DNA of 64,000 nt from Desulfonatronospira thiodismutans ASO3-1 (GCF_000174435.1 NZ_ACJN02000002.1:682001-746000); one strand, 5' to 3'. Positions 1 to 64,000 are shown, counted from the first letter of the stretch. Notes: a model not told the origin generated them from the sequence alone. Numbers and translations are program-made.

Positions 1-610
1 CCCGCAGGGAGGTCTCAAGACTACGCCACCGGGCCAGCTCCAGCTTGTCCCGGTGATGCCCCCTCAGGGTCACCCGGCCTGCAACCGTGGCCAGGACCCA
101 GGCGCAGAGAATACCCAGGCGGCCGTCTCCCAGAACCACCACCCTTTCATTGCCCTGCAGGGGAACCTGCTCCAGGATCTCACAGGCCGCGGCCAGGGGC
201 TCGGTCAAAACAGCCCTTTCCTCAGAAAGGCCATCGGCGCTGAACAAATTTGTCACCGGCAGTACACAGTACTCGGCCATACATCCGTCCAGGCCTGAAA
301 TCCCCAGAGTTTCGCGGTTGGGACAGTGCCGGCCAAGTCCTGCCATGCACCACTCGCAGAGGCCGCAAGCCGCATTTATCTCCCCCACGACACGCTTGCC
401 GACCCAGGAAGCATCATTACAGCTTTCCACCACCCCGGTGAACTCATGGCCCAGGATGCCCTTGTAGCCCTTGTAGCCCTTCATGATCTCCAGGTCGGTC
501 CTGCAGATCCCGGCCAGATTCACTCTTATCCTGGCCTGACCCTTTTCCGGACCGGGCACTGGATGATCCTGCACATAGCGCAGTGTCTCATGAAAAATTA
601 CAGCCTGCAT
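1..610 (-). CDS. zinc-dependent alcohol dehydrogenase, 3' end outside window
   Basis: Medium-chain zinc alcohol/polyol dehydrogenase family. About 203 residues are visible; the C-terminal third lies beyond the window edge. Catalytic-zinc ligands are visible as C36 (GICRTD) and H55-E56 (GHEFTGVV). The structural-zinc loop has C82, C85, C88 and C96. The Rossmann motif VVVLGDGRLG begins the NAD(P)-binding half. The start is the ATG at 610 on the minus strand, opening MQAVIFHE, typical for the family. A six-base pair of identical GYKG codon blocks near residue 46 is a small in-frame duplication. Substrate cannot be told from sequence. Confidence 0.85.
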   Translation of the reverse strand, partial: MQAVIFHETLRYVQDHPVPGPEKGQARIRVNLAGICRTDLEIMKGYKGYKGILGHEFTGVVESCNDASWVGKRVVGEINAACGLCEWCMAGLGRHCPNRETLGISGLDGCMAEYCVLPVTNLFSADGLSEERAVLTEPLAAACEILEQVPLQGNERVVVLGDGRLGILCAWVLATVAGRVTLRGHHRDKLELARWRSLETSLR

Positions 611-654
611 GGGGGCCTCCTGCCTCTCTTTGCTGCTGTCTTCCAGACTTGTTC

Positions 655-2415
655 CTACTCTTCATCAGGCAGCTCAAAGGAAATATAGTTGATACCTCCG
701 ATCTTGATATGCCTTATGTTTTCGGCATATTTTCCCAGAAGAAGAAGCCCGAGTTCTGCGGGATCCACCTCTCCGTCTTTTTCCTCTAGTGCCTCAAGGG
801 CAAAGTCCAGGTCCCGGGCAGAGGAAGAGTCGATGAATTCCACGTAAATTTTTCTGTTTTCCCTGCGCAGGTTCACCTGCATGCGCGGAGCCTTGAACTC
901 TTCTGAAGCGCAGAGATAAGCGAAAAGTTCCTCTGCGGTGAGGTGCAGCTTCTGTAACTGATAAGGGGCAATCTTCCTGGCTGAGGCGTATTCATTGATA
1001 AAATTCTGCAGCCGGGTAAAATCCCGCACGTTGCGCTCCACGACAAAGCTGGCCTGGCCTGCGGGTCTCAAGTGAAAGAGAAGGCTTAGCAAAATAGCGG
1101 CAAGTCCGCCCATGGCCATGCCATTGGCCATGAAAGGCTCGGCAGCTTCCGGAATCATATCAGGGAAAAAGAACTGGTTTTCAAAGGCATAGCCTGTCCA
1201 GAAGGAAACCCCGATTATAATCCCGCTTTCATAATTAAGCCCATGGGAAGCCGCCAGCTTTATCCCGGTTACAAAAAGCATGGACAGCAGGACAAACAAA
1301 AAAGCCCCGATTACAGGGGAAGGAATTGCGGCAATGAGTGCGGCCATTTTGGGGGAAAAGGCCAGAAGCACCAGGATAAGGGCAGCGCAGTAGCCGACCC
1401 TGCGGGCGGAAACACCGGTAAGCTCCACCGCCGGAATGGCATTGGAATAGGTGGTGTTGGGGATTGTTCCCAGGGCTCCGGCTATTGCGTTGGCTGTACC
1501 ATCGGCATATATGGCCCCCTGGACCCTTTCATAGTCGATTTTGCGGAAATTTCGCTGTGAGATCTTCTGGATGGCCATGCTGTCGCCCAGGGTTTCCACG
1601 CCCCCCACAATGGTCACCAGGGCAAAGGCCAGGTATATGGACAAAAACTCAGGTGCAGGGACCAGGGAGAATCCAGGCCAGCTGCCCGAAGGCAGTCCGG
1701 CCCAGCTTTCCCCGGCCAGCCCGGAAAAGTCGGTCATGCCCAGAAATGATGCCATGAGTGTGCCGGCAAAAATACCCAGCACCAGGCTCCACAAACGCAC
1801 CACCCTGTTTCCGAACACCGCCAGGAGGAGGATGAACACCAGAGTGCCCACTGATACCAGGAGGTAGTAACTTTGCGGAACATCCTCCTGCTGTCCGCTC
1901 ATGAGATCCAGGGCGATTCCCAGCACACTGACTACAATGAGCATTATGATCACGCCTCCCACCAGGGGAGTGATGATCCTGCGCAAAGGACCTAAAAACA
2001 GCCCGAAAAGAATCTGCAGCGGAGCCGAAAGAACAGCCATGGTGGCCACCAGGGACATGCCCCCTACCTCGGCCGCTGCCAGAGAACAGGCGATAAACGC
2101 CCCTGAGGAACCGATAAACAGCAGATACCCTGCCCCGATTTTGCCCACCCGCCGGACCTGGACAAAGGTACCGATGCCGCTGGCCACAAGCGAGGCGAAA
2201 ATGATCCAAGAGAACTGCCCGGGGTCGATTTCAGCCACCCTGGCCACCACCACCGGAGTAATGGTTATGGGACCAACGATGAGCAGTACCAGCTGCAGGC
2301 CCAGCAATGCACTCATCCACCATGGAGGATGCTCGTCAACGGCATACAAAAGATGGCCCGGAGCCCTGGACCGTTTCTTCATGTCTTTGAAAGTCGAACT
2401 TTTATTATTCTGCAT
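655..2415 (-). CDS. NCS2-type xanthine/uracil permease with C-terminal cytosolic ATPase-like domain
   Basis: Inner-membrane nucleobase:cation symporter-2 family protein of 586 residues. The first roughly 450 residues hold about 12-14 hydrophobic segments and NCS2 features such as the VGGVETLGDSMAIQKISQR segment and the GTIPNTTYSNAIPAVELTGV segment of the second half. NCS2 transporters usually end near 430-450 residues. Here an extra soluble domain of about 135 residues follows, with an LTAEELFAYL helix and alternating strands that look like a degenerate histidine-kinase/anti-sigma ATPase fold. The start is uncertain: no clear ribosome site precedes the ATG at 2415, and M12 is an alternative. 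Substrate (purine, pyrimidine or other) not assignable. Confidence 0.8.
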   Translation of the reverse strand: MQNNKSSTFKDMKKRSRAPGHLLYAVDEHPPWWMSALLGLQLVLLIVGPITITPVVVARVAEIDPGQFSWIIFASLVASGIGTFVQVRRVGKIGAGYLLFIGSSGAFIACSLAAAEVGGMSLVATMAVLSAPLQILFGLFLGPLRRIITPLVGGVIIMLIVVSVLGIALDLMSGQQEDVPQSYYLLVSVGTLVFILLLAVFGNRVVRLWSLVLGIFAGTLMASFLGMTDFSGLAGESWAGLPSGSWPGFSLVPAPEFLSIYLAFALVTIVGGVETLGDSMAIQKISQRNFRKIDYERVQGAIYADGTANAIAGALGTIPNTTYSNAIPAVELTGVSARRVGYCAALILVLLAFSPKMAALIAAIPSPVIGAFLFVLLSMLFVTGIKLAASHGLNYESGIIIGVSFWTGYAFENQFFFPDMIPEAAEPFMANGMAMGGLAAILLSLLFHLRPAGQASFVVERNVRDFTRLQNFINEYASARKIAPYQLQKLHLTAEELFAYLCASEEFKAPRMQVNLRRENRKIYVEFIDSSSARDLDFALEALEEKDGEVDPAELGLLLLGKYAENIRHIKIGGINYISFELPDEE

Positions 2416-2640
2416 GCAGCATTTCTGCGATATACATGGTTAAGGATACTTATTCTGATTCAACATCTGTTATTTTGACTGGAAAACAGGTCTGCAATTA
2501 ACTCTAAAACGATATTTATCCATCCATACTTTAACAAGTAATCCATTTGCTAAGTGTAGTTGCAGGGAAAAAATTTACGCAAGACATATCAATCGACGAC
2601 CGCAAAAAGTCGGATACTGAATGGCTACATTTATTTGAAC

Positions 2641-3900
2641 TTACCCCGAACCTCTGACTTCTGATCCCTGTTCATGAAAAAGTGATTTGAGGTCAATACC
2701 GATCCAGTCCTGAAAGCCGGGCACCTTGACCCACAAAGCGAGCGACTCCGGCACTGCGACTACCTGATAAACGGTCCGGATATCACCTTGATCCGGCCAG
2801 GTGGGTCCGCCCTTTTCCAGGGGCGTGTCCAACATGTCCTTCATTTTCCCCAGATCAATATTTCCCTTGTATTTGCGGGCCTGCTCCAGCAGGTTGTCGC
2901 GGCGCTCAACGGATCGAAACCCGGTACCCTCCTGTTGCATCAGTCCCCATGAGGGATCAACAAAATGGTTGGTGGACACCAGAAGCCCGGGCTCATCCCC
3001 TGAGCGGCGGAGGAGATCAAAAGGTGGCCATTCATAGGAATAAGCCCCCCTGGAGTCGGCTGTATTAATAATATAGGAAAAATTGGAACGGGTGGTGTTC
3101 ATGGCCGCGTCCAGTTGTTCCATGCTTTCGTAGTCGAAAAGAAAAGCCATGAGATTGCTTATGGCATGTACCCGGTTGGTATAGGTGAGTCCACCACCGG
3201 AAGGTAATGCATTGTTCAGCTCCAGAAAAAGCCCCTTGGCATTCATTCCGGTTGTGGCATAGATTACCCCGGCAAAGGTGACAATAGTAGCTGGAACTCC
3301 GGAATCCGGATTGAAGACGGTAACGGTGAGGCTTTCGGCAAAATCCGTGTAGCTGTCGAACCAGTCGTAGTTTCTTCCGGCAATCAGCTGTCCGCCGGGC
3401 GTATAATCATCCCAGGCAAATATGGCGGAGCATCCGCTCATGGTGCCGTAAAGTTCCAGGGCATTGAGCAGGATGTGCTCCTCAAGGGAAAGACCGGACG
3501 TCTCGGCCATTCCTTCCATGATATCCTTGAATCGCCGGGGATAAAATTCGTAGAGACCTCTGGCGGCCAGAAGCATGTCCTCAGAAGAAAGCCCCTTCTC
3601 TTTTTTAAAATATTCTACAATGGCTGACTGATAAAGATCTTGCATGGGTTTGGACAGCAACCTGCCGTATTGACGCCCCATTTCCCGGTATGATCCGGAA
3701 AGATGAAGGATATTGATCTCACCGGCCTGATACCGCTCCCCGCCTTCAAATTCGTCTACAGACTCCCCTGTAACGTCTGCTGGCTGGGAACCATTACTGC
3801 CGGCCAGAGCCCAAGAAGATGCGCACAGCATACATACCACGGAAACCGCAACCAGCAAGGTGATTACTTTGCCCGGCCTGAAAAAAACATTGGATCTCAT
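2641..3900 (-). CDS. secreted C45/choloylglycine-type Ntn amidohydrolase
   Basis: Probable secreted Ntn-hydrolase of the peptidase C45 / acyl-CoA:6-aminopenicillanate acyltransferase clan, hydrolysing or transferring linear amides. The start is set at the ATG at 3900, directly behind GGAGGTGGTA; an upstream in-frame ATG at 3963 lacks a site. The N-terminus is a signal peptide (basic, then about 20 hydrophobic residues ending near SSWALA). The likely nucleophile is C157 in MSGCSAIF, followed by GRNYDW, a conserved C45-like block. The gene stands alone between the permease and a hairpin-rich gap. Substrate unknown. Confidence 0.75.
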   Translation of the reverse strand: MRSNVFFRPGKVITLLVAVSVVCMLCASSWALAGSNGSQPADVTGESVDEFEGGERYQAGEINILHLSGSYREMGRQYGRLLSKPMQDLYQSAIVEYFKKEKGLSSEDMLLAARGLYEFYPRRFKDIMEGMAETSGLSLEEHILLNALELYGTMSGCSAIFAWDDYTPGGQLIAGRNYDWFDSYTDFAESLTVTVFNPDSGVPATIVTFAGVIYATTGMNAKGLFLELNNALPSGGGLTYTNRVHAISNLMAFLFDYESMEQLDAAMNTTRSNFSYIINTADSRGAYSYEWPPFDLLRRSGDEPGLLVSTNHFVDPSWGLMQQEGTGFRSVERRDNLLEQARKYKGNIDLGKMKDMLDTPLEKGGPTWPDQGDIRTVYQVVAVPESLALWVKVPGFQDWIGIDLKSLFHEQGSEVRGSG

Positions 3901-4178
3901 TACCACCTCCGTGCCCGGCCAGCAGGATGCCCCGCATCCTCTACAGCCATTTTCGTGTTTCAAAGCTTCTCTTCATAAGTCCCTGCTTATCCGCCAGGCT
4001 GCTCTAAACCACAGCCAAGGGAAGAATTAAGATATATCAATCGTGAATGCAAACAGCCTGAAGCGATTAGCCTCAATTTCATTTCCGGTTGTCAATTTTA
4101 ATCGCTGACATATATTATCAGTTAGTGTTTGTCATAAAATAAGTGTTACATAATGCTTGCATAATCTGGGGGTTTATC

Positions 4179-4274
4179 GCTCCCACGCTCTGCGTGGGAG
4201 CGTAGCCCGACCGCTCCTGCGGTCATTGTGGACGCGGAGCGTCCAGGGAATGTTCCCACGCAGAGCGTGGGAAC
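4179..4274. repeat. hairpin-rich interspersed repeat (REP-like)
   Basis: Four palindromes lie in 96 bp: a 23-bp stem-loop at 4179-4201 with arms GCTCCCACGC, two short ones with GACCGC/GCGGTC and GACGC/GCGTC arms, and a closing 23-bp stem-loop at 4252-4274 with arms GTTCCCACGC. First and last hairpins are near copies of each other in inverted loop order. It sits in the 518-bp gap between 3901 and 4418, which holds no other recognisable gene. This style of short palindromic repeat is common in proteobacterial intergenic DNA. Confidence 0.7.
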
Positions 4275-4418
4275 AATAAGACAAATTTAACACTTATATC
4301 GTGACAGATCCTTAGCAGTGTGGAGCCAAAAAAACTTTTTGCTGACACATCATGTCATCCAGATTTTTTGGCCGTGGAACTATTGACTCGTGAACAATGA
4401 CAAAGGAGGTCAACAGTT

Positions 4419-4604
4419 ATGAGCAACAGATCTCTTGGATATTATCTCTTCTTGATTGGGCTGCTTTTACTTATAGCCTTTCCTTTTCTTTATTTCCTGC
4501 AAATGCTGCCCGCCGGAAGTCCGGCTTTTTACATTCTTGTTTTAATCCTTATTTTTACTTTGGCTGCCGGATATCAAGATCTAAAAAAAATTTTCCGGAG
4601 ATAG
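4419..4604 (+). CDS. small two-helix membrane protein
   Basis: Protein of 61 residues with a strong AAAGGAGG site 10 bases before the ATG, which supports translation. It has two hydrophobic helices (residues about 8-28 and 35-51) around a PAGSP turn, with a basic tail KKIFRR that would sit in the cytosol. I do not recognise the family. It is followed by a 366-bp gap without a gene, beginning with a short direct repeat (TAGAGAGGTCCTGT twice at about 4604-4630). Confidence 0.6.
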   Translation: MSNRSLGYYLFLIGLLLLIAFPFLYFLQMLPAGSPAFYILVLILIFTLAAGYQDLKKIFRR

Positions 4605-4970
4605 AGAGGTCCTGTATAGAGAGGTCCTGTCCTGAATTATTTACATCTGACTGAATAAGACTTGCTGGTTTTCCCCGTCCTTTAGTTCTGATCCAGAGCA
4701 TCCCGAAAAGCAGGAAAACCTGAGTATGAATTTGACCAGGACAAAAGCCTTTTTCAAATCCGGCATATGCAGCGCAGCAAATATTGCCACACTTTCCAAC
4801 ATAACCCATTGAATATACTCGATAAACTCTGGAATCCTGTTTGTTTGGACTTGGAATTCCTTGCTGATTGACAACTTACAACCCCCTGTCTTATGCTGAA
4901 TTTAAATTTGATTCTTGAAGTAAGCTTTTCAGTAACATGTTAACAAGAGAAACAACAAGGGGAGCAGAAA

Positions 4971-5246
4971 ATGAAAAAGTTTATAGTGGCACCTTTATGC
5001 ATGGCGATTCTAAGCGGGTTTCTTGTTTTCGGCCTGCAGGGCAAGAGCCTACAGGCTGACGACGGACAGGTCATTATGGAAAACCGCTGCACAACATGTC
5101 ATGGGGCTGGAAGAATTGAAAGAGCCGGCCATGACATGGACGGCTGGAAAGACACGGTCAGTAGAATGGAGGGCAAGGGAAATTTCGGAGAGCCTCTAAG
5201 CGATGCTGAACGTCAGTCTTTGCTGAAACACCTTGAAAGCCTGTAA
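4971..5246 (+). CDS. small periplasmic monohaem c-type cytochrome
   Basis: Protein of 91 residues with a signal peptide (MKKFIVAP, then a hydrophobic stretch to about residue 27) and one haem-binding motif CTTCH at about residues 43-47. The downstream methionine in SRMEGKG is a candidate sixth ligand. The start follows a GGGGAGCAG site. Size and motif fit small soluble cytochromes c that carry electrons in the periplasm. A hairpin follows the stop at once, so it is probably a single-gene transcript. Confidence 0.8.
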   Translation: MKKFIVAPLCMAILSGFLVFGLQGKSLQADDGQVIMENRCTTCHGAGRIERAGHDMDGWKDTVSRMEGKGNFGEPLSDAERQSLLKHLESL

Positions 5247-5250
5247 CTTA

Positions 5251-5283
5251 TTGGGGTTGCTGAATTATTGTTCAGCAACCCCA
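5251..5283 (+). terminator. candidate terminator hairpin after the cytochrome c gene
   Basis: Perfect 12-bp stem (GGGGTTGCTGAA at 5253-5264 with its complement at 5271-5282) and a 6-base loop, starting four bases after the stop codon. There is no long T-run after it, so it may act as a weak terminator or a 3' RNA-protecting hairpin. Confidence 0.5.
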
Positions 5284-5386
5284 GACTGCCAAAAAAATTG
5301 AACAGTTCTCATTTACCGGCCTGAACCTGAAACATCCCATCCAAGTAAGCATTCAGGGGGGTCCTCGGTGGTGACTAATGGCACAA

Positions 5387-5497
5387 GGCCAGGGGACTGT
5401 CCCCCGCTAAGTAATGATTATGCAGCTTCACAAAATTTTGCGTCTGTACTTTGTGAATTTGTGCAGGACAAGTGTCGCGGGGACTGTCCCTTTGGCC
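5387..5497. repeat. MITE-like imperfect inverted repeat
   Basis: The ends GGCCAGGGGACTGTCCCCCGC and GCGGGGACTGTCCCTTTGGCC are imperfect reverse complements (single-base differences and a one-base indel) enclosing about 70 bp without a gene. GGGGACTGTCCC-type blocks of this kind are typical of small non-autonomous elements. It abuts the truncated toxin gene to its right and may have caused that truncation. Confidence 0.45.
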
Positions 5498-5518
5498 GGT
5501 ACCTGTCCCCCTGACTGG

Positions 5519-5755
5519 TTACACATCCAAGGCCTTTAGGGTTCTGCCTTTCAACCAAAAACGCAAAATTTTTCCCTTTTCCGGATCACGTATATCAGCC
5601 AGCAGAATCCGGATTTCCAGCTCTTGAGCTGTTATTACACAGAGGTAGAAAGCACTGCTGACGGCTCCTTCGGCCCATGGCATAACACCCGGATCAGCCT
5701 TGCCTCGGCGGATTTTTCTCAACTCGGAGACAACATTGGCATCCAGCAGGAACAT
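5519..5755 (-). pseudogene. truncated PIN-domain (VapC/FitB-like) toxin
   Basis: Only 78 codons of a family that usually has 130-145. The N-terminus MFLLDANVVSELRK carries the first PIN acidic residue (D5) and the SEL motif, followed by a family-typical GKILRFW stretch. The frame then stops, so the third and fourth catalytic acids are missing. The ATG overlaps the stop of the antitoxin remnant (TAATG), the usual toxin-antitoxin coupling. A ribonuclease toxin would be inactive in this form. Confidence 0.65.
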
Positions 5756-6002
5756 TATTTGAAATCAGCTGTTTGAGGTAGATCTTCAATCCTGGGTATT
5801 TCCAGTTGTATCTGTTTAGCGCTTTGCATGTGGCATGGGGACTGGCTCTTCCGGGACCCACTTGTCCCAAAAAATGAGATATTTTAAGCACAAAATGATG
5901 CTCAAGTGGGTCCCGGAGTGCCTGTCCCCTGCTTTCCTTAAAAGCGCTAAACAGATACTTCCAGTTCAAGATCCTCAGAACCGGTCATGATCAATAAATC
6001 TG
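5755..6002 (-). pseudogene. 3' end of a Phd-type antitoxin gene interrupted by a MITE
   Basis: Removing the 151-bp element at 5808-5958 together with one copy of its 8-bp target duplication restores one frame that reads NIADLLIMTGSEDLELEIPR and ends ADFK, then stop. This resembles the C-terminal tail of Phd/YefM-class antitoxins that binds the toxin. The N-terminal DNA-binding part is absent; the cupin gene lies there instead on the other strand. The restored frame is seen directly; the family call is by resemblance. Confidence 0.5.
5808..5958 (-). mobile_element. MITE copy A with 8-bp target duplication
   Basis: Element of 151 bp with 18-bp perfect terminal inverted repeats (GTATCTGTTTAGCGCTTT and its complement), flanked by the direct repeat TTCCAGTT at 5800-5807 and 5959-5966. 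Internal sequence GCATGTGGCATGGGGACTGG recurs in reverse orientation at 58.4 and 60.1 kb. It has no coding capacity. It interrupts the antitoxin remnant. Confidence 0.75.
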
Positions 6003-6040
6003 CAATATTTTCCTTCAGTCACATCTTTAAGGAGAACATC

Positions 6041-6466
6041 TTGAATACGAAAAAATGTATCGCTTCATTTATGCTGCTGACCCTGCTCTTGTGGACAAAC
6101 GCATGGGCTGGTGAAGAGACCGGGGTTGAATCGCAGGTACTCATTCAGACCAGCAAGAGCTGGGACGGGGAAATGCTTCCCGATTATCCAGAGGGTACTC
6201 CTGAAATAAAGGTGCTTAGAATAACTGTGCCTCCGGGGACAACACTGCCCCTGCACAAGCACCCTGTAATCAACGTCGGTGTTCTGCTAAAGGGAGAGTT
6301 GAAGGTGGTCACGGAAGAAGACGAGACCCTCATCCTTCAGTCTGGAGAAGCCATAGTGGAGGTGGTGGATAAATGGCATTACGGGGTAAACGAGGCGGAC
6401 GAACCGGCAGAGATAATTGTATTTTACGCCGGCACATCCGACAAGCCGGTAACTGTGGAAAAATAA
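6041..6466 (+). CDS. secreted single-domain cupin
   Basis: Protein of 141 residues using a TTG start at 6041, chosen because AAGGAG lies 6-7 bases upstream and the product then begins with a signal peptide (NTKKCIASF, a hydrophobic core, cleavage after NAWA). The cupin beta-barrel shows motif 1 as LPLHKHPVINVGVLLKGEL with two histidines, and a degenerate motif 2 around DKWHYGVNE. Probably a periplasmic metal-binding cupin of unknown substrate. No partner gene is evident. Confidence 0.75.
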   Translation: MNTKKCIASFMLLTLLLWTNAWAGEETGVESQVLIQTSKSWDGEMLPDYPEGTPEIKVLRITVPPGTTLPLHKHPVINVGVLLKGELKVVTEEDETLILQSGEAIVEVVDKWHYGVNEADEPAEIIVFYAGTSDKPVTVEK

Positions 6467-6567
6467 AAAGGCAGGATATCTGAAAAGAATAAGTTCCTGG
6501 ACAAAACATCAACTATACAAACCCGGCCTTTGGATAATTTCCTGTTTACCAGCAAGATAAAAAGACA

Positions 6568-8817
6568 ATGTTTCAAGCCATGCCTGCTTTGACCATAAAT
6601 TCTGCATACAGGGCTCTGCAATCCTGCAGGCTGTGCTTTCTCATCTGTCTTTTTGTGGTTTTGTCAGGCATTTTGTATCCTGCCTTTGCCCAAAACCAGG
6701 CCCATGAACTGCGAAGCGGCTGGTACCCGGATGAACCATATCAAATGCAGGCAGGCACAGGAACAGCGGCCGAAGTCACCGGACTGGATATACAGATAGC
6801 CAGGGAGCTCTTTGAGCAGACCGGGCACAGGGTAACTTTCGAGCCCATGTCCTGGGCTGAAATCCTGGAAGGCCTCAAAACCGGTGAAACAGACTTTCTC
6901 ATGGGGGCCTATTATGAAGAAGCCCGCGAGGAGTTCGCTTACTTTTCAAAGCCTTACCGCACAGAAAGAAACGAAATCTACTACCACAAAAGCATTGATA
7001 AGCTGAGCTCTTTGAACTCGGTGCAGGAGTTACTCCAGTTCCTGCAAAGCGAGGAACTGAGGATTGCCGTGATTGAAGGCCATGCCTACGGTTCAGAAGA
7101 GTTCAGGAAGCTTATGCAGGATCCTCCGCCTAACCTGGAACTCATCACCTCCCAGGGTTATGAGGAAAACCTGCACCTGGTAGTTGAGGGCAGGGTGGAC
7201 CTTTTTGTGGCCAACCCCATAATCATGGACCGCCTCACTGCCAGGTCTCAGGCATCCGGCCTGGTGCAGAAACTGGGTATCAAAAGCCAGGAAATCCCGG
7301 TTCATATTCTCTTTAGCAAAAAAAGCATATCAAGGGGTCAGCTGGAAGAATTCAACTCCATCCTGCAGGACATGCAGGAGCAGGGACGTATAAGCACCCT
7401 GCACCGCGACTTTGTCCTTCCGGCTTACCTGTCCATCACCACCGGCCAGACCTGGTTCGCCGTGCTAAATCTCCTGGGCATAGCGGCATTTTGTACCTCG
7501 GGGGTGCTTCTGGCCCGCAAAGAGCGCTACAATTTATTCGGGGCACTGGTTCTGGCTACACTGCCGGCCATCGGCGGCGGGGTTCTGCGCGATCTTTTTC
7601 TCGGGGTGGACCAGGTCTTTGTCCTGGAAACCCCGGCTTATTTCCTGGTGGCCATTGCTATAGTCCTGGCCGGATTCGCAATCATCAGGTATTACGATTT
7701 TATTCACGACCGTTCCGGCACCCTGGCCAAAAAAATAGACGCTTTTATTGAAAATAGGCTTGGCAGCGTTTTTGACCGCCTGTTCAAGTTTTTCGATGCC
7801 TGGGCCGTAGCCAGTTTCACCGTCATCGGAGTGGGCGTGGCCCTGGAGATGAGGGCCGAACCGCTTTGGCTCTGGGGTCCGGCCATGGCGGTTCTTACTT
7901 CTTCCGGAGGCGTGATCCTGCGGGACATTGTCAGGGCGGACTTCAACATCGAAATGCTCAAGCAGGACACCTATGCAGAAATTTCCATTCTGGGCGGCAT
8001 CATTTACACCTGCGCCCTGATGTACACCCCCTATGAAATAAGCCTGGGGCTTATTTTCTACTTGACCATGTTCATGGTGCTTCTTCTTTTCGCTTTGCGT
8101 TTTTTTATCCTCTGGAAAGGTTATATGAATCCCTTCCAGTTCGGGGATATTTACACACATCCCGATACCCGCCTGCAGCAGTTCAGGGAAAAAGAACCCC
8201 ATCTGTGGAAGGTTGTCTCCGGCTATTATACCGAAGACGACGAGTCCAGGGCGGCCCCTGTCCACCGGTCCAGGCTGGAAGAAATGCACAACAGGTTTCT
8301 CTACCTCACCGGGGAGCTCAAAGAATCTCTGGACCAGGTAGCTGCAGAACCATTGAACGAAAAAACCATAAACAACTACCGCCAGTGCAATGCCCGCCTG
8401 GAAATAGCCATTTCACTGGAAAACAACCTCTACGCCTTTCTGGAGCAAAAACCCGGCAAGGGTATGCAGCCTTCAGTGGATGGATCAGAACTGCAGCAGC
8501 TCATGCATGAAAGCCTGAGGACCATGATCGATACCACAGCCATGGCTGTTGAGACCGGGGATGTAATGGATTTTACCATGCTGGAAGGACTTACATCGCA
8601 ATACCGGCAGCGCTTCGACCATCTTCGGGACAAATACCGGGGCAGGCAAAAGGAGCATGATGATGCCCATCTCAAGGCTGTATTGCAGTCCACGCACAAG
8701 GTGGAGCGCATCATCTACCTTTTGAGCGATTATGTGAAACTCAGGCTGGATAAAAAAGAAATCCGGGCCGGCAGCGCCACCAACAGAAAGGCGCAGCAGG
8801 CCCATGTTTTGAAGTAG
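6568..8817 (+). CDS. periplasmic substrate-binding domain fused to TRIC-type membrane domain
   Basis: Protein of 749 residues. An N-terminal signal sequence (to about residue 41) precedes a bacterial family-3 extracellular solute-binding domain (about 45-275: GLDIQIARELFEQTG, GETDFLMGAYYEE, RIAVIEGHAYG type blocks). A membrane part follows (about 288-500) with two repeats of the UPF0126/TRIC glycine-rich motif: LPAIGGGVLRDLFLG and LTSSGGVILRDIVRA. A C-terminal soluble helical region of about 230 residues completes it. TRIC proteins are trimeric cation channels; the sensing domain suggests ligand gating, which is inference. It is followed closely by the symporter gene. Confidence 0.8.
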   Translation: MFQAMPALTINSAYRALQSCRLCFLICLFVVLSGILYPAFAQNQAHELRSGWYPDEPYQMQAGTGTAAEVTGLDIQIARELFEQTGHRVTFEPMSWAEILEGLKTGETDFLMGAYYEEAREEFAYFSKPYRTERNEIYYHKSIDKLSSLNSVQELLQFLQSEELRIAVIEGHAYGSEEFRKLMQDPPPNLELITSQGYEENLHLVVEGRVDLFVANPIIMDRLTARSQASGLVQKLGIKSQEIPVHILFSKKSISRGQLEEFNSILQDMQEQGRISTLHRDFVLPAYLSITTGQTWFAVLNLLGIAAFCTSGVLLARKERYNLFGALVLATLPAIGGGVLRDLFLGVDQVFVLETPAYFLVAIAIVLAGFAIIRYYDFIHDRSGTLAKKIDAFIENRLGSVFDRLFKFFDAWAVASFTVIGVGVALEMRAEPLWLWGPAMAVLTSSGGVILRDIVRADFNIEMLKQDTYAEISILGGIIYTCALMYTPYEISLGLIFYLTMFMVLLLFALRFFILWKGYMNPFQFGDIYTHPDTRLQQFREKEPHLWKVVSGYYTEDDESRAAPVHRSRLEEMHNRFLYLTGELKESLDQVAAEPLNEKTINNYRQCNARLEIAISLENNLYAFLEQKPGKGMQPSVDGSELQQLMHESLRTMIDTTAMAVETGDVMDFTMLEGLTSQYRQRFDHLRDKYRGRQKEHDDAHLKAVLQSTHKVERIIYLLSDYVKLRLDKKEIRAGSATNRKAQQAHVLK

Positions 8818-8981
8818 ACAGGGGGGATTTAATTCAAGCATGGCGCAAACTCCCCCAGGCCGACAGTGGTGGACGAATGCAAACCCGGAAAACCAGTCAT
8901 CCGGTCTAAAAAGTGGCTTTTCTCTGGACCCAGAAGCTTTTTTCCTTGCCTTTAAACCTGCAGCCTGTAAGGGACTTTTTC

Positions 8982-10352
8982 ATGACCAACTTTATTATTC
9001 TGGTTTACCTGGCCGGCGTACTCATTATCGGCATACTGGCCGGCCGGGGCATCAAAAATCTTTCCCAGTTCGCTGTGGCAGGCAAAGCCTACGGCTCGAT
9101 GGTAATTTTTGCCACCCTGTCCGCATCCTTTATTGGAGGCGGTTTTTCCATGGGCAATGCTGAAAAGGTTTTTCTGTTCGGCATTGTCAATATAGTTGCC
9201 CTGTGGGGCTTCAGCCTCAAGGAAATCCTTGTGGCAGGATATATAGCCCCCAGGATGGACAGATACCGGGACGCCATCTCAGTGGGCGATATAATGGAGG
9301 TTCATTACGGCAAGACCGCCAAGGTATTTTCAGGTCTGTTCGGATTCATTCTTTGTGCCGGAATCCTGGGCGCGCAAATCGGTGCCATCGGATACATTAC
9401 CAATGTATTTCTCGGGTTTGAACGTTTTTGGGGTATACTGCTAGGGTGTAGTATTGTCATCGCTTACGCCACTGCAGGAGGCATGAAGGCTGTGGTCTGG
9501 ACTGATATTGTACAGTTCATAATCCTGGCAGTGGGCCTGCCAATGACTCTTTTCATGGGAATTCAAAGTGCAGGTGGAGTGGAGCACATTATCAGCACTG
9601 TACCGCAGGGACATTTAAGCATTTCCCTTGAACCTGCAGCAGTTATCGCCCTTTTTTCCCTTTTTCTGGCTTTTGTAGTCGGAGAGACCCTTGTTCCGCC
9701 ATACCTTCAAAGACTGCTCATCGGCCGCAATGCGAGCCAGGTTGTCAGAGGCACCCTTTACAGCGGACTTTTTTCCATTCCTTTTTTTGCTGTCACCGGG
9801 CTGATAGGGATGGTGGCCTTGGTGCTGAATCCCGAACTTAACCCCAATCTGGCCATGCCTTACGTGGTGCAGCAGGCACTGCCGCCTTTGCTGCAAGGCA
9901 TTGTAATTGCAGCTGTTATTGCCATTATAATGTCTTCAGCGGACTCTTTTCTCAATGCCGCTGCCATCTGCTTCAGTAACGACATGGTGAAACCCTTTCG
10001 CAGAACACCCATGAGCCGGGAATCCGAGGTCAAAATGGCCCGCTGCGTAACACTTCTTGTGGGAGTGATGGCTGTGGTTTTTGCCTTATCCATCGAAAGC
10101 GTGCTGGACATTTTGATATATGCATACAATTTCTGGGCCCCCATAATCCTGGTGCCCCTGGTTATGGCCATAATGCAGAGAAGGGTCAGCAGCACAAAGT
10201 TCTTAGGTGGAGCTGGAGCGGGGATTGCGGCCCTGCTCATCTGGAATTATGTCCTGAACGGCCCCTGGGAAATTCACGGGATCGTGGTGGGTTTTTTTGC
10301 CAACCTGTTGGTTTTTATACTGCTGGATAGAGAAAAAAAAGCCGCAGCTTAA
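8982..10352 (+). CDS. sodium:solute symporter family transporter
   Basis: Integral membrane protein of 456 residues in the SSS family. The start is set at 8982 (MTNFIILVYLAG), where the first transmembrane helix begins, with AAGGGA 6-7 bases upstream. In-frame codons further 5' add a poorly hydrophobic leader. Family signs: FAVAGKAYGSMVIFATLSAS early, GGMKAVVWTDIVQF in the middle and IMSSADSFLNAAA later. About 12-13 helices. The neighbour fusion sensor may belong to the same transcript (165-bp gap). Substrate unknown. Confidence 0.85.
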   Translation: MTNFIILVYLAGVLIIGILAGRGIKNLSQFAVAGKAYGSMVIFATLSASFIGGGFSMGNAEKVFLFGIVNIVALWGFSLKEILVAGYIAPRMDRYRDAISVGDIMEVHYGKTAKVFSGLFGFILCAGILGAQIGAIGYITNVFLGFERFWGILLGCSIVIAYATAGGMKAVVWTDIVQFIILAVGLPMTLFMGIQSAGGVEHIISTVPQGHLSISLEPAAVIALFSLFLAFVVGETLVPPYLQRLLIGRNASQVVRGTLYSGLFSIPFFAVTGLIGMVALVLNPELNPNLAMPYVVQQALPPLLQGIVIAAVIAIIMSSADSFLNAAAICFSNDMVKPFRRTPMSRESEVKMARCVTLLVGVMAVVFALSIESVLDILIYAYNFWAPIILVPLVMAIMQRRVSSTKFLGGAGAGIAALLIWNYVLNGPWEIHGIVVGFFANLLVFILLDREKKAAA

Positions 10353-10370
10353 GACTGCGCCTTGAGCTTA

Positions 10371-10388
10371 CAGGCAGTGCACTGCCTG
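10371..10388. repeat. perfect 18-bp palindrome downstream of the symporter
   Basis: CAGGCAGTGCACTGCCTG is its own reverse complement and lies 19 bases after the symporter stop. It could be an operator-like site or a stem of a terminator shared with the convergent gene to the right. The 301-bp gap from 10353 to 10653 holds nothing else I can name. Confidence 0.5.
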
Positions 10389-10653
10389 AAGCAAGGCTTG
10401 CTGCCACGGCCTCTGGACTTAAAAATATGCAGCTGCAGACAGGCCATTGTCAGGTGGGTATCGATGAAATCAGGTATGAAAAACTGCCGTGCTTTGCTTG
10501 AACTTTTCCGGATAACCTGCCTTCCTTGGCGAGCTTTGCTTGTCACGCCTTGGCCTGATTAAATGCGTAAGCACCTCCAGGAAGATTTAAATGGACGCCT
10601 TTGCGTGAGGAAATGTTTTCGGGTTACAGGCATGGCCCGCGTTGGGCTTCAAG

Positions 10654-11772
10654 TTACTGCAGTTTTGACTTAAGCTGCATAATCCGTTCATAAGACTCAT
10701 CAATTCTTTCCCTGGGAATCTGTCCTGCACGGACCAGATCCAGAATTATATCCCTGGCCTTCCAGGCGATATCTTGGTCATAAACAAGATTGTTCCCGAA
10801 GATTATGATATCCGCCCCGGCCTTGATGGTCTGCTCCAGGGCTGTTTCCAGGCCATACTCGTCATGAATGGCTCCCATCTGCATATCATCAGAAATGATG
10901 ACTCCTTCGTAGCCAAGGTCCTCCCTGAGCATTCCAGTCAGGACCGCGGGAGACAGGGTGGCCGGCCATTGCGGGTCAAGACGCGCATTGAAGACGTGAG
11001 CGGTCATGACCATATCCATTCCAGGGGAATCAAACAGAAGTTCATAGGGTTTTAGTTCCAGTTCCTGCCAGGTATTGGTCACATCTGTAAAACCATGATG
11101 TGAATCCCTGGTGGAACTGCCATGACCCGGGAAATGCTTGAGCGCGGTCAGAATATTTTTGTCCCTGTGGGCCTTTATTACCTCTGCCGCGTGCACAGCC
11201 ACCTTTTCCGGATCAGATGAAAAACTTCTTTCCAGTCTGCCGATGACCGGATTGTCCGGATTGACATTTACATCCACCACTGGAGCCAGGTTCAGGTTGA
11301 TACCCATATCCTTGAGGGTAACGGCGGTTTTTGATGCATATTCATACGTCAGCTCAGGATCATCGGCTGTACCCAGCCACTGCTGGGATACGGTGGGTGG
11401 AAATCCGTATTTTTCCTTGAGCCTGGCCACCCTTCCGCCTTCCTGGTCCACAGCCACCAACAGGGTATCCGGGCCGGCAGCCTGCAGATCAGCAACCAGC
11501 TTTCTCAGCTGATCCGGGGACTGGACATTTCTGGCTGGACTTTCCAGAGCCACATCGTAATCAAACAGCACCACTCCGCCTACCAGGCCGTTTTGAATAT
11601 CCCGGACAATGGGACTGTTCTCATCAACCACCAGCCCTCTGAAGCCGATCATAAGCATCTGGCCGACTTTGTCTGCAAGCTCTTCATCGCCAGCGCTGCT
11701 TCCACCGCAGGACGGAAGATTCAGCAAAAGCAGCATGATCAATAATAATTGCACCGGAAGAAAAGATTTCAT
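10654..11772 (-). CDS. beta-N-acetylhexosaminidase, GH3 (NagZ-like) lipoprotein
   Basis: Glycoside hydrolase family 3 enzyme of 372 residues that would remove N-acetylglucosamine from peptidoglycan fragments. The N-terminus is a lipoprotein signal (hydrophobic run ending LNLPSC, lipobox cysteine about residue 22), so it should be membrane-anchored rather than cytosolic like E. coli NagZ. The family signature is present: ALKHFPGHGSS followed by DSHH, and later IISDDMQMGAI containing the catalytic-site aspartate region. Length is normal for single-domain members. Confidence 0.88.
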   Translation of the reverse strand: MKSFLPVQLLLIMLLLLNLPSCGGSSAGDEELADKVGQMLMIGFRGLVVDENSPIVRDIQNGLVGGVVLFDYDVALESPARNVQSPDQLRKLVADLQAAGPDTLLVAVDQEGGRVARLKEKYGFPPTVSQQWLGTADDPELTYEYASKTAVTLKDMGINLNLAPVVDVNVNPDNPVIGRLERSFSSDPEKVAVHAAEVIKAHRDKNILTALKHFPGHGSSTRDSHHGFTDVTNTWQELELKPYELLFDSPGMDMVMTAHVFNARLDPQWPATLSPAVLTGMLREDLGYEGVIISDDMQMGAIHDEYGLETALEQTIKAGADIIIFGNNLVYDQDIAWKARDIILDLVRAGQIPRERIDESYERIMQLKSKLQ

Positions 11773-12016
11773 GATTCATGTACTCCTGAAAAAAAGATTA
11801 TAGTTCCATAATCAAAAAGTCAAAAGCAGTGTACTATAAAAATATGCAGACTTTTGCGCTCAAAAGCCTGCCCTTTACTCTATGATGTTTAGTAGCAATT
11901 CAGGGGAAAGTACCCGCACAAACCGGCCACCTGCTTCCCAAAACATTAACAGCCAAAAAGTGCGAACAGCGTCCGCACAATTTATTTTGTCGCCTGAAAA
12001 GCTCATAAGCAGCCTC

Positions 12017-12280
12017 TCATATAGCCAATTCGAACTGCTTACCGGGCTTGATGAGGAGTTTAAGCGATTTTTTTATACTGTGGAATGTCTTCGGGGAAAT
12101 ATGCCGAGCCTTGTTTCGTCTGGTTTCAAAACGGGCCTCAACATCTTCATGCAACATGGGATGCCGCGAGTCCTCAAGGGCCTCCCTGACCCTGGCTCTA
12201 AACCAGGCATCATGGGCAACCGGGTCGGTATTCAGTCCAGCAGGCATGCCTGTAGCCGCCAATGAGCCATTCAAATCCAT
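12017..12280 (-). CDS. RelB/DinJ/StbD-type antitoxin, orphan
   Basis: Protein of 87 residues. The middle block AHDAWFRARVREALEDSR followed by HEDVEARF is the conserved core of RelB-like/StbD antitoxins. The C-terminal part (about 55-87) reads differently and is rich in lysine, so the 3' end may be out of frame or replaced. No toxin gene is recognisable beside it; the next gene on the left is convergent-side noncoding DNA. Treated as an orphan or decaying antitoxin. Confidence 0.5.
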   Translation of the reverse strand: MDLNGSLAATGMPAGLNTDPVAHDAWFRARVREALEDSRHPMLHEDVEARFETRRNKARHISPKTFHSIKKSLKLLIKPGKQFELAI

Positions 12281-12336
12281 TCCAGCAGGCAGTTGGTCCT
12301 TTTTTATATCGGGTGGGCGGATTTTTTAAAAAAACC

Positions 12337-12365
12337 TTGACTTCGTGTATTATGGAGTCCACAAT
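12337..12365 (+). promoter_or_regulatory. candidate sigma-70 promoter for the XRE gene (leaderless)
   Basis: TTGACT at 12337-12342, 17 bases, then CACAAT at 12360-12365. The ATG of the XRE gene follows 6 bases after the -10-like box and has no ribosome binding site. This arrangement would give a leaderless mRNA. The -10 hexamer is weak, so this is a suggestion. Confidence 0.4.
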
Positions 12366-12371
12366 AGTCTT

Positions 12372-12728
12372 ATGGAAACACCTTTTGGATCATACGTCCG
12401 TGAAAAGCGCCTTGAACTGAAAAAAACCGACAAGAAGTACTCCTTGCGCCAGGTGGCAGGGAGAATCAGCGTTGAGCCGTCCTATTTGAGCAGGATTGAG
12501 CGGGGCTGGCCTGTGCCTCTGTCCGAGGCGAAGATAATCTCTCTGGCCGGGGAGCTGGGGGAAAACCCGGACCTGCTTCTGGCCCTGAGCGGGAAAGTGT
12601 CAACAGAAATCCAGGCAATTATCAGAAAAAGACCTGAACTATTCACAGAACTTATCAGGGAACTCGGGGAAATGCCGGATCATGCCGTTCTCAGGCTGGT
12701 GCGGGAAGTCCGGGATGGTGACTGGTAA
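12372..12728 (+). CDS. XRE-family helix-turn-helix regulator
   Basis: DNA-binding protein of 118 residues. The HTH lies at about residues 9-60: FGSYVREKRLELKK, SLRQVAGRISVEPSYLSRIE, then the wing-like helix. The remaining C-terminal half (about 70-118) is helical without a recognised domain. It has no ribosome site before the ATG, in line with a leaderless transcript. The next gene begins 18 bases later with its own AAGGAGG site, so the two form an operon and the partner is probably its sensor or target. Confidence 0.8.
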   Translation: METPFGSYVREKRLELKKTDKKYSLRQVAGRISVEPSYLSRIERGWPVPLSEAKIISLAGELGENPDLLLALSGKVSTEIQAIIRKRPELFTELIRELGEMPDHAVLRLVREVRDGDW

Positions 12729-12746
12729 TAATCATAAGGAGGAATC

Positions 12747-13781
12747 ATGATTGAGTTAAGAGACAACACTCTGCGTTTCAGCTTCCCAGATGTTCATGGG
12801 AGTGCAAGCCTGTCCATTAATTTTCAAAAGACTTTGCGCGTTCCTGATGATGATAAGGAGTATCCGCTTCCTCCGGGACTTGGCTCTTTCCCCATAGAAC
12901 ATGTGGATGATCATTTACACAACCTGCCTGAAAAGTGGAAAGAGCGTGGTGGTGTGATGCTGCCTATGTATCAGTCAGAAGCCATGTGGATAAATTTTAA
13001 TTCCACTTACCTTTATGATCATCAAACTGATTACCCCTTTGCTGTAAAAATTGCAGCAGGCAAAATAAACGCTGTCACAGGAGAACAGTGGTCCAATGGT
13101 TTATCCCGCAATCCCCAGGATTACATGGTTATCCCAGATCAACCCTGGCTGGATGGATATTGTGTTGAAAAGGGATTTATCCGCCAGTTTGTGGCCATGC
13201 CTCTGGGAGACGGGTATAGTGCTGAAGAGCAGATAACTAAAAGTGCGGAGACGGGAGGTCTGCAGATTGAAGTTTATCCCATGAAGAGATCCGCGTTTGA
13301 AAAGAGATTTCCTATAATACAACGTGATGAAAGACACTATGTTTTGGATGAAAGTAGCGTTAGCTACTGTCTTTCTGCACCACCAGATATGTCTCTGGCT
13401 CCGGGCGGAAAAATGCGCCAGGAAATTTATGAAGATGAGCTTGACATGTCTGAATGGGATTTGAACCGTTCAGCAAGGTGTTTTGTGCATTTGACCAATT
13501 CCGAGGTCTGGAAAGCCATCACAGGCAAGAACCCTCCTTCACTTCCTCTTACTGCCAGGGATTACTCTGATTACGGTATGCCCTGGTTTGAGTATTATAG
13601 CGACTCAAAGCCATTACCTGGTGCAGAGATACTCGGAAAACTCAAAAGCATAACTGAGATGGGCAAGACCAGGCGTATTGATCCATTGCCGGAGAATGAG
13701 TCTGCTGATCCACAGAATATTGTTCATATCAGAAAGAACATGCATAAAAATCAGGTTCGGGAATGGCGGGGTCGCGGATAA
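12747..13781 (+). CDS. conserved hypothetical partner of the XRE regulator
   Basis: Soluble protein of 344 residues with a strong ribosome site. There is no signal peptide or membrane helix. It contains many aromatic residues and acidic loops, and motifs such as GGVMLPMYQSEAMWINF and FIRQFVAMPLGDGYSAEEQ that look conserved, but I cannot assign a fold. XRE regulators with tightly linked unknown proteins often act as sensor pairs or stress modules; that is inference from arrangement only. Confidence 0.6.
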   Translation: MIELRDNTLRFSFPDVHGSASLSINFQKTLRVPDDDKEYPLPPGLGSFPIEHVDDHLHNLPEKWKERGGVMLPMYQSEAMWINFNSTYLYDHQTDYPFAVKIAAGKINAVTGEQWSNGLSRNPQDYMVIPDQPWLDGYCVEKGFIRQFVAMPLGDGYSAEEQITKSAETGGLQIEVYPMKRSAFEKRFPIIQRDERHYVLDESSVSYCLSAPPDMSLAPGGKMRQEIYEDELDMSEWDLNRSARCFVHLTNSEVWKAITGKNPPSLPLTARDYSDYGMPWFEYYSDSKPLPGAEILGKLKSITEMGKTRRIDPLPENESADPQNIVHIRKNMHKNQVREWRGRG

Positions 13782-14015
13782 TACTGTCTGCAAGGAGACG
13801 ATATCACATAATTTTTATTCCGACACGGTTATTGTTGATTGATCTGTCTTATTAGTTTATGCAGGTATTTAGACGAATCATAATATCCTTAACCCCCCGT
13901 CAAGAGAGAGTTGTCAAGTGGTATTCATGCCTTGTCAATGTGGTGTTTATTCAGGCTGGTCCTTACACAGTATTCTGAATCTTGATGATGGTCTGAAGGG
14001 AAGAGAGTAAAATAC

Positions 14016-14054
14016 AAGCCCGTTCCCGCCTTTGAAGGTGGGGATGGGCTTTTT
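14016..14054 (+). terminator. rho-independent terminator
   Basis: AAGCCCGTTCCCGCCTTTGA pairs with a following AAGGTGGGGATGGGCTT, giving a stem of about 16 bp with two mismatches, then TTTTTATTTG. It lies 235 bp after the XRE operon in an otherwise empty 337-bp gap and could serve either that operon or protect the next gene from read-through. Confidence 0.65.
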
Positions 14055-14118
14055 ATTTGTATGGCAATAGCTCAGCAATATTGCTTTCAAGTAACTTGTT
14101 ATATCACAGGAGTTTTTC

Positions 14119-14701
14119 ATGAAATTTTTTAATTGGGTTATTATGTCATTCTTATTTATTTTACTATCAGCCTGTGTCACATTTTCAGATGATCCTGTAA
14201 ACAATGTTGTTTTTTGGGGTCCACCACAGCAAATTAAAATCAGCGATGATTTTAAATATATTGGTGAAAGGAGATATCGAGAGAAGGGGGGAGCCATATT
14301 TTGGAGGTATATCAAGAAGCACTCAATATATTCATGGACATTGCTATGCAAAAGTAGACAATAGAGATTGGATAGATGAATTATTAGAAATTTCTACTGT
14401 CAGGTTGCCTCTAAACTGGTATTTTGTTCCTGGCACAGGTAAGGATGAATTATTTGGAACAGTTGTTATGCCAAACAATATTGAGTCAGATATGATGCTA
14501 GCAACGCTAGCTGAAAGGCATAGCTTGATTTTTGTGGGAAATTATGAATATATTTCATTCAACAGGAAATATTCAGAAAATCGAATTACCTATATGACTT
14601 ATGCTATTAGAAATACTGTGATTCCCAGCCATTTTAGTGATGAAAAGAGAAAAGAATTTATCAGAAATAAAGCACTACGAGCATTTTCAGCAATACACTA
14701 A
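14119..14701 (+). pseudogene. frameshifted lipoprotein gene
   Basis: The first frame (from 14119) starts MKFFNWVIMSF with a lipobox ending LLSAC, behind CAGGAG. Coding continues in the next frame from about 14290: YFGGISRSTQYIHGHCYAKV through to the stop at 14701. The switch falls in a run of six G at about 14285-14290; one base fewer there joins both halves into a single reading frame of about 194 residues. Function unknown. It could be a decayed gene, a phase-variable tract or a sequencing error. Confidence 0.6.
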
Positions 14702-14739
14702 ACTTAAGAATGGAGGTTTCTATGAAGAAAGCCATGTTA

Positions 14740-15061
14740 GGATCTCTTGCAAAAACTCCTGGATATCGATGATGGTTTATCAGGGATTTACTCTGGGTGG
14801 GTTCAGACAGAATTGAATGAGAGAACTCCAAGGCAAGCCGACTGGACTGAAGGTGTTGCAGTGGGCTGCAAAGATTTTGTCGAAAAGGTCAAGGAAATGC
14901 TTGGCGGCAGAGCTTGCGGCCGCAGGGTTCATGAAGTAGGCAAGTCAGGGATGTACGCACTGAAAGAACCTGTATCGGCTTACAATGATGTTTTTGAGGG
15001 TAAAATGGGGCTTCTAAGCTCCGAAAATAGGCTGTTTTGGGATATTTATCCTGATATTTAA
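14740..15061 (+). pseudogene. 3' fragment of a REP-associated tyrosine transposase (RAYT), duplicate copy
   Basis: The sequence from 14740 to 15089 is nearly identical to 17357-17706, the 3' end of the RAYT gene to the right. Only about the last 100 codons are present (LLQKLLDIDDGLSGIYSGW onward), so the catalytic histidines and tyrosine are absent. It ends with the same AGGTCCGACCCC motif at 15073-15084 that closes the other copy. Confidence 0.7.
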
Positions 15062-15072
15062 GGATGATGGTT

Positions 15073-15213
15073 AGGTCCGACCCCAAAGAATACTGACTTT
15101 GCCTCTAAAACCGGGGATGCAGGAAGGCCGGGAGTTAATGTCCAGGCTAAATCAGGTTTTGCATAGCTACTCATAAATTAGAATGTTTCCGGGTGACTTA
15201 TGGGGTCGGACCT
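15073..15213. repeat. RAYT-element ends (12-bp inverted motifs)
   Basis: AGGTCCGACCCC at 15073-15084 closes the truncated element. GGGGTCGGACCT at 15202-15213 opens what looks like the left end of a further copy, since the next about 70 bp resemble 16691-16765. The same pair of motifs brackets the longer element at 16691-16702 and 17690-17701. They are the probable recognition ends used by the RAYT protein. Confidence 0.6.
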
Positions 15214-15308
15214 GACCAGGTTGTTGAACTGATTGAGTAAATTGTCTCTACAGGGCTAAAAAATTATCTTAGGATACTTTTTTTGGGGCCAAAAACGATG
15301 AAAGCTGC

Positions 15309-16463
15309 CTATATGATATCTCCGTTCCAGAGCTTTGCGCAGAACTGCTCCCAAGGCAAAATCGTGATCCGGCTGCTGATTTTTTCAGGATACCTGTCTC
15401 GCGAAACAATGATACTTTTCCCTGGCCTGCACTCCTCCCCAAACAGGTGCAGCCCTTTAGGCAATTTCGATGCAGCGTGCTCTCCCGCCTTGACCTCAAT
15501 GGCCACATCCGCGTCTCCCAGGATGATATCCACCTCAGATCCGCTGGCTGTCCTCCAGTATGAAACGGGAAAGTCCTTGCGGCTATAGTGCCTGTAAGCC
15601 CAGCATTCCTGAAGGATGAACTGTTCAAAGGCCCTGCCGAACTCCCTGGTCTTGGGACTGAGAGAATACCGGTTCAGCAGCGCAGAGACCAGACCAACAT
15701 CAAAAAAATAAAACTTGGCAGTTTCTATGAGCCGTCGCCTTGAGCTTTTTTTCCAAGGCGGCAAAATTCTGCCGATCAAAGTGTCTTCAAGGATTTGATA
15801 GTATTCACGGATGGTCTTCACAGATACGCCCGAGTCTCTGGCAGCGTTGGAATAGTTCAGCAGCATGCCGCTGGTTGCCGCAGCCGACTGCAGGAACCTG
15901 GAGAATGCAGGGAGGTTGCGGGTCAATGCTTCAGCCTGAATTTCTTCCTTAAGGTAATCGTGAACATATGCCTGAAGATCCATGCGATAATCCGGGGAAA
16001 GGTAGTGAGAAGGCAAAAATCCCGAGACAAGAGCTTTTTCCAGATCAAAGCCCCCAAGCTCACGTGAGACCAGAGGGTAAAGTTCGAAACGCCAGGCCCG
16101 TCCACCGAGCAGGTTGACGTTGCCGCGCTTAAGTTTTCTGGCGCTGGAACCGGACAAAAGAAAGCGGTAAGAGCGATTCTCCATGAGCCAGTGAATTTCG
16201 TCCATCAAATGAGGGATTTTTTGGACTTCATCGATGACCACGGTCATGGACGACTGGGCTTCCAGGATCCGGCGCAGTCTGAACGGCTCCCTGCTCAGCA
16301 GCATGAACAGTTCATAGTCAAGGAGATCAATCCAGTACGCTTCAGAAAACTGTTGTCTGAGCAGCGTGGTCTTTCCGGTCTTGCGAGGTCCCCAGAGAAA
16401 GGCGGACCTGTTTTCCGGCAGATCAATGCTCAAAATCCGGGGAATAAAATTATGTTGTGGCAT
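15309..16463 (-). CDS. AAA+ ATPase with DUF4143 domain
   Basis: Protein of 384 residues. The Walker A motif is LWGPRKTGKTTLLRQQ (about residues 22-37), Walker B VVIDEVQKIP (about 75-84), and an arginine-containing sensor lies in FLLSGSSARKLKRG. The C-terminal DUF4143 part carries the YWRTASGSEVDIIL and AIEVKAG blocks of a restriction-endonuclease-like fold. This family is widespread and patchy, often near mobile DNA; its role is not settled. It lies between two RAYT remnants, opposite in strand to them. Confidence 0.8.
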   Translation of the reverse strand: MPQHNFIPRILSIDLPENRSAFLWGPRKTGKTTLLRQQFSEAYWIDLLDYELFMLLSREPFRLRRILEAQSSMTVVIDEVQKIPHLMDEIHWLMENRSYRFLLSGSSARKLKRGNVNLLGGRAWRFELYPLVSRELGGFDLEKALVSGFLPSHYLSPDYRMDLQAYVHDYLKEEIQAEALTRNLPAFSRFLQSAAATSGMLLNYSNAARDSGVSVKTIREYYQILEDTLIGRILPPWKKSSRRRLIETAKFYFFDVGLVSALLNRYSLSPKTREFGRAFEQFILQECWAYRHYSRKDFPVSYWRTASGSEVDIILGDADVAIEVKAGEHAASKLPKGLHLFGEECRPGKSIIVSRDRYPEKISSRITILPWEQFCAKLWNGDII

Positions 16464-16690
16464 GCAGAACAGCTATGATAATTTGGAGTTCAAGTCAATT
16501 CATTTGTGATAAGTTGTCCTGACGTATAATATAATCATTTAAAAGCTTGTAGCAACATATACCAGATTGGCATACATTGTGCGTTCTGAAGCGTAACAAC
16601 TGACTTTAAACGTACCCAAGTTCATATAACCACGAAAGAAAGGAGACGGGTATGAGACAGCAAACACTCTTGAATAAGATTTGAAGATTT

Positions 16691-17701
16691 GGGGTCGGAC
16701 CTAATCAAGTTATTGAGTTGATTGTATAAATATCCTCTATATAGTCTAAAATTGGCCTTAGAACGCCCATTTCGATGCTCAAAAACCAGTTGTAAGCAAA
16801 TATGCCCAGAGCCAACAGATATTTTTTGCCTGATCATGTATGGCATATTACCCATAGATGCCATAAAAAGGAATTCTTGCTTAAATTCGCCAAGGACCGT
16901 AGCACATGGGTAAAATGGTTGTTTGAAGCCAAAAAAAGGTATGGGCTACAGGTATTGAACTATACGGTTACCTCGAATCCCAGTTAAATGCGCTGCGCTG
17001 TCCTTCGGCCCCAGTAAAGCAAAAGAAAGCTTCACGGGGTAAAAATTTAACGGGACAGGTCATATTCACTTGCTGGTACACGGACATGAAGACAAAGATG
17101 CTATACCCAGATCGCTACAATTGATAGCTGGCAGGACAGGCCAGGAATACAATCAAAGGAAGAAGCGTAAGGGGGCTTTCTGGGAAGACAGGTATCACGC
17201 TACAGCAGTGGATGTTGATGAACACCTTGTTCGATGTCTGGTCTATATAGACTTGAATATGGTCAGGTCCAAAGTGGTTAAGCATCCCAATGAGTGGAGT
17301 CACGGGGGATACCCTGAAATAGTCGAGCCACAACAAAGATACCGGATTATCAATAGGGATCTCTTGCAAAAACTCCTGGATATCGATGATGGTTTATCAG
17401 GTATTTACTCTGGGTGGGTTCAGACAGCATTGGATGAGAGAACTCCAAGGCAAGCCGACTGGACTGAAGGTGTTGCAGTGGGCTGCAAAGATTTTGTCGA
17501 AAAGGTCAAGGAAATGCTTGGCGGCAGAGCTTGCGGCCGCAGGGTCCATGAAGTAGGCAAGTCAGGGATGTACGCACTTAAAGAACCTGTATCGGCTTAC
17601 AATGATGTTTTTGAGGGTAAAATGGGGCTTCTAAGCTCCGAAAATAGGCTATTTTGGGATATTTATCCTGATATTTAAGGATGATGGTTAGGTCCGACCC
17701 C
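16691..17701 (+). mobile_element. RAYT element bounded by 12-bp inverted motifs
   Basis: GGGGTCGGACCT at the left and AGGTCCGACCCC at the right bracket the transposase pseudogene. RAYTs are single-copy Y1 transposases related to IS200/IS605 that act on short palindromic ends. Here a second, truncated copy lies 2.6 kb to the left. The element probably no longer moves by itself because its transposase frame is broken. Confidence 0.6.
16802..17678 (+). pseudogene. REP-associated tyrosine transposase, disrupted
   Basis: The N-terminal part (from 16802: MPRANRYFLPDHVWHITHRC) has the RAYT opening including the HxH-like HITHR segment. It stops at about 16985 in a short insertion of roughly 80 bp whose ends GTTAAAT and ATTTAAC are inverted. 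The frame resumes with HLLVHGHEDKDAIPRSLQLI, GAFWEDRYHATAV and CLVYIDLNMVRSKVV, which are typical of Y1 transposases of this group. The insertion brings stops into the frame, so the gene is inactive unless spliced by precise excision. Confidence 0.75.
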
Positions 17702-18019
17702 AAAGACAAAGAAACCCAAAGAAACAGTCGGCTGAAGGCCACCCTGGCCAATTCCCAGAGATTTACCGAGGACCAGGAAGAATATGTCAGGACAGTTCTG
17801 TCCCGGCTGGAGGAGGGCGCCCTGCCCAGAAAAACAGCTCAGAAGACCTTCAGGTCTCTGGAGAACCTGGGGGATGAACTGCTCAACCCCTTGAAAGTGC
17901 TGGCCACGCTGCAGAAAAACATTCCGGAAAGACTGCTTTTGGCCCACTACGTTGAACAAGGCAGCGCCATCTCCGGCAAGCGGGAAGTTATCCTTTCCAT
18001 GTATCTTGGAGGAGGTTAA
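17681..18019 (+). pseudogene. C-terminal fragment of an unidentified protein
   Basis: Open frame of 112 codons whose first about 10 codons are RAYT-element DNA, so the native start is missing. The rest is helical and charged, ending GKREVILSMYLGGG. It overlaps nothing and ends one base before the ORF6N gene start, where GGAGGAGG inside its last codons serves as that gene's ribosome site. The tail resembles C-termini of some helicase-type proteins but I cannot name the family. Confidence 0.4.
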
Positions 18020-18559
18020 ATGAGTGATCTCATACCCTTGGAAGCAATCACCGCAAAAATCATTGTCCTTAGAGGGATGAAAGTTATGCTGGACCGCGAT
18101 CTGGCAGAACTATACGGAGTCGAAACCAAGGTTTTAAAGCAGGCTGTAAGGAGAAACATAAAACGATTTCCTGAAGACTTCATGTTTAAGCTGTCAAAAC
18201 AGGAGGTTATGAACTTGAGGTCACAATTTGTGACCTCAAGATGGGGTGGGGCAAGGTATTACCCCATGGCGTTCACCGAACAAGGGGTGGCCATGTTGTC
18301 CTCTGTTTTAAACAGCGAGAGGGCTGTACAGGTAAATATACAGATCATGCGGGCCTTTACCAGGCTCAGGCGGATGCTGGCTGATAATGAGGACCTGAGG
18401 CGCAGGATCGAGGAGATGGAAGCAAAATATGATGAACAATTCCGCCTGGTATTTGAAGCAATCAAACAGCTTCTGTCTGAAGAGGAAAAAACCGGCCCGA
18501 AAATCGGATATCTAAGGGAAGAGGTTGAAAAATATCCGCAACAGGAACCTTCGGAATAG
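18020..18559 (+). CDS. ORF6N-domain (phage-type) regulator
   Basis: Protein of 179 residues with an N-terminal ORF6N domain (about 8-90): [38 protein letters not shown], and [18 protein letters not shown]. The C-terminal half is a predicted coiled coil (about 115-160). ORF6N proteins are phage or mobile-element DNA-binding regulators, often anti-repressor-like. Strong GGAGGAGG site. It is intact, unlike its neighbours, and may be a passenger of the mobile elements around it. Confidence 0.8.
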
Positions 18560-18569
18560 GTAATCGTCA

Positions 18570-18812
18570 ATGGATAAAAGCCAGGCCGGACAACTCATAA
18601 GAGAGACCTTTGAAAGCCCTTTTGACAAGGACCGCTTTAAGGCCTTCGTCAAAAATCTCCTGAACACCGTGGAAGATGCTCCGTTCATCTACAGGGGCAA
18701 ATTCATTCCGGATGCCAATGTAAAAGAAGCGATACAGCTCTGGATAGATACTGCCAGGGAATTTGGAGACCCTGTTCCGGAACCCAAAGGACGTCGCCTG
18801 ATGTATGCCTGA
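18570..18812 (+). pseudogene. chimera of a restriction-type N-terminus and a HicB-like C-terminus
   Basis: The frame of 80 codons opens like type IIG restriction-methyltransferase proteins (IRETFESPFDKDRF, FVKNLL, PFIYRGKFIPDA). It then switches at about residue 50 to a HicB antitoxin tail (EAIQLWIDTAREFGDPVPEP, then GRRLMYA). Both halves are too short to work. The simplest reading is a deletion that joined two unrelated defence-type genes. Assignments are by motif resemblance. Confidence 0.5.
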
Positions 18813-18978
18813 GGAGTTGTTTACATCCCTTACCAATACCAGTTGCCCCTTCAGGGTCCGCCTCACAAAACGGCTAAAATGTTGTTCTGTATATCAATCC
18901 AGGCTGAATCCCGGCATATCTCTGGACCTTTGTGCCTGTCCCGGTCAGCCACTATCTCGCAACAAGGAGAAGGGATAA

Positions 18979-19314
18979 ATGATTGGAGCTATTGCCGGAG
19001 ATATTGTCGGATCGGTTTACGAGTGGGACAACATCAAGACCAAGGATTTTGATCTGTTCACCTCGCGCAGCTTCTTTACCGATCTCGCCCCGCCTTGGGA
19101 CAGCGAAGACCTGGAAGAGATGGTTGACGAGCTCGAACCGCTGGACGACGCGGCAGGTGAAGACATGGCCCGAGAGTTTATCAGGGGCTTGAGCAACCAG
19201 CTAAGACTTTGGCTGGCCAGGGATGGAGTTGGCAGGCAGTACAGAATGGATTTTCAATGCCCGAGCATGGTCATTTTTTGTTGGTCAAAAATGCAGGGGA
19301 AGGGACAAGTATAA
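18979..19314 (+). pseudogene. truncated ADP-ribosylglycohydrolase
   Basis: The first 35 residues (MIGAIAGDIVGSVYEW, then FFTD) match the start of ADP-ribosylglycohydrolase/DraG-like proteins, including the GDIVGS motif. The expected following metal-binding TDDT segment is replaced by LAPPWDSEDL and unrelated sequence. The family needs about 250-300 residues; 111 remain, so it is inactive. It starts behind AAGGAGAAGGG. Confidence 0.55.
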
Positions 19315-19354
19315 ACAATGAAATCAACGTTCTGGGAACCCCTGTTGAAGATGC

Positions 19355-19453
19355 TTATCAAATGCTAAGCTGATTATAAGTAAATATTAAGTAAATGCTG
19401 AGCAACTGCTAAGTTAATGATAAGCTAATGCATAGTAAATACTAATAAAAATA
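19355..19453. repeat. nine tandem degenerate 11-bp AT-rich repeats
   Basis: Consecutive 11-base units with consensus close to TAAGTAAATGC fill 19355-19453 without a gap (for example TAAGTAAATAT, TAAGTAAATGC, TAAGTTAATGA, TAAGCTAATGC). The period is not a multiple of three, so it is not coding. It opens a 763-bp AT-rich gap (19315-20077) ahead of the CRISPR/RNA-polymerase operon, in which I see no gene. It could be an iteron-like protein-binding array or phased bending DNA. Confidence 0.6.
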
Positions 19454-20077
19454 AGCAGTTCATTCAGATGGTTATTTCTTTTGATGGCATTCCACACAAC
19501 CCATCAAAAAATGCTGGCTCTCCACTCACTTATTTTTAAAACCTGTCAAATCTCTCTCAAAAAAACAAGTGCGGTGGTGCCAATAAAAGATTATTGAAGT
19601 TTTGTATAATTAATTCAATATCTTACGTTAAATCTAGAGTGAAGAAGTGCAAAACGGTTGAAACTTATTTAGGTTTTAACTACTATAAAGGAAAAGCTTG
19701 AAACAAAAACCAGCAGCCTGCCACTTATTCTGGAGGATTCGTGCTGTTCATCTTACACCCTCTCCAATCTGTCCGTCTTTATCTTACTCCCTTTAATTTA
19801 GTCTTTAAGTCAGTCATCTTACTTTTTATATTAAAAAATTATTTTATCGCAATCTCTTTTATGTACAAGATGCCTGATTGCAAAATTTTATTTTGTAATT
19901 CATTACGATACCATATATAAAAAGACAGCATCAATCAAATGGTTGTCTATTAAAGTATTTATGTTTTTTCGATATATGTGATATATCAATTTTAACTTGA
20001 TACATCATAATAATTGTTTAGCCAATGGGTATTGGATAACATGTTTATTTTAATTTTATTATAAAAGGATATACGAT

Positions 20078-21499
20078 ATGAGTGAAATATATAATATGAT
20101 AAAAGATTGCAGGCTGTATCGTAATAAGGTTCAAATTAATTCACAAGAATATGTTAATTCTAGATCTGTAGTAAATTATAATAAAAATGACCAAGATATC
20201 AATTATGATATAAAAGATATTTTATTTTTGTGCGCATTGAGCGGAACAGACTGTCTTATGACAGGTAAGACAGGTGCAGGAAAAACGCACCTTTCTTCAC
20301 TGGCTATGCAGGCTCTTTTTGGCGATGAGCATAGAGAAAATAAAACAGAAATAGATGATAACAATGAATCAAGATACATGGAAGGGTATGTGAATAAAAC
20401 CATAACCCCTTCCATGCGTCCCCAGGAGTTTTTGGACATAAGTTATAAATTATTTATTGAAAGCGGAGAAAGTCTCAAGGGTGCCATGGAGAAAACTCCC
20501 ATTCTACAAGTTCCTGGGGTTATTCTCAATGAAGCCAACCGAGCGCCAGGATTTGTGCAGAATTTTTTGATCCCTTTTTTAGATAAAAAGATGGATATTG
20601 AAGGAAAATATGTTGATGTAGGTGTGGATAACGGCGTCCAGAACTATCAGTTTCGGACTATTACAATCAATGAAGGGGAAGAGTACGAAACCACAGCTAT
20701 GGACAAGGCCCTGCGGGATCGAGTGGGCCTGGAAATTCCAATGGACGGTTTTTATCAAAGCTCCAGTGACTGCCTGGAGATGCTGAAGAAGATGGCCAAA
20801 TCCAAATCAGATAAAGATAATGATGTTAACCTTGAAGAACCTAGTATGTCCATGCCTGAACTTTCCGGAAAAATAGAAGGACTGGTTAAAAAAAACCGGG
20901 AAGTATCATTTCTTCTTCTTTATCTTTCAGGAATGAGCTACTGTTATAAAGTCGCTCAATACAATGTCTGGCCTCCAGTTAAAGAGCTTATCCAGCTGAA
21001 CGAGGCTTTCTGTTCGGATTGCCGTTATGCCGCTGCCACTGAATTAAACAGCGAGCATAACATCTGCGGTTCTGTAAGAGCGCTATCTCAGAGAGCTTTA
21101 AGACAGCTTCTGCGCCTTTCTCAGGCAGTATGTGTCGGAGCTATGATTCAAGAGAGTCGACTGAATAAAACTTCAGAGTTTGTTGTTCAGGAAGAAGATG
21201 TCTGGGCCATTGCCCCTCTGGTTTTGTATAAAAAGCTCCAGCTCTCCCAAAGATGGTTGAATGCTCATGCAGGTTCAGAATGGATAGCCCTGCTTTCAGC
21301 TATAGAGTTGATCAGGAAGCGCTGGGAAAAGATTAAAGAGAAGAATATACTGGAGCACGCCATGAAAGCAGATGAAGGTCAGGCCCTCAATGAGAAAGTA
21401 ATGCGGGAGATCAGGGATTACGTGAGCCGCCAAACAGACTACTGGGTCTTGAGACTTTTTCCAACCTACAGGGCAGAGACACTAAGAATCAGGGAGTAG
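20078..21499 (+). CDS. MoxR-type AAA+ ATPase, first gene of the CRISPR/RNA-polymerase operon
   Basis: Protein of 473 residues. Walker A is GKTGAGKT at residues 63-70. The MoxR-like Walker B region reads VILNEANRAP, with N151 in place of the usual aspartate but E152 kept. MoxR features follow, such as RPQEF and the ALRDRVGLEIPM segment that matches the sensor/arginine region LDRF. The C-terminal half is helical. MoxR ATPases work with VWA proteins as chaperone-like remodelers, and the next gene (3-bp gap) is a VWA protein. The start has an AAAGGA site. Role with the polymerase or Cas proteins is inferred from operon position. Confidence 0.85.
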   Translation: MSEIYNMIKDCRLYRNKVQINSQEYVNSRSVVNYNKNDQDINYDIKDILFLCALSGTDCLMTGKTGAGKTHLSSLAMQALFGDEHRENKTEIDDNNESRYMEGYVNKTITPSMRPQEFLDISYKLFIESGESLKGAMEKTPILQVPGVILNEANRAPGFVQNFLIPFLDKKMDIEGKYVDVGVDNGVQNYQFRTITINEGEEYETTAMDKALRDRVGLEIPMDGFYQSSSDCLEMLKKMAKSKSDKDNDVNLEEPSMSMPELSGKIEGLVKKNREVSFLLLYLSGMSYCYKVAQYNVWPPVKELIQLNEAFCSDCRYAAATELNSEHNICGSVRALSQRALRQLLRLSQAVCVGAMIQESRLNKTSEFVVQEEDVWAIAPLVLYKKLQLSQRWLNAHAGSEWIALLSAIELIRKRWEKIKEKNILEHAMKADEGQALNEKVMREIRDYVSRQTDYWVLRLFPTYRAETLRIRE

Positions 21500-21502
21500 C
21501 AC

Positions 21503-22951
21503 TTGGATTTTAAAAGCCTGGGCCAGGAACTGATTGTCAGATGGACATCTGACAGCAGTCTTTTTTCAAGAGTCAGGTCCGTGTGGAACTGGAACCTCCC
21601 TCTGACAATGTATTATCACCCTGACAGGGCCAGGCAGGAAGAGCTTGATATCTGCCTGAAAAAAGCCAGAATAATATGTGGTGGTTTTTTGCAGATCTGC
21701 CCTTATAACGGAAGCTACGAGAGAGTCCTTTTACGCAAAGTCCAACAGAGGCTGAAGCATTCTTTTTTTAAGTACAAAAGACGATACGTGGTCAGAATGT
21801 TTGCTGAGGTTGTGATTCTGAATGCATTTGCAAAGCGCAGCGATTATTTCGCCGACTGGGAGAAGCTTTTTGTCGACACCCTGGACATAGAGTACCTGCA
21901 GGGTACCTGGGAATATAAAGTACGCAAAGAGATTTACAACTGGATTTTTGATTCTTCAAAATGCCTGCTGAAATCTGACATGGACAGCATAAATTTTTCA
22001 GAAAACAGCCGGGACTGGCCCGAAGCTGTAAGCCGGTTCGCCGACTCGATACAGAAGTTTATTCAGAGCATCGAAGACAAAAATAAAAAAGTGCTCAAGA
22101 GCTGTAAAATTGAAACCAGGGGCTCCAGCTCGCACGCTAAGTCAGAAAAGATAAAAAAGGAGTTGCAGACGGAAACCCTGGAATGGATGAATAATATTCA
22201 AAAGCTTGAATCAACTGCAATGCGCACCTATAAAAAAGGCCGGGCATTAAAAAAGTCTCACTTTCAGCCTCTTACTGACGAGCCCTGGGTGCCCGGGGCA
22301 GAACTGAACTGGTTAAGACCTGTACTGGTGCCCTGGGAACCTTATTTTTTCCCCTCAACTCCTGACATGCATATAGATATACCTGAAAAAAAAGAGCAGG
22401 ACCCGAGGCTGGTTTTGATTCTGGACAAATCAGGAAGCATGCTGGAAATGAGTCAGAGCAGGCTTTACTACAGCATACTTGAAACCTGTATCAGAGCCTT
22501 TGCAGAAATACCTTTCACTAACGCAGCGGCAGTAAATTTTGCCAGGAACTTTCATAGCTCCGGCTGGCTTGACAAGGGGTCATATCAATTACTCCAGAAG
22601 CATATTTTAAGTATGCCCGACCCTGAAGAGTCAAACTTTCCGGGAGAGGAGATCCTGGAACTAGTCCGCTCTGAAACATCTGAAAGAGAAGAAACAGTAT
22701 GCATTATTTTTTCTGATGGTATCTGGCTCAACAAATCCAAGGAGCTAAGTGCCTTTTTTGAAGGTATTTCGAAAGAAAAAGGTCTAGAAATGGGGATGAT
22801 TGTACCGGAGACGGCGGGACAGGAAAGTACAGCTGTAAACCTTGCCCGCAAAAACGGCTTATACGTAAGGCGTCTGGTAAATCCTGAGCTATGCACAAGT
22901 GTATTTGAAGAACTTTATCAATCCATGAGCAGGGAAAGAGCGTATGCTTGA
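21503..22951 (+). CDS. VWA-domain protein, partner of the MoxR ATPase
   Basis: Protein of 482 residues starting at TTG 21503, with AGGGAG six bases upstream, and no better start nearby. The N-terminal about 290 residues are helical and charged, of unknown fold. The C-terminal von Willebrand A domain (about 300-470) has the MIDAS motif D308-K-S310-G-S312 and the later FSDGIW loop; the middle threonine loop reads SNFPGEE and is atypical. ViaA- and CoxE-like proteins share this layout. It overlaps the next gene by 8 bp, so the two are probably translationally coupled. Confidence 0.85.
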   Translation: MDFKSLGQELIVRWTSDSSLFSRVRSVWNWNLPLTMYYHPDRARQEELDICLKKARIICGGFLQICPYNGSYERVLLRKVQQRLKHSFFKYKRRYVVRMFAEVVILNAFAKRSDYFADWEKLFVDTLDIEYLQGTWEYKVRKEIYNWIFDSSKCLLKSDMDSINFSENSRDWPEAVSRFADSIQKFIQSIEDKNKKVLKSCKIETRGSSSHAKSEKIKKELQTETLEWMNNIQKLESTAMRTYKKGRALKKSHFQPLTDEPWVPGAELNWLRPVLVPWEPYFFPSTPDMHIDIPEKKEQDPRLVLILDKSGSMLEMSQSRLYYSILETCIRAFAEIPFTNAAAVNFARNFHSSGWLDKGSYQLLQKHILSMPDPEESNFPGEEILELVRSETSEREETVCIIFSDGIWLNKSKELSAFFEGISKEKGLEMGMIVPETAGQESTAVNLARKNGLYVRRLVNPELCTSVFEELYQSMSRERAYA

Positions 22952-23948
22952 AAACAACCACCTGGAACAGCTAAGAATAATGACAAGCGGGCTGCACGTG
23001 CTTGAGCTGGAATTTACTGCTGTCTTCAGGATTTCTGGAAACCTGGGGGACAAAAAAGGAGAAAAGGTTTATCTTCCACAGGTTCTGAGGGGGGGATGGG
23101 GACATAAATTCAAGGAAGTGTGCTGTGACCAGGAGCAATGGAGAGAAGTTCACAGTTGCCCCGATGAGTGCCAGTGCGCTTATGGCACAATATTCTGCTC
23201 CAGGCCGGGCAATCTTTTAAGTTCCCTGGGCAGTGGTCAGCAGATTCCAAGGGCTTACCGGGTCAGTGCACCATTTATCAGCAACAGGGTGGATGCAGGC
23301 CAGGTATTCAGATTTCATTTCAATCTTTACGGTAAAGCAATTCAAGCCTGGGAACCATGTGCAGCTGCATGGATGCAGCTGAGTGAGTCCGGAATTGGTG
23401 TAAACAACCGCATTCCCTTTCAGATCACTTCAATAGTCAACAAAAGCGACTCCAATCGATTGATCTGGACCATGGATCAGCCAGACAGAATTTATCCGCC
23501 TGAATCTGCTGTGATAGAAACTGGAGCAGGTCGCAGAGCCGAGATGGTGCATATCAATTTTACCAGCCCGTCTCTTTTCGCTGTGCAGAATCTGGGCAAA
23601 AAACTTCCTCCCTGGAAACTCAATCCTGCCCAGCTGGCCCAGACGGCAATCAACAGGATAGCCCGTCTGGCCGAGATATGGGGTGAGAATAGGGTAGAGC
23701 CCATCAGGCTGGATTACAATTCTGACAAGCAGCCCAGGCTTATGAGATACAGGCAGACCGGGAAGATGACGGATCAGCGCAGTTCTCAGCAGGAAAAAAA
23801 CAGGCAGCAGATCAGCGGATGGACGGGCAATCTGCTTTTCAGGGGGGATGCGGGTATGTTCGCTGAGGTCATGGAGTTGGCCGCTCCCCTGGGAATAGGT
23901 CAGAATACCACGGCAGGTTTCGGCAGTTATCAGGTTTATCCTGTATGA
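22944..23948 (+). CDS. cas6: Cas6-like CRISPR RNA endoribonuclease
   Basis: RAMP-fold protein of 334 residues. It ends with the glycine-rich loop GIGQNTTAGFGSYQVYPV, placed as in Cas6 proteins close to the C-terminus, and has a preceding hydrophobic strand region with NLLFRGDAG. It should cut the repeat of the precursor transcript and leave an 8-base 5' handle. The middle includes a cysteine cluster (CPDECQCAYGTIFC, residues about 72-86) usual in many Cas6 homologues, possibly metal-binding. It overlaps the VWA gene by 8 bp. Repeat arrays that it could process lie 24-31 kb downstream. Confidence 0.75.
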   Translation: MLENNHLEQLRIMTSGLHVLELEFTAVFRISGNLGDKKGEKVYLPQVLRGGWGHKFKEVCCDQEQWREVHSCPDECQCAYGTIFCSRPGNLLSSLGSGQQIPRAYRVSAPFISNRVDAGQVFRFHFNLYGKAIQAWEPCAAAWMQLSESGIGVNNRIPFQITSIVNKSDSNRLIWTMDQPDRIYPPESAVIETGAGRRAEMVHINFTSPSLFAVQNLGKKLPPWKLNPAQLAQTAINRIARLAEIWGENRVEPIRLDYNSDKQPRLMRYRQTGKMTDQRSSQQEKNRQQISGWTGNLLFRGDAGMFAEVMELAAPLGIGQNTTAGFGSYQVYPV

Positions 23949-23986
23949 GTACCCCCTGAATGGTTACGATTTTTCGGCAATAAGCA

Positions 23987-24014
23987 TTGAGAACCGCTGG
24001 AAGGGCTATATAAT
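23987..24014 (+). promoter_or_regulatory. candidate internal promoter before the RNA-polymerase gene
   Basis: In the only sizeable gap of the operon (84 bp) there is TTGAGA at 23987-23992, 16 bases, then a perfect TATAAT at 24009-24014. The ATG follows 18 bases later with AAAGGA between. It would allow the polymerase gene and those after it to be transcribed apart from the first three genes. Confidence 0.45.
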
Positions 24015-24032
24015 AGAATTAAAGGACCAGAT

Positions 24033-27000
24033 ATGAAACAGGATCCTAATCGTCAGGAATTTGAAAGTTTTATCCAGATGCATGATGCCCTGCAGAAGAC
24101 AGATTTGCATCTAAAGGGTATGCACGAGATGCTTTATGATGCAGCCGGCAAGTGCGGCCCAGGATGCAGTCTGCGCTATATAAGTTATTTCTTCGAATCA
24201 GACGATACCCGGCCCGGTCAGAACAGGTTCTGGCTTATTTTGAAGCTGGAAAGAGAAGGCACCAAGATACATGTGCCGGCCACGAGTTTTCCCTGTTTTA
24301 CCGAGAATGGCACACTTCTTTTTTCAGGCAAGTCTGGAGCAATACAGGAGCGCAGGCCGATATGGCAGGTGGTTTTCAGGCAAGAAAAAGATATTCTTCC
24401 GGCAGACTGGGAGGAAGAGAGGAAGAATTTAAAGGAAAATATCCAAAAATACGGCTTGCATCCCAGGTGGTGCAGGCTTTCTTCCCTTACACATCGTTTG
24501 AGATATTTCCTCAAAAAGAACCTTGAAAAGTGGAAAAGTCGTGCAGTTACAAATTCTTATGCTGCTTCAGTTTTACTGGCAGGCAGTCTGGATGAGGCGT
24601 TTTATTCCACATTCTACCGGAGAGTGGATCATTTCCCCCTTGCAGACACAACCAACAAGCTGGCAGAAACAGCCCAGGGCCGACAGGTAAGCGCCAAATC
24701 TCTTCGCTGCCACAGAAAGACCATGATCGGCTCCAAGCCAGAGGATAATGTGCGAAACCTTTTGCCGGAACATACAGGAATGATCTGTCCGGTGGAAACT
24801 CCTGAGTCCGAAAGTATTGGCCTGGTCATGCATCTGGCACGAAAGGCCCGTCCGGAACTGTGGTCTCAAGACGCAGCCTTCAATGAAAATGATCAAAGAA
24901 GTGAAGAAGGAATTTTAAAAACTCCTGATCCGGACAACTTTCTGGGCTACTCAGCCTGCATGGTCCCATATATTCAGCATACCGATCCAACCAGGGCCAT
25001 GATGGGTGCAAAAAACATGAAGCAGGCCCTGTCTCTGACTCAGGGTGAAGCACCCCTTATACGCACCGGGCATGAAGAAGAAGTTTTCGGCAGAGGGGAG
25101 CATGATCTGGATATGGACATCGGCCGTAATCTTCTGGTGGCTTACCTCCCCTGGTACGGGTTCAATTATGAAGACGGCATAGTGATAAGCAGGAGCGCAG
25201 CGGAAAAGTTTCTAAGCGTGAAAAAACACAAATTCGGGCCGTACTTTTGTCCTGGAAATTATAGACCGGCTAATCCGGACAGCAAATGGCGCAAACTGGA
25301 CCGGGATGGCCTGGCCCCCCAGGGCCAGGAGGTGAAGTCCGGTGATGTTCTGGCCGCCTTTTATCCTGTGCGCTGGAATCATGACTCCAGGAGTAAAAAA
25401 AGGCAAATAGTTGTAAATACGCTGGCCGAACCCTTGCTTGTGCGTGTTCCTGACCATGTCCAGGGAAAACTGGTCAGGTTCGAAGTGGTTTGCCTGGAAA
25501 CAAGTGACCTGCCCTTGCCCCGTCATATTACCAGAATGGCAGTGCATATGGAAATAGAAGAGAGCAGGCCTCTTGAGCCCGGAGACAAAATAATGGGCAG
25601 GCATGGCAATAAGGGGGTGATCAGCAGAATTCTGCCAGACAGGGAGATGCCTTATTTTCTGGACAGCATGCATGGTATAACCGACCTACGTTCCAGCAGT
25701 CATTTCCATGGAGAAGAGCAGGCCCATACCCATGTTGAAGTTATTCTCAATCCGCTGGGAGTAATCGGCAGGATGAACACAGGCCAGCTTCTGGAATGTC
25801 ACACCGGACTGGCTATGCGTTGTATTCCAGAAAGAATGGAATTTTACCAGAACAGCGGCATGCCATTTAGTTCTGTTGACATTGAGTCATTAAGGCAGGA
25901 CCTGTTATCCACGAAAATCGTGGATGAAACAGGTAAAGCCCGCCTGTTCTGGAGGGATGAAGCCGGAAATCATGTGCAGACCGGCCACGCATCCATGATC
26001 GGGGTGCAATACCTGATGAAGCTTGATCATATGGCCAGAGACAAGTTTCATGTCTGCGGTAAAAAGCCTCCAAGATGCATGATCACCAACCAGCCGGTAA
26101 AAGGCCGGAGTCGGGGAGGGGGCCTGAGGCTGGGAGAAATGGAGAACTGGTGCATTATCGAGCGTCAGGCCTGGGATGTCATTGACGAACTGCTGCAAAA
26201 AAGTGAGCCTGATGGACAGGTCAGCTCCAACCAGGCCTTAGAAGATATTCTCTATGCCCTTGGCCTGGAGCTGGTCTGTGATGATAAATCATATGTATTA
26301 CGCCCCCATGATCAGTCATATGAACATCCACAGGTTTCCAAACCTCTTTCCAGGGCTGTAAACAGAAAAGATGCAGCCTTAGACAAGACTTCTTATGACC
26401 AAAGTATATTCGGGCAGGAATCTCTGAAGTTTCTAAAAAAGGAAGCCAGGTCCGGGCTTTCTGCATCAGGATGGGGCGTTATCAGGCTGCCTTTTTCTGT
26501 GAACCATCCCCTGTTGGATGCTTATACCTCCGCTGAGCTGAAAATATCAAGAATACCTGTACTGCCGTGCAGGTACAGGCCGTTGCTCAAATCAGATGAT
26601 GAGCGTTTTATTACTGGTACCCTGGATAATATCCATGACGTACTGCTTGAATTGTGCTCATATTATGACGGGCTTGAGACACGCAAGAAAGAAAAGCTGG
26701 CCCAGATCCTTAAAGATATAAAAGAGCAGGATGCCGATATTTTCAGTTTTGTATCCAAATGGCTCGAATGCCGCCTGGATACAAAGACATCTCTTCTGCA
26801 GGTCAGGCAGCTTGGATCTGGTGCCTCGAAAATCAAGTCCAGAATCAAAAAGATCTGTGCCGCTCAAACTCAGAAAATTCAGCAGAAAGAGAGTAGTAAT
26901 GCCGGGTTGTCGGTTATTAATGAGCAGCTTCTGTCCAATCAGGTGTTTGAAGCCAGGCAGAAGATCATTTGCTGCCTGAAGATTTACTACCAGTACCTGG

Positions 27001-28589
27001 TTGACCTTCTACAGGGCAAGCCTGGACTTTTGCGGGGCCACATCCTGGGCAGGCGCTTTCCTTTGTCAGGCCGGGCTGTCATCGTTCCTGATCCAACCCT
27101 GCCTCTTGGCCGGGTACGTATACCCGGAGCTATGTATGACGAGTTTTTTGAGCATTCGGACCAGGAAAACTGGATTCTTCTCAACCGCCCTCCGAGCCTG
27201 CTGCCCAGCAACATCCAGGCTTTTTCAGCCCAGCACGGTGGCAGCAGCAAGGTTATAAAGCTAAATCCCGGACTTTGCGCTGGATTCGGGGCTGACTTTG
27301 ATGGCGACCAGATGAGCGCTTTTGCCCTGCATGCCGAAAATGCCCTGAACCAGGCCGAAAGTCTGATGCGTCCCGGGGCCATGCCATTAGCCCCCAAAAC
27401 AGGACAGCCCAATCTGTCCATGAATCTGGACATCAGGCTGGGAATTTATCTTGTCCAGCAAGCTCCGGAAAAGCTTGATGAACTTCTTACAAAATACGGT
27501 TTAGAATCAACTGACAAGTGCAGTTTTTTTGAACAACCAGATATGGAAAAAAATCTTAAGGGACTTTCCAAAGAAAAAAGAGAAAGTTTCATGGCCGATG
27601 TTTTATGGCTGTGCTTTAAAGAAGCTACAGAGTCCGGTCTTTCTTTCAGCTTTTTTGATCTTGTGCAGCAGCATGCAAAACCAGCCAGGATGGACCAGGA
27701 CTGTGAAATCCTGGAGGTTGACGCTTACAAGGCAGAGTATGGCGATGATCCTGTCAGCGAAGCCAACAAAAAGGCTCGAAAACTTGTGGAGACCAGCCTT
27801 CATGCAAAAGACAACCATTCAGCCATAGCCATTCTGACTAAAAGCAAAGCTGCCTCAAAGCTGGAGCAGACAACTCAGCTGCTACACTCCAGAGGAGGGA
27901 TCCGCCTGCCTTTTGATCCGGCCAAGAATAAGGCTGGGGTGATTCATAGAAGCTATACCTCCGGGCTGCATCCCGCAGACTTTTTTCTCTCTGCCTGCGC
28001 TACCAGAGAAGCCATGATGTATAAAAAACTACGTACGGCTCATGGAGGATATTTTACCCGCAAACTGGTAGAGGCCGGGTATCAGGGTGCCCAAGTATCA
28101 GGGACTGAACAGGGTGTTTTTCCAGAGCCTTTCTATGAGATGCAGGGGTTTCCGGCTGGGCTGTTAAGCGCGCACCTTTTGGGCGAAGAGGGAACTCAGG
28201 CTGCCATGAAAGTTTTTCATACCGGTCAGACCGAAAACCTGGACCAGATTTCCTCTGTACTGAAAATGATCAAGGCACCTCCGACAAGCCCGGAAGAGAC
28301 TGTGCAGATGTGCCGGGATATTGCCGCGGAACTAAATATCAAGGACGGGGACAATAAAAAAGTGTTCTGGTCCATTGTGCTGCAGTGTCTGCATAAAGCC
28401 GGTCTGGGGATAGAGGATCTTGGCCCAGAACAGGATAATATTCTGGCAGCGCTTAGTTATGGGCATGTACGCAAGGTTCTTGGCCGTGCTCTCACAAGAG
28501 AGCACGAGCACCGGACTCAGATGAACTTAAAGGAAAAATTTATTCTGTACAACAGGATTCGAAAACTAAAGGAGAAGCAGGATGCCTGA
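24033..28589 (+). CDS. single-chain RNA polymerase: compact fused beta and beta-prime homologue
   Basis: Protein of 1518 residues holding both double-psi barrels of cellular RNA polymerase in one chain. Beta part: a fork/rifampicin-region-like block LADTTNKLAE near 210; ICPVETPES near 250; LLVAYLPWYGFNYEDG (367-382, with E380-D381); GDKIMGRHGNKG (517-528, with K519 and K527); NPLGVIGRMNTGQLLE; and a C-terminal GGLRLGEME. Beta-prime part: VLPCRYRPLL; LLRGHILGRRFPLSGRAVIV; LLNRPPSL; the metal-binding GADFDGDQM with D1088, D1090 and D1092; a bridge-helix block from about 1311 (GLHPADFF through GGYFTRKL); and a trigger loop GEEGTQAAMKVFHTG with its histidine. Missing are the beta-prime N-terminal zinc clamp and the large insertions; normal beta plus beta-prime exceed 2500 residues. 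No alpha, omega or sigma gene lies nearby. It overlaps the next gene by 8 bp. Confidence 0.93.
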   Translation: MKQDPNRQEFESFIQMHDALQKTDLHLKGMHEMLYDAAGKCGPGCSLRYISYFFESDDTRPGQNRFWLILKLEREGTKIHVPATSFPCFTENGTLLFSGKSGAIQERRPIWQVVFRQEKDILPADWEEERKNLKENIQKYGLHPRWCRLSSLTHRLRYFLKKNLEKWKSRAVTNSYAASVLLAGSLDEAFYSTFYRRVDHFPLADTTNKLAETAQGRQVSAKSLRCHRKTMIGSKPEDNVRNLLPEHTGMICPVETPESESIGLVMHLARKARPELWSQDAAFNENDQRSEEGILKTPDPDNFLGYSACMVPYIQHTDPTRAMMGAKNMKQALSLTQGEAPLIRTGHEEEVFGRGEHDLDMDIGRNLLVAYLPWYGFNYEDGIVISRSAAEKFLSVKKHKFGPYFCPGNYRPANPDSKWRKLDRDGLAPQGQEVKSGDVLAAFYPVRWNHDSRSKKRQIVVNTLAEPLLVRVPDHVQGKLVRFEVVCLETSDLPLPRHITRMAVHMEIEESRPLEPGDKIMGRHGNKGVISRILPDREMPYFLDSMHGITDLRSSSHFHGEEQAHTHVEVILNPLGVIGRMNTGQLLECHTGLAMRCIPERMEFYQNSGMPFSSVDIESLRQDLLSTKIVDETGKARLFWRDEAGNHVQTGHASMIGVQYLMKLDHMARDKFHVCGKKPPRCMITNQPVKGRSRGGGLRLGEMENWCIIERQAWDVIDELLQKSEPDGQVSSNQALEDILYALGLELVCDDKSYVLRPHDQSYEHPQVSKPLSRAVNRKDAALDKTSYDQSIFGQESLKFLKKEARSGLSASGWGVIRLPFSVNHPLLDAYTSAELKISRIPVLPCRYRPLLKSDDERFITGTLDNIHDVLLELCSYYDGLETRKKEKLAQILKDIKEQDADIFSFVSKWLECRLDTKTSLLQVRQLGSGASKIKSRIKKICAAQTQKIQQKESSNAGLSVINEQLLSNQVFEARQKIICCLKIYYQYLVDLLQGKPGLLRGHILGRRFPLSGRAVIVPDPTLPLGRVRIPGAMYDEFFEHSDQENWILLNRPPSLLPSNIQAFSAQHGGSSKVIKLNPGLCAGFGADFDGDQMSAFALHAENALNQAESLMRPGAMPLAPKTGQPNLSMNLDIRLGIYLVQQAPEKLDELLTKYGLESTDKCSFFEQPDMEKNLKGLSKEKRESFMADVLWLCFKEATESGLSFSFFDLVQQHAKPARMDQDCEILEVDAYKAEYGDDPVSEANKKARKLVETSLHAKDNHSAIAILTKSKAASKLEQTTQLLHSRGGIRLPFDPAKNKAGVIHRSYTSGLHPADFFLSACATREAMMYKKLRTAHGGYFTRKLVEAGYQGAQVSGTEQGVFPEPFYEMQGFPAGLLSAHLLGEEGTQAAMKVFHTGQTENLDQISSVLKMIKAPPTSPEETVQMCRDIAAELNIKDGDNKKVFWSIVLQCLHKAGLGIEDLGPEQDNILAALSYGHVRKVLGRALTREHEHRTQMNLKEKFILYNRIRKLKEKQDA

Positions 28590-29409
28590 AAGAACTCATA
28601 GACGCTCTCCTCCAGGAACTCTTGATGAAAGGCCGCTGGAGCAACCCTCCTGGACATACTCAGATATGCTGGAAGAGGAGGAACTGGAAACAGAAGATCA
28701 CCTTGATGACAACCAGGGGCTGGAAGTCCTGGAGCAAAGTCCGGTCACAGGAGATGACCTGGATGATGAGCTGGATACGCAAGAGGAGGACGAGGCGGCT
28801 CTTTTTGATCTATCCCTGGACCATGAATATGTCACGGCAGGAGTTGAGCCGGACATACGCATAATTGAATCAGCAAACTCTCCCAGCGGCTATATGTATT
28901 ATCTCTTCACTGCCCGACTGGTTCATTATGGTTTAAGTAGCTACCAGGAGATGTATTCAAAGTTTTTAGAAAAACATGAGTTTCTGGATAAAACTGCCAG
29001 GTTTTTTATCGAACACTTCAGGGAATGGCTGGATCATCTGGGAAGCCCTGAGGAACATAAATATATACCGGCTGTATCTCAAAAGCAGATATATAAAAAC
29101 TGGGGTTCAGACAGCGACATCAGCACCAAGGCTTCGGAACTCTTCAATCATCTGCACATAGCCCTTCCCGGAGGCAGGATCATTTTATTGAAAAATTATC
29201 TCAGTCAGGCCAAGCAGGAAGGGCCTTCCACTTATTCCATTCTCAGGGAGACTGGTTTTCTGGTGAAGTCAAATCCCGGCATTTCTGCGGCAGAACTGAA
29301 CAAACAACTGACCGCCAGGATTCGCAGCTGGAATGAAAAGTGGGCGGCCTGGGAAATAACTGACCAGCAGGCAGGTGAGTATCTCAAGAAGCTTATATCT
29401 CAAGTTTAA
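28582..29409 (+). CDS. acidic protein translationally coupled to the RNA polymerase
   Basis: Protein of 275 residues, family not recognised. The ATG lies 8 bp inside the polymerase gene, preceded by AAGGAGAAG. Residues about 28-80 are very acidic (DMLEEEELE, DDLDDELDTQEEDEAA) and probably unstructured. The rest is helical, with a possible helix-turn-helix-like stretch around ISAAELNKQL. Acidic tails are known in RNA-polymerase partners such as sigma region 1.1 and the delta subunit, where they mimic nucleic acid. By position it is the best candidate for an accessory or specificity subunit, but that is inference. Confidence 0.7.
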   Translation: MPERTHRRSPPGTLDERPLEQPSWTYSDMLEEEELETEDHLDDNQGLEVLEQSPVTGDDLDDELDTQEEDEAALFDLSLDHEYVTAGVEPDIRIIESANSPSGYMYYLFTARLVHYGLSSYQEMYSKFLEKHEFLDKTARFFIEHFREWLDHLGSPEEHKYIPAVSQKQIYKNWGSDSDISTKASELFNHLHIALPGGRIILLKNYLSQAKQEGPSTYSILRETGFLVKSNPGISAAELNKQLTARIRSWNEKWAAWEITDQQAGEYLKKLISQV

Positions 29410-29423
29410 ATTAAGGAGGCTGG

Positions 29424-30746
29424 ATGCTTATTTTTGCTGCTCAAAGCATGGATCATATTGTCCAAAGACTGAGCGAACGAGGACATGGTATGCAGATTCG
29501 AGAACTAAGTTCTTATCTGGCGGAAATAAATCAATACCTTCCCCGGGACTGGAGAATCAAGGCCTCAAAAAACTCTTTTTTTGTACGTATCCAAAAAGAT
29601 CTGCCGTTCAACCTGGTAGGGAAATCCTATATATGCAGCAACAGCATCGATGTTATTCATTTTATACTCACTGCCTTTAAAATTGAATTTGATGACCTAA
29701 AAAATATTCCCAAAGGAGTAGAAATTCCTTCTGTATGCCGCCCCAACCTTTATTATTTCCAGAAACCGTTCCCATATTCAGGGCATTTAAGTCCGCTCTG
29801 GGCCAGGCAGGCCGAGAAATACGCCCCTGAAGACATTTTTGAGTACCATCTGGTCAAGCCCTTGACCAGCAAGGGGGTTGTGCCCGGGATATCTATGTGG
29901 CTGCAGTTTCACACTTTGAATGGAACCATAACCCGGGTCCCGGAACCTCCCGATTATACCCACCACAAAAGCTACTGGATGCTCCTGAGTGAAAGCGACC
30001 TGGACCTGTCTCAGAAAAAACGCCTGAAAAGATACAAAGAAGAACTCCAAAAAATAGAGATTGATTACACTTATCAGGCTCCGGATAAAGAAGGTCGTCT
30101 GGAGTACAAATATTTGACAGAAGAACCTTTTGACTCTGAGCGCCTGCAGGATTTTGATCTGTACAACTATGTAGGCCGAAACAGTCTGCAGATATACGAT
30201 ACATACCTGGATACAAAAGAATATGATCTGCACTCAAAGAATATATCTATCCGCCTCAGGCAAATAAAATTCAAGAAAAAAGATTATTTTTTCATTGATA
30301 TGAAAAGAGGTTATATTCAGAAAAAGAAGAAGTACAAAAGGGCAAAAGAAAGCTGGTCCATATCTCCAGTTAGAGCAGAGAAGATTCTTGAAAGCAATTC
30401 TTTTTCCTATCCCGTCTCCACTGTGCTTTCTTTCTTAATGGAGGATCACTCCAAGTTAAAGCCGATAATAAAAATTTACACAGACAGAAACATATTTCTG
30501 CTGCAGAATAAAAGAAATATGTCCAGGACTGAAATCAGGTCTGATTTTGTCAAAGCTGCAGCAAATGCCGAAGACAGTTTTGATGAATGCCTGAGAGAGC
30601 TTGAGATTCAGGGGATCAGCGATACATCAGAGAATACAGGTACGCTGGCCAGATATTTAGAAGACAGCCTGGATCTTCGTCCCTCAGAGATTACCAAGCT
30701 GGACTGGGCCCTGGGGCTGAATCAAGTCCGGCATTCAGTGCAATAG
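29424..30746 (+). CDS. CYTH (triphosphate-tunnel) domain protein
   Basis: Protein of 440 residues with AAGGAGG before its ATG. The N-terminal about 210 residues are unknown. From about 222 a CYTH-like domain appears: LEYKY (E227, K229), IYDTYLDTKEYDL (258-270), SIRLRQIK (R277, R279) and FFIDMKRG (K294). These fit the substrate-tunnel strands of triphosphate-tunnel enzymes, which bind triphosphate ends of RNA, nucleotides or polyphosphate. The first motif is ExK rather than the full ExExK. Next to an RNA polymerase, an RNA 5'-triphosphate is an attractive substrate. Domain call moderate, function inferred. Confidence 0.6.
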   Translation: MLIFAAQSMDHIVQRLSERGHGMQIRELSSYLAEINQYLPRDWRIKASKNSFFVRIQKDLPFNLVGKSYICSNSIDVIHFILTAFKIEFDDLKNIPKGVEIPSVCRPNLYYFQKPFPYSGHLSPLWARQAEKYAPEDIFEYHLVKPLTSKGVVPGISMWLQFHTLNGTITRVPEPPDYTHHKSYWMLLSESDLDLSQKKRLKRYKEELQKIEIDYTYQAPDKEGRLEYKYLTEEPFDSERLQDFDLYNYVGRNSLQIYDTYLDTKEYDLHSKNISIRLRQIKFKKKDYFFIDMKRGYIQKKKKYKRAKESWSISPVRAEKILESNSFSYPVSTVLSFLMEDHSKLKPIIKIYTDRNIFLLQNKRNMSRTEIRSDFVKAAANAEDSFDECLRELEIQGISDTSENTGTLARYLEDSLDLRPSEITKLDWALGLNQVRHSVQ

Positions 30747-30784
30747 ATATAGGAAGTTTAATTTTTTGCGAAGGAGAAGAGAGT

Positions 30785-32791
30785 ATGAGTAAAGATCGTG
30801 AGTTTTTCATCAACCCTTACACTTTTGTTCCCCTGGACAAGTCCGGACCGGTTATCGAGGTGCCAGAGAATGGACCCGACAATGCCCATCATCTTTATTT
30901 TGAAAAAGATTGTTTTACCGGCAGGCTTGAGGTTGAGTTGAGCTTCATTACCCCTGCAGTGATACCCGGAGATCAACAGGCCGGTACTGAAAAAGCTCCA
31001 GGGAGCATTAAACTTTACCGGCATAACGATAAACTGGCTATCCCAGGCTCCAGGCTCAGGGGGCATCTTTTTAATCTGATGAAAGCCATTAATTCTTCGC
31101 CAGTTACTGCCTATAATGACCGGGCTATTCTTGCAAGAGAACCGGGCGATCATCAGAAAGGCTACATTATTCAGGAAAACGGGCAGCTTTATGTAGTCAA
31201 GATAAATGATGAAATACTGATGGCTGCTCAGGATAGGAGTGGAAAACTTTTTTTTGAACAAGGCAAGCCTAAAACCAAATTAACTTTATCAAACGGGGCC
31301 GATATTATAGAATTTAATGTCGATTCACCAAAAAGTGGAACATATGGTGAACTTCACTATGGTCACCCCAAAAACAAAACTGGAAAGTACAAAAAATATC
31401 TGAGCGACAGTTCAGGAATTTCAGTAACTGGGAACTGGGTCTATTTTCCCTCATGGTCAGGTCAGGATGGTTTGAACGAAATCAAGGATATCAACAACAA
31501 AACCAAAGCTCATAAAATCGATGCTCACATAGTTGATATAAAACAAATCAGCAACAGAAGGTACAGGCTGGATAAGGATGTTGTCGAGAAATTCCAGAAA
31601 AATGTATCCGAAATGGCCAAGCTGTTACAGGACAGAGGAGAATGCAGTTCCAAGGTTTACAACAGGGTCAGGCAGATGTCTGAACTCAAGCCCGGCATGT
31701 TTGTTTATTTTGAGGCAAACGGCGACACAGTAACCTCCATTGGCAGGCACTACAGGTATTTAAGTCATCAGGGAAGCATCGAGGAGACAGTTGAAAGAAC
31801 CAATAAAGAACTCAGCAATAAGACATGTCTGCTGCCTTTTACCGGAGGATTCGCCAGTGACTCAGACAGCTCAGAGGGCCTTAAGAGTAGATTATGGGTG
31901 GATATGGCAAGATGCATTACAGATGAACCACCTGTTGAAGAGAAAAATTTAAGGATACTATCCTCTCAGCCACCCAAGGCGGCTTGTTTTTATCTTAATG
32001 GCAAGGGGTATGATGACAATAAAGCCACAATCAGAGGCCGCAAGTTTTACTGGCATGATTCAAAATGGCGCTGGCAGCTCTGGGATAACCATGATCAAAA
32101 GTGCGGCCTGCATGCTTTTGAAAATCCATTTCCAAATGAGAACAAAAAACAATGGGCAAGGTCAGAAGTCATTATGGCTGATGAAAACACCCATGTTTCT
32201 TTCAGGTTCAGCATCAGGTTCATGAATCTTTCCAGGGACGAAATTTATCTGCTCATGACTGCTATTGAGGGCTTTGATAAAAACGAGGACGGTAAACAGT
32301 GGATGCACAAAATTGGACATGCCAGGCCTTTTATCGGCAGCGCCTGCATGACTGTCAACTCAATGCATGTGCTGGGCTTTGATTCACAGTATCTTAAACC
32401 AGTTGTACAAAATGATGATCTGGAAGTAATCAGGGATGATTTGGCTTCCTGGCAGGAGAAGTTTGAACAGAAAAGAAATATTCAGGCCTTGAAACGAATA
32501 ATGTCTTTTGAAGGTGCGTATTATAAAGCAAAGACAGCTCGAATTATGTATCCTGTCAAATATAAGGACAACAGTACACCAAATTGGAAAGACAGTAGTG
32601 ATGCTCCAAAAACTTTTGAATGGTTTGTCAAACAGGATAAAGGAAAAGTTCCTCCTCCTGTCTTGCCGGATCCAGCCAGTGATGAGCCCCAGTATTTACC
32701 CATCAACTGGACACCACAGAATAGAGGCGGACAAATGCCGGGTAAAGGACCTCAGGGTAAGAAAAAATCAAGCAAAGGAGGCAAGCGCTAA
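30785..32791 (+). CDS. large RAMP-superfamily CRISPR effector subunit (TIGR03986-like)
   Basis: Protein of 668 residues opening FFINPYTFVPLD, a start seen in the TIGR03986 group of RAMPs. Early RAMP elements are VELSFITPAVIPG and the arginine-containing loop IPGSRLRGHLFNLMKAI. A second half (after about 400: FYWHDSKWRW, VSFRFSIRFMNLS, IGHARPFIGSACM) looks like another RAMP fold with its glycine-containing loop. The C-terminus is basic and glycine-rich. It should be a Cas7-type backbone subunit that binds crRNA. Its stop overlaps the ATG of cas10 by one base. Confidence 0.7.
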   Translation: MSKDREFFINPYTFVPLDKSGPVIEVPENGPDNAHHLYFEKDCFTGRLEVELSFITPAVIPGDQQAGTEKAPGSIKLYRHNDKLAIPGSRLRGHLFNLMKAINSSPVTAYNDRAILAREPGDHQKGYIIQENGQLYVVKINDEILMAAQDRSGKLFFEQGKPKTKLTLSNGADIIEFNVDSPKSGTYGELHYGHPKNKTGKYKKYLSDSSGISVTGNWVYFPSWSGQDGLNEIKDINNKTKAHKIDAHIVDIKQISNRRYRLDKDVVEKFQKNVSEMAKLLQDRGECSSKVYNRVRQMSELKPGMFVYFEANGDTVTSIGRHYRYLSHQGSIEETVERTNKELSNKTCLLPFTGGFASDSDSSEGLKSRLWVDMARCITDEPPVEEKNLRILSSQPPKAACFYLNGKGYDDNKATIRGRKFYWHDSKWRWQLWDNHDQKCGLHAFENPFPNENKKQWARSEVIMADENTHVSFRFSIRFMNLSRDEIYLLMTAIEGFDKNEDGKQWMHKIGHARPFIGSACMTVNSMHVLGFDSQYLKPVVQNDDLEVIRDDLASWQEKFEQKRNIQALKRIMSFEGAYYKAKTARIMYPVKYKDNSTPNWKDSSDAPKTFEWFVKQDKGKVPPPVLPDPASDEPQYLPINWTPQNRGGQMPGKGPQGKKKSSKGGKR

Positions 32792-34371
32792 TGCAACATT
32801 ATGTCTTGTTGGATGCCATAGGCATACAAAAATACATATTTGACACCAATACATTGCGTATCATTATCGGGGCCAGCCAGTTTCTGGACAAATGGCAGCA
32901 GGAGTGCAGCAAAAGATGGCCAGGCAATGTGCTGGTTTCAGGTGGTGGAAATATTTTAGCGGTTTTTGACAATAAGACAGATGCAGACAGTTTCAGAAAA
33001 GAAGCCATAAACATTGCTCCTGCCGGCATGGAAATAGCCTGGGCCAACGCTGAGGGCAAGCCTGGAGAGACAGGTCCTGGCAGTGACAATGCCATCTGGA
33101 ATGAACTGCAAAAAAGGATATCTCTTTTTAAAAGCGGTAATCGTGACTTTTCTGATTATGATCAGACGTTTTTTCAGCCTGTTACACCTGGTTGTCATTA
33201 TTGTGGAGTCAGGTCCAGAGATGGCAAGGGTGCCCTTGATGACTATAATAACAAGAAACAGCCTGTATGCTCTGTATGTCGTCCCAGATACGATAAAGGA
33301 GGCAGGACTGGAGATGTTTCTACCTCCATGGGAAAGCTTTGGGAATATGTAGGAAATAAGCAGTTTGATCCTCCCTTTCCTCTGGATCTTGCTGATCTGA
33401 CCCGCAAGGAGAATACAGCAGAAAATGTCGGGGAGGCATCTCATGATTTGATGGCTGTAGTTGTAGTTGACTTAAACGATATGGGTGAGAAGATAAAAGA
33501 TGTGGTCAATAAAGAAGGTTTTAAAGGGCTGAATAGTTTTTCCCAACAGTTAAAACTGGATATTGATGAGGTGTTTGCTGCCCTGACAGATGATTTTACC
33601 CCTAAAAGCGAATGGTGTGGACGCAAGGCCAATGATTGTTTTCTTCGACTGCGTCCTTTGCTTCTCGGCGGTGATGATATGGCCCTGGCCATGCCTGCGC
33701 CCTTATGGCCTGAGTTTGTGAACAACCTGTTGCGTGGCCTGGCAGGCAAGGGATACCCGGCATGTGCAGGTGTTGTGGTAGCCAAACATACCTTCCCCAT
33801 CAATCGCCTGGTGGAAATGGCTGAAGAGCTAGTGGGTTCTGCCAAGGCCATGGTGCGTTATAGAAAAAAGATCGCTGGAGAATCAGCACTTTCTGCAGAG
33901 TATCAGTGCGCAGTTGACTGGCATGTGCACCAGGAAACAGCCTTTGGTTCTCCCCTGGCTATACGTAAAAAGCATTTTGTAACAAAAGGACTTCGTTTCA
34001 GCAGGGACCATCAGGCTGGAGAAGCCATAATCCAGGCGGCAACATGCAGGCCTTACCTTTTGCAGGATTTTTCAGATCTGACTGAGACAGGAAGAAAGCT
34101 TTCTGTGATAAGCAACTCAAAGTTGTTTGCCCTCTACAATGCCCTGCGTTCCGGATGTCAGGCGACTCGGGATTTCCTTACTTACGTCTTGTTGCGTGAT
34201 GATAATGAAAAGCTGACCAGCTATTCCCCTGTGTGGGCGGAGGTTTTGAAAAATCAGAGCAAATGGCCGATGTGGGAGGACTTTTCCGGTCCAGATATGG
34301 ATGTTCAGGCGTGCAGGACCCAGATGCCTGACGTGCTTGAGCTGTTGTTTCTGACCAGGCCTGACAAATAA
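32791..34371 (+). CDS. cas10: Cas10/Cmr2-type polymerase subunit without HD domain
   Basis: Large subunit of a type III effector, 526 residues (most are 650-1000). It starts directly with the palm-type region YVLLDAIGIQKYIFDTN; no N-terminal HD nuclease is present. A zinc ribbon has C135, C138, C160 and C163. Palm motifs: AVVVVDLNDMG with D227, and LLGGDDMA with G293-G294-D295-D296, the metal site used by Cas10 to make cyclic oligoadenylates from ATP on target RNA binding. The intact GGDD and two CARF genes in the locus support signalling; DNA cleavage by Cas10 itself is not expected. Confidence 0.88.
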   Translation: MQHYVLLDAIGIQKYIFDTNTLRIIIGASQFLDKWQQECSKRWPGNVLVSGGGNILAVFDNKTDADSFRKEAINIAPAGMEIAWANAEGKPGETGPGSDNAIWNELQKRISLFKSGNRDFSDYDQTFFQPVTPGCHYCGVRSRDGKGALDDYNNKKQPVCSVCRPRYDKGGRTGDVSTSMGKLWEYVGNKQFDPPFPLDLADLTRKENTAENVGEASHDLMAVVVVDLNDMGEKIKDVVNKEGFKGLNSFSQQLKLDIDEVFAALTDDFTPKSEWCGRKANDCFLRLRPLLLGGDDMALAMPAPLWPEFVNNLLRGLAGKGYPACAGVVVAKHTFPINRLVEMAEELVGSAKAMVRYRKKIAGESALSAEYQCAVDWHVHQETAFGSPLAIRKKHFVTKGLRFSRDHQAGEAIIQAATCRPYLLQDFSDLTETGRKLSVISNSKLFALYNALRSGCQATRDFLTYVLLRDDNEKLTSYSPVWAEVLKNQSKWPMWEDFSGPDMDVQACRTQMPDVLELLFLTRPDK

Positions 34372-34383
34372 GGAGTATATATT

Positions 34384-35043
34384 ATGAATACATACTGGAT
34401 TATTGATTACCGGATCAGATTATTGTCCGATTTTCACGCCGGAGCCGGCATTACCCTTGTGACGGGCAATACTCATGGACTGAGGCTGGACGAAGAAAGT
34501 CAACCCTATCTGCCCGCCACCCAGGTCCGGGGACTTTTGCGCCAGGCCGGTCACAATATCAAACGCAGTATTCCTGAGCTGCAAGGCTTATTCAAACAGA
34601 ACTTCCCTGATGGTTCAGCCGATATTGCAGCTGAAAAAAACTATGCTGCAGTCAATAGTCCCAGAGGCTGGAGCTTTACCAGGGCCATGGTCAAAGATGC
34701 CGAATCCAGGGAAGACGGCTTGCAACCCTGGTCCAGACAGGCCCATGTACATATTGATCCTGTCAGCGGGGTTGTCCTCAACCTGTTTGGCTATGAGAAG
34801 GCTGGAGCAAAAAAACCGGGTGAAAGTATGGAGCTGGTGGGCAGGATTTATTCCAATACACCTGCAGAGGAAAAGGATGCAGCCCTGATGCTGGCCTGCA
34901 TGCGCTTCGAGGACCGGATTGGTCACAGGCGCAGCAGGGGGTACGGCAAAGTGGACTGGGTCTGGGACAGTGTGCGCAGTTTTACGCCTGGATCAAGTCT
35001 GGAAGCAAAAACACCCAAAGACATTTTTGAAAAACTATTTTAG
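34384..35043 (+). CDS. Csm3-like RAMP (Cas7 type)
   Basis: Single RAMP domain of 219 residues. Features: LLSDFHAGAGI near the start, the thumb/loop region YLPATQVRGLLRQAG where Csm3 proteins have the PGSSLKG-type loop, and the glycine-rich C-terminal GHRRSRGYGKVDW. In Csm3 the catalytic aspartate sits in a DNP-like segment; here the equivalent stretch reads TGNTHGLRLD, so cleavage by this subunit is doubtful. Spacing to its neighbours is 12 and 5 bp. Confidence 0.75.
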   Translation: MNTYWIIDYRIRLLSDFHAGAGITLVTGNTHGLRLDEESQPYLPATQVRGLLRQAGHNIKRSIPELQGLFKQNFPDGSADIAAEKNYAAVNSPRGWSFTRAMVKDAESREDGLQPWSRQAHVHIDPVSGVVLNLFGYEKAGAKKPGESMELVGRIYSNTPAEEKDAALMLACMRFEDRIGHRRSRGYGKVDWVWDSVRSFTPGSSLEAKTPKDIFEKLF

Positions 35044-35048
35044 GAGAT

Positions 35049-36242
35049 GTGGATATGGCGGATATAAATATTCTGAAGGTAAATCTTTTTCCGTTAAGCG
35101 ATGTGCATTGCGGGTTTGGCCTGCAGCAGGGCAGTGTCCTTGCCGGGCTGAACTATATTCCGGGCAGGGTGCTCAGGGGAGCTCTGGCAGGCTGGAGTAT
35201 AAGAAACGGTCGTATTCCCTCCAATAAAGAACCTTTATTCAAGAAGCTTTTTCAGGGAAGTGATTTTTCAGATTCAGGTGTTTCTTTCCCTTCTTGCAGA
35301 CTTGGAGACAGGTTTGATTTGCCAGCATCAGTATTCCGGGTGGGTAAAACCGGAGCCCAGGACCCTATGCACAAGCTTCTTGCCGGTAAGGACGACGAAA
35401 GCGTAGAAACTGATTTTACACTGGCAGACACTGGGCAGCCTATAGATTTTCTAAGGTCCGATAAAATGCCTTGTGAAGTACACTCTCAACTCTCTGCTGC
35501 CGGGGGCGCTGTAAAAGATCTGCAGACAGGTACTGAACTTTCAGAGCAGGCCCCGAGCGTTCTGGATATGCGTAACAGGCATGATCCCCAAAGCGGGAGG
35601 GTAGGGGAAGACGGTCTTTTTGCAGAAGAAATGATACCTTATATGGGTGCAGATTCCGGTTTCAGCGGTCTTCTAATCTGTACAGAAGAGGCCTTAAGGA
35701 TTTTTGAGCCTCTTGCCTCAAGATGTGATCCGATGAATCCTGATCCTCTGCATGTTATCTTTATGGGCAGGCGCAGATCACCTGTGTGCATTTCTGCAGA
35801 AAGAGCAGATCATATCCTGGATGAGGTGCTCAACTCTTTTGATTTAGGTGCTCAAAATATAAGCATAAGCTTTCACTCTGAATATCTACCCTCAGAATCA
35901 GAAATCTTTCCTTTACAGGACAGTCATCTGCAAAAAGATCTCGATTTGCCAGAACTCGAAATCAAGAACAAATTCTGCGTACGAGGCATGCAGCATGGAT
36001 TTAATGTTGTTAAAGATGAGCATGGATTCGACAGTCCTGATACTCAGAAAGAAACAACTGGAATGGAAGCGCGGCCTTGTTTTTCTCCAGGTACCTGCGT
36101 GTTTATTGATACAAAAAACAAAATAGGTCCGGAAGATAAGAAAAGGCTTGCTGTTCTTTCATTGACAGGAGCAGGAAAAGATACTGTTAATGGTTCCGGT
36201 AGATTCTTCATCAATGCCAACATTCATGGAATTCAGGAGTAA
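35049..36242 (+). CDS. Csx10-like RAMP (Cas5 type)
   Basis: Protein of 397 residues starting behind TAGGAGATG. The strand-loop VNLFPLSDVHCGFGLQQGSV is followed by IPGRVLRGALAGW, which fits Csx10/Csm4-class RAMPs that cap the crRNA 5' handle. Csx10 marks subtype III-D. The remaining roughly 300 residues include acidic loops and a second poorly conserved half with FCVRGMQHGFN. Subtype placement is by resemblance and should be read as III-D-like. Confidence 0.6.
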   Translation: MDMADINILKVNLFPLSDVHCGFGLQQGSVLAGLNYIPGRVLRGALAGWSIRNGRIPSNKEPLFKKLFQGSDFSDSGVSFPSCRLGDRFDLPASVFRVGKTGAQDPMHKLLAGKDDESVETDFTLADTGQPIDFLRSDKMPCEVHSQLSAAGGAVKDLQTGTELSEQAPSVLDMRNRHDPQSGRVGEDGLFAEEMIPYMGADSGFSGLLICTEEALRIFEPLASRCDPMNPDPLHVIFMGRRRSPVCISAERADHILDEVLNSFDLGAQNISISFHSEYLPSESEIFPLQDSHLQKDLDLPELEIKNKFCVRGMQHGFNVVKDEHGFDSPDTQKETTGMEARPCFSPGTCVFIDTKNKIGPEDKKRLAVLSLTGAGKDTVNGSGRFFINANIHGIQE

Positions 36243-36246
36243 AAAT

Positions 36247-36636
36247 ATGTATCATGAGCAGATGTACCACATAGGCGAATATATACTGAGCCATAAAGGG
36301 CTACAAAATTATTTTAAACAGGAGGGTGCCAATGCCAAAAGCTTTTGGAGGCAGTTCAGAAGCGATATGATGCGCCAAAGACCAGAAACTATAAAAAAAT
36401 ATCTTTGTTCAGAAGACTCCCGTCTTAACCATCATGAATATGCCGATAAATTCGGTAAAGAATTATATGAAATGTTTTTTAGTGAGGACAATGACCAGGA
36501 ACAGGTCAGGATGTATATCAATGCTGTTATTTATTTCTGCCTGGAAATGGATGCGTCATTTAAGGTTCAAGATATCACTGATAAAAATAAAAAACAGAGC
36601 TTGAAAACAGCTCTGCATATATGGGAGGCAAAATGA
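36247..36636 (+). CDS. small helical protein, candidate Cas11/small subunit
   Basis: Protein of 129 residues. The start at 36247 is preferred because CAGGAG precedes it by 8 bases; an in-frame ATG at 36190 lies inside the upstream gene. It is almost wholly alpha-helical (YHIGEYILSHKG, SFWRQFRSDMM, ELYEMFF, MYINAVIYFCLEM) and charged. Small helical proteins between RAMP genes in type III operons are usually the small subunit that lines the target strand. No sequence family is recognised, so the role rests on size, fold and place. The stop overlaps the next ATG (ATGA). Confidence 0.55.
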   Translation: MYHEQMYHIGEYILSHKGLQNYFKQEGANAKSFWRQFRSDMMRQRPETIKKYLCSEDSRLNHHEYADKFGKELYEMFFSEDNDQEQVRMYINAVIYFCLEMDASFKVQDITDKNKKQSLKTALHIWEAK

Positions 36637-38018
36637 TTCGCATACTTTTCTTTGCAACCCTGGAAATGGTGGCTCCCCTGCATATAGGCTCTGGAAAAAA
36701 AGATGACCCTCTCTCAGACAACCCTGTAATGCGCAACACAGCCGGCATGCCTTTTATCCCCGGAGGGTCTCTGAGTGGATTGTTTGCCAGAATTCTGGAT
36801 GAAAAGCAGAAAATAGACTTGCTTGGCTATCCTTCTTCACACAAGAAGGGAGACAACAAGCCATCCCGGGTTACCTTTGACGATGCACTGCCGATTCCTC
36901 AACAGCAGTATTCCATTCTTCATCCTGTAGATGTGAGGACTTCAGTGACCATAAAGCGTGACACTCTTACAGCCAAGCAAAACCACCTTTTTCAATCCGA
37001 GGTGCTGCCCGTAGGAACAAGGTTTTGCTTTTCCTGCCGCTTTGATGCCGAGAATGAAGAGCAGGCAAGCGAATTCAGGGAACTTGTAAACACTTTTTTA
37101 AACATGTCCCCACCCCTGGGGGGTAAGACCAATTCCGGTAAAGGACAGTGGAAGGCTGATGAATTTCATATTGCCAGGTTTGACCTTTCCACTCCTGAAG
37201 GTGTCAGGGAATGGGTTTTGAAAGGCCATGGCTTCAACTGGACCGGAGATCCTTCCACGCTTGACTTTAGCTCTAAAGAAAAAAATATTCCGGTTCAAAA
37301 CCTTGGAGATGAACGCTGGCGGGTCCGGATTCAGGCGGAGATCGATGGTCTGCACCTGGTTGCAGCCATGTCCGGGGTGCCTGTTAAGGAAAGCCCGGAC
37401 ATTGAACAGGCCACCCGACAGCGCATCGACGACCAGGGGGTACTACAGCCAGAATATGTTGATTTCGGTTCAAGTGTCAAAGGCCAGTTGCGGACTATTA
37501 TGGAGATGATTCTGCGTACTCATCTCAAAAGCCATGGACTTTCAAAAAAACAAGTCGAGCAGGAACTGATACCTGATCCAGCACCAGGTCAGAAGGATCC
37601 AAAAAGCAAATGGGTTAACGCAGCTCAGTTTTTCGGCAGCACAGAAAAAAAAGGCGGATTCAGGGCCTGCGAAATGGTCTGGCATGATGCTGATATCAGT
37701 CGCGAAGACCATATCAGGCTATGCGAATTCACCCAGCAGACCATAAGCGGGGCCAAGTTTGAGTTTGCACCGTTGTGTAAGGGAAGGTCAGAGCTGGAAA
37801 TCAGTGTCCCCAAAGACTCTCCAGACTGGCAAAAGGAGCTTCTGTCCCACGCAGCAATACTTCTGTCACTGGATATCCTCCCTTTTGGAGGGCATGCTTC
37901 CAGGGGTTATCTGGGGGCGAAGTTTTCAAGTCCTGAATATCCTGATGGCAAACCTGCCCAGGGAGAACTCAAGAGTCTCGTTGAAAGTCGTATTCATGAA
38001 AAACAGGAGGCTGCATGA
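36633..38018 (+). CDS. double RAMP protein (Csm3-Csm3 type fusion)
   Basis: Protein of 461 residues starting at 36633 behind GGGAGG. First RAMP: PLHIGSGKKDDPLSDNPVMR with D29 in the position of the Csm3 target-cleaving aspartate, MPFIPGGSLSGLFARIL, and a glycine loop PPLGGKTNSGKGQW. Second RAMP: YVDFGSSVKGQLRTIMEMIL and a closing loop LPFGGHASRGYLGAKF. Two Cas7 folds in one chain are typical of III-D-like systems. The retained D29 suggests the complex still cuts target RNA. Its last four bases overlap the next gene. Confidence 0.78.
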   Translation: MIRILFFATLEMVAPLHIGSGKKDDPLSDNPVMRNTAGMPFIPGGSLSGLFARILDEKQKIDLLGYPSSHKKGDNKPSRVTFDDALPIPQQQYSILHPVDVRTSVTIKRDTLTAKQNHLFQSEVLPVGTRFCFSCRFDAENEEQASEFRELVNTFLNMSPPLGGKTNSGKGQWKADEFHIARFDLSTPEGVREWVLKGHGFNWTGDPSTLDFSSKEKNIPVQNLGDERWRVRIQAEIDGLHLVAAMSGVPVKESPDIEQATRQRIDDQGVLQPEYVDFGSSVKGQLRTIMEMILRTHLKSHGLSKKQVEQELIPDPAPGQKDPKSKWVNAAQFFGSTEKKGGFRACEMVWHDADISREDHIRLCEFTQQTISGAKFEFAPLCKGRSELEISVPKDSPDWQKELLSHAAILLSLDILPFGGHASRGYLGAKFSSPEYPDGKPAQGELKSLVESRIHEKQEAA

Positions 38019-40222
38019 AGCCGGAAGATGTTGATGTCTTGATCTTTACCACCGTTGGGACCTCTTTGCTGACCAACAATGGATACGAACTGAAAAAGTT
38101 CAGACAAAACGAAAAGCAGGAAGAAAAGGTATGCAAAGAGTTAACAAATAAGCTCAGCAGGAAGTTGATCTGGAACCACATAGACCTAAAGAATAACCCT
38201 TTTCCTGCAGAAACTTCCAGCTTGTATGCCTTCCTCCAGAGCAATCCTTATAGTGAGGAAGAGCTAAAGGATAAATACAAGAAAGTTGTCTTTATTCATT
38301 CGCCGGACTTGAGTCAGAAAGAAGTGCCCAGGGGAATAAACGGACCTGCAGTGGCCCAGGGACTGGTGGATGTGACCAGACATCAGTTTAAAAATCTGGA
38401 AGAGGAACAGAGGTGGGATTTTGAAAATTGCAGGGAGATAAGCCAGCTTGATCCTGAGGATGCAAATGTTTTTCCCAGGGCGACAGAGAGTCTTTTCCAG
38501 ATTGTGCAGGAGCAGGTAAATGCGCATCCTGAGGCAGAAGTGTTCCTGAACATCACCGGGGGGTACAAAGGGCTTGTTCCCTATCTGACCATGCTGGGCA
38601 TGGCCCTGGGGGAAATGGTGCGCATATTTTACCTGTTCGAGGAGTCCCCGGAGATTATCTGGCTGCCGACCCTGCCCATGGCCTTTGATGTCATGCAGTG
38701 GAGAGATCAGAGGGGGCTTCTCAAGCCCTTTGAAGATCCTCAATGTACAATTCTTGAGCCTTCTCAAAAGCAGAAACTGTATGAAGCACTTCAGGGCACA
38801 AGAGCAGTCAGTCTGCTTCAAAAAAACGATGCTCAGGATATAGTCCTGAATCCCATGGGAAACTTCCTTAAACAACTTTATGATGAAAGCAAGGAGGGTC
38901 AGCTCAGTAGTTTCGGCTATGGTGATCAGTTGCTGGATAATATCAATGACCGGGATTTGCGCGAATATCTGGCAAAGAATTGTATTCCTCACTGGAGACA
39001 CATGTCTACTGGAGATCATATTCCTGAGACAGTGGAGCACGGAAGAGGTCATGTGCAGCGTCTGCTGGAACTGGCCCAGCAGTTTATTCTGGCTGCAGGG
39101 CTGGAGTTAAGCGATGAACAGCTTTTTGTACTTATTTCATGCATATGGCTGCACGATCTGGGCCATACCGGTGATTATTTCCAGTACGAAGGGAGTGACG
39201 GCCTGGTACAAAATCCTGAAGATGAAAGCAGCACAGGCAAATGTTTCTGTTACGGGGACCCTGACATGGTACGGGTCAATCACAACCTGCTCACCTACCA
39301 GCTGATAAAGGATGATGAGCTGGTCCCTGAAGACAGGCGGGTCATTTTTCCAGGCAGATTTCCCAAGAAATACCACAGGCAGAGACTTGTCGATTCAGTC
39401 AAGTATGCCTGCCTTTATCATCGCCGTAAAATGCCGGTCAAAGGGTCGAAGGAGGTTGGTGCTTTCATGGTTTCCAGGGGTCTTAGTGACTTCGAACAGG
39501 GCAACGAAGTGGTTGAAGGCTTCCCCATGCTTGCCGCCTTACTCAGGGTTTGTGATGGAGCAGAGAACCAGGCTGAAAGAAGCGGCAGTCATGAGTATGA
39601 GAAAGTCATGCGCTGGGTGATCAAGCGCCGGGTATCGGCTATGCTGGATATGCCGGAGTTTACGGGTGCTTTGGCCTCGTTGTGCAATAACCGTCCTGAA
39701 TTATTTGATCAGGGTGATTATTTTGCCTCTTTTCAATGGGATAGTGAACTGAGTACAAAGATCAAAGATATCCAGCAAGTCCAGTGGGACGGCGTTACAA
39801 CACATACTGGGCCAGCCATTGAGGCGGAGTTCAAGTCCAGGCAACCTCCACACTACCAGAAACACCGCATGCTGAGTAACACCTTTGTTGTTCCGGTCAA
39901 GGGCGATGACTGCAAAAAAACAGGCAGTCAGGGCCTGTGTGCTTTCCAGGGGTCCAGCAAGCATCCTGTTATTGGTGTATATTGTCTGGCAAACACAGGT
40001 CGGGATGACAGCACAGGGTTTGAATACAACAGGCAGACTGTTCTGGATGACATTATGGTGTCTTTAGCCACAGAGTTTGAGCCTGTCGCACATCTTTTGC
40101 CGTTCAGCCTGGCCATATTTCTCATAGAGAATGGACAAGTGTACCATTTGTGCCATCATGAAAAACATGATGATTCTTGTGATGGTGGTAGAGCTGGCAA
40201 ATATTGTCTGAAATCCATCTAA
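38015..40222 (+). CDS. CARF-HD ancillary effector
   Basis: Protein of 735 residues. The N-terminal CARF-like sensor (about 1-230) has LIFTTVGTSLLTNNG and the NITGGYKG loop at 179-186, which bind cyclic oligoadenylate in Csm6/Csx1-type proteins. A central HD hydrolase domain has H342, H346 and the HD doublet H380-D381 in CIWLHDLGHTGDYF, followed by further histidines (KYACLYHRRKMPV). The C-terminal part after about 560 is unknown. Activated HD domains in such proteins may be nucleases or phosphodiesterases. As Cas10 here lacks its HD domain, this protein may supply that activity. Last gene of the operon. Confidence 0.8.
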   Translation: MKPEDVDVLIFTTVGTSLLTNNGYELKKFRQNEKQEEKVCKELTNKLSRKLIWNHIDLKNNPFPAETSSLYAFLQSNPYSEEELKDKYKKVVFIHSPDLSQKEVPRGINGPAVAQGLVDVTRHQFKNLEEEQRWDFENCREISQLDPEDANVFPRATESLFQIVQEQVNAHPEAEVFLNITGGYKGLVPYLTMLGMALGEMVRIFYLFEESPEIIWLPTLPMAFDVMQWRDQRGLLKPFEDPQCTILEPSQKQKLYEALQGTRAVSLLQKNDAQDIVLNPMGNFLKQLYDESKEGQLSSFGYGDQLLDNINDRDLREYLAKNCIPHWRHMSTGDHIPETVEHGRGHVQRLLELAQQFILAAGLELSDEQLFVLISCIWLHDLGHTGDYFQYEGSDGLVQNPEDESSTGKCFCYGDPDMVRVNHNLLTYQLIKDDELVPEDRRVIFPGRFPKKYHRQRLVDSVKYACLYHRRKMPVKGSKEVGAFMVSRGLSDFEQGNEVVEGFPMLAALLRVCDGAENQAERSGSHEYEKVMRWVIKRRVSAMLDMPEFTGALASLCNNRPELFDQGDYFASFQWDSELSTKIKDIQQVQWDGVTTHTGPAIEAEFKSRQPPHYQKHRMLSNTFVVPVKGDDCKKTGSQGLCAFQGSSKHPVIGVYCLANTGRDDSTGFEYNRQTVLDDIMVSLATEFEPVAHLLPFSLAIFLIENGQVYHLCHHEKHDDSCDGGRAGKYCLKSI

Positions 40223-40283
40223 AAAAATAGGTGGTTGAATATTAAAAAGCAGCTTAAATAAACGAAGGGCAAATAAATATGGG

Positions 40284-40317
40284 AGGGGATTGGATTTAAA
40301 GTCTAATCCCCTTTCTG
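40284..40317 (+). terminator. terminator of the CRISPR/RNA-polymerase operon
   Basis: AGGGGATT at 40284-40291 pairs with AATCCCCT at 40305-40312; the inner GGATTTAAAGTC can extend the stem. A short T-rich stretch (TTTCTGATTTTTATTAG) follows. It lies 61 bp after the CARF-HD stop, the last gene of the 20-kb operon. The rest of the gap to cas1 (40318-40730) has no gene except a copy of the CTTTCC/A-tract motif. Confidence 0.6.
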
Positions 40318-40474
40318 ATTTTTATTAGCTTGTAGTCCGGTTTCCCGCCCCCCCTCAGTATTTTCTCAAGAAAGCAGGAGAGGCCTTCCCAGCTCCTGAC
40401 CTGCGTTCTAGAGTGCAAGGCATAGCATTTCAGCCATTTTTGAGCTGTCTATTATAAATCCCAGCATATCATAA

Positions 40475-40500
40475 ACCACTTTCCATATAAAAAAATGCAG
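40475..40500. promoter_or_regulatory. CTTTCC + A-tract motif, copy 1 (before cas1)
   Basis: CACTTTCCATATAAAAAAAT, then GCAG. Near-identical motifs occur at 45256-45280, 45304-45330, 53192-53220 and 55627-55652, always in noncoding DNA of the adaptation/array region. Could be a promoter or regulator site; the A-tract suggests a bend or UP element. Confidence 0.4.
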
Positions 40501-40730
40501 GGGAATAGAAAAGCGATTCGTTGCCAGCTATGCACAAGATCCCTGGTATAGCCATCTGACATCTACCCTCTGTCCTGCACCTGCGTGGGATTATTATATG
40601 ACAAGTGCCTTAAAGTTATTAGCATTTCAGGTGGAACTGGGGGCAGACAATGTTTTTGCAGGCATATAATGGAAGGCCGGTTGTGCAATTTATTGTTTTT
40701 TTTCTTCGAATAAGCCAGGAGGAAGTCCCC

Positions 40731-41732
40731 ATGGAAAGAGTGTATATCCTGGAAGACGGGGTTTACTTGAGAAAAAACGGCGACAACCTGGTGCTTACCA
40801 AAAACAGGCAGACGTTAGAAGAGATACCTGTGCGCAACCTGAAACAGATGGTGCTCGCAGGTTACGCCGCCCTTAGTGGTTCTGTATTGCAGGTTTTGAT
40901 GCAAAACAGGGTGGAGACTGTTTTTCTTGATAAAAACTGGCGTTTTCAGGGCAGGCTTAATGTGGATGAGCATAAGCATGTTCAACGCAGGATTGATCAG
41001 TACCGTAATCTCAGTGATCCTGAGTTTGTTGCAGAATCTGCCAGAATCCTGGTGCACGGCAAGCTGGAAAACATGGCCCGCATGCTTCAGGTCAGGGGTA
41101 AACGGATGAAGAACCAGGAGCTTTTGTCCAAAGCAGCTGCGATAAGGGCTTTGGGAAAAGAGCTTGGCAGCTTGCAGGACGTAGAACTGATCAGGGGATG
41201 CGAGGGACATGCATCCAGGCTGTATTTTCAGGTGTTTGATCATCTTTTAACCAACAAAAATTTCAGCTTCAAGGGACGTAGCAAGCGTCCACCCAAAGAC
41301 CCGGTCAATGCCCTGCTTTCATTTGTTTATACACTGCTGACCAATGAAGTACAGACAGCGGTAAAGACAGTTGGCCTTGACCCTTACCTGGGTGCTCTGC
41401 ATGTCATCGACTATGGCAGGCCCTCTCTGGCCTGTGACCTGGTGGAGGAATGGAGGGCATTTCTGGGGGACAGGCTGGTCCTGGGGCTTATAAACAAAAA
41501 AAGCATAAGTGTTGATGATTTTGTTTATCGTGATGTGAAAGATACGGATTTTGTAGATGAAAAAGATCTGCGCAGCAAAAGGCCTGTGGAAATGAAGCCC
41601 GCAATATGCCGGGCTTTTCTGCAATCTTATGAGAAATGGATGCAGCAGAAGATCCTGGACCCTGTAAGTGGTGCGTATTCCACGCAAAGTGGACAGTCAG
41701 TACACGGCATGATGGACAGTGTTCCACACTGA
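40731..41732 (+). pseudogene. cas1: cas1, 3' end replaced by an insertion sequence
   Basis: Cas1 integrase for spacer acquisition. The start at 40731 (MERVYILEDGVYLRK) lies behind AGGAGG. The metal-binding residues of the family are all present: E in RGCEGHASRLYF, H in GALHVIDYGRPSL and the acidic pair in ACDLVEEWR. Native sequence stops at codon 314 (nt 41671), where the IS21 element begins; the frame then reads about 20 IS-encoded residues to a stop. The lost tail of about 36 residues exists downstream at 45017-45125. Because only the C-terminal tail is gone, activity cannot be ruled out. It is a different transcript from the effector operon. Confidence 0.85.
41059..41671 (+). repeat. 613-bp direct repeat of cas1, left copy
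   Basis: By eye identical to 44404-45016 at a constant offset of 3345 bp. It directly abuts the left end of the IS21-family element. IS21 elements normally duplicate only 4-8 bp of target. Confidence 0.85.
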
Positions 41733-41843
41733 TGGTGGACAGCATTCCATGGGAAAGTGGACAGTGTTCCACGCTGATGGTGGACAGATGTCATTCACAG
41801 AACAAAGCGCTTATCGGAGCGAAGCGACGCGGGATGCCTTGTT

Positions 41844-42599
41844 TTAATCGAAACTGTTCTTTGAAGTCAACGATGCTTCCAGTTCGCGCATGGAATCTCC
41901 CCAAAGATCCATTCGGTGTGCATTGTGGATCAGGCGATCCAGGACAGCGTCAGCCAGGGTGGGATCACCCAGATACTCGTGCCATTTTTGGATTGAGAGC
42001 TGGCTTGTAACCAGGGTGGAGCGCAGCCCGTGCCGGTCCTCAAGGATCTCCAGTAGATCTCTTAGCTGTTCAGCTTTAAGCGGGCTTATGCCCCAGTCAT
42101 CCAGGACCAGCAGATCTGTTTTGGCCAGCTCTTTCATGACTTTGGGGTAACGCCCGTCACCTCTGGATATGCCCACATCCTGCAAGAGACGGGGCATGCG
42201 GGTATAGAGGGCGCTGTATCCCTCTCTGCAGGCTTTTTGGGCCAGGGCACAGGCCAGCCAGCTTTTGCCTATCCCTGTGGGTCCTGTAATAATCAGGTTT
42301 TGATGCTCTTTTATCCACTGGCAGTCACAAAGCTTGAAGACTTGTGACTTGTCCAGTCTTCTGGGATGACGGTAGTTAATGTCTTCAACCACAGCCCTGT
42401 GCCTCAGCTTGGCTTTTTTGAGCCTTGTTTGCAGACGTTTGGATTCTCTTTCCGTCATCTCCCGGTCCAGGAGCAGGCCCAGTCTTTCTTCAAAGGACAG
42501 GGCCTCAATTTCCCTGGTTTCCTGCTGTTCCTGCAGGGCCTTAAGCATGCCTGTCAGTCGCATGGTTTGTAGTTTTTCAAGAGTGGGGTGGTTTAACAT
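41844..42599 (-). CDS. istB: IS21 transposition helper ATPase IstB
   Basis: AAA+ protein of 251 residues that assists IstA in target selection. Walker A is ITGPTGIGKSWLACALA and Walker B LLVLDDWGISPL; the arginine-containing C-terminal part reads LVTSQLSIQKWHEYLGDP and ADAVLDRLIHNAHRM, typical of IstB. The start is preceded by AAGGAGG on the minus strand. It follows istA by 12 bp. It is full length and looks intact. Confidence 0.92.
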   Translation of the reverse strand: MLNHPTLEKLQTMRLTGMLKALQEQQETREIEALSFEERLGLLLDREMTERESKRLQTRLKKAKLRHRAVVEDINYRHPRRLDKSQVFKLCDCQWIKEHQNLIITGPTGIGKSWLACALAQKACREGYSALYTRMPRLLQDVGISRGDGRYPKVMKELAKTDLLVLDDWGISPLKAEQLRDLLEILEDRHGLRSTLVTSQLSIQKWHEYLGDPTLADAVLDRLIHNAHRMDLWGDSMRELEASLTSKNSFD

Positions 42600-42611
42600 T
42601 TTGTCCTCCTT

Positions 42612-44138
42612 TTAATGATAGTAGTTTGCGCCCCGGATGTTGTCATGCTCCAGCACCGGAGCTTCAGAATTCTCGGACGGACTTGGTAAAGGCTGTTTGT
42701 CCAGGTTGTTCTTCAGGATGGATTCTACGCTCTTGTAGTTTGTCGATCCCAGGGTCAGGGCTCTTAAACAGGCAGATTCAAGCCTTTCTTCTCCATATTG
42801 CTTGCCCAGGCGCATGACGCCCAGGCAAGGCCTAAAGCCCTGCTGGGGATGGATCCTTTTGCCCATGATGGTTTTGATCAGCTTGGCCGTGGCAGGTCCA
42901 GTCTTGCTGGCCCAGTTTATCAGCCGCTCCGGATTCCAGTAATCATGCTCCCTGTGAGCCTTGGGCATATGTTCTTTGACCGTGGTATAGCTCCTTTTGT
43001 TATAGGATCTTTTATGGCTGGCCACCCGGGAGTTCTTGTGGAACAGCTCCACAGTGTTTTCCGTGTACCTGGCATCAAGCCTTTTTTTGACCAGGTGATG
43101 GGGAACTGAGTAGTAATGCCGGTCAATCTCCACGTGATAGTCTATGTTCACCTTAACCTTCTTCCAGAGGGCATATTCATAATGTGTGGCCGGAAGCGGC
43201 TGCAGAGCAGGTCTGTCTATTTCTTCAAAGAGCGACTTCCTGCTCCCTGGCAGTTTTTTGAAAGGCTTGTCGTTTAGCTTTTCCAGCAGCTTCCTGATTT
43301 CCAGGTTTAACTCCCACAGGGAGAAAAACTGCTGATTTCTGAGCCTGGCCAGAATCCACCTGGAGACAAGAAGCACACCGCTTTCGGCTTTGGCCTTGTC
43401 CTTTGGCTTTTTTCTCCTGGCAGGGATGACCGCCGTATTGTAGTGCAGGGCCATGTCTTGATAGGTGGGGTTCAGATCCGGCTCATATATATGGGGTTTA
43501 TTGACTCCGGACTTGAGATTGTCCGGGATTGTAATCAAGGGGACTCCCTGTAGAAACTTGAAGGTCCGGACATGGGAGTTGATCCAGTCCCAGAGGTTCT
43601 GGCTCCAGGTGGCTTCCGCATAGGTGTAGTTGCTTGCACCCATGACAGCTACAAAGATCTGGGCCTGGCTTATTTCTCCTGTTCCCGGATCCGTAACCGG
43701 TACAGTATGGCCGGCATAATCAACGAAGAGCTTTTCGCCGGCCCTGTGGTTGTGGCGCATGACCAGATCAAGCTTGCCGCGCCATGCTCTGTATTCCCGG
43801 CAGAACCAGCTGTACTCGAAGCCGTCTGGGTTGGCCTCTTTGTATTCTTCCCAGAGCAAAAACTTGGTCACACCCTTTTTTTGCATTTCCTGATGCACCA
43901 GGTTCCAGTCCGGTACTGGGGTAGATACTTTATGCTCATTTTGCTGCGGAGGAAACAGAAGCTCGTGAAGCCTCTCCTCTGTCATATTCTCAGGCAGCGG
44001 CCAGAAAATCCCGGCATTTTTTGCTCTGGATATATAGGTGGCAACTGTGGACTTGCCTATATCGCAGCACTTGGCAATCTGGCGGGTGCTGAAGCCTTGT
44101 CCGTATTTTAAACGCAGGATTTCAGAAATTTTTCGCAT
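42612..44138 (-). CDS. istA: IS21 transposase IstA
   Basis: DDE transposase of 508 residues. The start at 44138 (MRKISEILRLKYGQGFSTRQ) is chosen because AGGAGAGG lies just upstream; an in-frame ATG at 44159 lacks one. The N-terminal helix-turn-helix (FSTRQIAKCCDIGKSTVATY) recognises the ends. The catalytic core begins EKLFVDYAGHTVPV with the first aspartate. An Mu-type C-terminal domain follows. It is intact, so the element may still be mobile. Confidence 0.92.
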   Translation of the reverse strand: MRKISEILRLKYGQGFSTRQIAKCCDIGKSTVATYISRAKNAGIFWPLPENMTEERLHELLFPPQQNEHKVSTPVPDWNLVHQEMQKKGVTKFLLWEEYKEANPDGFEYSWFCREYRAWRGKLDLVMRHNHRAGEKLFVDYAGHTVPVTDPGTGEISQAQIFVAVMGASNYTYAEATWSQNLWDWINSHVRTFKFLQGVPLITIPDNLKSGVNKPHIYEPDLNPTYQDMALHYNTAVIPARRKKPKDKAKAESGVLLVSRWILARLRNQQFFSLWELNLEIRKLLEKLNDKPFKKLPGSRKSLFEEIDRPALQPLPATHYEYALWKKVKVNIDYHVEIDRHYYSVPHHLVKKRLDARYTENTVELFHKNSRVASHKRSYNKRSYTTVKEHMPKAHREHDYWNPERLINWASKTGPATAKLIKTIMGKRIHPQQGFRPCLGVMRLGKQYGEERLESACLRALTLGSTNYKSVESILKNNLDKQPLPSPSENSEAPVLEHDNIRGANYYH

Positions 44139-44403
44139 GGATAACCTCTCCTGTGGCATTTGTACCTCCCGTTTGAATTTGTTTGGAGGTACATGATTGA
44201 CAGGTTATCCCGCGTCAAACTTAAAAAGAAGAGGTGCTCCTTAGAGCGGCGAGTTCATTGTGAAGGTGTCCATCTTCCCGTGGAATGCTGTCCACCTTGC
44301 CGTGGAATGACTGTCCATCATGAGCATGGAATGCTGTCCTTTTTCCCATGGAACACTGTCCACTTTGCTGTGGAATGCTGTCCGTTTTCCCGTGAAATAC
44401 GCA

Positions 44404-45016
44404 GCAAGCTGGAAAACATGGCCCGCATGCTTCAGGTCAGGGGTAAACGGATGAAGAACCAGGAGCTTTTGTCCAAAGCAGCTGCGATAAGGGCTTTGGG
44501 AAAAGAGCTTGGCAGCTTGCAGGACGTAGAACTGATCAGGGGATGCGAGGGACATGCATCCAGGCTGTATTTTCAGGTGTTTGATCATCTTTTAACCAAC
44601 AAAAATTTCAGCTTCAAGGGACGTAGCAAGCGTCCACCCAAAGACCCGGTCAATGCCCTGCTTTCATTTGTTTATACACTGCTGACCAATGAAGTACAGA
44701 CAGCGGTAAAGACAGTTGGCCTTGACCCTTACCTGGGTGCTCTGCATGTCATCGACTATGGCAGGCCCTCTCTGGCCTGTGACCTGGTGGAGGAATGGAG
44801 GGCATTTCTGGGGGACAGGCTGGTCCTGGGGCTTATAAACAAAAAAAGCATAAGTGTTGATGATTTTGTTTATCGTGATGTGAAAGATACGGATTTTGTA
44901 GATGAAAAAGATCTGCGCAGCAAAAGGCCTGTGGAAATGAAGCCCGCAATATGCCGGGCTTTTCTGCAATCTTATGAGAAATGGATGCAGCAGAAGATCC
45001 TGGACCCTGTAAGTGG
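44404..45016 (+). repeat. 613-bp direct repeat of cas1, right copy
   Basis: Second copy of 41059-41671, directly abutting the right end of the IS21-family element. Recombination between the two copies would delete the element and restore an intact cas1 gene. Confidence 0.85.
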
Positions 45017-45125
45017 GAAAGAGTTTGGGTGCCGGGAATACATATTCAAGCAGGTTCAAAGGTTTGAAAAGCATCTAAGCCAGAAAGAAAAGTACCAGCC
45101 TTTCCTGTGGGCTGGTCGGGTTTAA
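44404..45125 (+). pseudogene. cas1: cas1, 3' copy lacking the first 109 codons
   Basis: Downstream product of the IS21-linked duplication. From 44404 to 45016 it repeats cas1 codons 110-314, including all catalytic residues. From 45017 it carries the native tail GKEFGCREYIFKQVQRF to the stop at 45125. An open frame continues upstream into the IS right end without a convincing start or ribosome site. Together the two copies contain every codon of cas1, but no single frame contains them all. Confidence 0.82.
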
Positions 45126-45255
45126 GCGGTGAAAATCTGTTGCCTTGTTTTTTTCAGTACTCTGTCGTCCGGTGTCCTGTCCATAAGCACTTATAGGGCA
45201 GAGGGCAAAAGCGCAAATCAAGTGTTTTTCATGCGAAAACATACCTGATTACAAA

Positions 45256-45330
45256 GCGCTTTCCAAATAAAAAAATGCCTGCTGAAAATGCAGGCTGGTA
45301 AAAACCACTTTCCAAATAAAAAAATGCAGG
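45256..45330. promoter_or_regulatory. CTTTCC + A-tract motif, copies 2 and 3 (before the TPR gene)
   Basis: Two motif copies (GCTTTCCAAATAAAAAAATG at 45258 and CACTTTCCAAATAAAAAAAT at 45306) lie 48 bp apart with a GCCTGC/GCAGGC hairpin between them. The block sits about 130 bp before the TPR gene in the 333-bp gap after cas1 that has no gene. Confidence 0.4.
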
Positions 45331-45458
45331 TTGGGCTGGTGTCGCTGGCCACGGGAAAGCTTTTTAAAAGCCAACCGGCAGAGTTTTGGACGTAGCTTTC
45401 TTTGCTGGGTTCAGGAAACATTTTATGCTTAACAGTCAAAAAAAAGGAGGAGTTTATC

Positions 45459-46859
45459 ATGAGTAACGCCCAGGCAAAAATTATTCACACCCCTCATTTC
45501 AATAGTGGCCTTGCAGAAAAGCAGGAAGACAGTCAGGAAAACTTCGTTGACAATGAGGTGCAGGAAGGCGCTGCATTTCTGGAGGACCTTGCCGGGCAGG
45601 CGCAGGTTCAGGAACAACTGCGGCTCAGGCAAAAGTCATGTATGGCGGAAATGGCCCTTTTGCGTCAGGAGAACAGCTGGGAGCAGATCCTGGACATGTT
45701 TTATCCCCTGGAGGACAAGGCCCCTGAACTGGTTGCTTCTGAGCTGGATATGGAGCTGCGCATGGAACTGGCCTTTGTCCTGGGGCAGGTCAACAGGTTT
45801 GACGAGGCGGTAAGGGAATACGAGGTATGCCTTCAGGTACAGCCGGACAACTACTTTGCCAATTCCGGCCTGGCCTATACGCTTTACAACAGCCTTTATG
45901 CCGCTCAAAACCGGGAGATTCTTTTGACCCCTGACGGTAAAAAACACAGAGCCGAGAAAGCGCATAAACACTTTGAAAAAGCCCAGGAAATTCGACCGGA
46001 GGGGGTGACCAACTATTATCGTCAGGGTATGCTGTATAAAAACCTGCAGAACAAACCAGCACTTGGCCTGCCGTTGTTTGCCAGGGCGGTTACCAACTGG
46101 CGCGGCTACAGCCCACAGCAGCAAAAGGCCAGGCATCAGGAGCACAAAAACTATATCAAGGCTTTGTACAACCTGGGTTCATGCCGGCTGAAGCTCAACC
46201 AGGCACAGATGGCTCTCAAGAATATTCAGGAATGCATCCAGGAAGACCAGAAACATTATATATCAGCGGTTAACAAGTATTTTGCCCTGGGCAAGGTTTG
46301 CTATTCCCTTGGTGAGTTTTCTCAAGCCAGGGAGGCCCTGGAATTTGCCGCTACCATGGCTGACGTAAAAGACGGGGATTATGTGTACGAAATGCTGGGC
46401 AGGGTATTACTTTCCCTTGAAGAAAATGAAAAGGCCCTTGAAGCGGTGCGCAAGGTTCCGTTCAAATTGAGAAAACCTTATGTACGCTGGACAGAGGCGG
46501 ACATTCTGGTGGCTGTAGGACAGACCCAGGAGGCAGTGCAGGTGTTGACCCATGCTTTGAACAAAGACCGTCGATCCAGGCACAAAACGCTGATCAGGCT
46601 TTGCAGGATTCATTTTGGACAGAAAGATTATCAGCAGTCTCTGCAGCAGGCCCGTGAAGCTGATGATTTTCATCGTCAGACCTTCAACAGCCCCGATGCC
46701 GACGCCTTGTTCTGGCAGTCTGCCTGTCATCTGCACCTGAATGAAGTGGAGCAGGCCCGGCAAAAAGCCCAAGACCTGTCTGATTTTTCACCAGGCTATC
46801 CCTTTTTGAAGAAGCTTGTAAAGGCTATTGAGAAGGCAGAGCAAAAGCACAAATTGTAA
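45459..46859 (+). CDS. tetratricopeptide-repeat protein of the adaptation module
   Basis: Protein of 466 residues. The start at 45459 follows AAGGAGGAG by 8 bases; the upstream in-frame ATG at 45402 does not. After an acidic lead it is a chain of TPR-like helix pairs (for example FDEAVREYEVCLQVQPDNYF, NLGSCRLKLNQAQMALKNIQ, ALGKVCYSLGEFSQAREALE, GRVLLSLEENEKALEAVRK). TPR proteins act as scaffolds. It lies between cas1 and array 1, and its last 56 codons are duplicated, with the array leader, before array 2. Its role in CRISPR function is inferred from place only. Confidence 0.7.
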   Translation: MSNAQAKIIHTPHFNSGLAEKQEDSQENFVDNEVQEGAAFLEDLAGQAQVQEQLRLRQKSCMAEMALLRQENSWEQILDMFYPLEDKAPELVASELDMELRMELAFVLGQVNRFDEAVREYEVCLQVQPDNYFANSGLAYTLYNSLYAAQNREILLTPDGKKHRAEKAHKHFEKAQEIRPEGVTNYYRQGMLYKNLQNKPALGLPLFARAVTNWRGYSPQQQKARHQEHKNYIKALYNLGSCRLKLNQAQMALKNIQECIQEDQKHYISAVNKYFALGKVCYSLGEFSQAREALEFAATMADVKDGDYVYEMLGRVLLSLEENEKALEAVRKVPFKLRKPYVRWTEADILVAVGQTQEAVQVLTHALNKDRRSRHKTLIRLCRIHFGQKDYQQSLQQAREADDFHRQTFNSPDADALFWQSACHLHLNEVEQARQKAQDLSDFSPGYPFLKKLVKAIEKAEQKHKL

Positions 46860-47340
46860 GCACGTCCTGCAAAAAAGGAGTGTCTGGTGTCATCCCGGGG
46901 GGCTGCAATCCATAAAAGGATATGCAGTCACCCGGGAAAAAATCGACATTTGTCTGAGTATCATTGAAAAGGGTCTCTCGAGTTTCTTCGTGTTTTGAAA
47001 AATTTAATGCACAAAAAATGCCAAAATAAAAGGTTTGTTTTCCAGATAACGAATTTTTTGTTAAAAAGTATTTAAATTCAGATATTTACCTCTTAAAAAA
47101 TTATAAAGCCATTGTTAAGACACACCTTTTGGGATTTTTGTAGAAACTCTCCAACCATCTGTTTTTATTGAATCTGGGTTAAAAAGGGTGAACCGGAGTA
47201 AATATTCATTTATTTCGGTATGTTAATTGGTTTTTGTCCCTCCAGAAAGCACTTTCAAATTTACCGGCAGGCAAAATCGGGGTAGGGTGAACTTTTTGCC
47301 TCTCAAAACCATTGACAGGAGCGGGTTTATAAGTCTAAGT
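46690..47340 (+). repeat. duplicated block, copy 1: TPR 3' end plus array leader
   Basis: About 651 bp nearly identical to 54010-54656, with scattered substitutions and small indels. It covers the last 56 codons of the TPR gene and the whole 480-bp stretch up to the first repeat of array 1. Confidence 0.85.
46860..47340 (+). promoter_or_regulatory. leader of CRISPR array 1
   Basis: AT-rich noncoding 481 bp immediately before the first repeat. Its conservation in front of array 2 (54180-54656), the degenerate repeat at the far end of each array and the type III-like handle all put the leader on this side. It should hold the array promoter and the Cas1-Cas2 integration signals. A CCCGGG-armed hairpin (ATCCCGGGGGGCTGC with CACCCGGGA) lies near its left end. 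Confidence 0.75.
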
Positions 47341-48304
47341 GTCCGAAGGACTGGCAGGGTTTAGAACCATTGCGACCGTCACTCAGCATAAGTATAAACC
47401 TCCTAATTTCCGTCCGAAGGACTGGCAGGGTTTAGAACCATTGCGACCACTTTATCGAACGACCCCAGCAGTTCGTCTACTATGTCCGAAGGACTGGCAG
47501 GGTTTAGAACCATTGCGACTCTCTCCTTTTTCTCCAGAAACTCTCCAGCTCATCAGGTCCGAAGGACTGGCAGGGTTTAGAACCATTGCGACTTGCCTCC
47601 TTCTTTTTAGCATCCGTTTCAGCATCGTCCGAAGGACTGGCAGGGTTTAGAACCATTGCGACTTCTCAAGCTCCTCAGCCGGGGGCATGAGGGGCTCAGG
47701 TCCGAAGGACTGGCAGGGTTTAGAACCATTGCGACTGATTTATTTTTGGATTTTAGGGTATATGCAAACGTCCGAAGGACTGGCAGGGTTTAGAACCATT
47801 GCGACTCATACTGGGCTTCCCTAGGGAACAGAAAAGATTGGGTCCGAAGGACTGGCAGGGTTTAGAACCATTGCGACGGGCGGAAGATCGAAGCTTTCAA
47901 ACGTAAACGCTGTGTCCGAAGGACTGGCAGGGTTTAGAACCATTGCGACAGGAAATATACCTTATATAGATTAAGGATGTCAAAGTCCGAAGGACTGGCA
48001 GGGTTTAGAACCATTGCGACTTGAGTTGTCTGTTGTTGTTCTTGGTTCTGAATCAGTCCGAAGGACTGGCAGGGTTTAGAACCATTGCGACAGCCTCAAC
48101 TGATGATTACACCTCACGCACTGCATACGTCCGAAGGACTGGCAGGGTTTAGAACCATTGCGACCCGGTGCATCCAGCGTTTATCAGCTTCTGCAGGGTC
48201 CGAAGGACTGGCAGGGTTTAGAACCATTGCGACCCAACCATACCCTCTTCCAGCTTTTTAGCTGCAAGGTCCGAAGGACTGGCAGGGTTTAGAATCATTG
48301 CGAC
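47341..48304 (+). CRISPR. CRISPR array 1: 14 repeats of 36 bp, 13 spacers
   Basis: Repeats begin GTCCGAAGGACTGGCAGGG and end CCATTGCGAC; 36 bases each, starting at 47341, 47412, 47484, 47557, 47627, 47700, 47770, 47842, 47914, 47985, 48056, 48129, 48198 and 48269. Spacers are 33-37 bases and all different. The last repeat has one substitution (GAATCATTGCGAC), marking the old end on the right. The 8-base repeat tail ATTGCGAC resembles the type III crRNA handle ATTGAAAC, which fits transcription to the right and cutting by Cas6. Confidence 0.97.
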
Positions 48305-48451
48305 TTGTTGGGAGGTTGAGCCTGCCCGACAAAATTGCTTGGCCCCACGTTTCACAGGGATCCTGGTCCTAAAGAAGGTCTTATGACTGATCACAATGTC
48401 CAGGAGTTCTGGCCCGGACATAGGCCAGACCAACCACAGTCTCCCTTCTCT

Positions 48452-48486
48452 GGCAAGAAGACTGGCAGCAATTAAAAGCATTCTGC
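48452..48486 (+). repeat. decayed CRISPR repeat beyond array 1
   Basis: GGCAAGAAGACTGGCAGCAA, then TTAAAAGCATTCTGC, keeps about 22 of 36 repeat positions. It lies 148 bp after the last clear repeat in the 451-bp gap before the prim-pol gene, which otherwise holds no gene, and suggests the array was once longer. Confidence 0.45.
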
Positions 48487-48755
48487 CCAGTGCCAGGCTT
48501 TGGCCATATAAAATTGCTTGAATTTTCCACTTCAGACGACATCAGAAAATCCTCTACCCTTCTGCGCCAACAATAAGTCCCTCATTTTATTTTTCGTAAG
48601 CTTCCACCCCCACTTAAGTAATAGGCATGGGGTTGTGCGTATAGTGAGGGGTATCTGTTCTGTTGCCCCTAAAATAAGATTTTTTGCAGCTGTAGCTGCT
48701 TGATTTACTTCAAAAAATGTCTGTTACAACACAGGCAGCAGAAAGGAGGTGTTGT

Positions 48756-50393
48756 ATGACGTCTTCCGAACTTCAAACCGTAAATGACAGGAAAGTAGAT
48801 ATATCGCTTTTGATGAAGCGCCTTCAGGAATTGATACTTTCGGGAAAAGATGAGGAAAGAGGCAGAAGCATTCTTCATAAAAAGTATATCTGGAGTAGCC
48901 TGTCTCTGGACAGGAGCTTGCAGTGGGCCAGACTGGCTCAGGCAGCCGGTGAGAATGAATTGAGCCTGGAAATTCTGGAGTGGCTGAACTCTAAGTATCC
49001 AGAAAACAGGGAGGCCTGGAGAGAACATTACCAGCTTCTACAGTTTCTTAGCAGAGATCAGCAGGCAGCCCGAGTCAGGGCCAGGGCGCTGTCAATGGTG
49101 CCTCAGATGGCCGGCGAAATGAATCAGGCTGCTGTTGTTGATGATCAAGGAAATGAGCCTGTCTCCGTGTCGGACGATCCATTCTGGGAGCACCACCGAC
49201 AACAGAAACTGCTTGAGATTTACCTCAAACTTTTTCAGGGTAGAGAGGACTGCTTCGCCAGGCAGTGGTCGGACAAAAAGGCTGACAAACAGGGATATGT
49301 TCCAGTACGCCGCCCGCTGGAGATTGAAGACGTCAGGGAGCATATTGCAGGCAGAAAAACTTACGGCATTTATCTGCTGAATCAGTCCAGTCAGGTCAGT
49401 ACTGCAGTGGTGGATATGGACCTGGATAAAAACCTCCTTGAGACCAAAGGACTGGCAGCATCTAAGAAAGATCTTTTGCGACGGGAAAGAGATTATCTTC
49501 TGGAGCGTATTCCAGAAGAGAGTCGCAGGCTTGGTCTGGAGTGCCTTACTGAGTTCAGCGGCAGAAAAGGGTATCATTTCTGGTACTTTTTCTCTCCTCC
49601 TGTAGACGCTGGTCTGGCCAGAGGGGCTCTGCAAAAGATCACCAAAAAGCTTGGCAGGGATATCTCCTGCTTCAAGCTGGAAGTTTTCCCGAAGCAGGAC
49701 AGATTGTCAGGCAAGGGGTTTGGCAACCTGGTAAAGCTTCCACTTGGCATACACAGGCACAGCGGCAAAAAATCATACTTTCTGTCCAGTAAAGGCACAA
49801 ACGTATGGGATAACATGGGGATTCTGGAAAAAGTAAAGACTAATTCTTTCGAGGAGACAGGTCAGTCCAGCGAGCAGCAGGAATCATCTTCCATATCTGT
49901 TCACCCGAGGTACGAGCAGTGGGCCAGTAAGTATCCTGAACTGGCCATGTTTATAGACAAGTGTCCCCCTCTGGGGCAGATTATTCTCAATTGCCGCAGA
50001 CACAAGGAACTGGGCATGCGTGAAGAGAAGATCATTTTTGCTACCCTGGGGTTTTTGAAAAGGTCAAAGACCCTGGTCCATGCGTTGTTTCAGGAGTTGC
50101 CGGATTATAACCAGCACCTGGTGGATTACAGACTGTCCAGGGTCAGAGGGACTCCGCTGGGGTGTAAAAAGATCCATGCTCTTATGTCCATGAACATAGA
50201 CTACTGTGCTTTTGAATATACTGATGGCTATCTTCACCCATTGCTTCATTGTCCGCAATGGACGGCCTCTGCTGTGCCGAAATCGGAAAAGGTGGAGAAC
50301 CTGCAGCAGGCCCTGGAACAGTTGCAGAACAGCCTGGATACCGTAAAGCGCTTTCTCCCGGACTCATCCAGGGTTCCGGAAATCAGCAGCTGA
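48756..50393 (+). CDS. CRISPR-associated primase-polymerase (AEP superfamily)
   Basis: Protein of 545 residues starting at 48756, with AAAGGAGG just upstream. The N-terminal about 120 residues are helical and TPR-like. The archaeo-eukaryotic-primase catalytic core follows: GYVPVRRPLEIEDVREHI, metal motif AVVDMDLDK (D220, D222), SGRKGYHFW (S268, H274), and FGNLVKLPLGIHRHSGKK. It ends with a helical C-terminal domain. CRISPR-associated prim-pols occur beside cas1/cas2 in type III loci and make DNA or RNA primers and short products, probably during spacer acquisition. Here it lies between array 1 and cas2. Confidence 0.85.
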   Translation: MTSSELQTVNDRKVDISLLMKRLQELILSGKDEERGRSILHKKYIWSSLSLDRSLQWARLAQAAGENELSLEILEWLNSKYPENREAWREHYQLLQFLSRDQQAARVRARALSMVPQMAGEMNQAAVVDDQGNEPVSVSDDPFWEHHRQQKLLEIYLKLFQGREDCFARQWSDKKADKQGYVPVRRPLEIEDVREHIAGRKTYGIYLLNQSSQVSTAVVDMDLDKNLLETKGLAASKKDLLRRERDYLLERIPEESRRLGLECLTEFSGRKGYHFWYFFSPPVDAGLARGALQKITKKLGRDISCFKLEVFPKQDRLSGKGFGNLVKLPLGIHRHSGKKSYFLSSKGTNVWDNMGILEKVKTNSFEETGQSSEQQESSSISVHPRYEQWASKYPELAMFIDKCPPLGQIILNCRRHKELGMREEKIIFATLGFLKRSKTLVHALFQELPDYNQHLVDYRLSRVRGTPLGCKKIHALMSMNIDYCAFEYTDGYLHPLLHCPQWTASAVPKSEKVENLQQALEQLQNSLDTVKRFLPDSSRVPEISS

Positions 50394-50471
50394 AGTATAT
50401 GCAGTATGATCCAGAAGTCTAATGCAGACAGGTTTTATTTTATAAATTTTAAACAGTAAAAAGGAGAAGCC

Positions 50472-51248
50472 ATGCCCGACAAAGTTTATCACCTGGGAAT
50501 GAACAGGGAAGATGTCCGTGCTGCACAGGCTGCCATACTCCCTGGTGATCCCGGCAGGGTTGAGGACATTGCAGGTACGCCTACCTTTGAATACTCTAAG
50601 GAGGTTGCCTGCAAGCGGGAGTACCGCAGCTGGCTGGGATACCTGGAAGGTAGACCGGTACTTGTTACATCCACAGGTATAGGCGGCCCGTCTACTTCCA
50701 TTGCCATAGAAGAACTGGCCATGCTGGGAATAAGACACTTTATTCGTGTGGGCACTACCGGTGCCATAAGGGATCATATCAGTCCTGGAGACGTGATAAT
50801 CACCACCGGGGCTGTCCGGCAGGACGGTGCCTCTACGCACTATGCCCCCCTGGAGTATCCGGCTGTTGCCCATCATGAAGCTGTGCAGTCACTGGTGCAG
50901 GCGGCTCAGGAACTTGAGATCAACTATCACGTGGGTATAACCTGCTCCAGCGATACTTTCTATCCAGGGCAGGAGAGGGTGGATTCATTTTCAGGTTATG
51001 TGCCCAGGCGATTTCAGGGGGCTACTCAAGAGTGGGAACGACTCAACGTGCTCAACTATGAAATGGAAGCCGCTACAGTTTTAACCATGTGCAGTGTTCT
51101 GGGACTGGTCGGCGGATGTGTTACGGGGGTAATAGTCAACAGGCATCAAAAAGAGCATATTAGCCAGGACGACCTTGTTCTGGGCGAAAATAATGCAGTA
51201 CAGACAGCTGTCAGGGCCATGCAGATCCTGACCCGTGAAAAAAATTGA
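50472..51248 (+). CDS. uridine phosphorylase-like nucleoside phosphorylase
   Basis: Protein of 258 residues in the PNP/UDP family: AAILPGDPGRVE, VTSTGIGGPSTSIAIEEL, FIRVGTTGAI and NYEMEAATVLTM with the ribose-binding MEME-type glutamates. These are the phosphate- and ribose-site motifs of uridine phosphorylase, which splits uridine with phosphate into uracil and ribose-1-phosphate. It starts behind AAGGAG. It lies between the prim-pol gene and cas2 on the same strand with gaps of 78 and 167 bp; whether it serves the CRISPR system or is a passenger is open. Confidence 0.88.
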   Translation: MPDKVYHLGMNREDVRAAQAAILPGDPGRVEDIAGTPTFEYSKEVACKREYRSWLGYLEGRPVLVTSTGIGGPSTSIAIEELAMLGIRHFIRVGTTGAIRDHISPGDVIITTGAVRQDGASTHYAPLEYPAVAHHEAVQSLVQAAQELEINYHVGITCSSDTFYPGQERVDSFSGYVPRRFQGATQEWERLNVLNYEMEAATVLTMCSVLGLVGGCVTGVIVNRHQKEHISQDDLVLGENNAVQTAVRAMQILTREKN

Positions 51249-51415
51249 TTTTTGATTTGGTGCAGCTGCAAAAAGTCGAGAAAATGAATAATTCAGAAAT
51301 AAACAATCTACATAAGTCTTTATTTTTACTGACCTCTGATCTCTGACATCTGTGACTGCAAAAATGATTTTTCGCAGTCAGGTATGCATAATTTCCAGAC
51401 AGCCGGAGGGAGAAT

Positions 51416-51694
51416 ATGTTTTGCCTTGTATGTTTTGATATAGTTGACGACAAGGTCCGTTATAAAGCGGCAAAGGTACTTAAAGGTTATGGATACAGGG
51501 TGCAGAAGTCGGTATTTGAATGCCCTGAGCTCACGGAAAAACAGTACCTCAAACTCAAGGACAGGCTTGAAAACCTCATCGATGCCACTGAAGACAGTGT
51601 CCGGTATTACCGACAGTGCAGGGCATGTCTGGGTGAATTTGAGTTTTCAGGTATCGGGGAAGCTCCTTCCGCTGACGAATACGGAATCTTGTAG
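51416..51694 (+). CDS. cas2: Cas2
   Basis: Protein of 92 residues, the usual length, with a ferredoxin-like fold: it opens MFCLVCFDIVDDKVRYKAAK with the conserved aspartate of the first strand (D9), then GYGYRVQKSVFECPEL and RYYRQCRACLG. Cas2 bridges two Cas1 dimers in the integrase. A strong GGAGGGAG site precedes the ATG. It is 6 kb away from the broken cas1, separated by array 1 and the prim-pol gene. CRACLG with two cysteines is an unusual feature. Confidence 0.9.
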   Translation: MFCLVCFDIVDDKVRYKAAKVLKGYGYRVQKSVFECPELTEKQYLKLKDRLENLIDATEDSVRYYRQCRACLGEFEFSGIGEAPSADEYGIL

Positions 51695-51774
51695 GCTTGT
51701 GCCTTTTGATAGGGCGCATGTAATGACATTATACGTGAGTTTTACTTAAAGTTAAAAAGAACGGGGAGGTAATC

Positions 51775-53025
51775 ATGTATGAGCAGTCAGGCGGTCCCAA
51801 CTTAATCTGCACTGTGGGAACCAGCCTTTTATATTCCAGCCTCAAACCTTTAGACCCCGAGACAGCCTTTCAGTTATCCAGAGAACAGGTGCAGCCTCAG
51901 CATGCGGCTGATTATGATATTATGGATAAGGCAGGGTGGCTTCAAAAGCCGCAGGACCTTAAAGACAGGCTTTTTCAGATCAAAGAGGCCCTGGGCAGGC
52001 AGGAATTTACCCGTTTGGGCAAGCTACTGGCCTCTTTTCCGGCAGAGCTTCGGATGCTCGGGGCTGAAATCAATTCCATAGAGGCCATGGTCAGAAAGGG
52101 CTTTCTTGGGGACAACCGGGTCAGGCTTGTCCTTCTGGTCTCGGACACCCCGGATGGTGAGGCCATGGGAAGTGTGCTTCAGAGCTACTTTACGCACCCT
52201 GACTGCCATGTTGCTTTCGAGCAGTGCTATGTAGAAAAAGTGCAGGGGCTTCAGGATGAAAAGCCACTGGACTTTCAGACTGAAGGGCTGACCAACCTTG
52301 TACGTCTGCTGGGGGAGCATTTCCGCAAATGGGGAGGAGCAATTGCCATAAACGCCACTGGCGGTTACAAGGCGCAGATTGCCCTGGCTGTGGCATTTGG
52401 TCAGGCTGCTGGAGCTACTGTATATTATAAGCATGAAAGGTTTGACCAGGTCATAAAATTTCCCCGCATTCCACTGAGTCTGGATATGAGTCTGGTACAG
52501 AACAACCTCAAAGTATGGGCTGATCTGGCAGAACCAGGCTGTGTCCTTGATGAAAAAGATCTGAAGGATTTACTGGGAGATGATGCAAACCTGCTTCAGA
52601 GCATGGCCTCCCTGCTGGACAGGGTCCAGGATGACGGAGCCACTCTGTTCAGCCTGTCTGCTCTGGGCATGGTTTACTGGGAGGCTTTCAGATCAGCCCA
52701 TCCTGAAGTCTGCCTGGAGCCGGCTAAAGTAGATAAACGCCGGGGATGCCGTTTTCGGGACGACCATTATCCCGTTGGATTTAAAGAATATGTCCATAAA
52801 TTTTACGATTCTTTTCCAGAACATGTGAGTGAATGTCACTCAGTACCCTACGACCGCCAGTCAGCCATAAAAAACCGTTTTTATGATCTCAAAAGCGGTA
52901 TTATCGGCGAGTACAGTGACCGAAATGGTTTTGGGGCACGATTTCAGGTTCTCACCCTGGCTGCAAACGAACTGGAGCGCAGCTGGCTGGTTAAACGTTT
53001 TCAAGAGTGGCTTGAAGAGCAGTAG
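51775..53025 (+). CDS. second CARF-domain (APE2256/TIGR02619-type) protein
   Basis: Protein of 416 residues. The N-terminal CARF-like sensor has LICTVGTSLLYSSLKPL and the INATGGYKAQ loop, like the CARF-HD protein but with little other similarity. The middle is helical. The C-terminal about 130 residues are of unknown fold and contain R326-x4-H331 (RFRDDH), which fits the spacing of HEPN ribonuclease motifs, though the surroundings do not look like a classic HEPN. It is probably an effector or ring nuclease answering to cyclic oligoadenylate from Cas10. It lies 80 bp after cas2. Confidence 0.7.
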   Translation: MYEQSGGPNLICTVGTSLLYSSLKPLDPETAFQLSREQVQPQHAADYDIMDKAGWLQKPQDLKDRLFQIKEALGRQEFTRLGKLLASFPAELRMLGAEINSIEAMVRKGFLGDNRVRLVLLVSDTPDGEAMGSVLQSYFTHPDCHVAFEQCYVEKVQGLQDEKPLDFQTEGLTNLVRLLGEHFRKWGGAIAINATGGYKAQIALAVAFGQAAGATVYYKHERFDQVIKFPRIPLSLDMSLVQNNLKVWADLAEPGCVLDEKDLKDLLGDDANLLQSMASLLDRVQDDGATLFSLSALGMVYWEAFRSAHPEVCLEPAKVDKRRGCRFRDDHYPVGFKEYVHKFYDSFPEHVSECHSVPYDRQSAIKNRFYDLKSGIIGEYSDRNGFGARFQVLTLAANELERSWLVKRFQEWLEEQ

Positions 53026-53102
53026 CCTGAACTTTGTTCATTTTGACGTCTGCTCATTTTTAAATACACATCGGTATGTCAGCAGCATACTCTTTCCGTA
53101 AA

Positions 53103-53159
53103 CATTCAGGGGGCAATCAGTTGTAGTTCCAGGCCTGGCCGGTACCCGCCCCCTGAATG
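53103..53159. repeat. 12-bp inverted repeat after the CARF gene
   Basis: CATTCAGGGGGC at 53103-53114 and GCCCCCTGAATG at 53148-53159 enclose 33 bp. It may be a small mobile hairpin or terminator. The gap 53026-53462 also holds a CTTTCC/A-tract motif at 53192-53220, and no gene. Confidence 0.5.
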
Positions 53160-53191
53160 GCTGCCTCCTGCAATTTACCTGCATTTTTCAA

Positions 53192-53220
53192 GGCACTTTC
53201 CAAATTAAAAAATAAGCCCC
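53192..53220. promoter_or_regulatory. CTTTCC + A-tract motif, copy 4
   Basis: GGCACTTTCCAAATTAAAAA, then ATAAGCCCC. Same core as the copies before cas1 and the TPR gene, in noncoding DNA 243 bp before a small gene. Confidence 0.35.
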
Positions 53221-53462
53221 GGCGCTTTCATCAGGCTGCAGTCCAGCTCAGTGATTCCAGCATGCTGCTGTGACCCAGTTTTTGTAATTTGATGTTTAAA
53301 GTGTGAACAATTTCACTCTTTGGCAGGAAAGCATGTATGCAATGGGGCATGGCTGGATTTATGAATGCTCTATGCCCATGCATGTGCTATTGCTCCCATA
53401 ATTTTTAAGGCTGCGTCTTTTTATAGGTAAACAATGGAGAAAAAATGAAAACAGGAGGATTT

Positions 53463-53660
53463 ATGAGCAAGGAAAAGAACTATTGGAGGGATGAATTCCC
53501 AGGAGAGCTCGTGTTGCTTGGTATCATCGGCGGCATCTACTATCTGTCAAATCTATTTAAAAAGGAAGAACATCCCGAGTACAATCGAAGAATGGACGAA
53601 TTCTGGAGGAGAAAAGATCTCAACATTCATCCCTTTTCCATAAATAAACGAAAAAAGTAG
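53463..53660 (+). CDS. small single-pass membrane protein
   Basis: Protein of 65 residues. The start at 53463 follows ACAGGAGG by 4-5 bases; the in-frame ATG at 53445 is less well placed. One hydrophobic helix (ELVLLGIIGGIYYLSNLF) lies between a charged head and a basic tail. I do not recognise a family. No partner is evident beyond being among several small membrane proteins near array 2. Confidence 0.5.
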   Translation: MSKEKNYWRDEFPGELVLLGIIGGIYYLSNLFKKEEHPEYNRRMDEFWRRKDLNIHPFSINKRKK

Positions 53661-53777
53661 AGCACCTTCTCATAAAAAACTTAGTGTCATCCCTGGGGCT
53701 GCAGTCCATTAGAAAGTGAATGAAGCAGCCCCTCCGGAAAGCTCACGGTGCAATCGATTTTTTCTGTTCGAGCTCAT

Positions 53778-53958
53778 GAGTGTCTTGGTTACAGGCAAGT
53801 CTGATCTTGAAGTGTCAAGCCAGGCTAAGGAAAAACTATAAAGAGAACAGGAGGTTATTATGAACGGTATTGTTATGGTACTTTCGAAAGTTGCCAGAGA
53901 CCCCAGCGCACAAAAAATTGCTATCGAGATCATTCGAAGGATGCTTGTAAAAAGATAG
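53778..53958 (+). repeat. 181-bp duplication, copy 1, with a 32-residue peptide gene
   Basis: Nearly identical in sequence and equal in length to 55680-55860. It comprises an about 80-bp leader and the small peptide gene. Differences at the DNA level include conservative codon changes. Confidence 0.75.
53860..53958 (+). CDS. 32-residue basic peptide, copy 1
   Basis: MNGIVMVLSKVARDPS, then AQKIAIEIIRRMLVKR. The ATG is preceded by ACAGGAGG at good distance, and the second copy at 55762 keeps the frame, length, site and most residues while changing others, which is a sign of real translation. The peptide could form one amphipathic helix with a basic end. Function unknown; a small toxin or membrane-active peptide is possible but not shown. 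Confidence 0.55.
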   Translation: MNGIVMVLSKVARDPSAQKIAIEIIRRMLVKR

Positions 53959-54009
53959 TTTTGTTACTGTCCTGAAGGATGAATTGCCCTCTGAGTTGGC
54001 CGGTCCTGA

Positions 54010-54179
54010 GCCCCGATGCCGACGCCCTGTTCTGGCAGTCTGCCTGTCATCTGCACTTGAATGAAGTGGAGCAGGGCCGGCAAAAAGCCCAAGACCTGTC
54101 TGATTTTTCACCAGGCTATCCCTTTTTGAAGAAGCTTGTAAAGGCTATTGAGAAGGTAGAGCAAAAGCACAAAGTGTAA
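54010..54179 (+). pseudogene. 3' fragment of the TPR gene, duplicate
   Basis: The last 56 codons of the TPR protein gene (SPDADALFWQSACHLHLNEV onward) are repeated here with a few substitutions and the same stop context. The 5' boundary at about 54010 is sharp. No start or ribosome site is usable. It came along with the array leader. Confidence 0.8.
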
Positions 54180-54656
54180 GCACGTCCTGCAAAAAAGGAG
54201 TGTCTGGTGTCATCCCGGGGGGCTGCAATCCATAAAAGGATATGCAGTCACCCGGGAAAAATCGACATTTGTCTGAGTGTTATTGAAAAGGTTCACTTGA
54301 TTTTTTTGTGTTTTGAATTATTAAGCACAAAATATGCCAAAATAAAAGGTTTGTTTTCCAGTAAACGAATTTTTTGTTAAAAAGTATTTAAATTCAGATA
54401 TTTACCTCTTAAAAAATTATAAAGCCATTGTTAAGACACACCTTTTGGGATTTTTGTAGAAACTCTCCAACCATCTGTTTTTATTGAATCTGGGTTAAAA
54501 AGGGTGAACCGGAGTAAATATTCAATTGTTTCGGCAAGTTAATTGATTTTTGTCCCTCCAGAAAGCACTTTCAAATTTACCGGCAGGCAAAATCGGGGTA
54601 GGGTGAACTTTTTGCCTCTCAAAACCATTGACAGGAGCGGGTTTATAAGTCTAAGT
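54180..54656 (+). promoter_or_regulatory. leader of CRISPR array 2
   Basis: Noncoding AT-rich stretch of 477 bp, nearly identical to the leader of array 1. A few clustered differences lie around 54290-54320 and 54525-54545; the last about 100 bp before the repeat are the same in both. Confidence 0.75.
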
Positions 54657-55407
54657 GTCCGAAGGACTGGCTGGGTTTAGAACCATTGCGGCAATTATCT
54701 ATGATACTATCTCTCCATTCAGAGAGGTCCGAAGGACTGGCTGGGTTTAGAACCATTGCGGCTGATGTATACGAAAGCCGCCGGTATCGGCGGCCTTCGG
54801 TCCGAAGGACTGGCTGGGTTTAGAACCATTGCGGCTTTTAGCTTTTGTAGTACCTCGGGGTCGCTACTTGGGTCCGAAGGACTGGCTGGGTTTAGAACCA
54901 TTGCGGCTGTGTTACTTACCCTGCAAAATCCTCTACCTTACCGTCCGAAGGACTGGCTGGGTTTAGAACCATTGCGGCCTTGCCCCATTTGATGAGCACA
55001 CGACTGGTGAGCTGTCCGAAGGACTGGCTGGGTTTAGAACCATTGCGGCTTATTTCTGGGAGTGTAGACCCAGGCCCTCAATATCGTCCGAAGGACTGGC
55101 TGGGTTTAGAACCATTGCGGCTGTTAGGGTTTGAGTAAAATTTTCTTAATTCTGATGTCCGAAGGACTGGCTGGGTTTAGAACCATTGCGGCATGACTTC
55201 AAGACCCCTTAGTATCTTTAATTCTTTGTCCGAAGGACTGGCTGGGTTTAGAACCATTGCGGCAAGAGGTACCTCGTGGTCCTCCATGAAATTACCAGGG
55301 TCCGAAGGACTGGCTGGGTTTAGAACCATTGCGGCTTGAGCTACTGTAATGTATACGTCCTCCTTGAAATAGTCCGAAGGACTGGCTGGGTTTAGAACCA
55401 TTGCGAC
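54657..55407 (+). CRISPR. CRISPR array 2: 11 repeats of 36 bp, 10 spacers
   Basis: Repeats begin GTCCGAAGGACTGGCTGGG and end CCATTGCGGC, differing from array 1 at two positions (A to T, A to G). Starts: 54657, 54727, 54800, 54872, 54943, 55014, 55086, 55157, 55228, 55300 and 55372. Spacers are 34-37 bases, all different and none shared with array 1. The last repeat ends GCGAC as in array 1, so it keeps the ancestral tail and marks the old end. The predicted handle is ATTGCGGC. Confidence 0.97.
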
Positions 55408-55679
55408 AAGTGGATCTAATCCACTTACCCAGAATGGTCTGTCATTGACCGGCTTTCAATGGCCCACTTCATTGCCACCACAACAACTCCTCCTCATGAT
55501 CCTCTGATTAGAACAATTGATAATCGCTTAAGTGGGTCCACTTAGTGACCGCCTTAATGCGGTCTGGCCTGGCGATATTTACAAATCCTTTGTCTCAAAT
55601 TCCGTAACCAGCACTCATTCTTTAAACAACTTTCCTAATAAAAAAATAAGGCATCAGGATGCTTCGATAGCTTTCTTTC
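55408..55679. other. noncoding DNA after array 2
   Basis: No gene seen. It starts with an AAGTGGATCTAATCCACTTA hairpin right after the last repeat, which could end the array transcript, and includes a CTTTCC/A-tract motif at 55627-55652. Confidence 0.5.
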
Positions 55680-55860
55680 GAGTGTCTTGGTTGAAGGCAA
55701 GTCTGATCTTGAAGTGTCAAACCAGGTTAAGGAAAAAGTATAAAGAGAACAGGAGGACATTATGAACAATATCATTAAGGTACTGTCGATAGTTGCCAGG
55801 GACCCCAGCGCTCAAAAAATTGCTATCGAGATCATTCGAAGGGTGCTTGTAAAAAGATAA
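55680..55860 (+). repeat. 181-bp duplication, copy 2
   Basis: Second copy of 53778-53958, located on the other side of array 2 at an offset of 1902 bp. The two copies thus bracket the TPR fragment, leader and array. Confidence 0.75.
55762..55860 (+). CDS. 32-residue basic peptide, copy 2
   Basis: MNNIIKVLSIVARDPS, then AQKIAIEIIRRVLVKR, with ACAGGAGG before the ATG. It differs from copy 1 at five residues. The EcsC-type gene follows 49 bp later, so this copy could be the first gene of that transcript. Confidence 0.55.
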   Translation: MNNIIKVLSIVARDPSAQKIAIEIIRRVLVKR

Positions 55861-55909
55861 TTTTGTCATTGTATGTATGATTTTTTATAAAATATAAGGA
55901 GCTTAGATT

Positions 55910-56539
55910 ATGCAGAACAATACAGATCTAGACCAGGGAAAGATGCTGCAGGTGCTGAACTGGGGCTATGGTAAAGCTCTTAATGGCGTTGCTGGAATGA
56001 GCTCTGCAAGTGAAATTGCCGAAGGCTACATGAATGGCAATGGAACTACACTTGATAAGGCGAACTCCTTAGTCAGGTGGCAGTGTGCTAAAGCCGGCAC
56101 CTCGGGTTTTGTATCCAACCTGGGCGGATTGATGACCATGCCTGTAGGTATTCCAGCCAACATCGCCAGTGTAATTTATGTCCAGATCCGCATGGTAGTA
56201 GCTATAGCACATATGGGCGGATACGACATTCAAGACGATCGGGTGAGAACTCTGGTGTATGTTTGTCTTGTAGGCAATAACGCTCAGCAAATACTGAAGC
56301 AGGCCGGAGTGACGCTTGGCAGAAAAGTCGCTCAGAGGGCCGTTAATAAGATATCCGGCAGGGCGCTCATCGAATTGAACAAAAAGGTGGGCTTTCGCCT
56401 GGCTACCAAGTTCGGCGAACGAGGAATTGTAAACTTTGGCAAGGCGGTTCCCCTGGCAGGTGGCCTGGTCGGCGGTAGTTTCGATTATGTAACAACAAAA
56501 GGGGTCGGCAAAGCAGCCACCATGATCTTTATTGAATAA
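55910..56539 (+). CDS. EcsC-family protein
   Basis: Protein of 209 residues behind ATAAGGAGC. The middle hydrophobic segments (SNLGGLMTMPVGIPANIASVI, VQIRMVVAIAHMGGYDIQDD, RVRTLVYVCLVG) and the ending LVGGSFDYVTTKGVGKAA fit the EcsC family, membrane-associated proteins of unclear role. Length is close to normal. A shortened relative follows at 56919. Confidence 0.65.
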   Translation: MQNNTDLDQGKMLQVLNWGYGKALNGVAGMSSASEIAEGYMNGNGTTLDKANSLVRWQCAKAGTSGFVSNLGGLMTMPVGIPANIASVIYVQIRMVVAIAHMGGYDIQDDRVRTLVYVCLVGNNAQQILKQAGVTLGRKVAQRAVNKISGRALIELNKKVGFRLATKFGERGIVNFGKAVPLAGGLVGGSFDYVTTKGVGKAATMIFIE

Positions 56540-56631
56540 CCTGCAGGTACTGGATTGAAATGGTCGCCTTTTGAACCGTAAGTATAACCAGTAAGTATAA
56601 CCAAGAGTAAAATTTTTTCAAGGAGGGTGTT

Positions 56632-56832
56632 ATGAACAGGAGAAGTGTTTTGGATGCAAGCTTTGACCGCAGCAGGGGAGGAAACATTCATGCCGAGGGG
56701 GATGCGGCGGATATCATAGGTTATGCAGTAGCAGCTACAATTGTGTTTACAGGTACAGCCTGGGCCTATGTTCTTACCCGCAAGAAAAATGATAACCATG
56801 GAAAGCCGGCCAGGAAAAAGCGTTGGAGATAA
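56632..56832 (+). CDS. small single-pass membrane protein
   Basis: Protein of 66 residues behind CAAGGAGGG. One hydrophobic helix (IIGYAVAATIVFTGTAWAYV) lies between a polar head and a very basic tail (KKNDNHGKPARKKRWR) that should stay in the cytosol. No family recognised. It sits between the intact and the truncated EcsC-type genes. Confidence 0.5.
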   Translation: MNRRSVLDASFDRSRGGNIHAEGDAADIIGYAVAATIVFTGTAWAYVLTRKKNDNHGKPARKKRWR

Positions 56833-56918
56833 GATTTAAGTTCATAATAGCTGGAAATTAAGGATGTCAATGGTGAGATGCATCTACAAAAGTCGAAAAA
56901 TCAATAAGTTATAAATCA

Positions 56919-57200
56919 ATGAGTTGTTTAGGTTGCAGATGTCTGAATTTTTCATTCTCCGACTTTTTGCAGGTGCACCTGGTAAAGCTGATTGCTCGGC
57001 TCTCTGCACGATTTGGTGTTGCAGTCTCGAATAAAGCAGCTGCGCAGGAAGTCACCGTTATTGGTGCAGTGGGTGGAGCAACAGTAAACTGGGTCTTTAT
57101 GTCTCACTTTCAGAACATGGCACGAGGTCATTTCAGTGTTCGTAGACTGGAGCGTATGTATGGAATTGAAGATGTTTGCAGAGAGTACGAACAAGTGTAA
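56919..57200 (+). pseudogene. truncated EcsC-family gene (3' part)
   Basis: From about 56985 the frame encodes IARLSARFGVAVSNKAAAQE, VTVIGAVGGATVNWVFMSHF and GHFSVRRLERMYG, the usual C-terminal half of EcsC proteins. The N-terminal half is missing and the codons before it look unrelated. The only ATG (56919) has no ribosome site. Probably a remnant. Confidence 0.55.
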
Positions 57201-57231
57201 GCAGTCGAATAAATCAGGATAAGGAGCAAAT

Positions 57232-57852
57232 ATGTTAGATGACAGCAGATATTTCAGAGTTAGGGTTTCTCCCTCTTTTTGTCCTGAAAACATTGAGCTT
57301 GAAAGTTTTATCTTTGAGAACAATGTTGAAAATTATGCCTACGAAAAAAATCTGGAAATGATATATGAAAATATAGATAATTTTTTTGATCAAAAACCAG
57401 ATTCTTACTACTATCTAAATTATGATGAAGTAGTAGCACTCATTATATCCTGGTTTGGAATTAAAAGTTTTAACCCTATCCTATGCAACACGGTTCTGCA
57501 GTATTTGAATATTGATTCAAACGAGGCCTTCGGTGTGGATGATGATTTCAGGGAACGCTCAGCAGAGAGTGCATCAACTATTTTATTTCAAAAAAAGATG
57601 TCAGAATTAGGTAATGACAAGGGCAGCAATGTTTATACACAGGATGCTATTGATGAATTTAAAAAATACAGCCTATCATCCAGGCTGACACATGCCGCAG
57701 TCGTGGTGGCTTTTAAGATTATCCAAAGTCCAAATTTTAATGAACTATTACAGTATATTATCGTAGACGCTCGATTTGCACTTTTATACATCCAAAAGAA
57801 AAATGCTGTTTTTAACAAGAAAAAAGAAGATACGAGTGATTTGGTTCAATAA
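57232..57852 (+). CDS. hypothetical protein
   Basis: Protein of 206 residues behind AAGGAGC. It is soluble, acidic and rich in asparagine, tyrosine and phenylalanine, with no signal or membrane segment. Base composition is more AT-rich than its neighbours, which hints at separate origin. It starts 31 bp after the EcsC remnant. No family recognised. Confidence 0.5.
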   Translation: MLDDSRYFRVRVSPSFCPENIELESFIFENNVENYAYEKNLEMIYENIDNFFDQKPDSYYYLNYDEVVALIISWFGIKSFNPILCNTVLQYLNIDSNEAFGVDDDFRERSAESASTILFQKKMSELGNDKGSNVYTQDAIDEFKKYSLSSRLTHAAVVVAFKIIQSPNFNELLQYIIVDARFALLYIQKKNAVFNKKKEDTSDLVQ

Positions 57853-57948
57853 TCATGTTTGAAAATTGTTACTGATGCTTTGCTACAATAAGGCCTGTGT
57901 TTATCGAATAGAATAGCCAGAACAAGATTTCTTTCAAGGAGGGCAGAC

Positions 57949-58245
57949 ATGACTGATGCTGAAAAAATCATAGATCAGATTGAGCAGAAAATCGGCCAGT
58001 CAGAAGGACATGGTGAGGAGCTGAAAAAAGAGATCCAAAGCGATGTCCGGGCTGTGGATGATTATATAGACCGGCGTATTGAGCAACTGGGAAATCAGAT
58101 CCGGTCTGAGGTGGCTCAAAGTATGGAGGCATACCGTGAGGAGATGGTGGAGTTGAATGGTTGTCTGCGTATGTATATAATTTATACTTGGGCAGGCATT
58201 GCCTCAGTCGTAATTTTCTATCTGGTCAGAAGTGTCCTGATGTGA
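57949..58245 (+). CDS. small coiled-coil protein with C-terminal membrane anchor
   Basis: Protein of 98 residues behind CAAGGAGGG. The first about 70 residues are a charged heptad-like helix (AEKIIDQIEQKIGQSEG, DDYIDRRIEQLGNQIR). A single hydrophobic helix follows at the end (YTWAGIASVVIFYLVRSVLM), so it is probably tail-anchored. Family unknown. Confidence 0.55.
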   Translation: MTDAEKIIDQIEQKIGQSEGHGEELKKEIQSDVRAVDDYIDRRIEQLGNQIRSEVAQSMEAYREEMVELNGCLRMYIIYTWAGIASVVIFYLVRSVLM

Positions 58246-58326
58246 GCATCGCTTATCTTTAGCGTTTCAATATCCTTACCCTTGGGTGGAAAGAGCAACA
58301 GTTTATCAAATGGAGTTGAATTTATG

Positions 58327-58467
58327 GTAACAGTTCAGCCCATTTTAAGGAAAGCAGGGGACAGGCACCCCAGCCCTTGTATTCTATTGATGTAAGAAAA
58401 CAGGCTTAGAAAAACAATGACTGGGAGAGCCAGTCCCCATGCCACATGCAAATGGCTAAACTGTTAC
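58327..58467 (+). mobile_element. MITE copy B
   Basis: Element of 141 bp with terminal inverted repeats GTAACAGTTCAGCCCATTT / AAATGGCTAAACTGTTAC. It contains CCAGTCCCCATGCCACATGC, shared with copies A (reverse) and C. The flanks AATTTATG and TTTTTATG look like a slightly changed 8-bp target duplication. The frame at 58446-58646 that overlaps its right end has no supporting ribosome site and is not called. Confidence 0.65.
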
Positions 58468-58729
58468 TTTTTATGCAAAGCTTGGATTTGATTTATTTTG
58501 AAAACAAAGCCAGGAAAAAGGCCAGGCGGTGTTTTTTCCTGGAAGATCCTTCCAGGTTTAGAACCAGGGTGGTGCAGAATAAAAAGCGCAAAAAAGAGTT
58601 GCGTCCCAAAGTAAAGTGCTGGAAAAATGAGCTTTGCAGCTTGTAAAAATCTGCAGTCAACCAGGGAAAACCCAGCTGTTTAAAAAATCACACCGGTAAA
58701 ACCTAAATTGAAAAAAAGCGAGGTGACTC

Positions 58730-59314
58730 ATGAACAAAGGTTTTTCTTCTCTGCGGGATAAAGTGACCAGTGCCGTGGACAAAGCCGGTGAGTTCATCAG
58801 TAAGGAGAGAAGTATCCAGCTTTCGCAGAAAGTGATCAACCAAGCCTTGCAGGCCGAGGAGGAGACAGTCAAGGGACTCAGGCAAAAGGGCCTGAGCCGG
58901 GTTCAGGTTGATATAGAAAAGGACAGAATCGATGCCACCGGGCTTATTCAGGACAAAAATATGCAATTTGAGATTGGCCTTGTGCCCAAAGAGGTGTCCT
59001 GGAACCGGCAGGAGCAGTTGATGCATTTTCAGGTTGACGGCCTGAAGATCAAAAGTACCGTCCAGGGAGTATTTCCGGCAATAAAGACCGCCTTTATCCA
59101 CATGGTCCTGACAGTTATTGGGGCGCACAGAGCCTTAAAACTAACCGGCCTGGATATCCAGGAAGGCTCTATCCGACTGGATGTGCGTGACCTTTTAAAG
59201 AGTGCTGCCGGCATTGCCGGTCTGGTGCAGATAAAATCCATTCATGCCGAACCAGCTACTTTAAGGATTGTATATAAGCCGGACATTGAAAACGTCTTCA
59301 ATCCTCACCAATGA
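58730..59314 (+). CDS. hypothetical protein of 194 residues
   Basis: It starts behind GAGGTGACTC. The N-terminal about 50 residues form a charged helix (SLRDKVTSAVDKAGEFISKE). The rest alternates strands with an SRVQVDIEKDRIDATGLIQD pattern that recalls lipid-transfer or LmeA-like folds, plus one hydrophobic stretch (TAFIHMVLTVIGAH). I cannot name a family. It stands alone between a MITE and a 543-bp gap. Confidence 0.5.
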   Translation: MNKGFSSLRDKVTSAVDKAGEFISKERSIQLSQKVINQALQAEEETVKGLRQKGLSRVQVDIEKDRIDATGLIQDKNMQFEIGLVPKEVSWNRQEQLMHFQVDGLKIKSTVQGVFPAIKTAFIHMVLTVIGAHRALKLTGLDIQEGSIRLDVRDLLKSAAGIAGLVQIKSIHAEPATLRIVYKPDIENVFNPHQ

Positions 59315-59607
59315 TGTGACTGCAACAGGTTCTTTTTGTTGTTGATTGCTAAATTTTTCACTGCCCGACTCTTTGCAAGTACATCATGTAATCCAACATG
59401 ATATCTTTTTGTAATGAATCTTGCTTTTCGCACTTGATCATTAAGGCGATTAGCACAAATTTCAAGTAAACATGTTGGTAACTTTATATAACACCATGCC
59501 CATCTGGATTACGTGCACAGCGTAAACTCATATCCTTAGCCAAGGAGGGGTTGGGGGTGGTTATATGAAATCCTTTCCTTTTTCGGATGTTGCCCTGAAA
59601 GGGCCTC

Positions 59608-59633
59608 TTTTTCCGCGCATGGTCGCGGAAAAA
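59608..59633. terminator. hairpin in the 59.3-59.9 kb gap
   Basis: TTTTTCCGCG at 59608 and CGCGGAAAAA at 59624 form a perfect 10-bp stem with a 6-base loop and A/T runs on both sides, so it could end transcription in either direction. The 543-bp gap 59315-59857 shows no gene. Confidence 0.5.
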
Positions 59634-59857
59634 AACCTAAATACTTACCAAGCACCTGATGTTCTTTCTTGAATAAACTTTTCCCGCTGAGATATCATAA
59701 TCCGCTTAGTTCCACCCCCGTATTTCGCTTATCTGCGTTAGATTAAAAAAAATATTGTGATGAAATTTTGAAAACAATGAACTAAGTTTAGCAAATACAA
59801 TTGTCCGTGATAGGTAGTTACTTAATCTGTAAATTTTTAAACTTAGGGAGAAAAGTC

Positions 59858-59995
59858 ATGGCATTTCCACTTTTTTTTCCAATAATTATTCCTGCAATAA
59901 AATTTATCACTCAACACATTATAAATAAAAGTTGTGAAGGTGATTGTTATGAAAGCAAACCAGAAGCAGAAGATGGAGATAAAGAATCAAATTAG
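59858..59995 (+). CDS. very small hydrophobic protein
   Basis: Protein of 45 residues behind AGGGAG. The hydrophobic N-terminal helix (PLFFPIIIPAIKFIT) is followed by an acidic tail with two cysteines (KSCEGDCYES). No family recognised; the ribosome site is the main support. Confidence 0.4.
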   Translation: MAFPLFFPIIIPAIKFITQHIINKSCEGDCYESKPEAEDGDKESN

Positions 59996-60027
59996 TAAAT
60001 TTCAAAATGAATATTGCGTGTTTTATG

Positions 60028-60161
60028 GTAACAGTTAATCCCTTTTTAAGGAAAACACGGGACAGGTACCCCCGCATTTATTTTATAAAGGAAGATTGAC
60101 ATGTTTTAAAATAAGTTCGGGAATAGCCAGTCCCCATGCCACATGCAAATGGCTAAACTGA
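60028..60161 (+). mobile_element. MITE copy C
   Basis: Same orientation as copy B: it begins GTAACAGTTAATCCCTTTTT and ends AAATGGCTAAACTG, with CCAGTCCCCATGCCACATGC inside. The internal part has diverged, and the right terminal repeat lacks its last bases, so it is a decayed copy. Left flank TTTTATG resembles that of copy B. Confidence 0.6.
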
Positions 60162-60224
60162 TAAAATAAACAAAACATTTTTACCGGTTAAAAAGAAACA
60201 TCTTACTTGCCAAAGGGGGAAGAC

Positions 60225-60515
60225 ATGGAAGAAAAAATCTGTATGTGCTCGGTCTTAACCAACGGGGTAACCATTATATACATCATAAATGATGATGAGT
60301 CATGGATCGAACCGTGTATTATCAAGGCTCATGGTAAGCCTGACCCGACCAGGATTTCTTTTCAGCCTCTCCAGATTTTCAGCATTACCCCGGTCATGCC
60401 TGCCATCAACCAGATGCATATTCTGACCTCCTATTCTCCTGAGCCTGAGATAGAATCTTCGTATAGAAGTTTTCTGTGTATGTATCTGAAGGACGTTGCA
60501 ATGCCGGTCAATTGA
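60225..60515 (+). CDS. hypothetical protein of 96 residues
   Basis: The start at 60225 follows AGGGGGAAG; an in-frame ATG at 60207 lacks a site. It opens MEEKICMCSVLTNGVTIIYI with two cysteines and a hydrophobic strand, then a mixed proline-rich body. It is soluble and has no recognised family. The next gene starts 167 bp later on the same strand. Confidence 0.45.
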   Translation: MEEKICMCSVLTNGVTIIYIINDDESWIEPCIIKAHGKPDPTRISFQPLQIFSITPVMPAINQMHILTSYSPEPEIESSYRSFLCMYLKDVAMPVN

Positions 60516-60681
60516 TTATGTGCCCGGAATATGCACAGTTAAGCTCATCTTTTTTATATATGGTGTGCTGGCAGGCGAGTGGGAGATAGAGTTCTGCACA
60601 TCAACGTATTTTATCTGCCTTCAACAAGAGATGAGCAGGAATTTCAGGAATATGGCGTTTAGTATTCAGCTGGAGGCGATT

Positions 60682-62331
60682 ATGGCTTACAGTAGTGGTC
60701 AGGAAAATATCAATCAATTGCTTGAGAGGGCAAAGGCAGCTTCCGGTCAGGATGACAGGGAAAAAGCCCTGAGTCTATACCGGCAAGCAGTAAAGGCCGC
60801 CCCAAATCTCGTCATGGCCAGGACAGGACTTGCCTGGGAGATAGTAAAATCTCTTAAAGAGCAGAAAAACAATGACTTTCCGAATCCTCAACACTTTTTA
60901 GACCTGTTGAGAGAGTACGCCTGCATCCATGACATTAAAAAACCTGGCAGGCTTCATTCCCAGTTTCTCAGGTGGGCTGCAAATGCGGCTGCAAAAGAAA
61001 AAATATCAAACTTTATCAGTATACTGCGCTGGTGGGACCCGGCCAATTTCCGGCTGGAGGATTTTGAGCGGTTCAGGCCGGACGGTGGAGACAGGTCTTT
61101 TGACAGCCTTGTGGAGCTGGCCATAAGAGGGATTGCAAAAAATATTAAAAAAGAAAATGACCAGTACCATCTTGACTGGGCAACAGAGTTTGTTGGTCAA
61201 CATTATGATAAATATCCCCACCAGGAATGGTTTCCCCATTATTATTCCAAGCTTTTAATCAAGACCGGCAGGATGGCTCAGGCCAGGGAGCTGCTATTGC
61301 CTTTAGTCCGCAAAAAACAAAATGAATTCTGGTCATGGACACATCTGGCCCAGACATATCCCGGTGATAACGATACCAGGCTGTCATGCCTGTGCAGGGC
61401 TTTACTGTGCCCGGCCAAAGAGGAGAAATACCGGGTCAAGGTTCATGAAGAGCTGGCAGAGATTCTTGTGGAAAAGGAAAAATTGCCTGAAGCCAGATAT
61501 GAGATAGAACAGGCCATTAATATCCAGGAATCCAATGAATGGAAAGTTTCGGCAAAAATGCAGCTTTTCAGGTCCAGCCCCTGGTTTTCCCAAGTTCAGG
61601 TGTTGAACAGCAACCGGCAATTATACCAGGATCATTCATCCCTGGCTGAAGAAATTGTATTTCATGGGCTTCCTGTTCATCCTGCAATAGTAATCAAGCA
61701 CCTGCCTGAAAAGGATAAAAGGCCAGGCCTGACCTTCATGGGGTTTACCCGCGAGGGCTCTTTGGAGCAGGTCCTGATCAAGACAAAAAAGTTTCCTGTG
61801 CTGAATAATATGCCCCCGGGCACTCCACTGAGTCTTAGCCTTGAGCTGTCCGGACAGGAGCCTGTGGTGATTAATCTGGAGCCAAGAGAAGGGGAGTCAT
61901 GGGATATAATAGAACCAAGGCCCGGGGTCGTAAAAAATATCAACACCGGCAAAGGCATTACCTTTGTTGCCTTGAGCTCTGATGAATTCTGTCCAGTTTA
62001 CCATGACAGTCTCCCTGAGATAAGGTCCTTTGAACCAGGAGACGGACTAAATATAAGGACTGTCTCAGAGAAAGACATGAAGCAAAGGGTGGTGTGGATC
62101 GGGAAAAAAGAAGAATTGCCTTCGTTTGCCAGACGTTTTTCCGGCAGCCTCAACTTGAAAGGCTGGGCTGATTTCGGATTTGTAGATGAAGTTTATATTC
62201 CCCGGGAATTAGTGGGGCGTTGGGAGTTGAAAAATAAAGATGAGCTCCAGGGGGTGGCGCTTATGGAATACAACCCCAAAAAAGAGCAGTACGGGTGGCG
62301 GGCTGTGAGCCTCTATAGAAAGCAGGAGTGA
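60682..62331 (+). CDS. TPR protein with C-terminal OB-fold-like domain
   Basis: Protein of 549 residues. The start at 60682 is chosen because TGGAGG lies 5 bases upstream; the frame is open further 5' without a site. The first about 330 residues are TPR-like helices (EKALSLYRQAVKAAPNLVMA, ARELLLPLVRKKQNEFWSW). The C-terminal part is strand-rich, with a closing block GWADFGFVDEVYIPRELV that resembles S1/cold-shock OB folds. TPR-OB proteins next to helicases occur in predicted conflict systems. It is followed 7 bp later by a helicase gene, so the two are one unit. Confidence 0.65.
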   Translation: MAYSSGQENINQLLERAKAASGQDDREKALSLYRQAVKAAPNLVMARTGLAWEIVKSLKEQKNNDFPNPQHFLDLLREYACIHDIKKPGRLHSQFLRWAANAAAKEKISNFISILRWWDPANFRLEDFERFRPDGGDRSFDSLVELAIRGIAKNIKKENDQYHLDWATEFVGQHYDKYPHQEWFPHYYSKLLIKTGRMAQARELLLPLVRKKQNEFWSWTHLAQTYPGDNDTRLSCLCRALLCPAKEEKYRVKVHEELAEILVEKEKLPEARYEIEQAINIQESNEWKVSAKMQLFRSSPWFSQVQVLNSNRQLYQDHSSLAEEIVFHGLPVHPAIVIKHLPEKDKRPGLTFMGFTREGSLEQVLIKTKKFPVLNNMPPGTPLSLSLELSGQEPVVINLEPREGESWDIIEPRPGVVKNINTGKGITFVALSSDEFCPVYHDSLPEIRSFEPGDGLNIRTVSEKDMKQRVVWIGKKEELPSFARRFSGSLNLKGWADFGFVDEVYIPRELVGRWELKNKDELQGVALMEYNPKKEQYGWRAVSLYRKQE

Positions 62332-62338
62332 AAAAGAC

Positions 62339-64000
62339 ATGATCCAGGAAGATATTCTTAATAATTATTCTGAGACAGCCCTGGGCGTATTGCAGGATTA
62401 CCGCCGCAAACTGGTGCAGGGCCTGGAATCGGAAGGTCTTGAGTCGGAGTATATATCCCATGTTGTGCAAAGATTTCGCATCAGCAGTGATCTGTATTTC
62501 TCCCTTCAGCCGGAATACCGGAAATGCCCTGAATCATTTTCCAGGTATTGCAGCGAAAAAGGTCTTTCACCGCATCTGGACAGGTCTTTGACCAGTCTGC
62601 ACGGACATGGTTTTCGCCTTTTTGAGCATCAAAAAAAAGCTGTTGAGTCCATTCTGGACAATGTACCCACAGTAATTTCCGCTGGAACAGGCAGCGGCAA
62701 GACCGAGTGCTTCCTTATCCCGGTGCTGGAACACTGCCTGAAAAGTAAGGACCCAGGCGTCAAGGCCTTGCTGCTCTATCCTATGAATGCCCTGGCCAAT
62801 GACCAGATGCAGAGAATAGCTCAATTATGCCGTGATACGGATGTCAGCTATGGCCTGCTGACCGGTGCTACTCCAGAAGAACCATTACCGGAAAAAAGCA
62901 TTGAAGATGCCAATAGAAAGTATTCCCGCCGGGAAATAACAAAGAGCCCTCCAGATATTCTGCTGACCAACTATGTCATGCTGGAAAGGGTATTGACCAC
63001 CGGGAAATGGCACAGCTTAGTTGAATCCTTTGCCCACAGCCTTAAGTATGTTGTCCTGGATGAGCTGCATACCTATCAGGGCAGCAAAGCCGCTCATATT
63101 ATGCTGCTGCTCAGGCGGCTTCAAAGACGTCTGTCCGGAAAAGCTCTGCTCATCGGATCCAGCGCTACTTTATCAAGTCCTGGCAGAGACAGTGTCGACG
63201 GCCAGGAGAGGGAAAAAGAACTTCATAATTATGTCTGCACCATTTTCAGCGTGACCAGGTGCAATATCATAACCCCTGAGCCTGAGCCTCCTTCAAGTGA
63301 AATATCCATTGAATGGCCCAGGAAGCCGGGACCTGACCCTGAACTGTTTTCCAGACCTGTGAGCCGGAAGTCCCTGGCAACGATGCTCAAAGATCTCTGC
63401 GGTATCTCACTTGATGGACATGAAGACTTAGACAGCCAGGTTTCTGACAGCTCCCATCCGGTCGAACGTATTGCCAGACATCCATTTATGATGGCTCTTG
63501 CTCAAAACCTAAGAGATAATGGAGCCATGAACCTTGCAGAGATAATCCGGATATACAGGGACATCTGTCCATACAGGCTGACCAGTCATGAGGCGACAGA
63601 GCACGTAAGGGCCTGGCTTTCCCTGATAAACTGCATGAACTCTTTTCGGTTGAAAAAGCCGATTCTGGACTTGAGGCTGCATATGTTTATGCGCGCCCTT
63701 GCTGGACATCTTTTTTTCTGCCTTAGCTGCGAAACTTATCATCCAGAAGGTTCTGGGGTCTGCCCTGACTGCTCCCTGCCTCTTTTTCCTTCGGACAAAA
63801 GAAACATCCACTGCTGCCTGGCCATTGCTGAGTCAGGCAGACTACATCCACTCGAGTTCCAGGAGTTTTATGAAGATAGTGTTTGTGTGCAGATACGCAG
63901 GTATACACATGAGCTTGAACACGAAACAGGAATACTGCGATGCAGAATAGATTTTTCAGCGAAAAACAACGATTCCACGGAATCCCTTGTTTTTTATCAG
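62339..64000 (+). CDS. DEAD/DEAH helicase with zinc ribbon, 3' end outside window
   Basis: At least 554 codons to the window edge. Superfamily 2 helicase motifs: Q-like FRLFEHQKKAVESIL, Walker A SAGTGSGKTECFLIPV, motif Ia LLLYPMNALANDQ, Walker B VVLDELHTYQG and motif III LIGSSATLSS. A zinc ribbon follows (CLSCETYHPEGSGVCPDC). The set recalls YprA/MrfA-type helicases with C-terminal DUF1998, which are found in repair and in several phage-defence systems. The start at 62339 follows CAGGAG. What lies downstream is needed to place the system. Confidence 0.8.
   Translation, partial: MIQEDILNNYSETALGVLQDYRRKLVQGLESEGLESEYISHVVQRFRISSDLYFSLQPEYRKCPESFSRYCSEKGLSPHLDRSLTSLHGHGFRLFEHQKKAVESILDNVPTVISAGTGSGKTECFLIPVLEHCLKSKDPGVKALLLYPMNALANDQMQRIAQLCRDTDVSYGLLTGATPEEPLPEKSIEDANRKYSRREITKSPPDILLTNYVMLERVLTTGKWHSLVESFAHSLKYVVLDELHTYQGSKAAHIMLLLRRLQRRLSGKALLIGSSATLSSPGRDSVDGQEREKELHNYVCTIFSVTRCNIITPEPEPPSSEISIEWPRKPGPDPELFSRPVSRKSLATMLKDLCGISLDGHEDLDSQVSDSSHPVERIARHPFMMALAQNLRDNGAMNLAEIIRIYRDICPYRLTSHEATEHVRAWLSLINCMNSFRLKKPILDLRLHMFMRALAGHLFFCLSCETYHPEGSGVCPDCSLPLFPSDKRNIHCCLAIAESGRLHPLEFQEFYEDSVCVQIRRYTHELEHETGILRCRIDFSAKNNDSTESLVFYQ

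Follow-up and report, generated by a model that had tools for sequence, protein, structure and literature searches.

A compact fused β–β′ RNA polymerase gene lies within a type III-D-like CRISPR operon of Desulfonatronospira thiodismutans

Transcription of cas genes and CRISPR arrays is usually ascribed to the host RNA polymerase (RNAP), an enzyme that many phages inhibit or take over. Single-chain RNAPs, with β followed by β′ in one polypeptide, are known from epsilonproteobacteria and Rickettsiales (PRK09603 and PRK14844), and YonO of the Bacillus phage SPbeta is a single-chain two-barrel enzyme of ~100 kDa, accessory to the host RNAP, in which a trigger loop is not detectable (PMC5467207). 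For the surroundings of type III CRISPR loci, the main text of the survey of Altae-Tran et al. 2023 (PMC10910872) has a single phrase, ‘RNAPol + CARF (UAS-58)’; by that phrase, an association of RNAP with CRISPR has been registered before, and the linkage reported here may already have been seen, without description. The main text of the 2025 classification paper (PMC12669027) contains no RNAP, and for a compact fused β–β′ chain inside a type III operon, its partner gene and the repeated element described below, we found no earlier account in the literature, where further searches likewise gave no description of any CRISPR-associated RNAP. The CRISPR-associated primase-polymerase (CAPP; PMC8211822) resembles the RNAP described here in being a polymerase that type III loci have recruited, but it has an unrelated fold, synthesizes DNA and is linked to Cas1–Cas2 rather than to Cas6.

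The stretch analysed here (the window) comprises 64,000 nucleotides from D. thiodismutans ASO3-1. At 24033–28589 on its plus strand, an uninterrupted frame of 1518 codons, with an ATG start and zero internal stops, encodes a fused RNAP of reduced periphery, β first and then β′ in a single polypeptide. An initial annotation had described a compact single-chain polymerase that keeps all catalytic landmarks, and each of these was found: the β barrel motif GDKIMGRHGNKG (residues 517–528; 25581–25616), nearly invariant among fused relatives, with K519 and K527; the β′ barrel motif GADFDGD (residues 1086–1092, in the context GADFDGDQM; 27288–27308) with the metal-binding D1088, D1090 and D1092; the bridge-helix block TAHGGYFTRKL (residues 1335–1345; 28035–28067); and the trigger-loop block GEEGTQAAMKVFHTG (residues 1384–1398; 28182–28226) with H1396, all on the plus strand. 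The catalytic sequence motifs of a two-barrel RNAP are thereby complete, namely two catalytic-site lysines (GDKxxGRHGNKG), the DxDGD triad, the bridge helix and the trigger-loop histidine. Pfam matches include RNA_pol_Rpb2_6 (2.3e-47), Rpb1_2 (4.1e-15), Rpb2_3 (2.2e-12) and Rpb1_5 (1.5e-8), with Rpb2 domain 7 matching below threshold; the PHROG matches are to β/β′-like families, and a phmmer search of the PDB returned bacterial β subunits as the best matches (2.7e-53), with archaeal β at 5.5e-27. Judged by matches of this kind, a chance origin of the similarity is excluded.

Landmark spacings were measured against RpoB (1363 aa) and RpoC (1386 aa) of the same genome, and nearly all of them are shorter in the fused chain: 205 residues precede the β core, versus 515 in RpoB, 57 versus 132 separate RAMMG from NYED, 139 versus 271 lie between NYED and GDK, 49 versus 134 between the bridge helix and the trigger loop, and 115 versus 417 between the trigger loop and the C-terminal LKE motif. 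The spacing from LLNR to DFDGD, at 38 versus 37, is essentially unaltered. There is no β′ zinc motif (CxC..CxxC) in the 1518-aa chain and no Pfam match to Rpb1_1, the clamp, which confirms the loss of the β′ N-terminus, including the zinc clamp that the initial annotation had already described as missing. By these sequence comparisons, the clamp, the zinc domain and most peripheral modules are lost and the catalytic centre is retained. The enzyme shares its single-chain, β-then-β′ layout and its landmark order with PRK09603 and PRK14844 but is about half their length (1518 aa versus 2839–2890 model positions) and is extra rather than housekeeping. Against the NCBIfam models of fused β/β′ chains (2839 and 2890 positions) it scores 192–214 bits, where the cut-offs are 4632–5372, in line with the earlier statement that it is much shorter than full fused chains.

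Similarity to bacterial β and β′ could in principle mark the chain as an ordinary or duplicated housekeeping RNAP. The probability of this is negligible: the same assembly carries complete, separate, full-size rpoB and rpoC genes (and one ordinary rpoN), so the fused gene is extra, while the chain falls far under the NCBIfam equivalog cut-offs for rpoB and rpoC and is missing modules that housekeeping RNAPs keep.

A structure prediction, proposed with the initial annotation, was run with AlphaFold2 on residues 226–1425 with 24 fused sequences and gave a model with a pTM of 0.70 and a mean pLDDT of 65. The barrel segments are mostly at pLDDT >80, and model positions 534–753 (residues 759–978), the expected site of the clamp, are mostly at <50. 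Searches with Foldseek and VIA-align matched the model, mainly in its β part, to bacterial β chains (E 2.9e-26) and to multi-subunit RNAP cores (Z ~27), with no crAss-like or YonO chain among the 50 fold matches listed. Both YonO and the window enzyme are single-chain two-barrel polymerases that are accessory to a host RNAP (PMC5467207), but their similarity is distant, and the window enzyme, at 1518 aa, has a trigger loop and a bridge helix and is clearly bacterial-type. The suggestion of an intermediate place, with full-size RNAPs on one side and YonO or crAss-like chains on the other, is not supported, given the retained trigger loop and bridge helix, best matches to bacterial β and a position on the bacterial side of the tree described below; the chain looks like a reduced bacterial-type β–β′ fusion.

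The surroundings of the gene, absent from the initial annotation, change the meaning of the finding. RNAP is gene 4 of an operon of 13 same-strand genes at 20078–40222 (plus strand), with gaps of ≤84 bp and several overlaps. The operon opens with an AAA ATPase (20078–21499; weak Pfam AAA_5 match of 0.015, with the P-loop GKTGAGKT in the sequence), a vWA (CoxE-like) protein (21503–22951; Pfam VWA_CoxE 0.0045, under the cut-off) and the crRNA-processing endoribonuclease Cas6 (22944–23948; Pfam CRISPR_Cas6 1.8e-8, PADLOC Cas6 3.6e-43), which lies 84 bp upstream of RNAP. Behind RNAP follow an acidic 275-aa protein, a CYTH-domain protein (29424–30746; Pfam CYTH 8.5e-5, slightly under the cut-off), a Cas7/Csm3-type RAMP of the TIGR03986 family (30785–32791; PADLOC 9.7e-122, NCBIfam 2.1e-115), a Cas10d-like Cas10 (32791–34371; PADLOC Cas10 9.9e-47, Cas10d 8.2e-41), a Cas7-type RAMP (34384–35043), a weakly matching Cas5/Csx10-like RAMP (35049–36242; PADLOC Cas5_IIId 5.5e-6 over a short stretch, under the NCBIfam cut-off), a small protein assigned to the Cas11/Csm2 position by location alone, with no profile match (36190–36636), a Cas7_IIId RAMP (36621–38018; PADLOC) and a CARF-HD signalling effector (38015–40222; Pfam Cas_APE2256 4.5e-11 and HD-CE 4.8e-10, PADLOC CARF_HD 7.8e-33). 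With Cas10, Cas7_IIId RAMPs, Cas6 and CRISPR arrays all present, the operon around RNAP is, by gene content, type III-D-like CRISPR. The ‘two-component RNAPol + CARF’ of UAS-58 (PMC10910872), compared here by its name, is likewise an RNA polymerase near type III loci and CARF proteins; the window RNAP sits inside the Cas operon, with Cas6 and CYTH/Cas7 on either side.

Cas10 carries a GGDD cyclase motif (LLLGGDDMALAMP in the sequence), and cyclic oligoadenylate signalling is therefore likely; a match to an HD domain was not found in this protein (32791–34371). The locus holds, besides CARF-HD, a second CARF protein (CARF_DUF2103-like, 51775–53025, plus strand; PADLOC 1.5e-107). With these components, RNAP could be a signalling-controlled effector, switched on through CARF-HD by the cyclic oligoadenylate from Cas10 and then changing or flooding cellular transcription in the immune response. 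We regard this as unlikely, since RNAP itself has no CARF domain and eight genes separate it from the CARF gene.

Downstream of the operon on the plus strand lies cas1 (40650–41732), whose C-terminus is disrupted by an IS21-type insertion, an istB/istA pair at 41844–44159 on the minus strand; cas1 is partially duplicated with 100% identity (41059 and 44404), and its first copy has no proper C-terminus. The region further contains the gene of a TPR protein that PADLOC recognizes, a nucleoside phosphorylase gene and two CRISPR arrays on the plus strand, array 1 with 14 repeats spaced 69–73 bp (47341–48325) and array 2 with 11 repeats (54657–55428), between which a CAPP of type A1 is encoded (48717–50393, plus strand; NCBIfam 2.7e-165). 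Both arrays have the same, duplicated leader region: ~600 bp 5′ of both arrays (46689–47290 and 54009–54606) are mostly 95–98% identical, and the duplication covers the end of the TPR gene. Downstream of array 2, 60496–62331 encodes a protein with the TPR, DUF7017 and S1/CSD-TOTE domains of TOTE conflict systems. Rfam gave zero matches within 19000–62000.

The presence of CAPP and cas1 in the same locus bears on a different role, in which RNAP would copy RNA or single-stranded DNA, with the primase-polymerase and Cas1, during spacer acquisition or the amplification of crRNA or target, comparable to the two-barrel RNA-dependent polymerases of RNA interference. Loss of the clamp would fit such a template, as would residue 1086 (27288–27290), which is Gly instead of Asn just before ADFDGD of β′; in bacterial RNAP this Asn takes part in sensing the ribose 2′-OH. 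We consider this role improbable. Its trigger loop and bridge helix are of the kind typically found in DNA-dependent RNAPs, the RNAP gene adjoins Cas6 and not cas1, and the Gly is not CRISPR-specific, because L016, the second fused chain found in the order, and nine viral RNAPs carry it too, which also ruled it out as a unique trait of the window enzyme.

The gene directly after RNAP, at 28582–29409 on the plus strand, overlaps the RNAP stop by 8 bases at its start and encodes a 275-aa partner with an acidic N-terminus and a predicted helical C-terminus. It has no Pfam, PHROG or NCBIfam match over the cut-off, and its single-sequence fold prediction is poor (pLDDT 38.5). Its place is that of a sigma factor in L035, a contig of a deltaproteobacterial metagenome-assembled genome (MAG) that encodes a fused β–β′ RNAP with its own sigma-54-like factor: a 424-aa protein (5465–6739) that follows RNAP and contains a sigma-54 DNA-binding domain (Pfam 4.8e-23) and an acidic stretch. 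The two loci are alike in having a β–β′ chain with an insertion containing HTHVEMILNPLGV, then a protein with an acidic stretch, and an insertion before LNPLGV with an HTHxE motif is common to L035, L016 and the window RNAP. They differ in that L035 keeps the zinc motif and the clamp, has a partner with a real sigma-54 DNA-binding domain and has no CRISPR genes adjacent. The idea, taken from this neighbour, that the window partner is itself a sigma-54 was dropped after negative results from BLAST, hhalign (E 0.65 and 0.062) and pairwise shuffles; a profile search with --max and 1000 shuffles, aimed at the sigma-54 DNA-binding domain with its RpoN box, gave no match to the partner while shuffles scored. 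Because homology to the L035 sigma factor could not be demonstrated, it is from gene position that we infer a specificity-factor role, for which the partner is a possible candidate.

The initial annotation had also noted that no alpha, omega or sigma gene is near. This agrees with 30 of the larger open reading frames (ORFs) of the window, which gave no Pfam match to such genes, but does not extend to the distant relatives: beside the sigma-54-like neighbour in L035, an RpoA-like gene overlaps the RNAP start in the fused-RNAP locus L012 (Pfam RNA_pol_A_bac 1.8e-8, RNA_pol_L 3.6e-7). These neighbours suggest that the first members of the group were fused RNAPs, each accompanied by an alpha- or sigma-like partner of its own.

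A repeat scan first picked out a short intergenic sequence, a 20-bp element, of which five plus-strand copies are present: at 40478–40497 (ACTTTCCATATAAAAAAATG), 253 bp upstream of the inferred cas1 start; at 45258–45277; at 45307–45326, 152 bp upstream of the TPR gene; at 53195–53214; and at 55629–55648. The pattern ACTTTCCNAATNAAAAAATG, with ≤2 mismatches, has 5 matches in the 4.1-Mb assembly, every one of them within the window and plus-strand, and its reverse-read control has 0; within the window, a 19-base core of the pattern has 5 matches, versus 0.07 expected in shuffles. The copies lie 133–268 bp 5′ of start codons with ribosome-binding-site-like sequence, and these starts belong to cas1, to the TPR gene, which has two copies in front of it, and to small ORFs next to the arrays. 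Both array leaders hold only a shortened related string, GCACTTTCAAATTTACC, and the first contains no sigma-70-like site. On this distribution, an attractive reading is that the CRISPR-linked RNAP has in this element a candidate promoter of its own. The element may have no promoter function, because the main cas operon has no copy upstream and one copy overlaps a terminator-like hairpin on the minus strand, and a DNA-binding site or a small repeat is a possible alternative.

Our best explanation, to which we give somewhat less than an even chance, is that the chain is an active DNA-dependent single-chain RNAP, derived from a reduced bacterial β–β′ fusion, that serves its type III CRISPR operon together with the acidic partner. 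A bacterial β–β′ fusion would have lost the clamp, the zinc domain and other periphery to give a compact enzyme, which, with the adjacent acidic protein, would transcribe parts of the locus from the dedicated element. Transcription would cover the adaptation genes and possibly the arrays, with Cas6 then cutting the array transcript, and CRISPR expression would thereby become independent of the host RNAP that phages inhibit or redirect. What is observed is an intact gene, its catalytic motifs, its operon position, ordinary rpoB and rpoC genes elsewhere and an element confined to the locus; from this we infer the activity of RNAP, its template, the role of the partner, the element as a promoter and the reason for a private polymerase. 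The position right after Cas6 suggests a supply of pre-crRNA or locus transcripts that bypasses the host enzyme. Against this reading, an enzyme without the clamp may be less able to open promoters, the linkage is seen in one genome and the main cas operon has no copy of the element.

The locus suggests that a type III immune system carries a private transcription machine beside the host's normal RNAP. The fuller claim, of a transcription apparatus dedicated to CRISPR, consisting of a minimal RNAP, a new acidic specificity factor and a locus-only promoter that make immunity independent of the host RNAP, is tentative and less likely than not. If true, a private polymerase in a CRISPR operon would be a direct answer to phage attack on the host RNAP, and a very small enzyme that has a trigger loop would help in asking what the bacterial RNAP can do without, be it the clamp, the zinc domain or the contacts to sigma and alpha. 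With the repeated element and the two-gene module, the idea is open to direct testing.

Fused chains of this kind are very rare. Of 348 genomes in the order, two carry one: the window genome and G029, whose chain (L016), the closest relative, is 39–40% identical to the window RNAP over the common 1040 residues and keeps every motif. L016 is a 3.5-kb contig that ends on both sides, with RNAP followed by a strongly acidic frame. Elsewhere in G029, no Cas7 or Cas10 homologous to those of the window was found, and its only RAMP locus (C49) has no RNAP. The phylum yielded one carrier among the 395 genomes sampled. Distant fused chains (L009–L012) come from MAGs of Hydrogenedentota, Latescibacterota and deltaproteobacteria; one MAG, G729, holds two fused RNAPs, L012 and L035, and no further carriers were found among 395 genomes of its phylum, a sample that, to judge from the genome sizes, probably overlaps the earlier 395. 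In L009, a LysR-type HTH fragment (2–120) is in frame with an N-truncated fused RNAP, which may reflect a join made in assembly or a genuine fusion. A search of plasmids matched ordinary rpoB alone to RNAP and gave no match to Cas7.

This rarity, together with relatives outside CRISPR loci (L012 by ThiF-type and HD/NB-ARC genes, L035 by a nucleotidyltransferase-like gene) and the fact that cas genes near L016 could not be demonstrated on its short contig, would suit capture of RNAP and its acidic partner as a mobile or defence module, landed by chance in the CRISPR operon and autonomous or decaying. Against this stand the intact frame with its full set of catalytic residues, the tight co-directional packing between Cas6 and CYTH/Cas7 and the overlap with the next gene, and we hold a captured module, too, to be unlikely. 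The L012 RNAP (>1673 aa; 6787–12571 with the overlapping RpoA-like gene) is itself apparently mobile or defence-linked.

In a tree of 15 rows, the window RNAP pairs with L016 at full support, whereas long branches make the deeper order unsure. Three ordinary rpoB/rpoC loci (L013–L015) served as references only. A quick tree of 50 rows placed the window RNAP, L016, L035 and L009–L012 together with canonical bacterial chains and split phage chains, in a grouping that leaves out almost every large fused RNAP of phages (SH-aLRT 100, on long branches). With due caution over long branches, this placement argues for a bacterial-type origin of the window RNAP. A phage origin was considered and judged less likely: there are relatives among phages and in IMG/VR, but they cluster separately in the tree, an argument that the long branches weaken. 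The phage RNAPs of IMG/VR have both barrels in a single chain and share profile matches with the window enzyme but are longer (~1800–2900 aa) and form a separate tree group, and no match to the cas or partner proteins of the window was found in their loci. Single-chain two-barrel RNAPs of ~1800–2900 aa are encoded on many IMG/VR contigs (L064–L143), and the matched PHROG families, 24349 and 25354, are listed as of unknown function.

A type III locus in G729 (L159) encodes RT-Cas1 and, at 10797–12965, a CARF-HD protein homologous to that of the window (E 4e-19). CYTH proteins occur in both type III loci (29424–30746 in the window and 3445–5166 in L159), each of which also has AAA and CARF-HD genes, and in L159 the CYTH domain forms a fusion with a nucleoside hydrolase.
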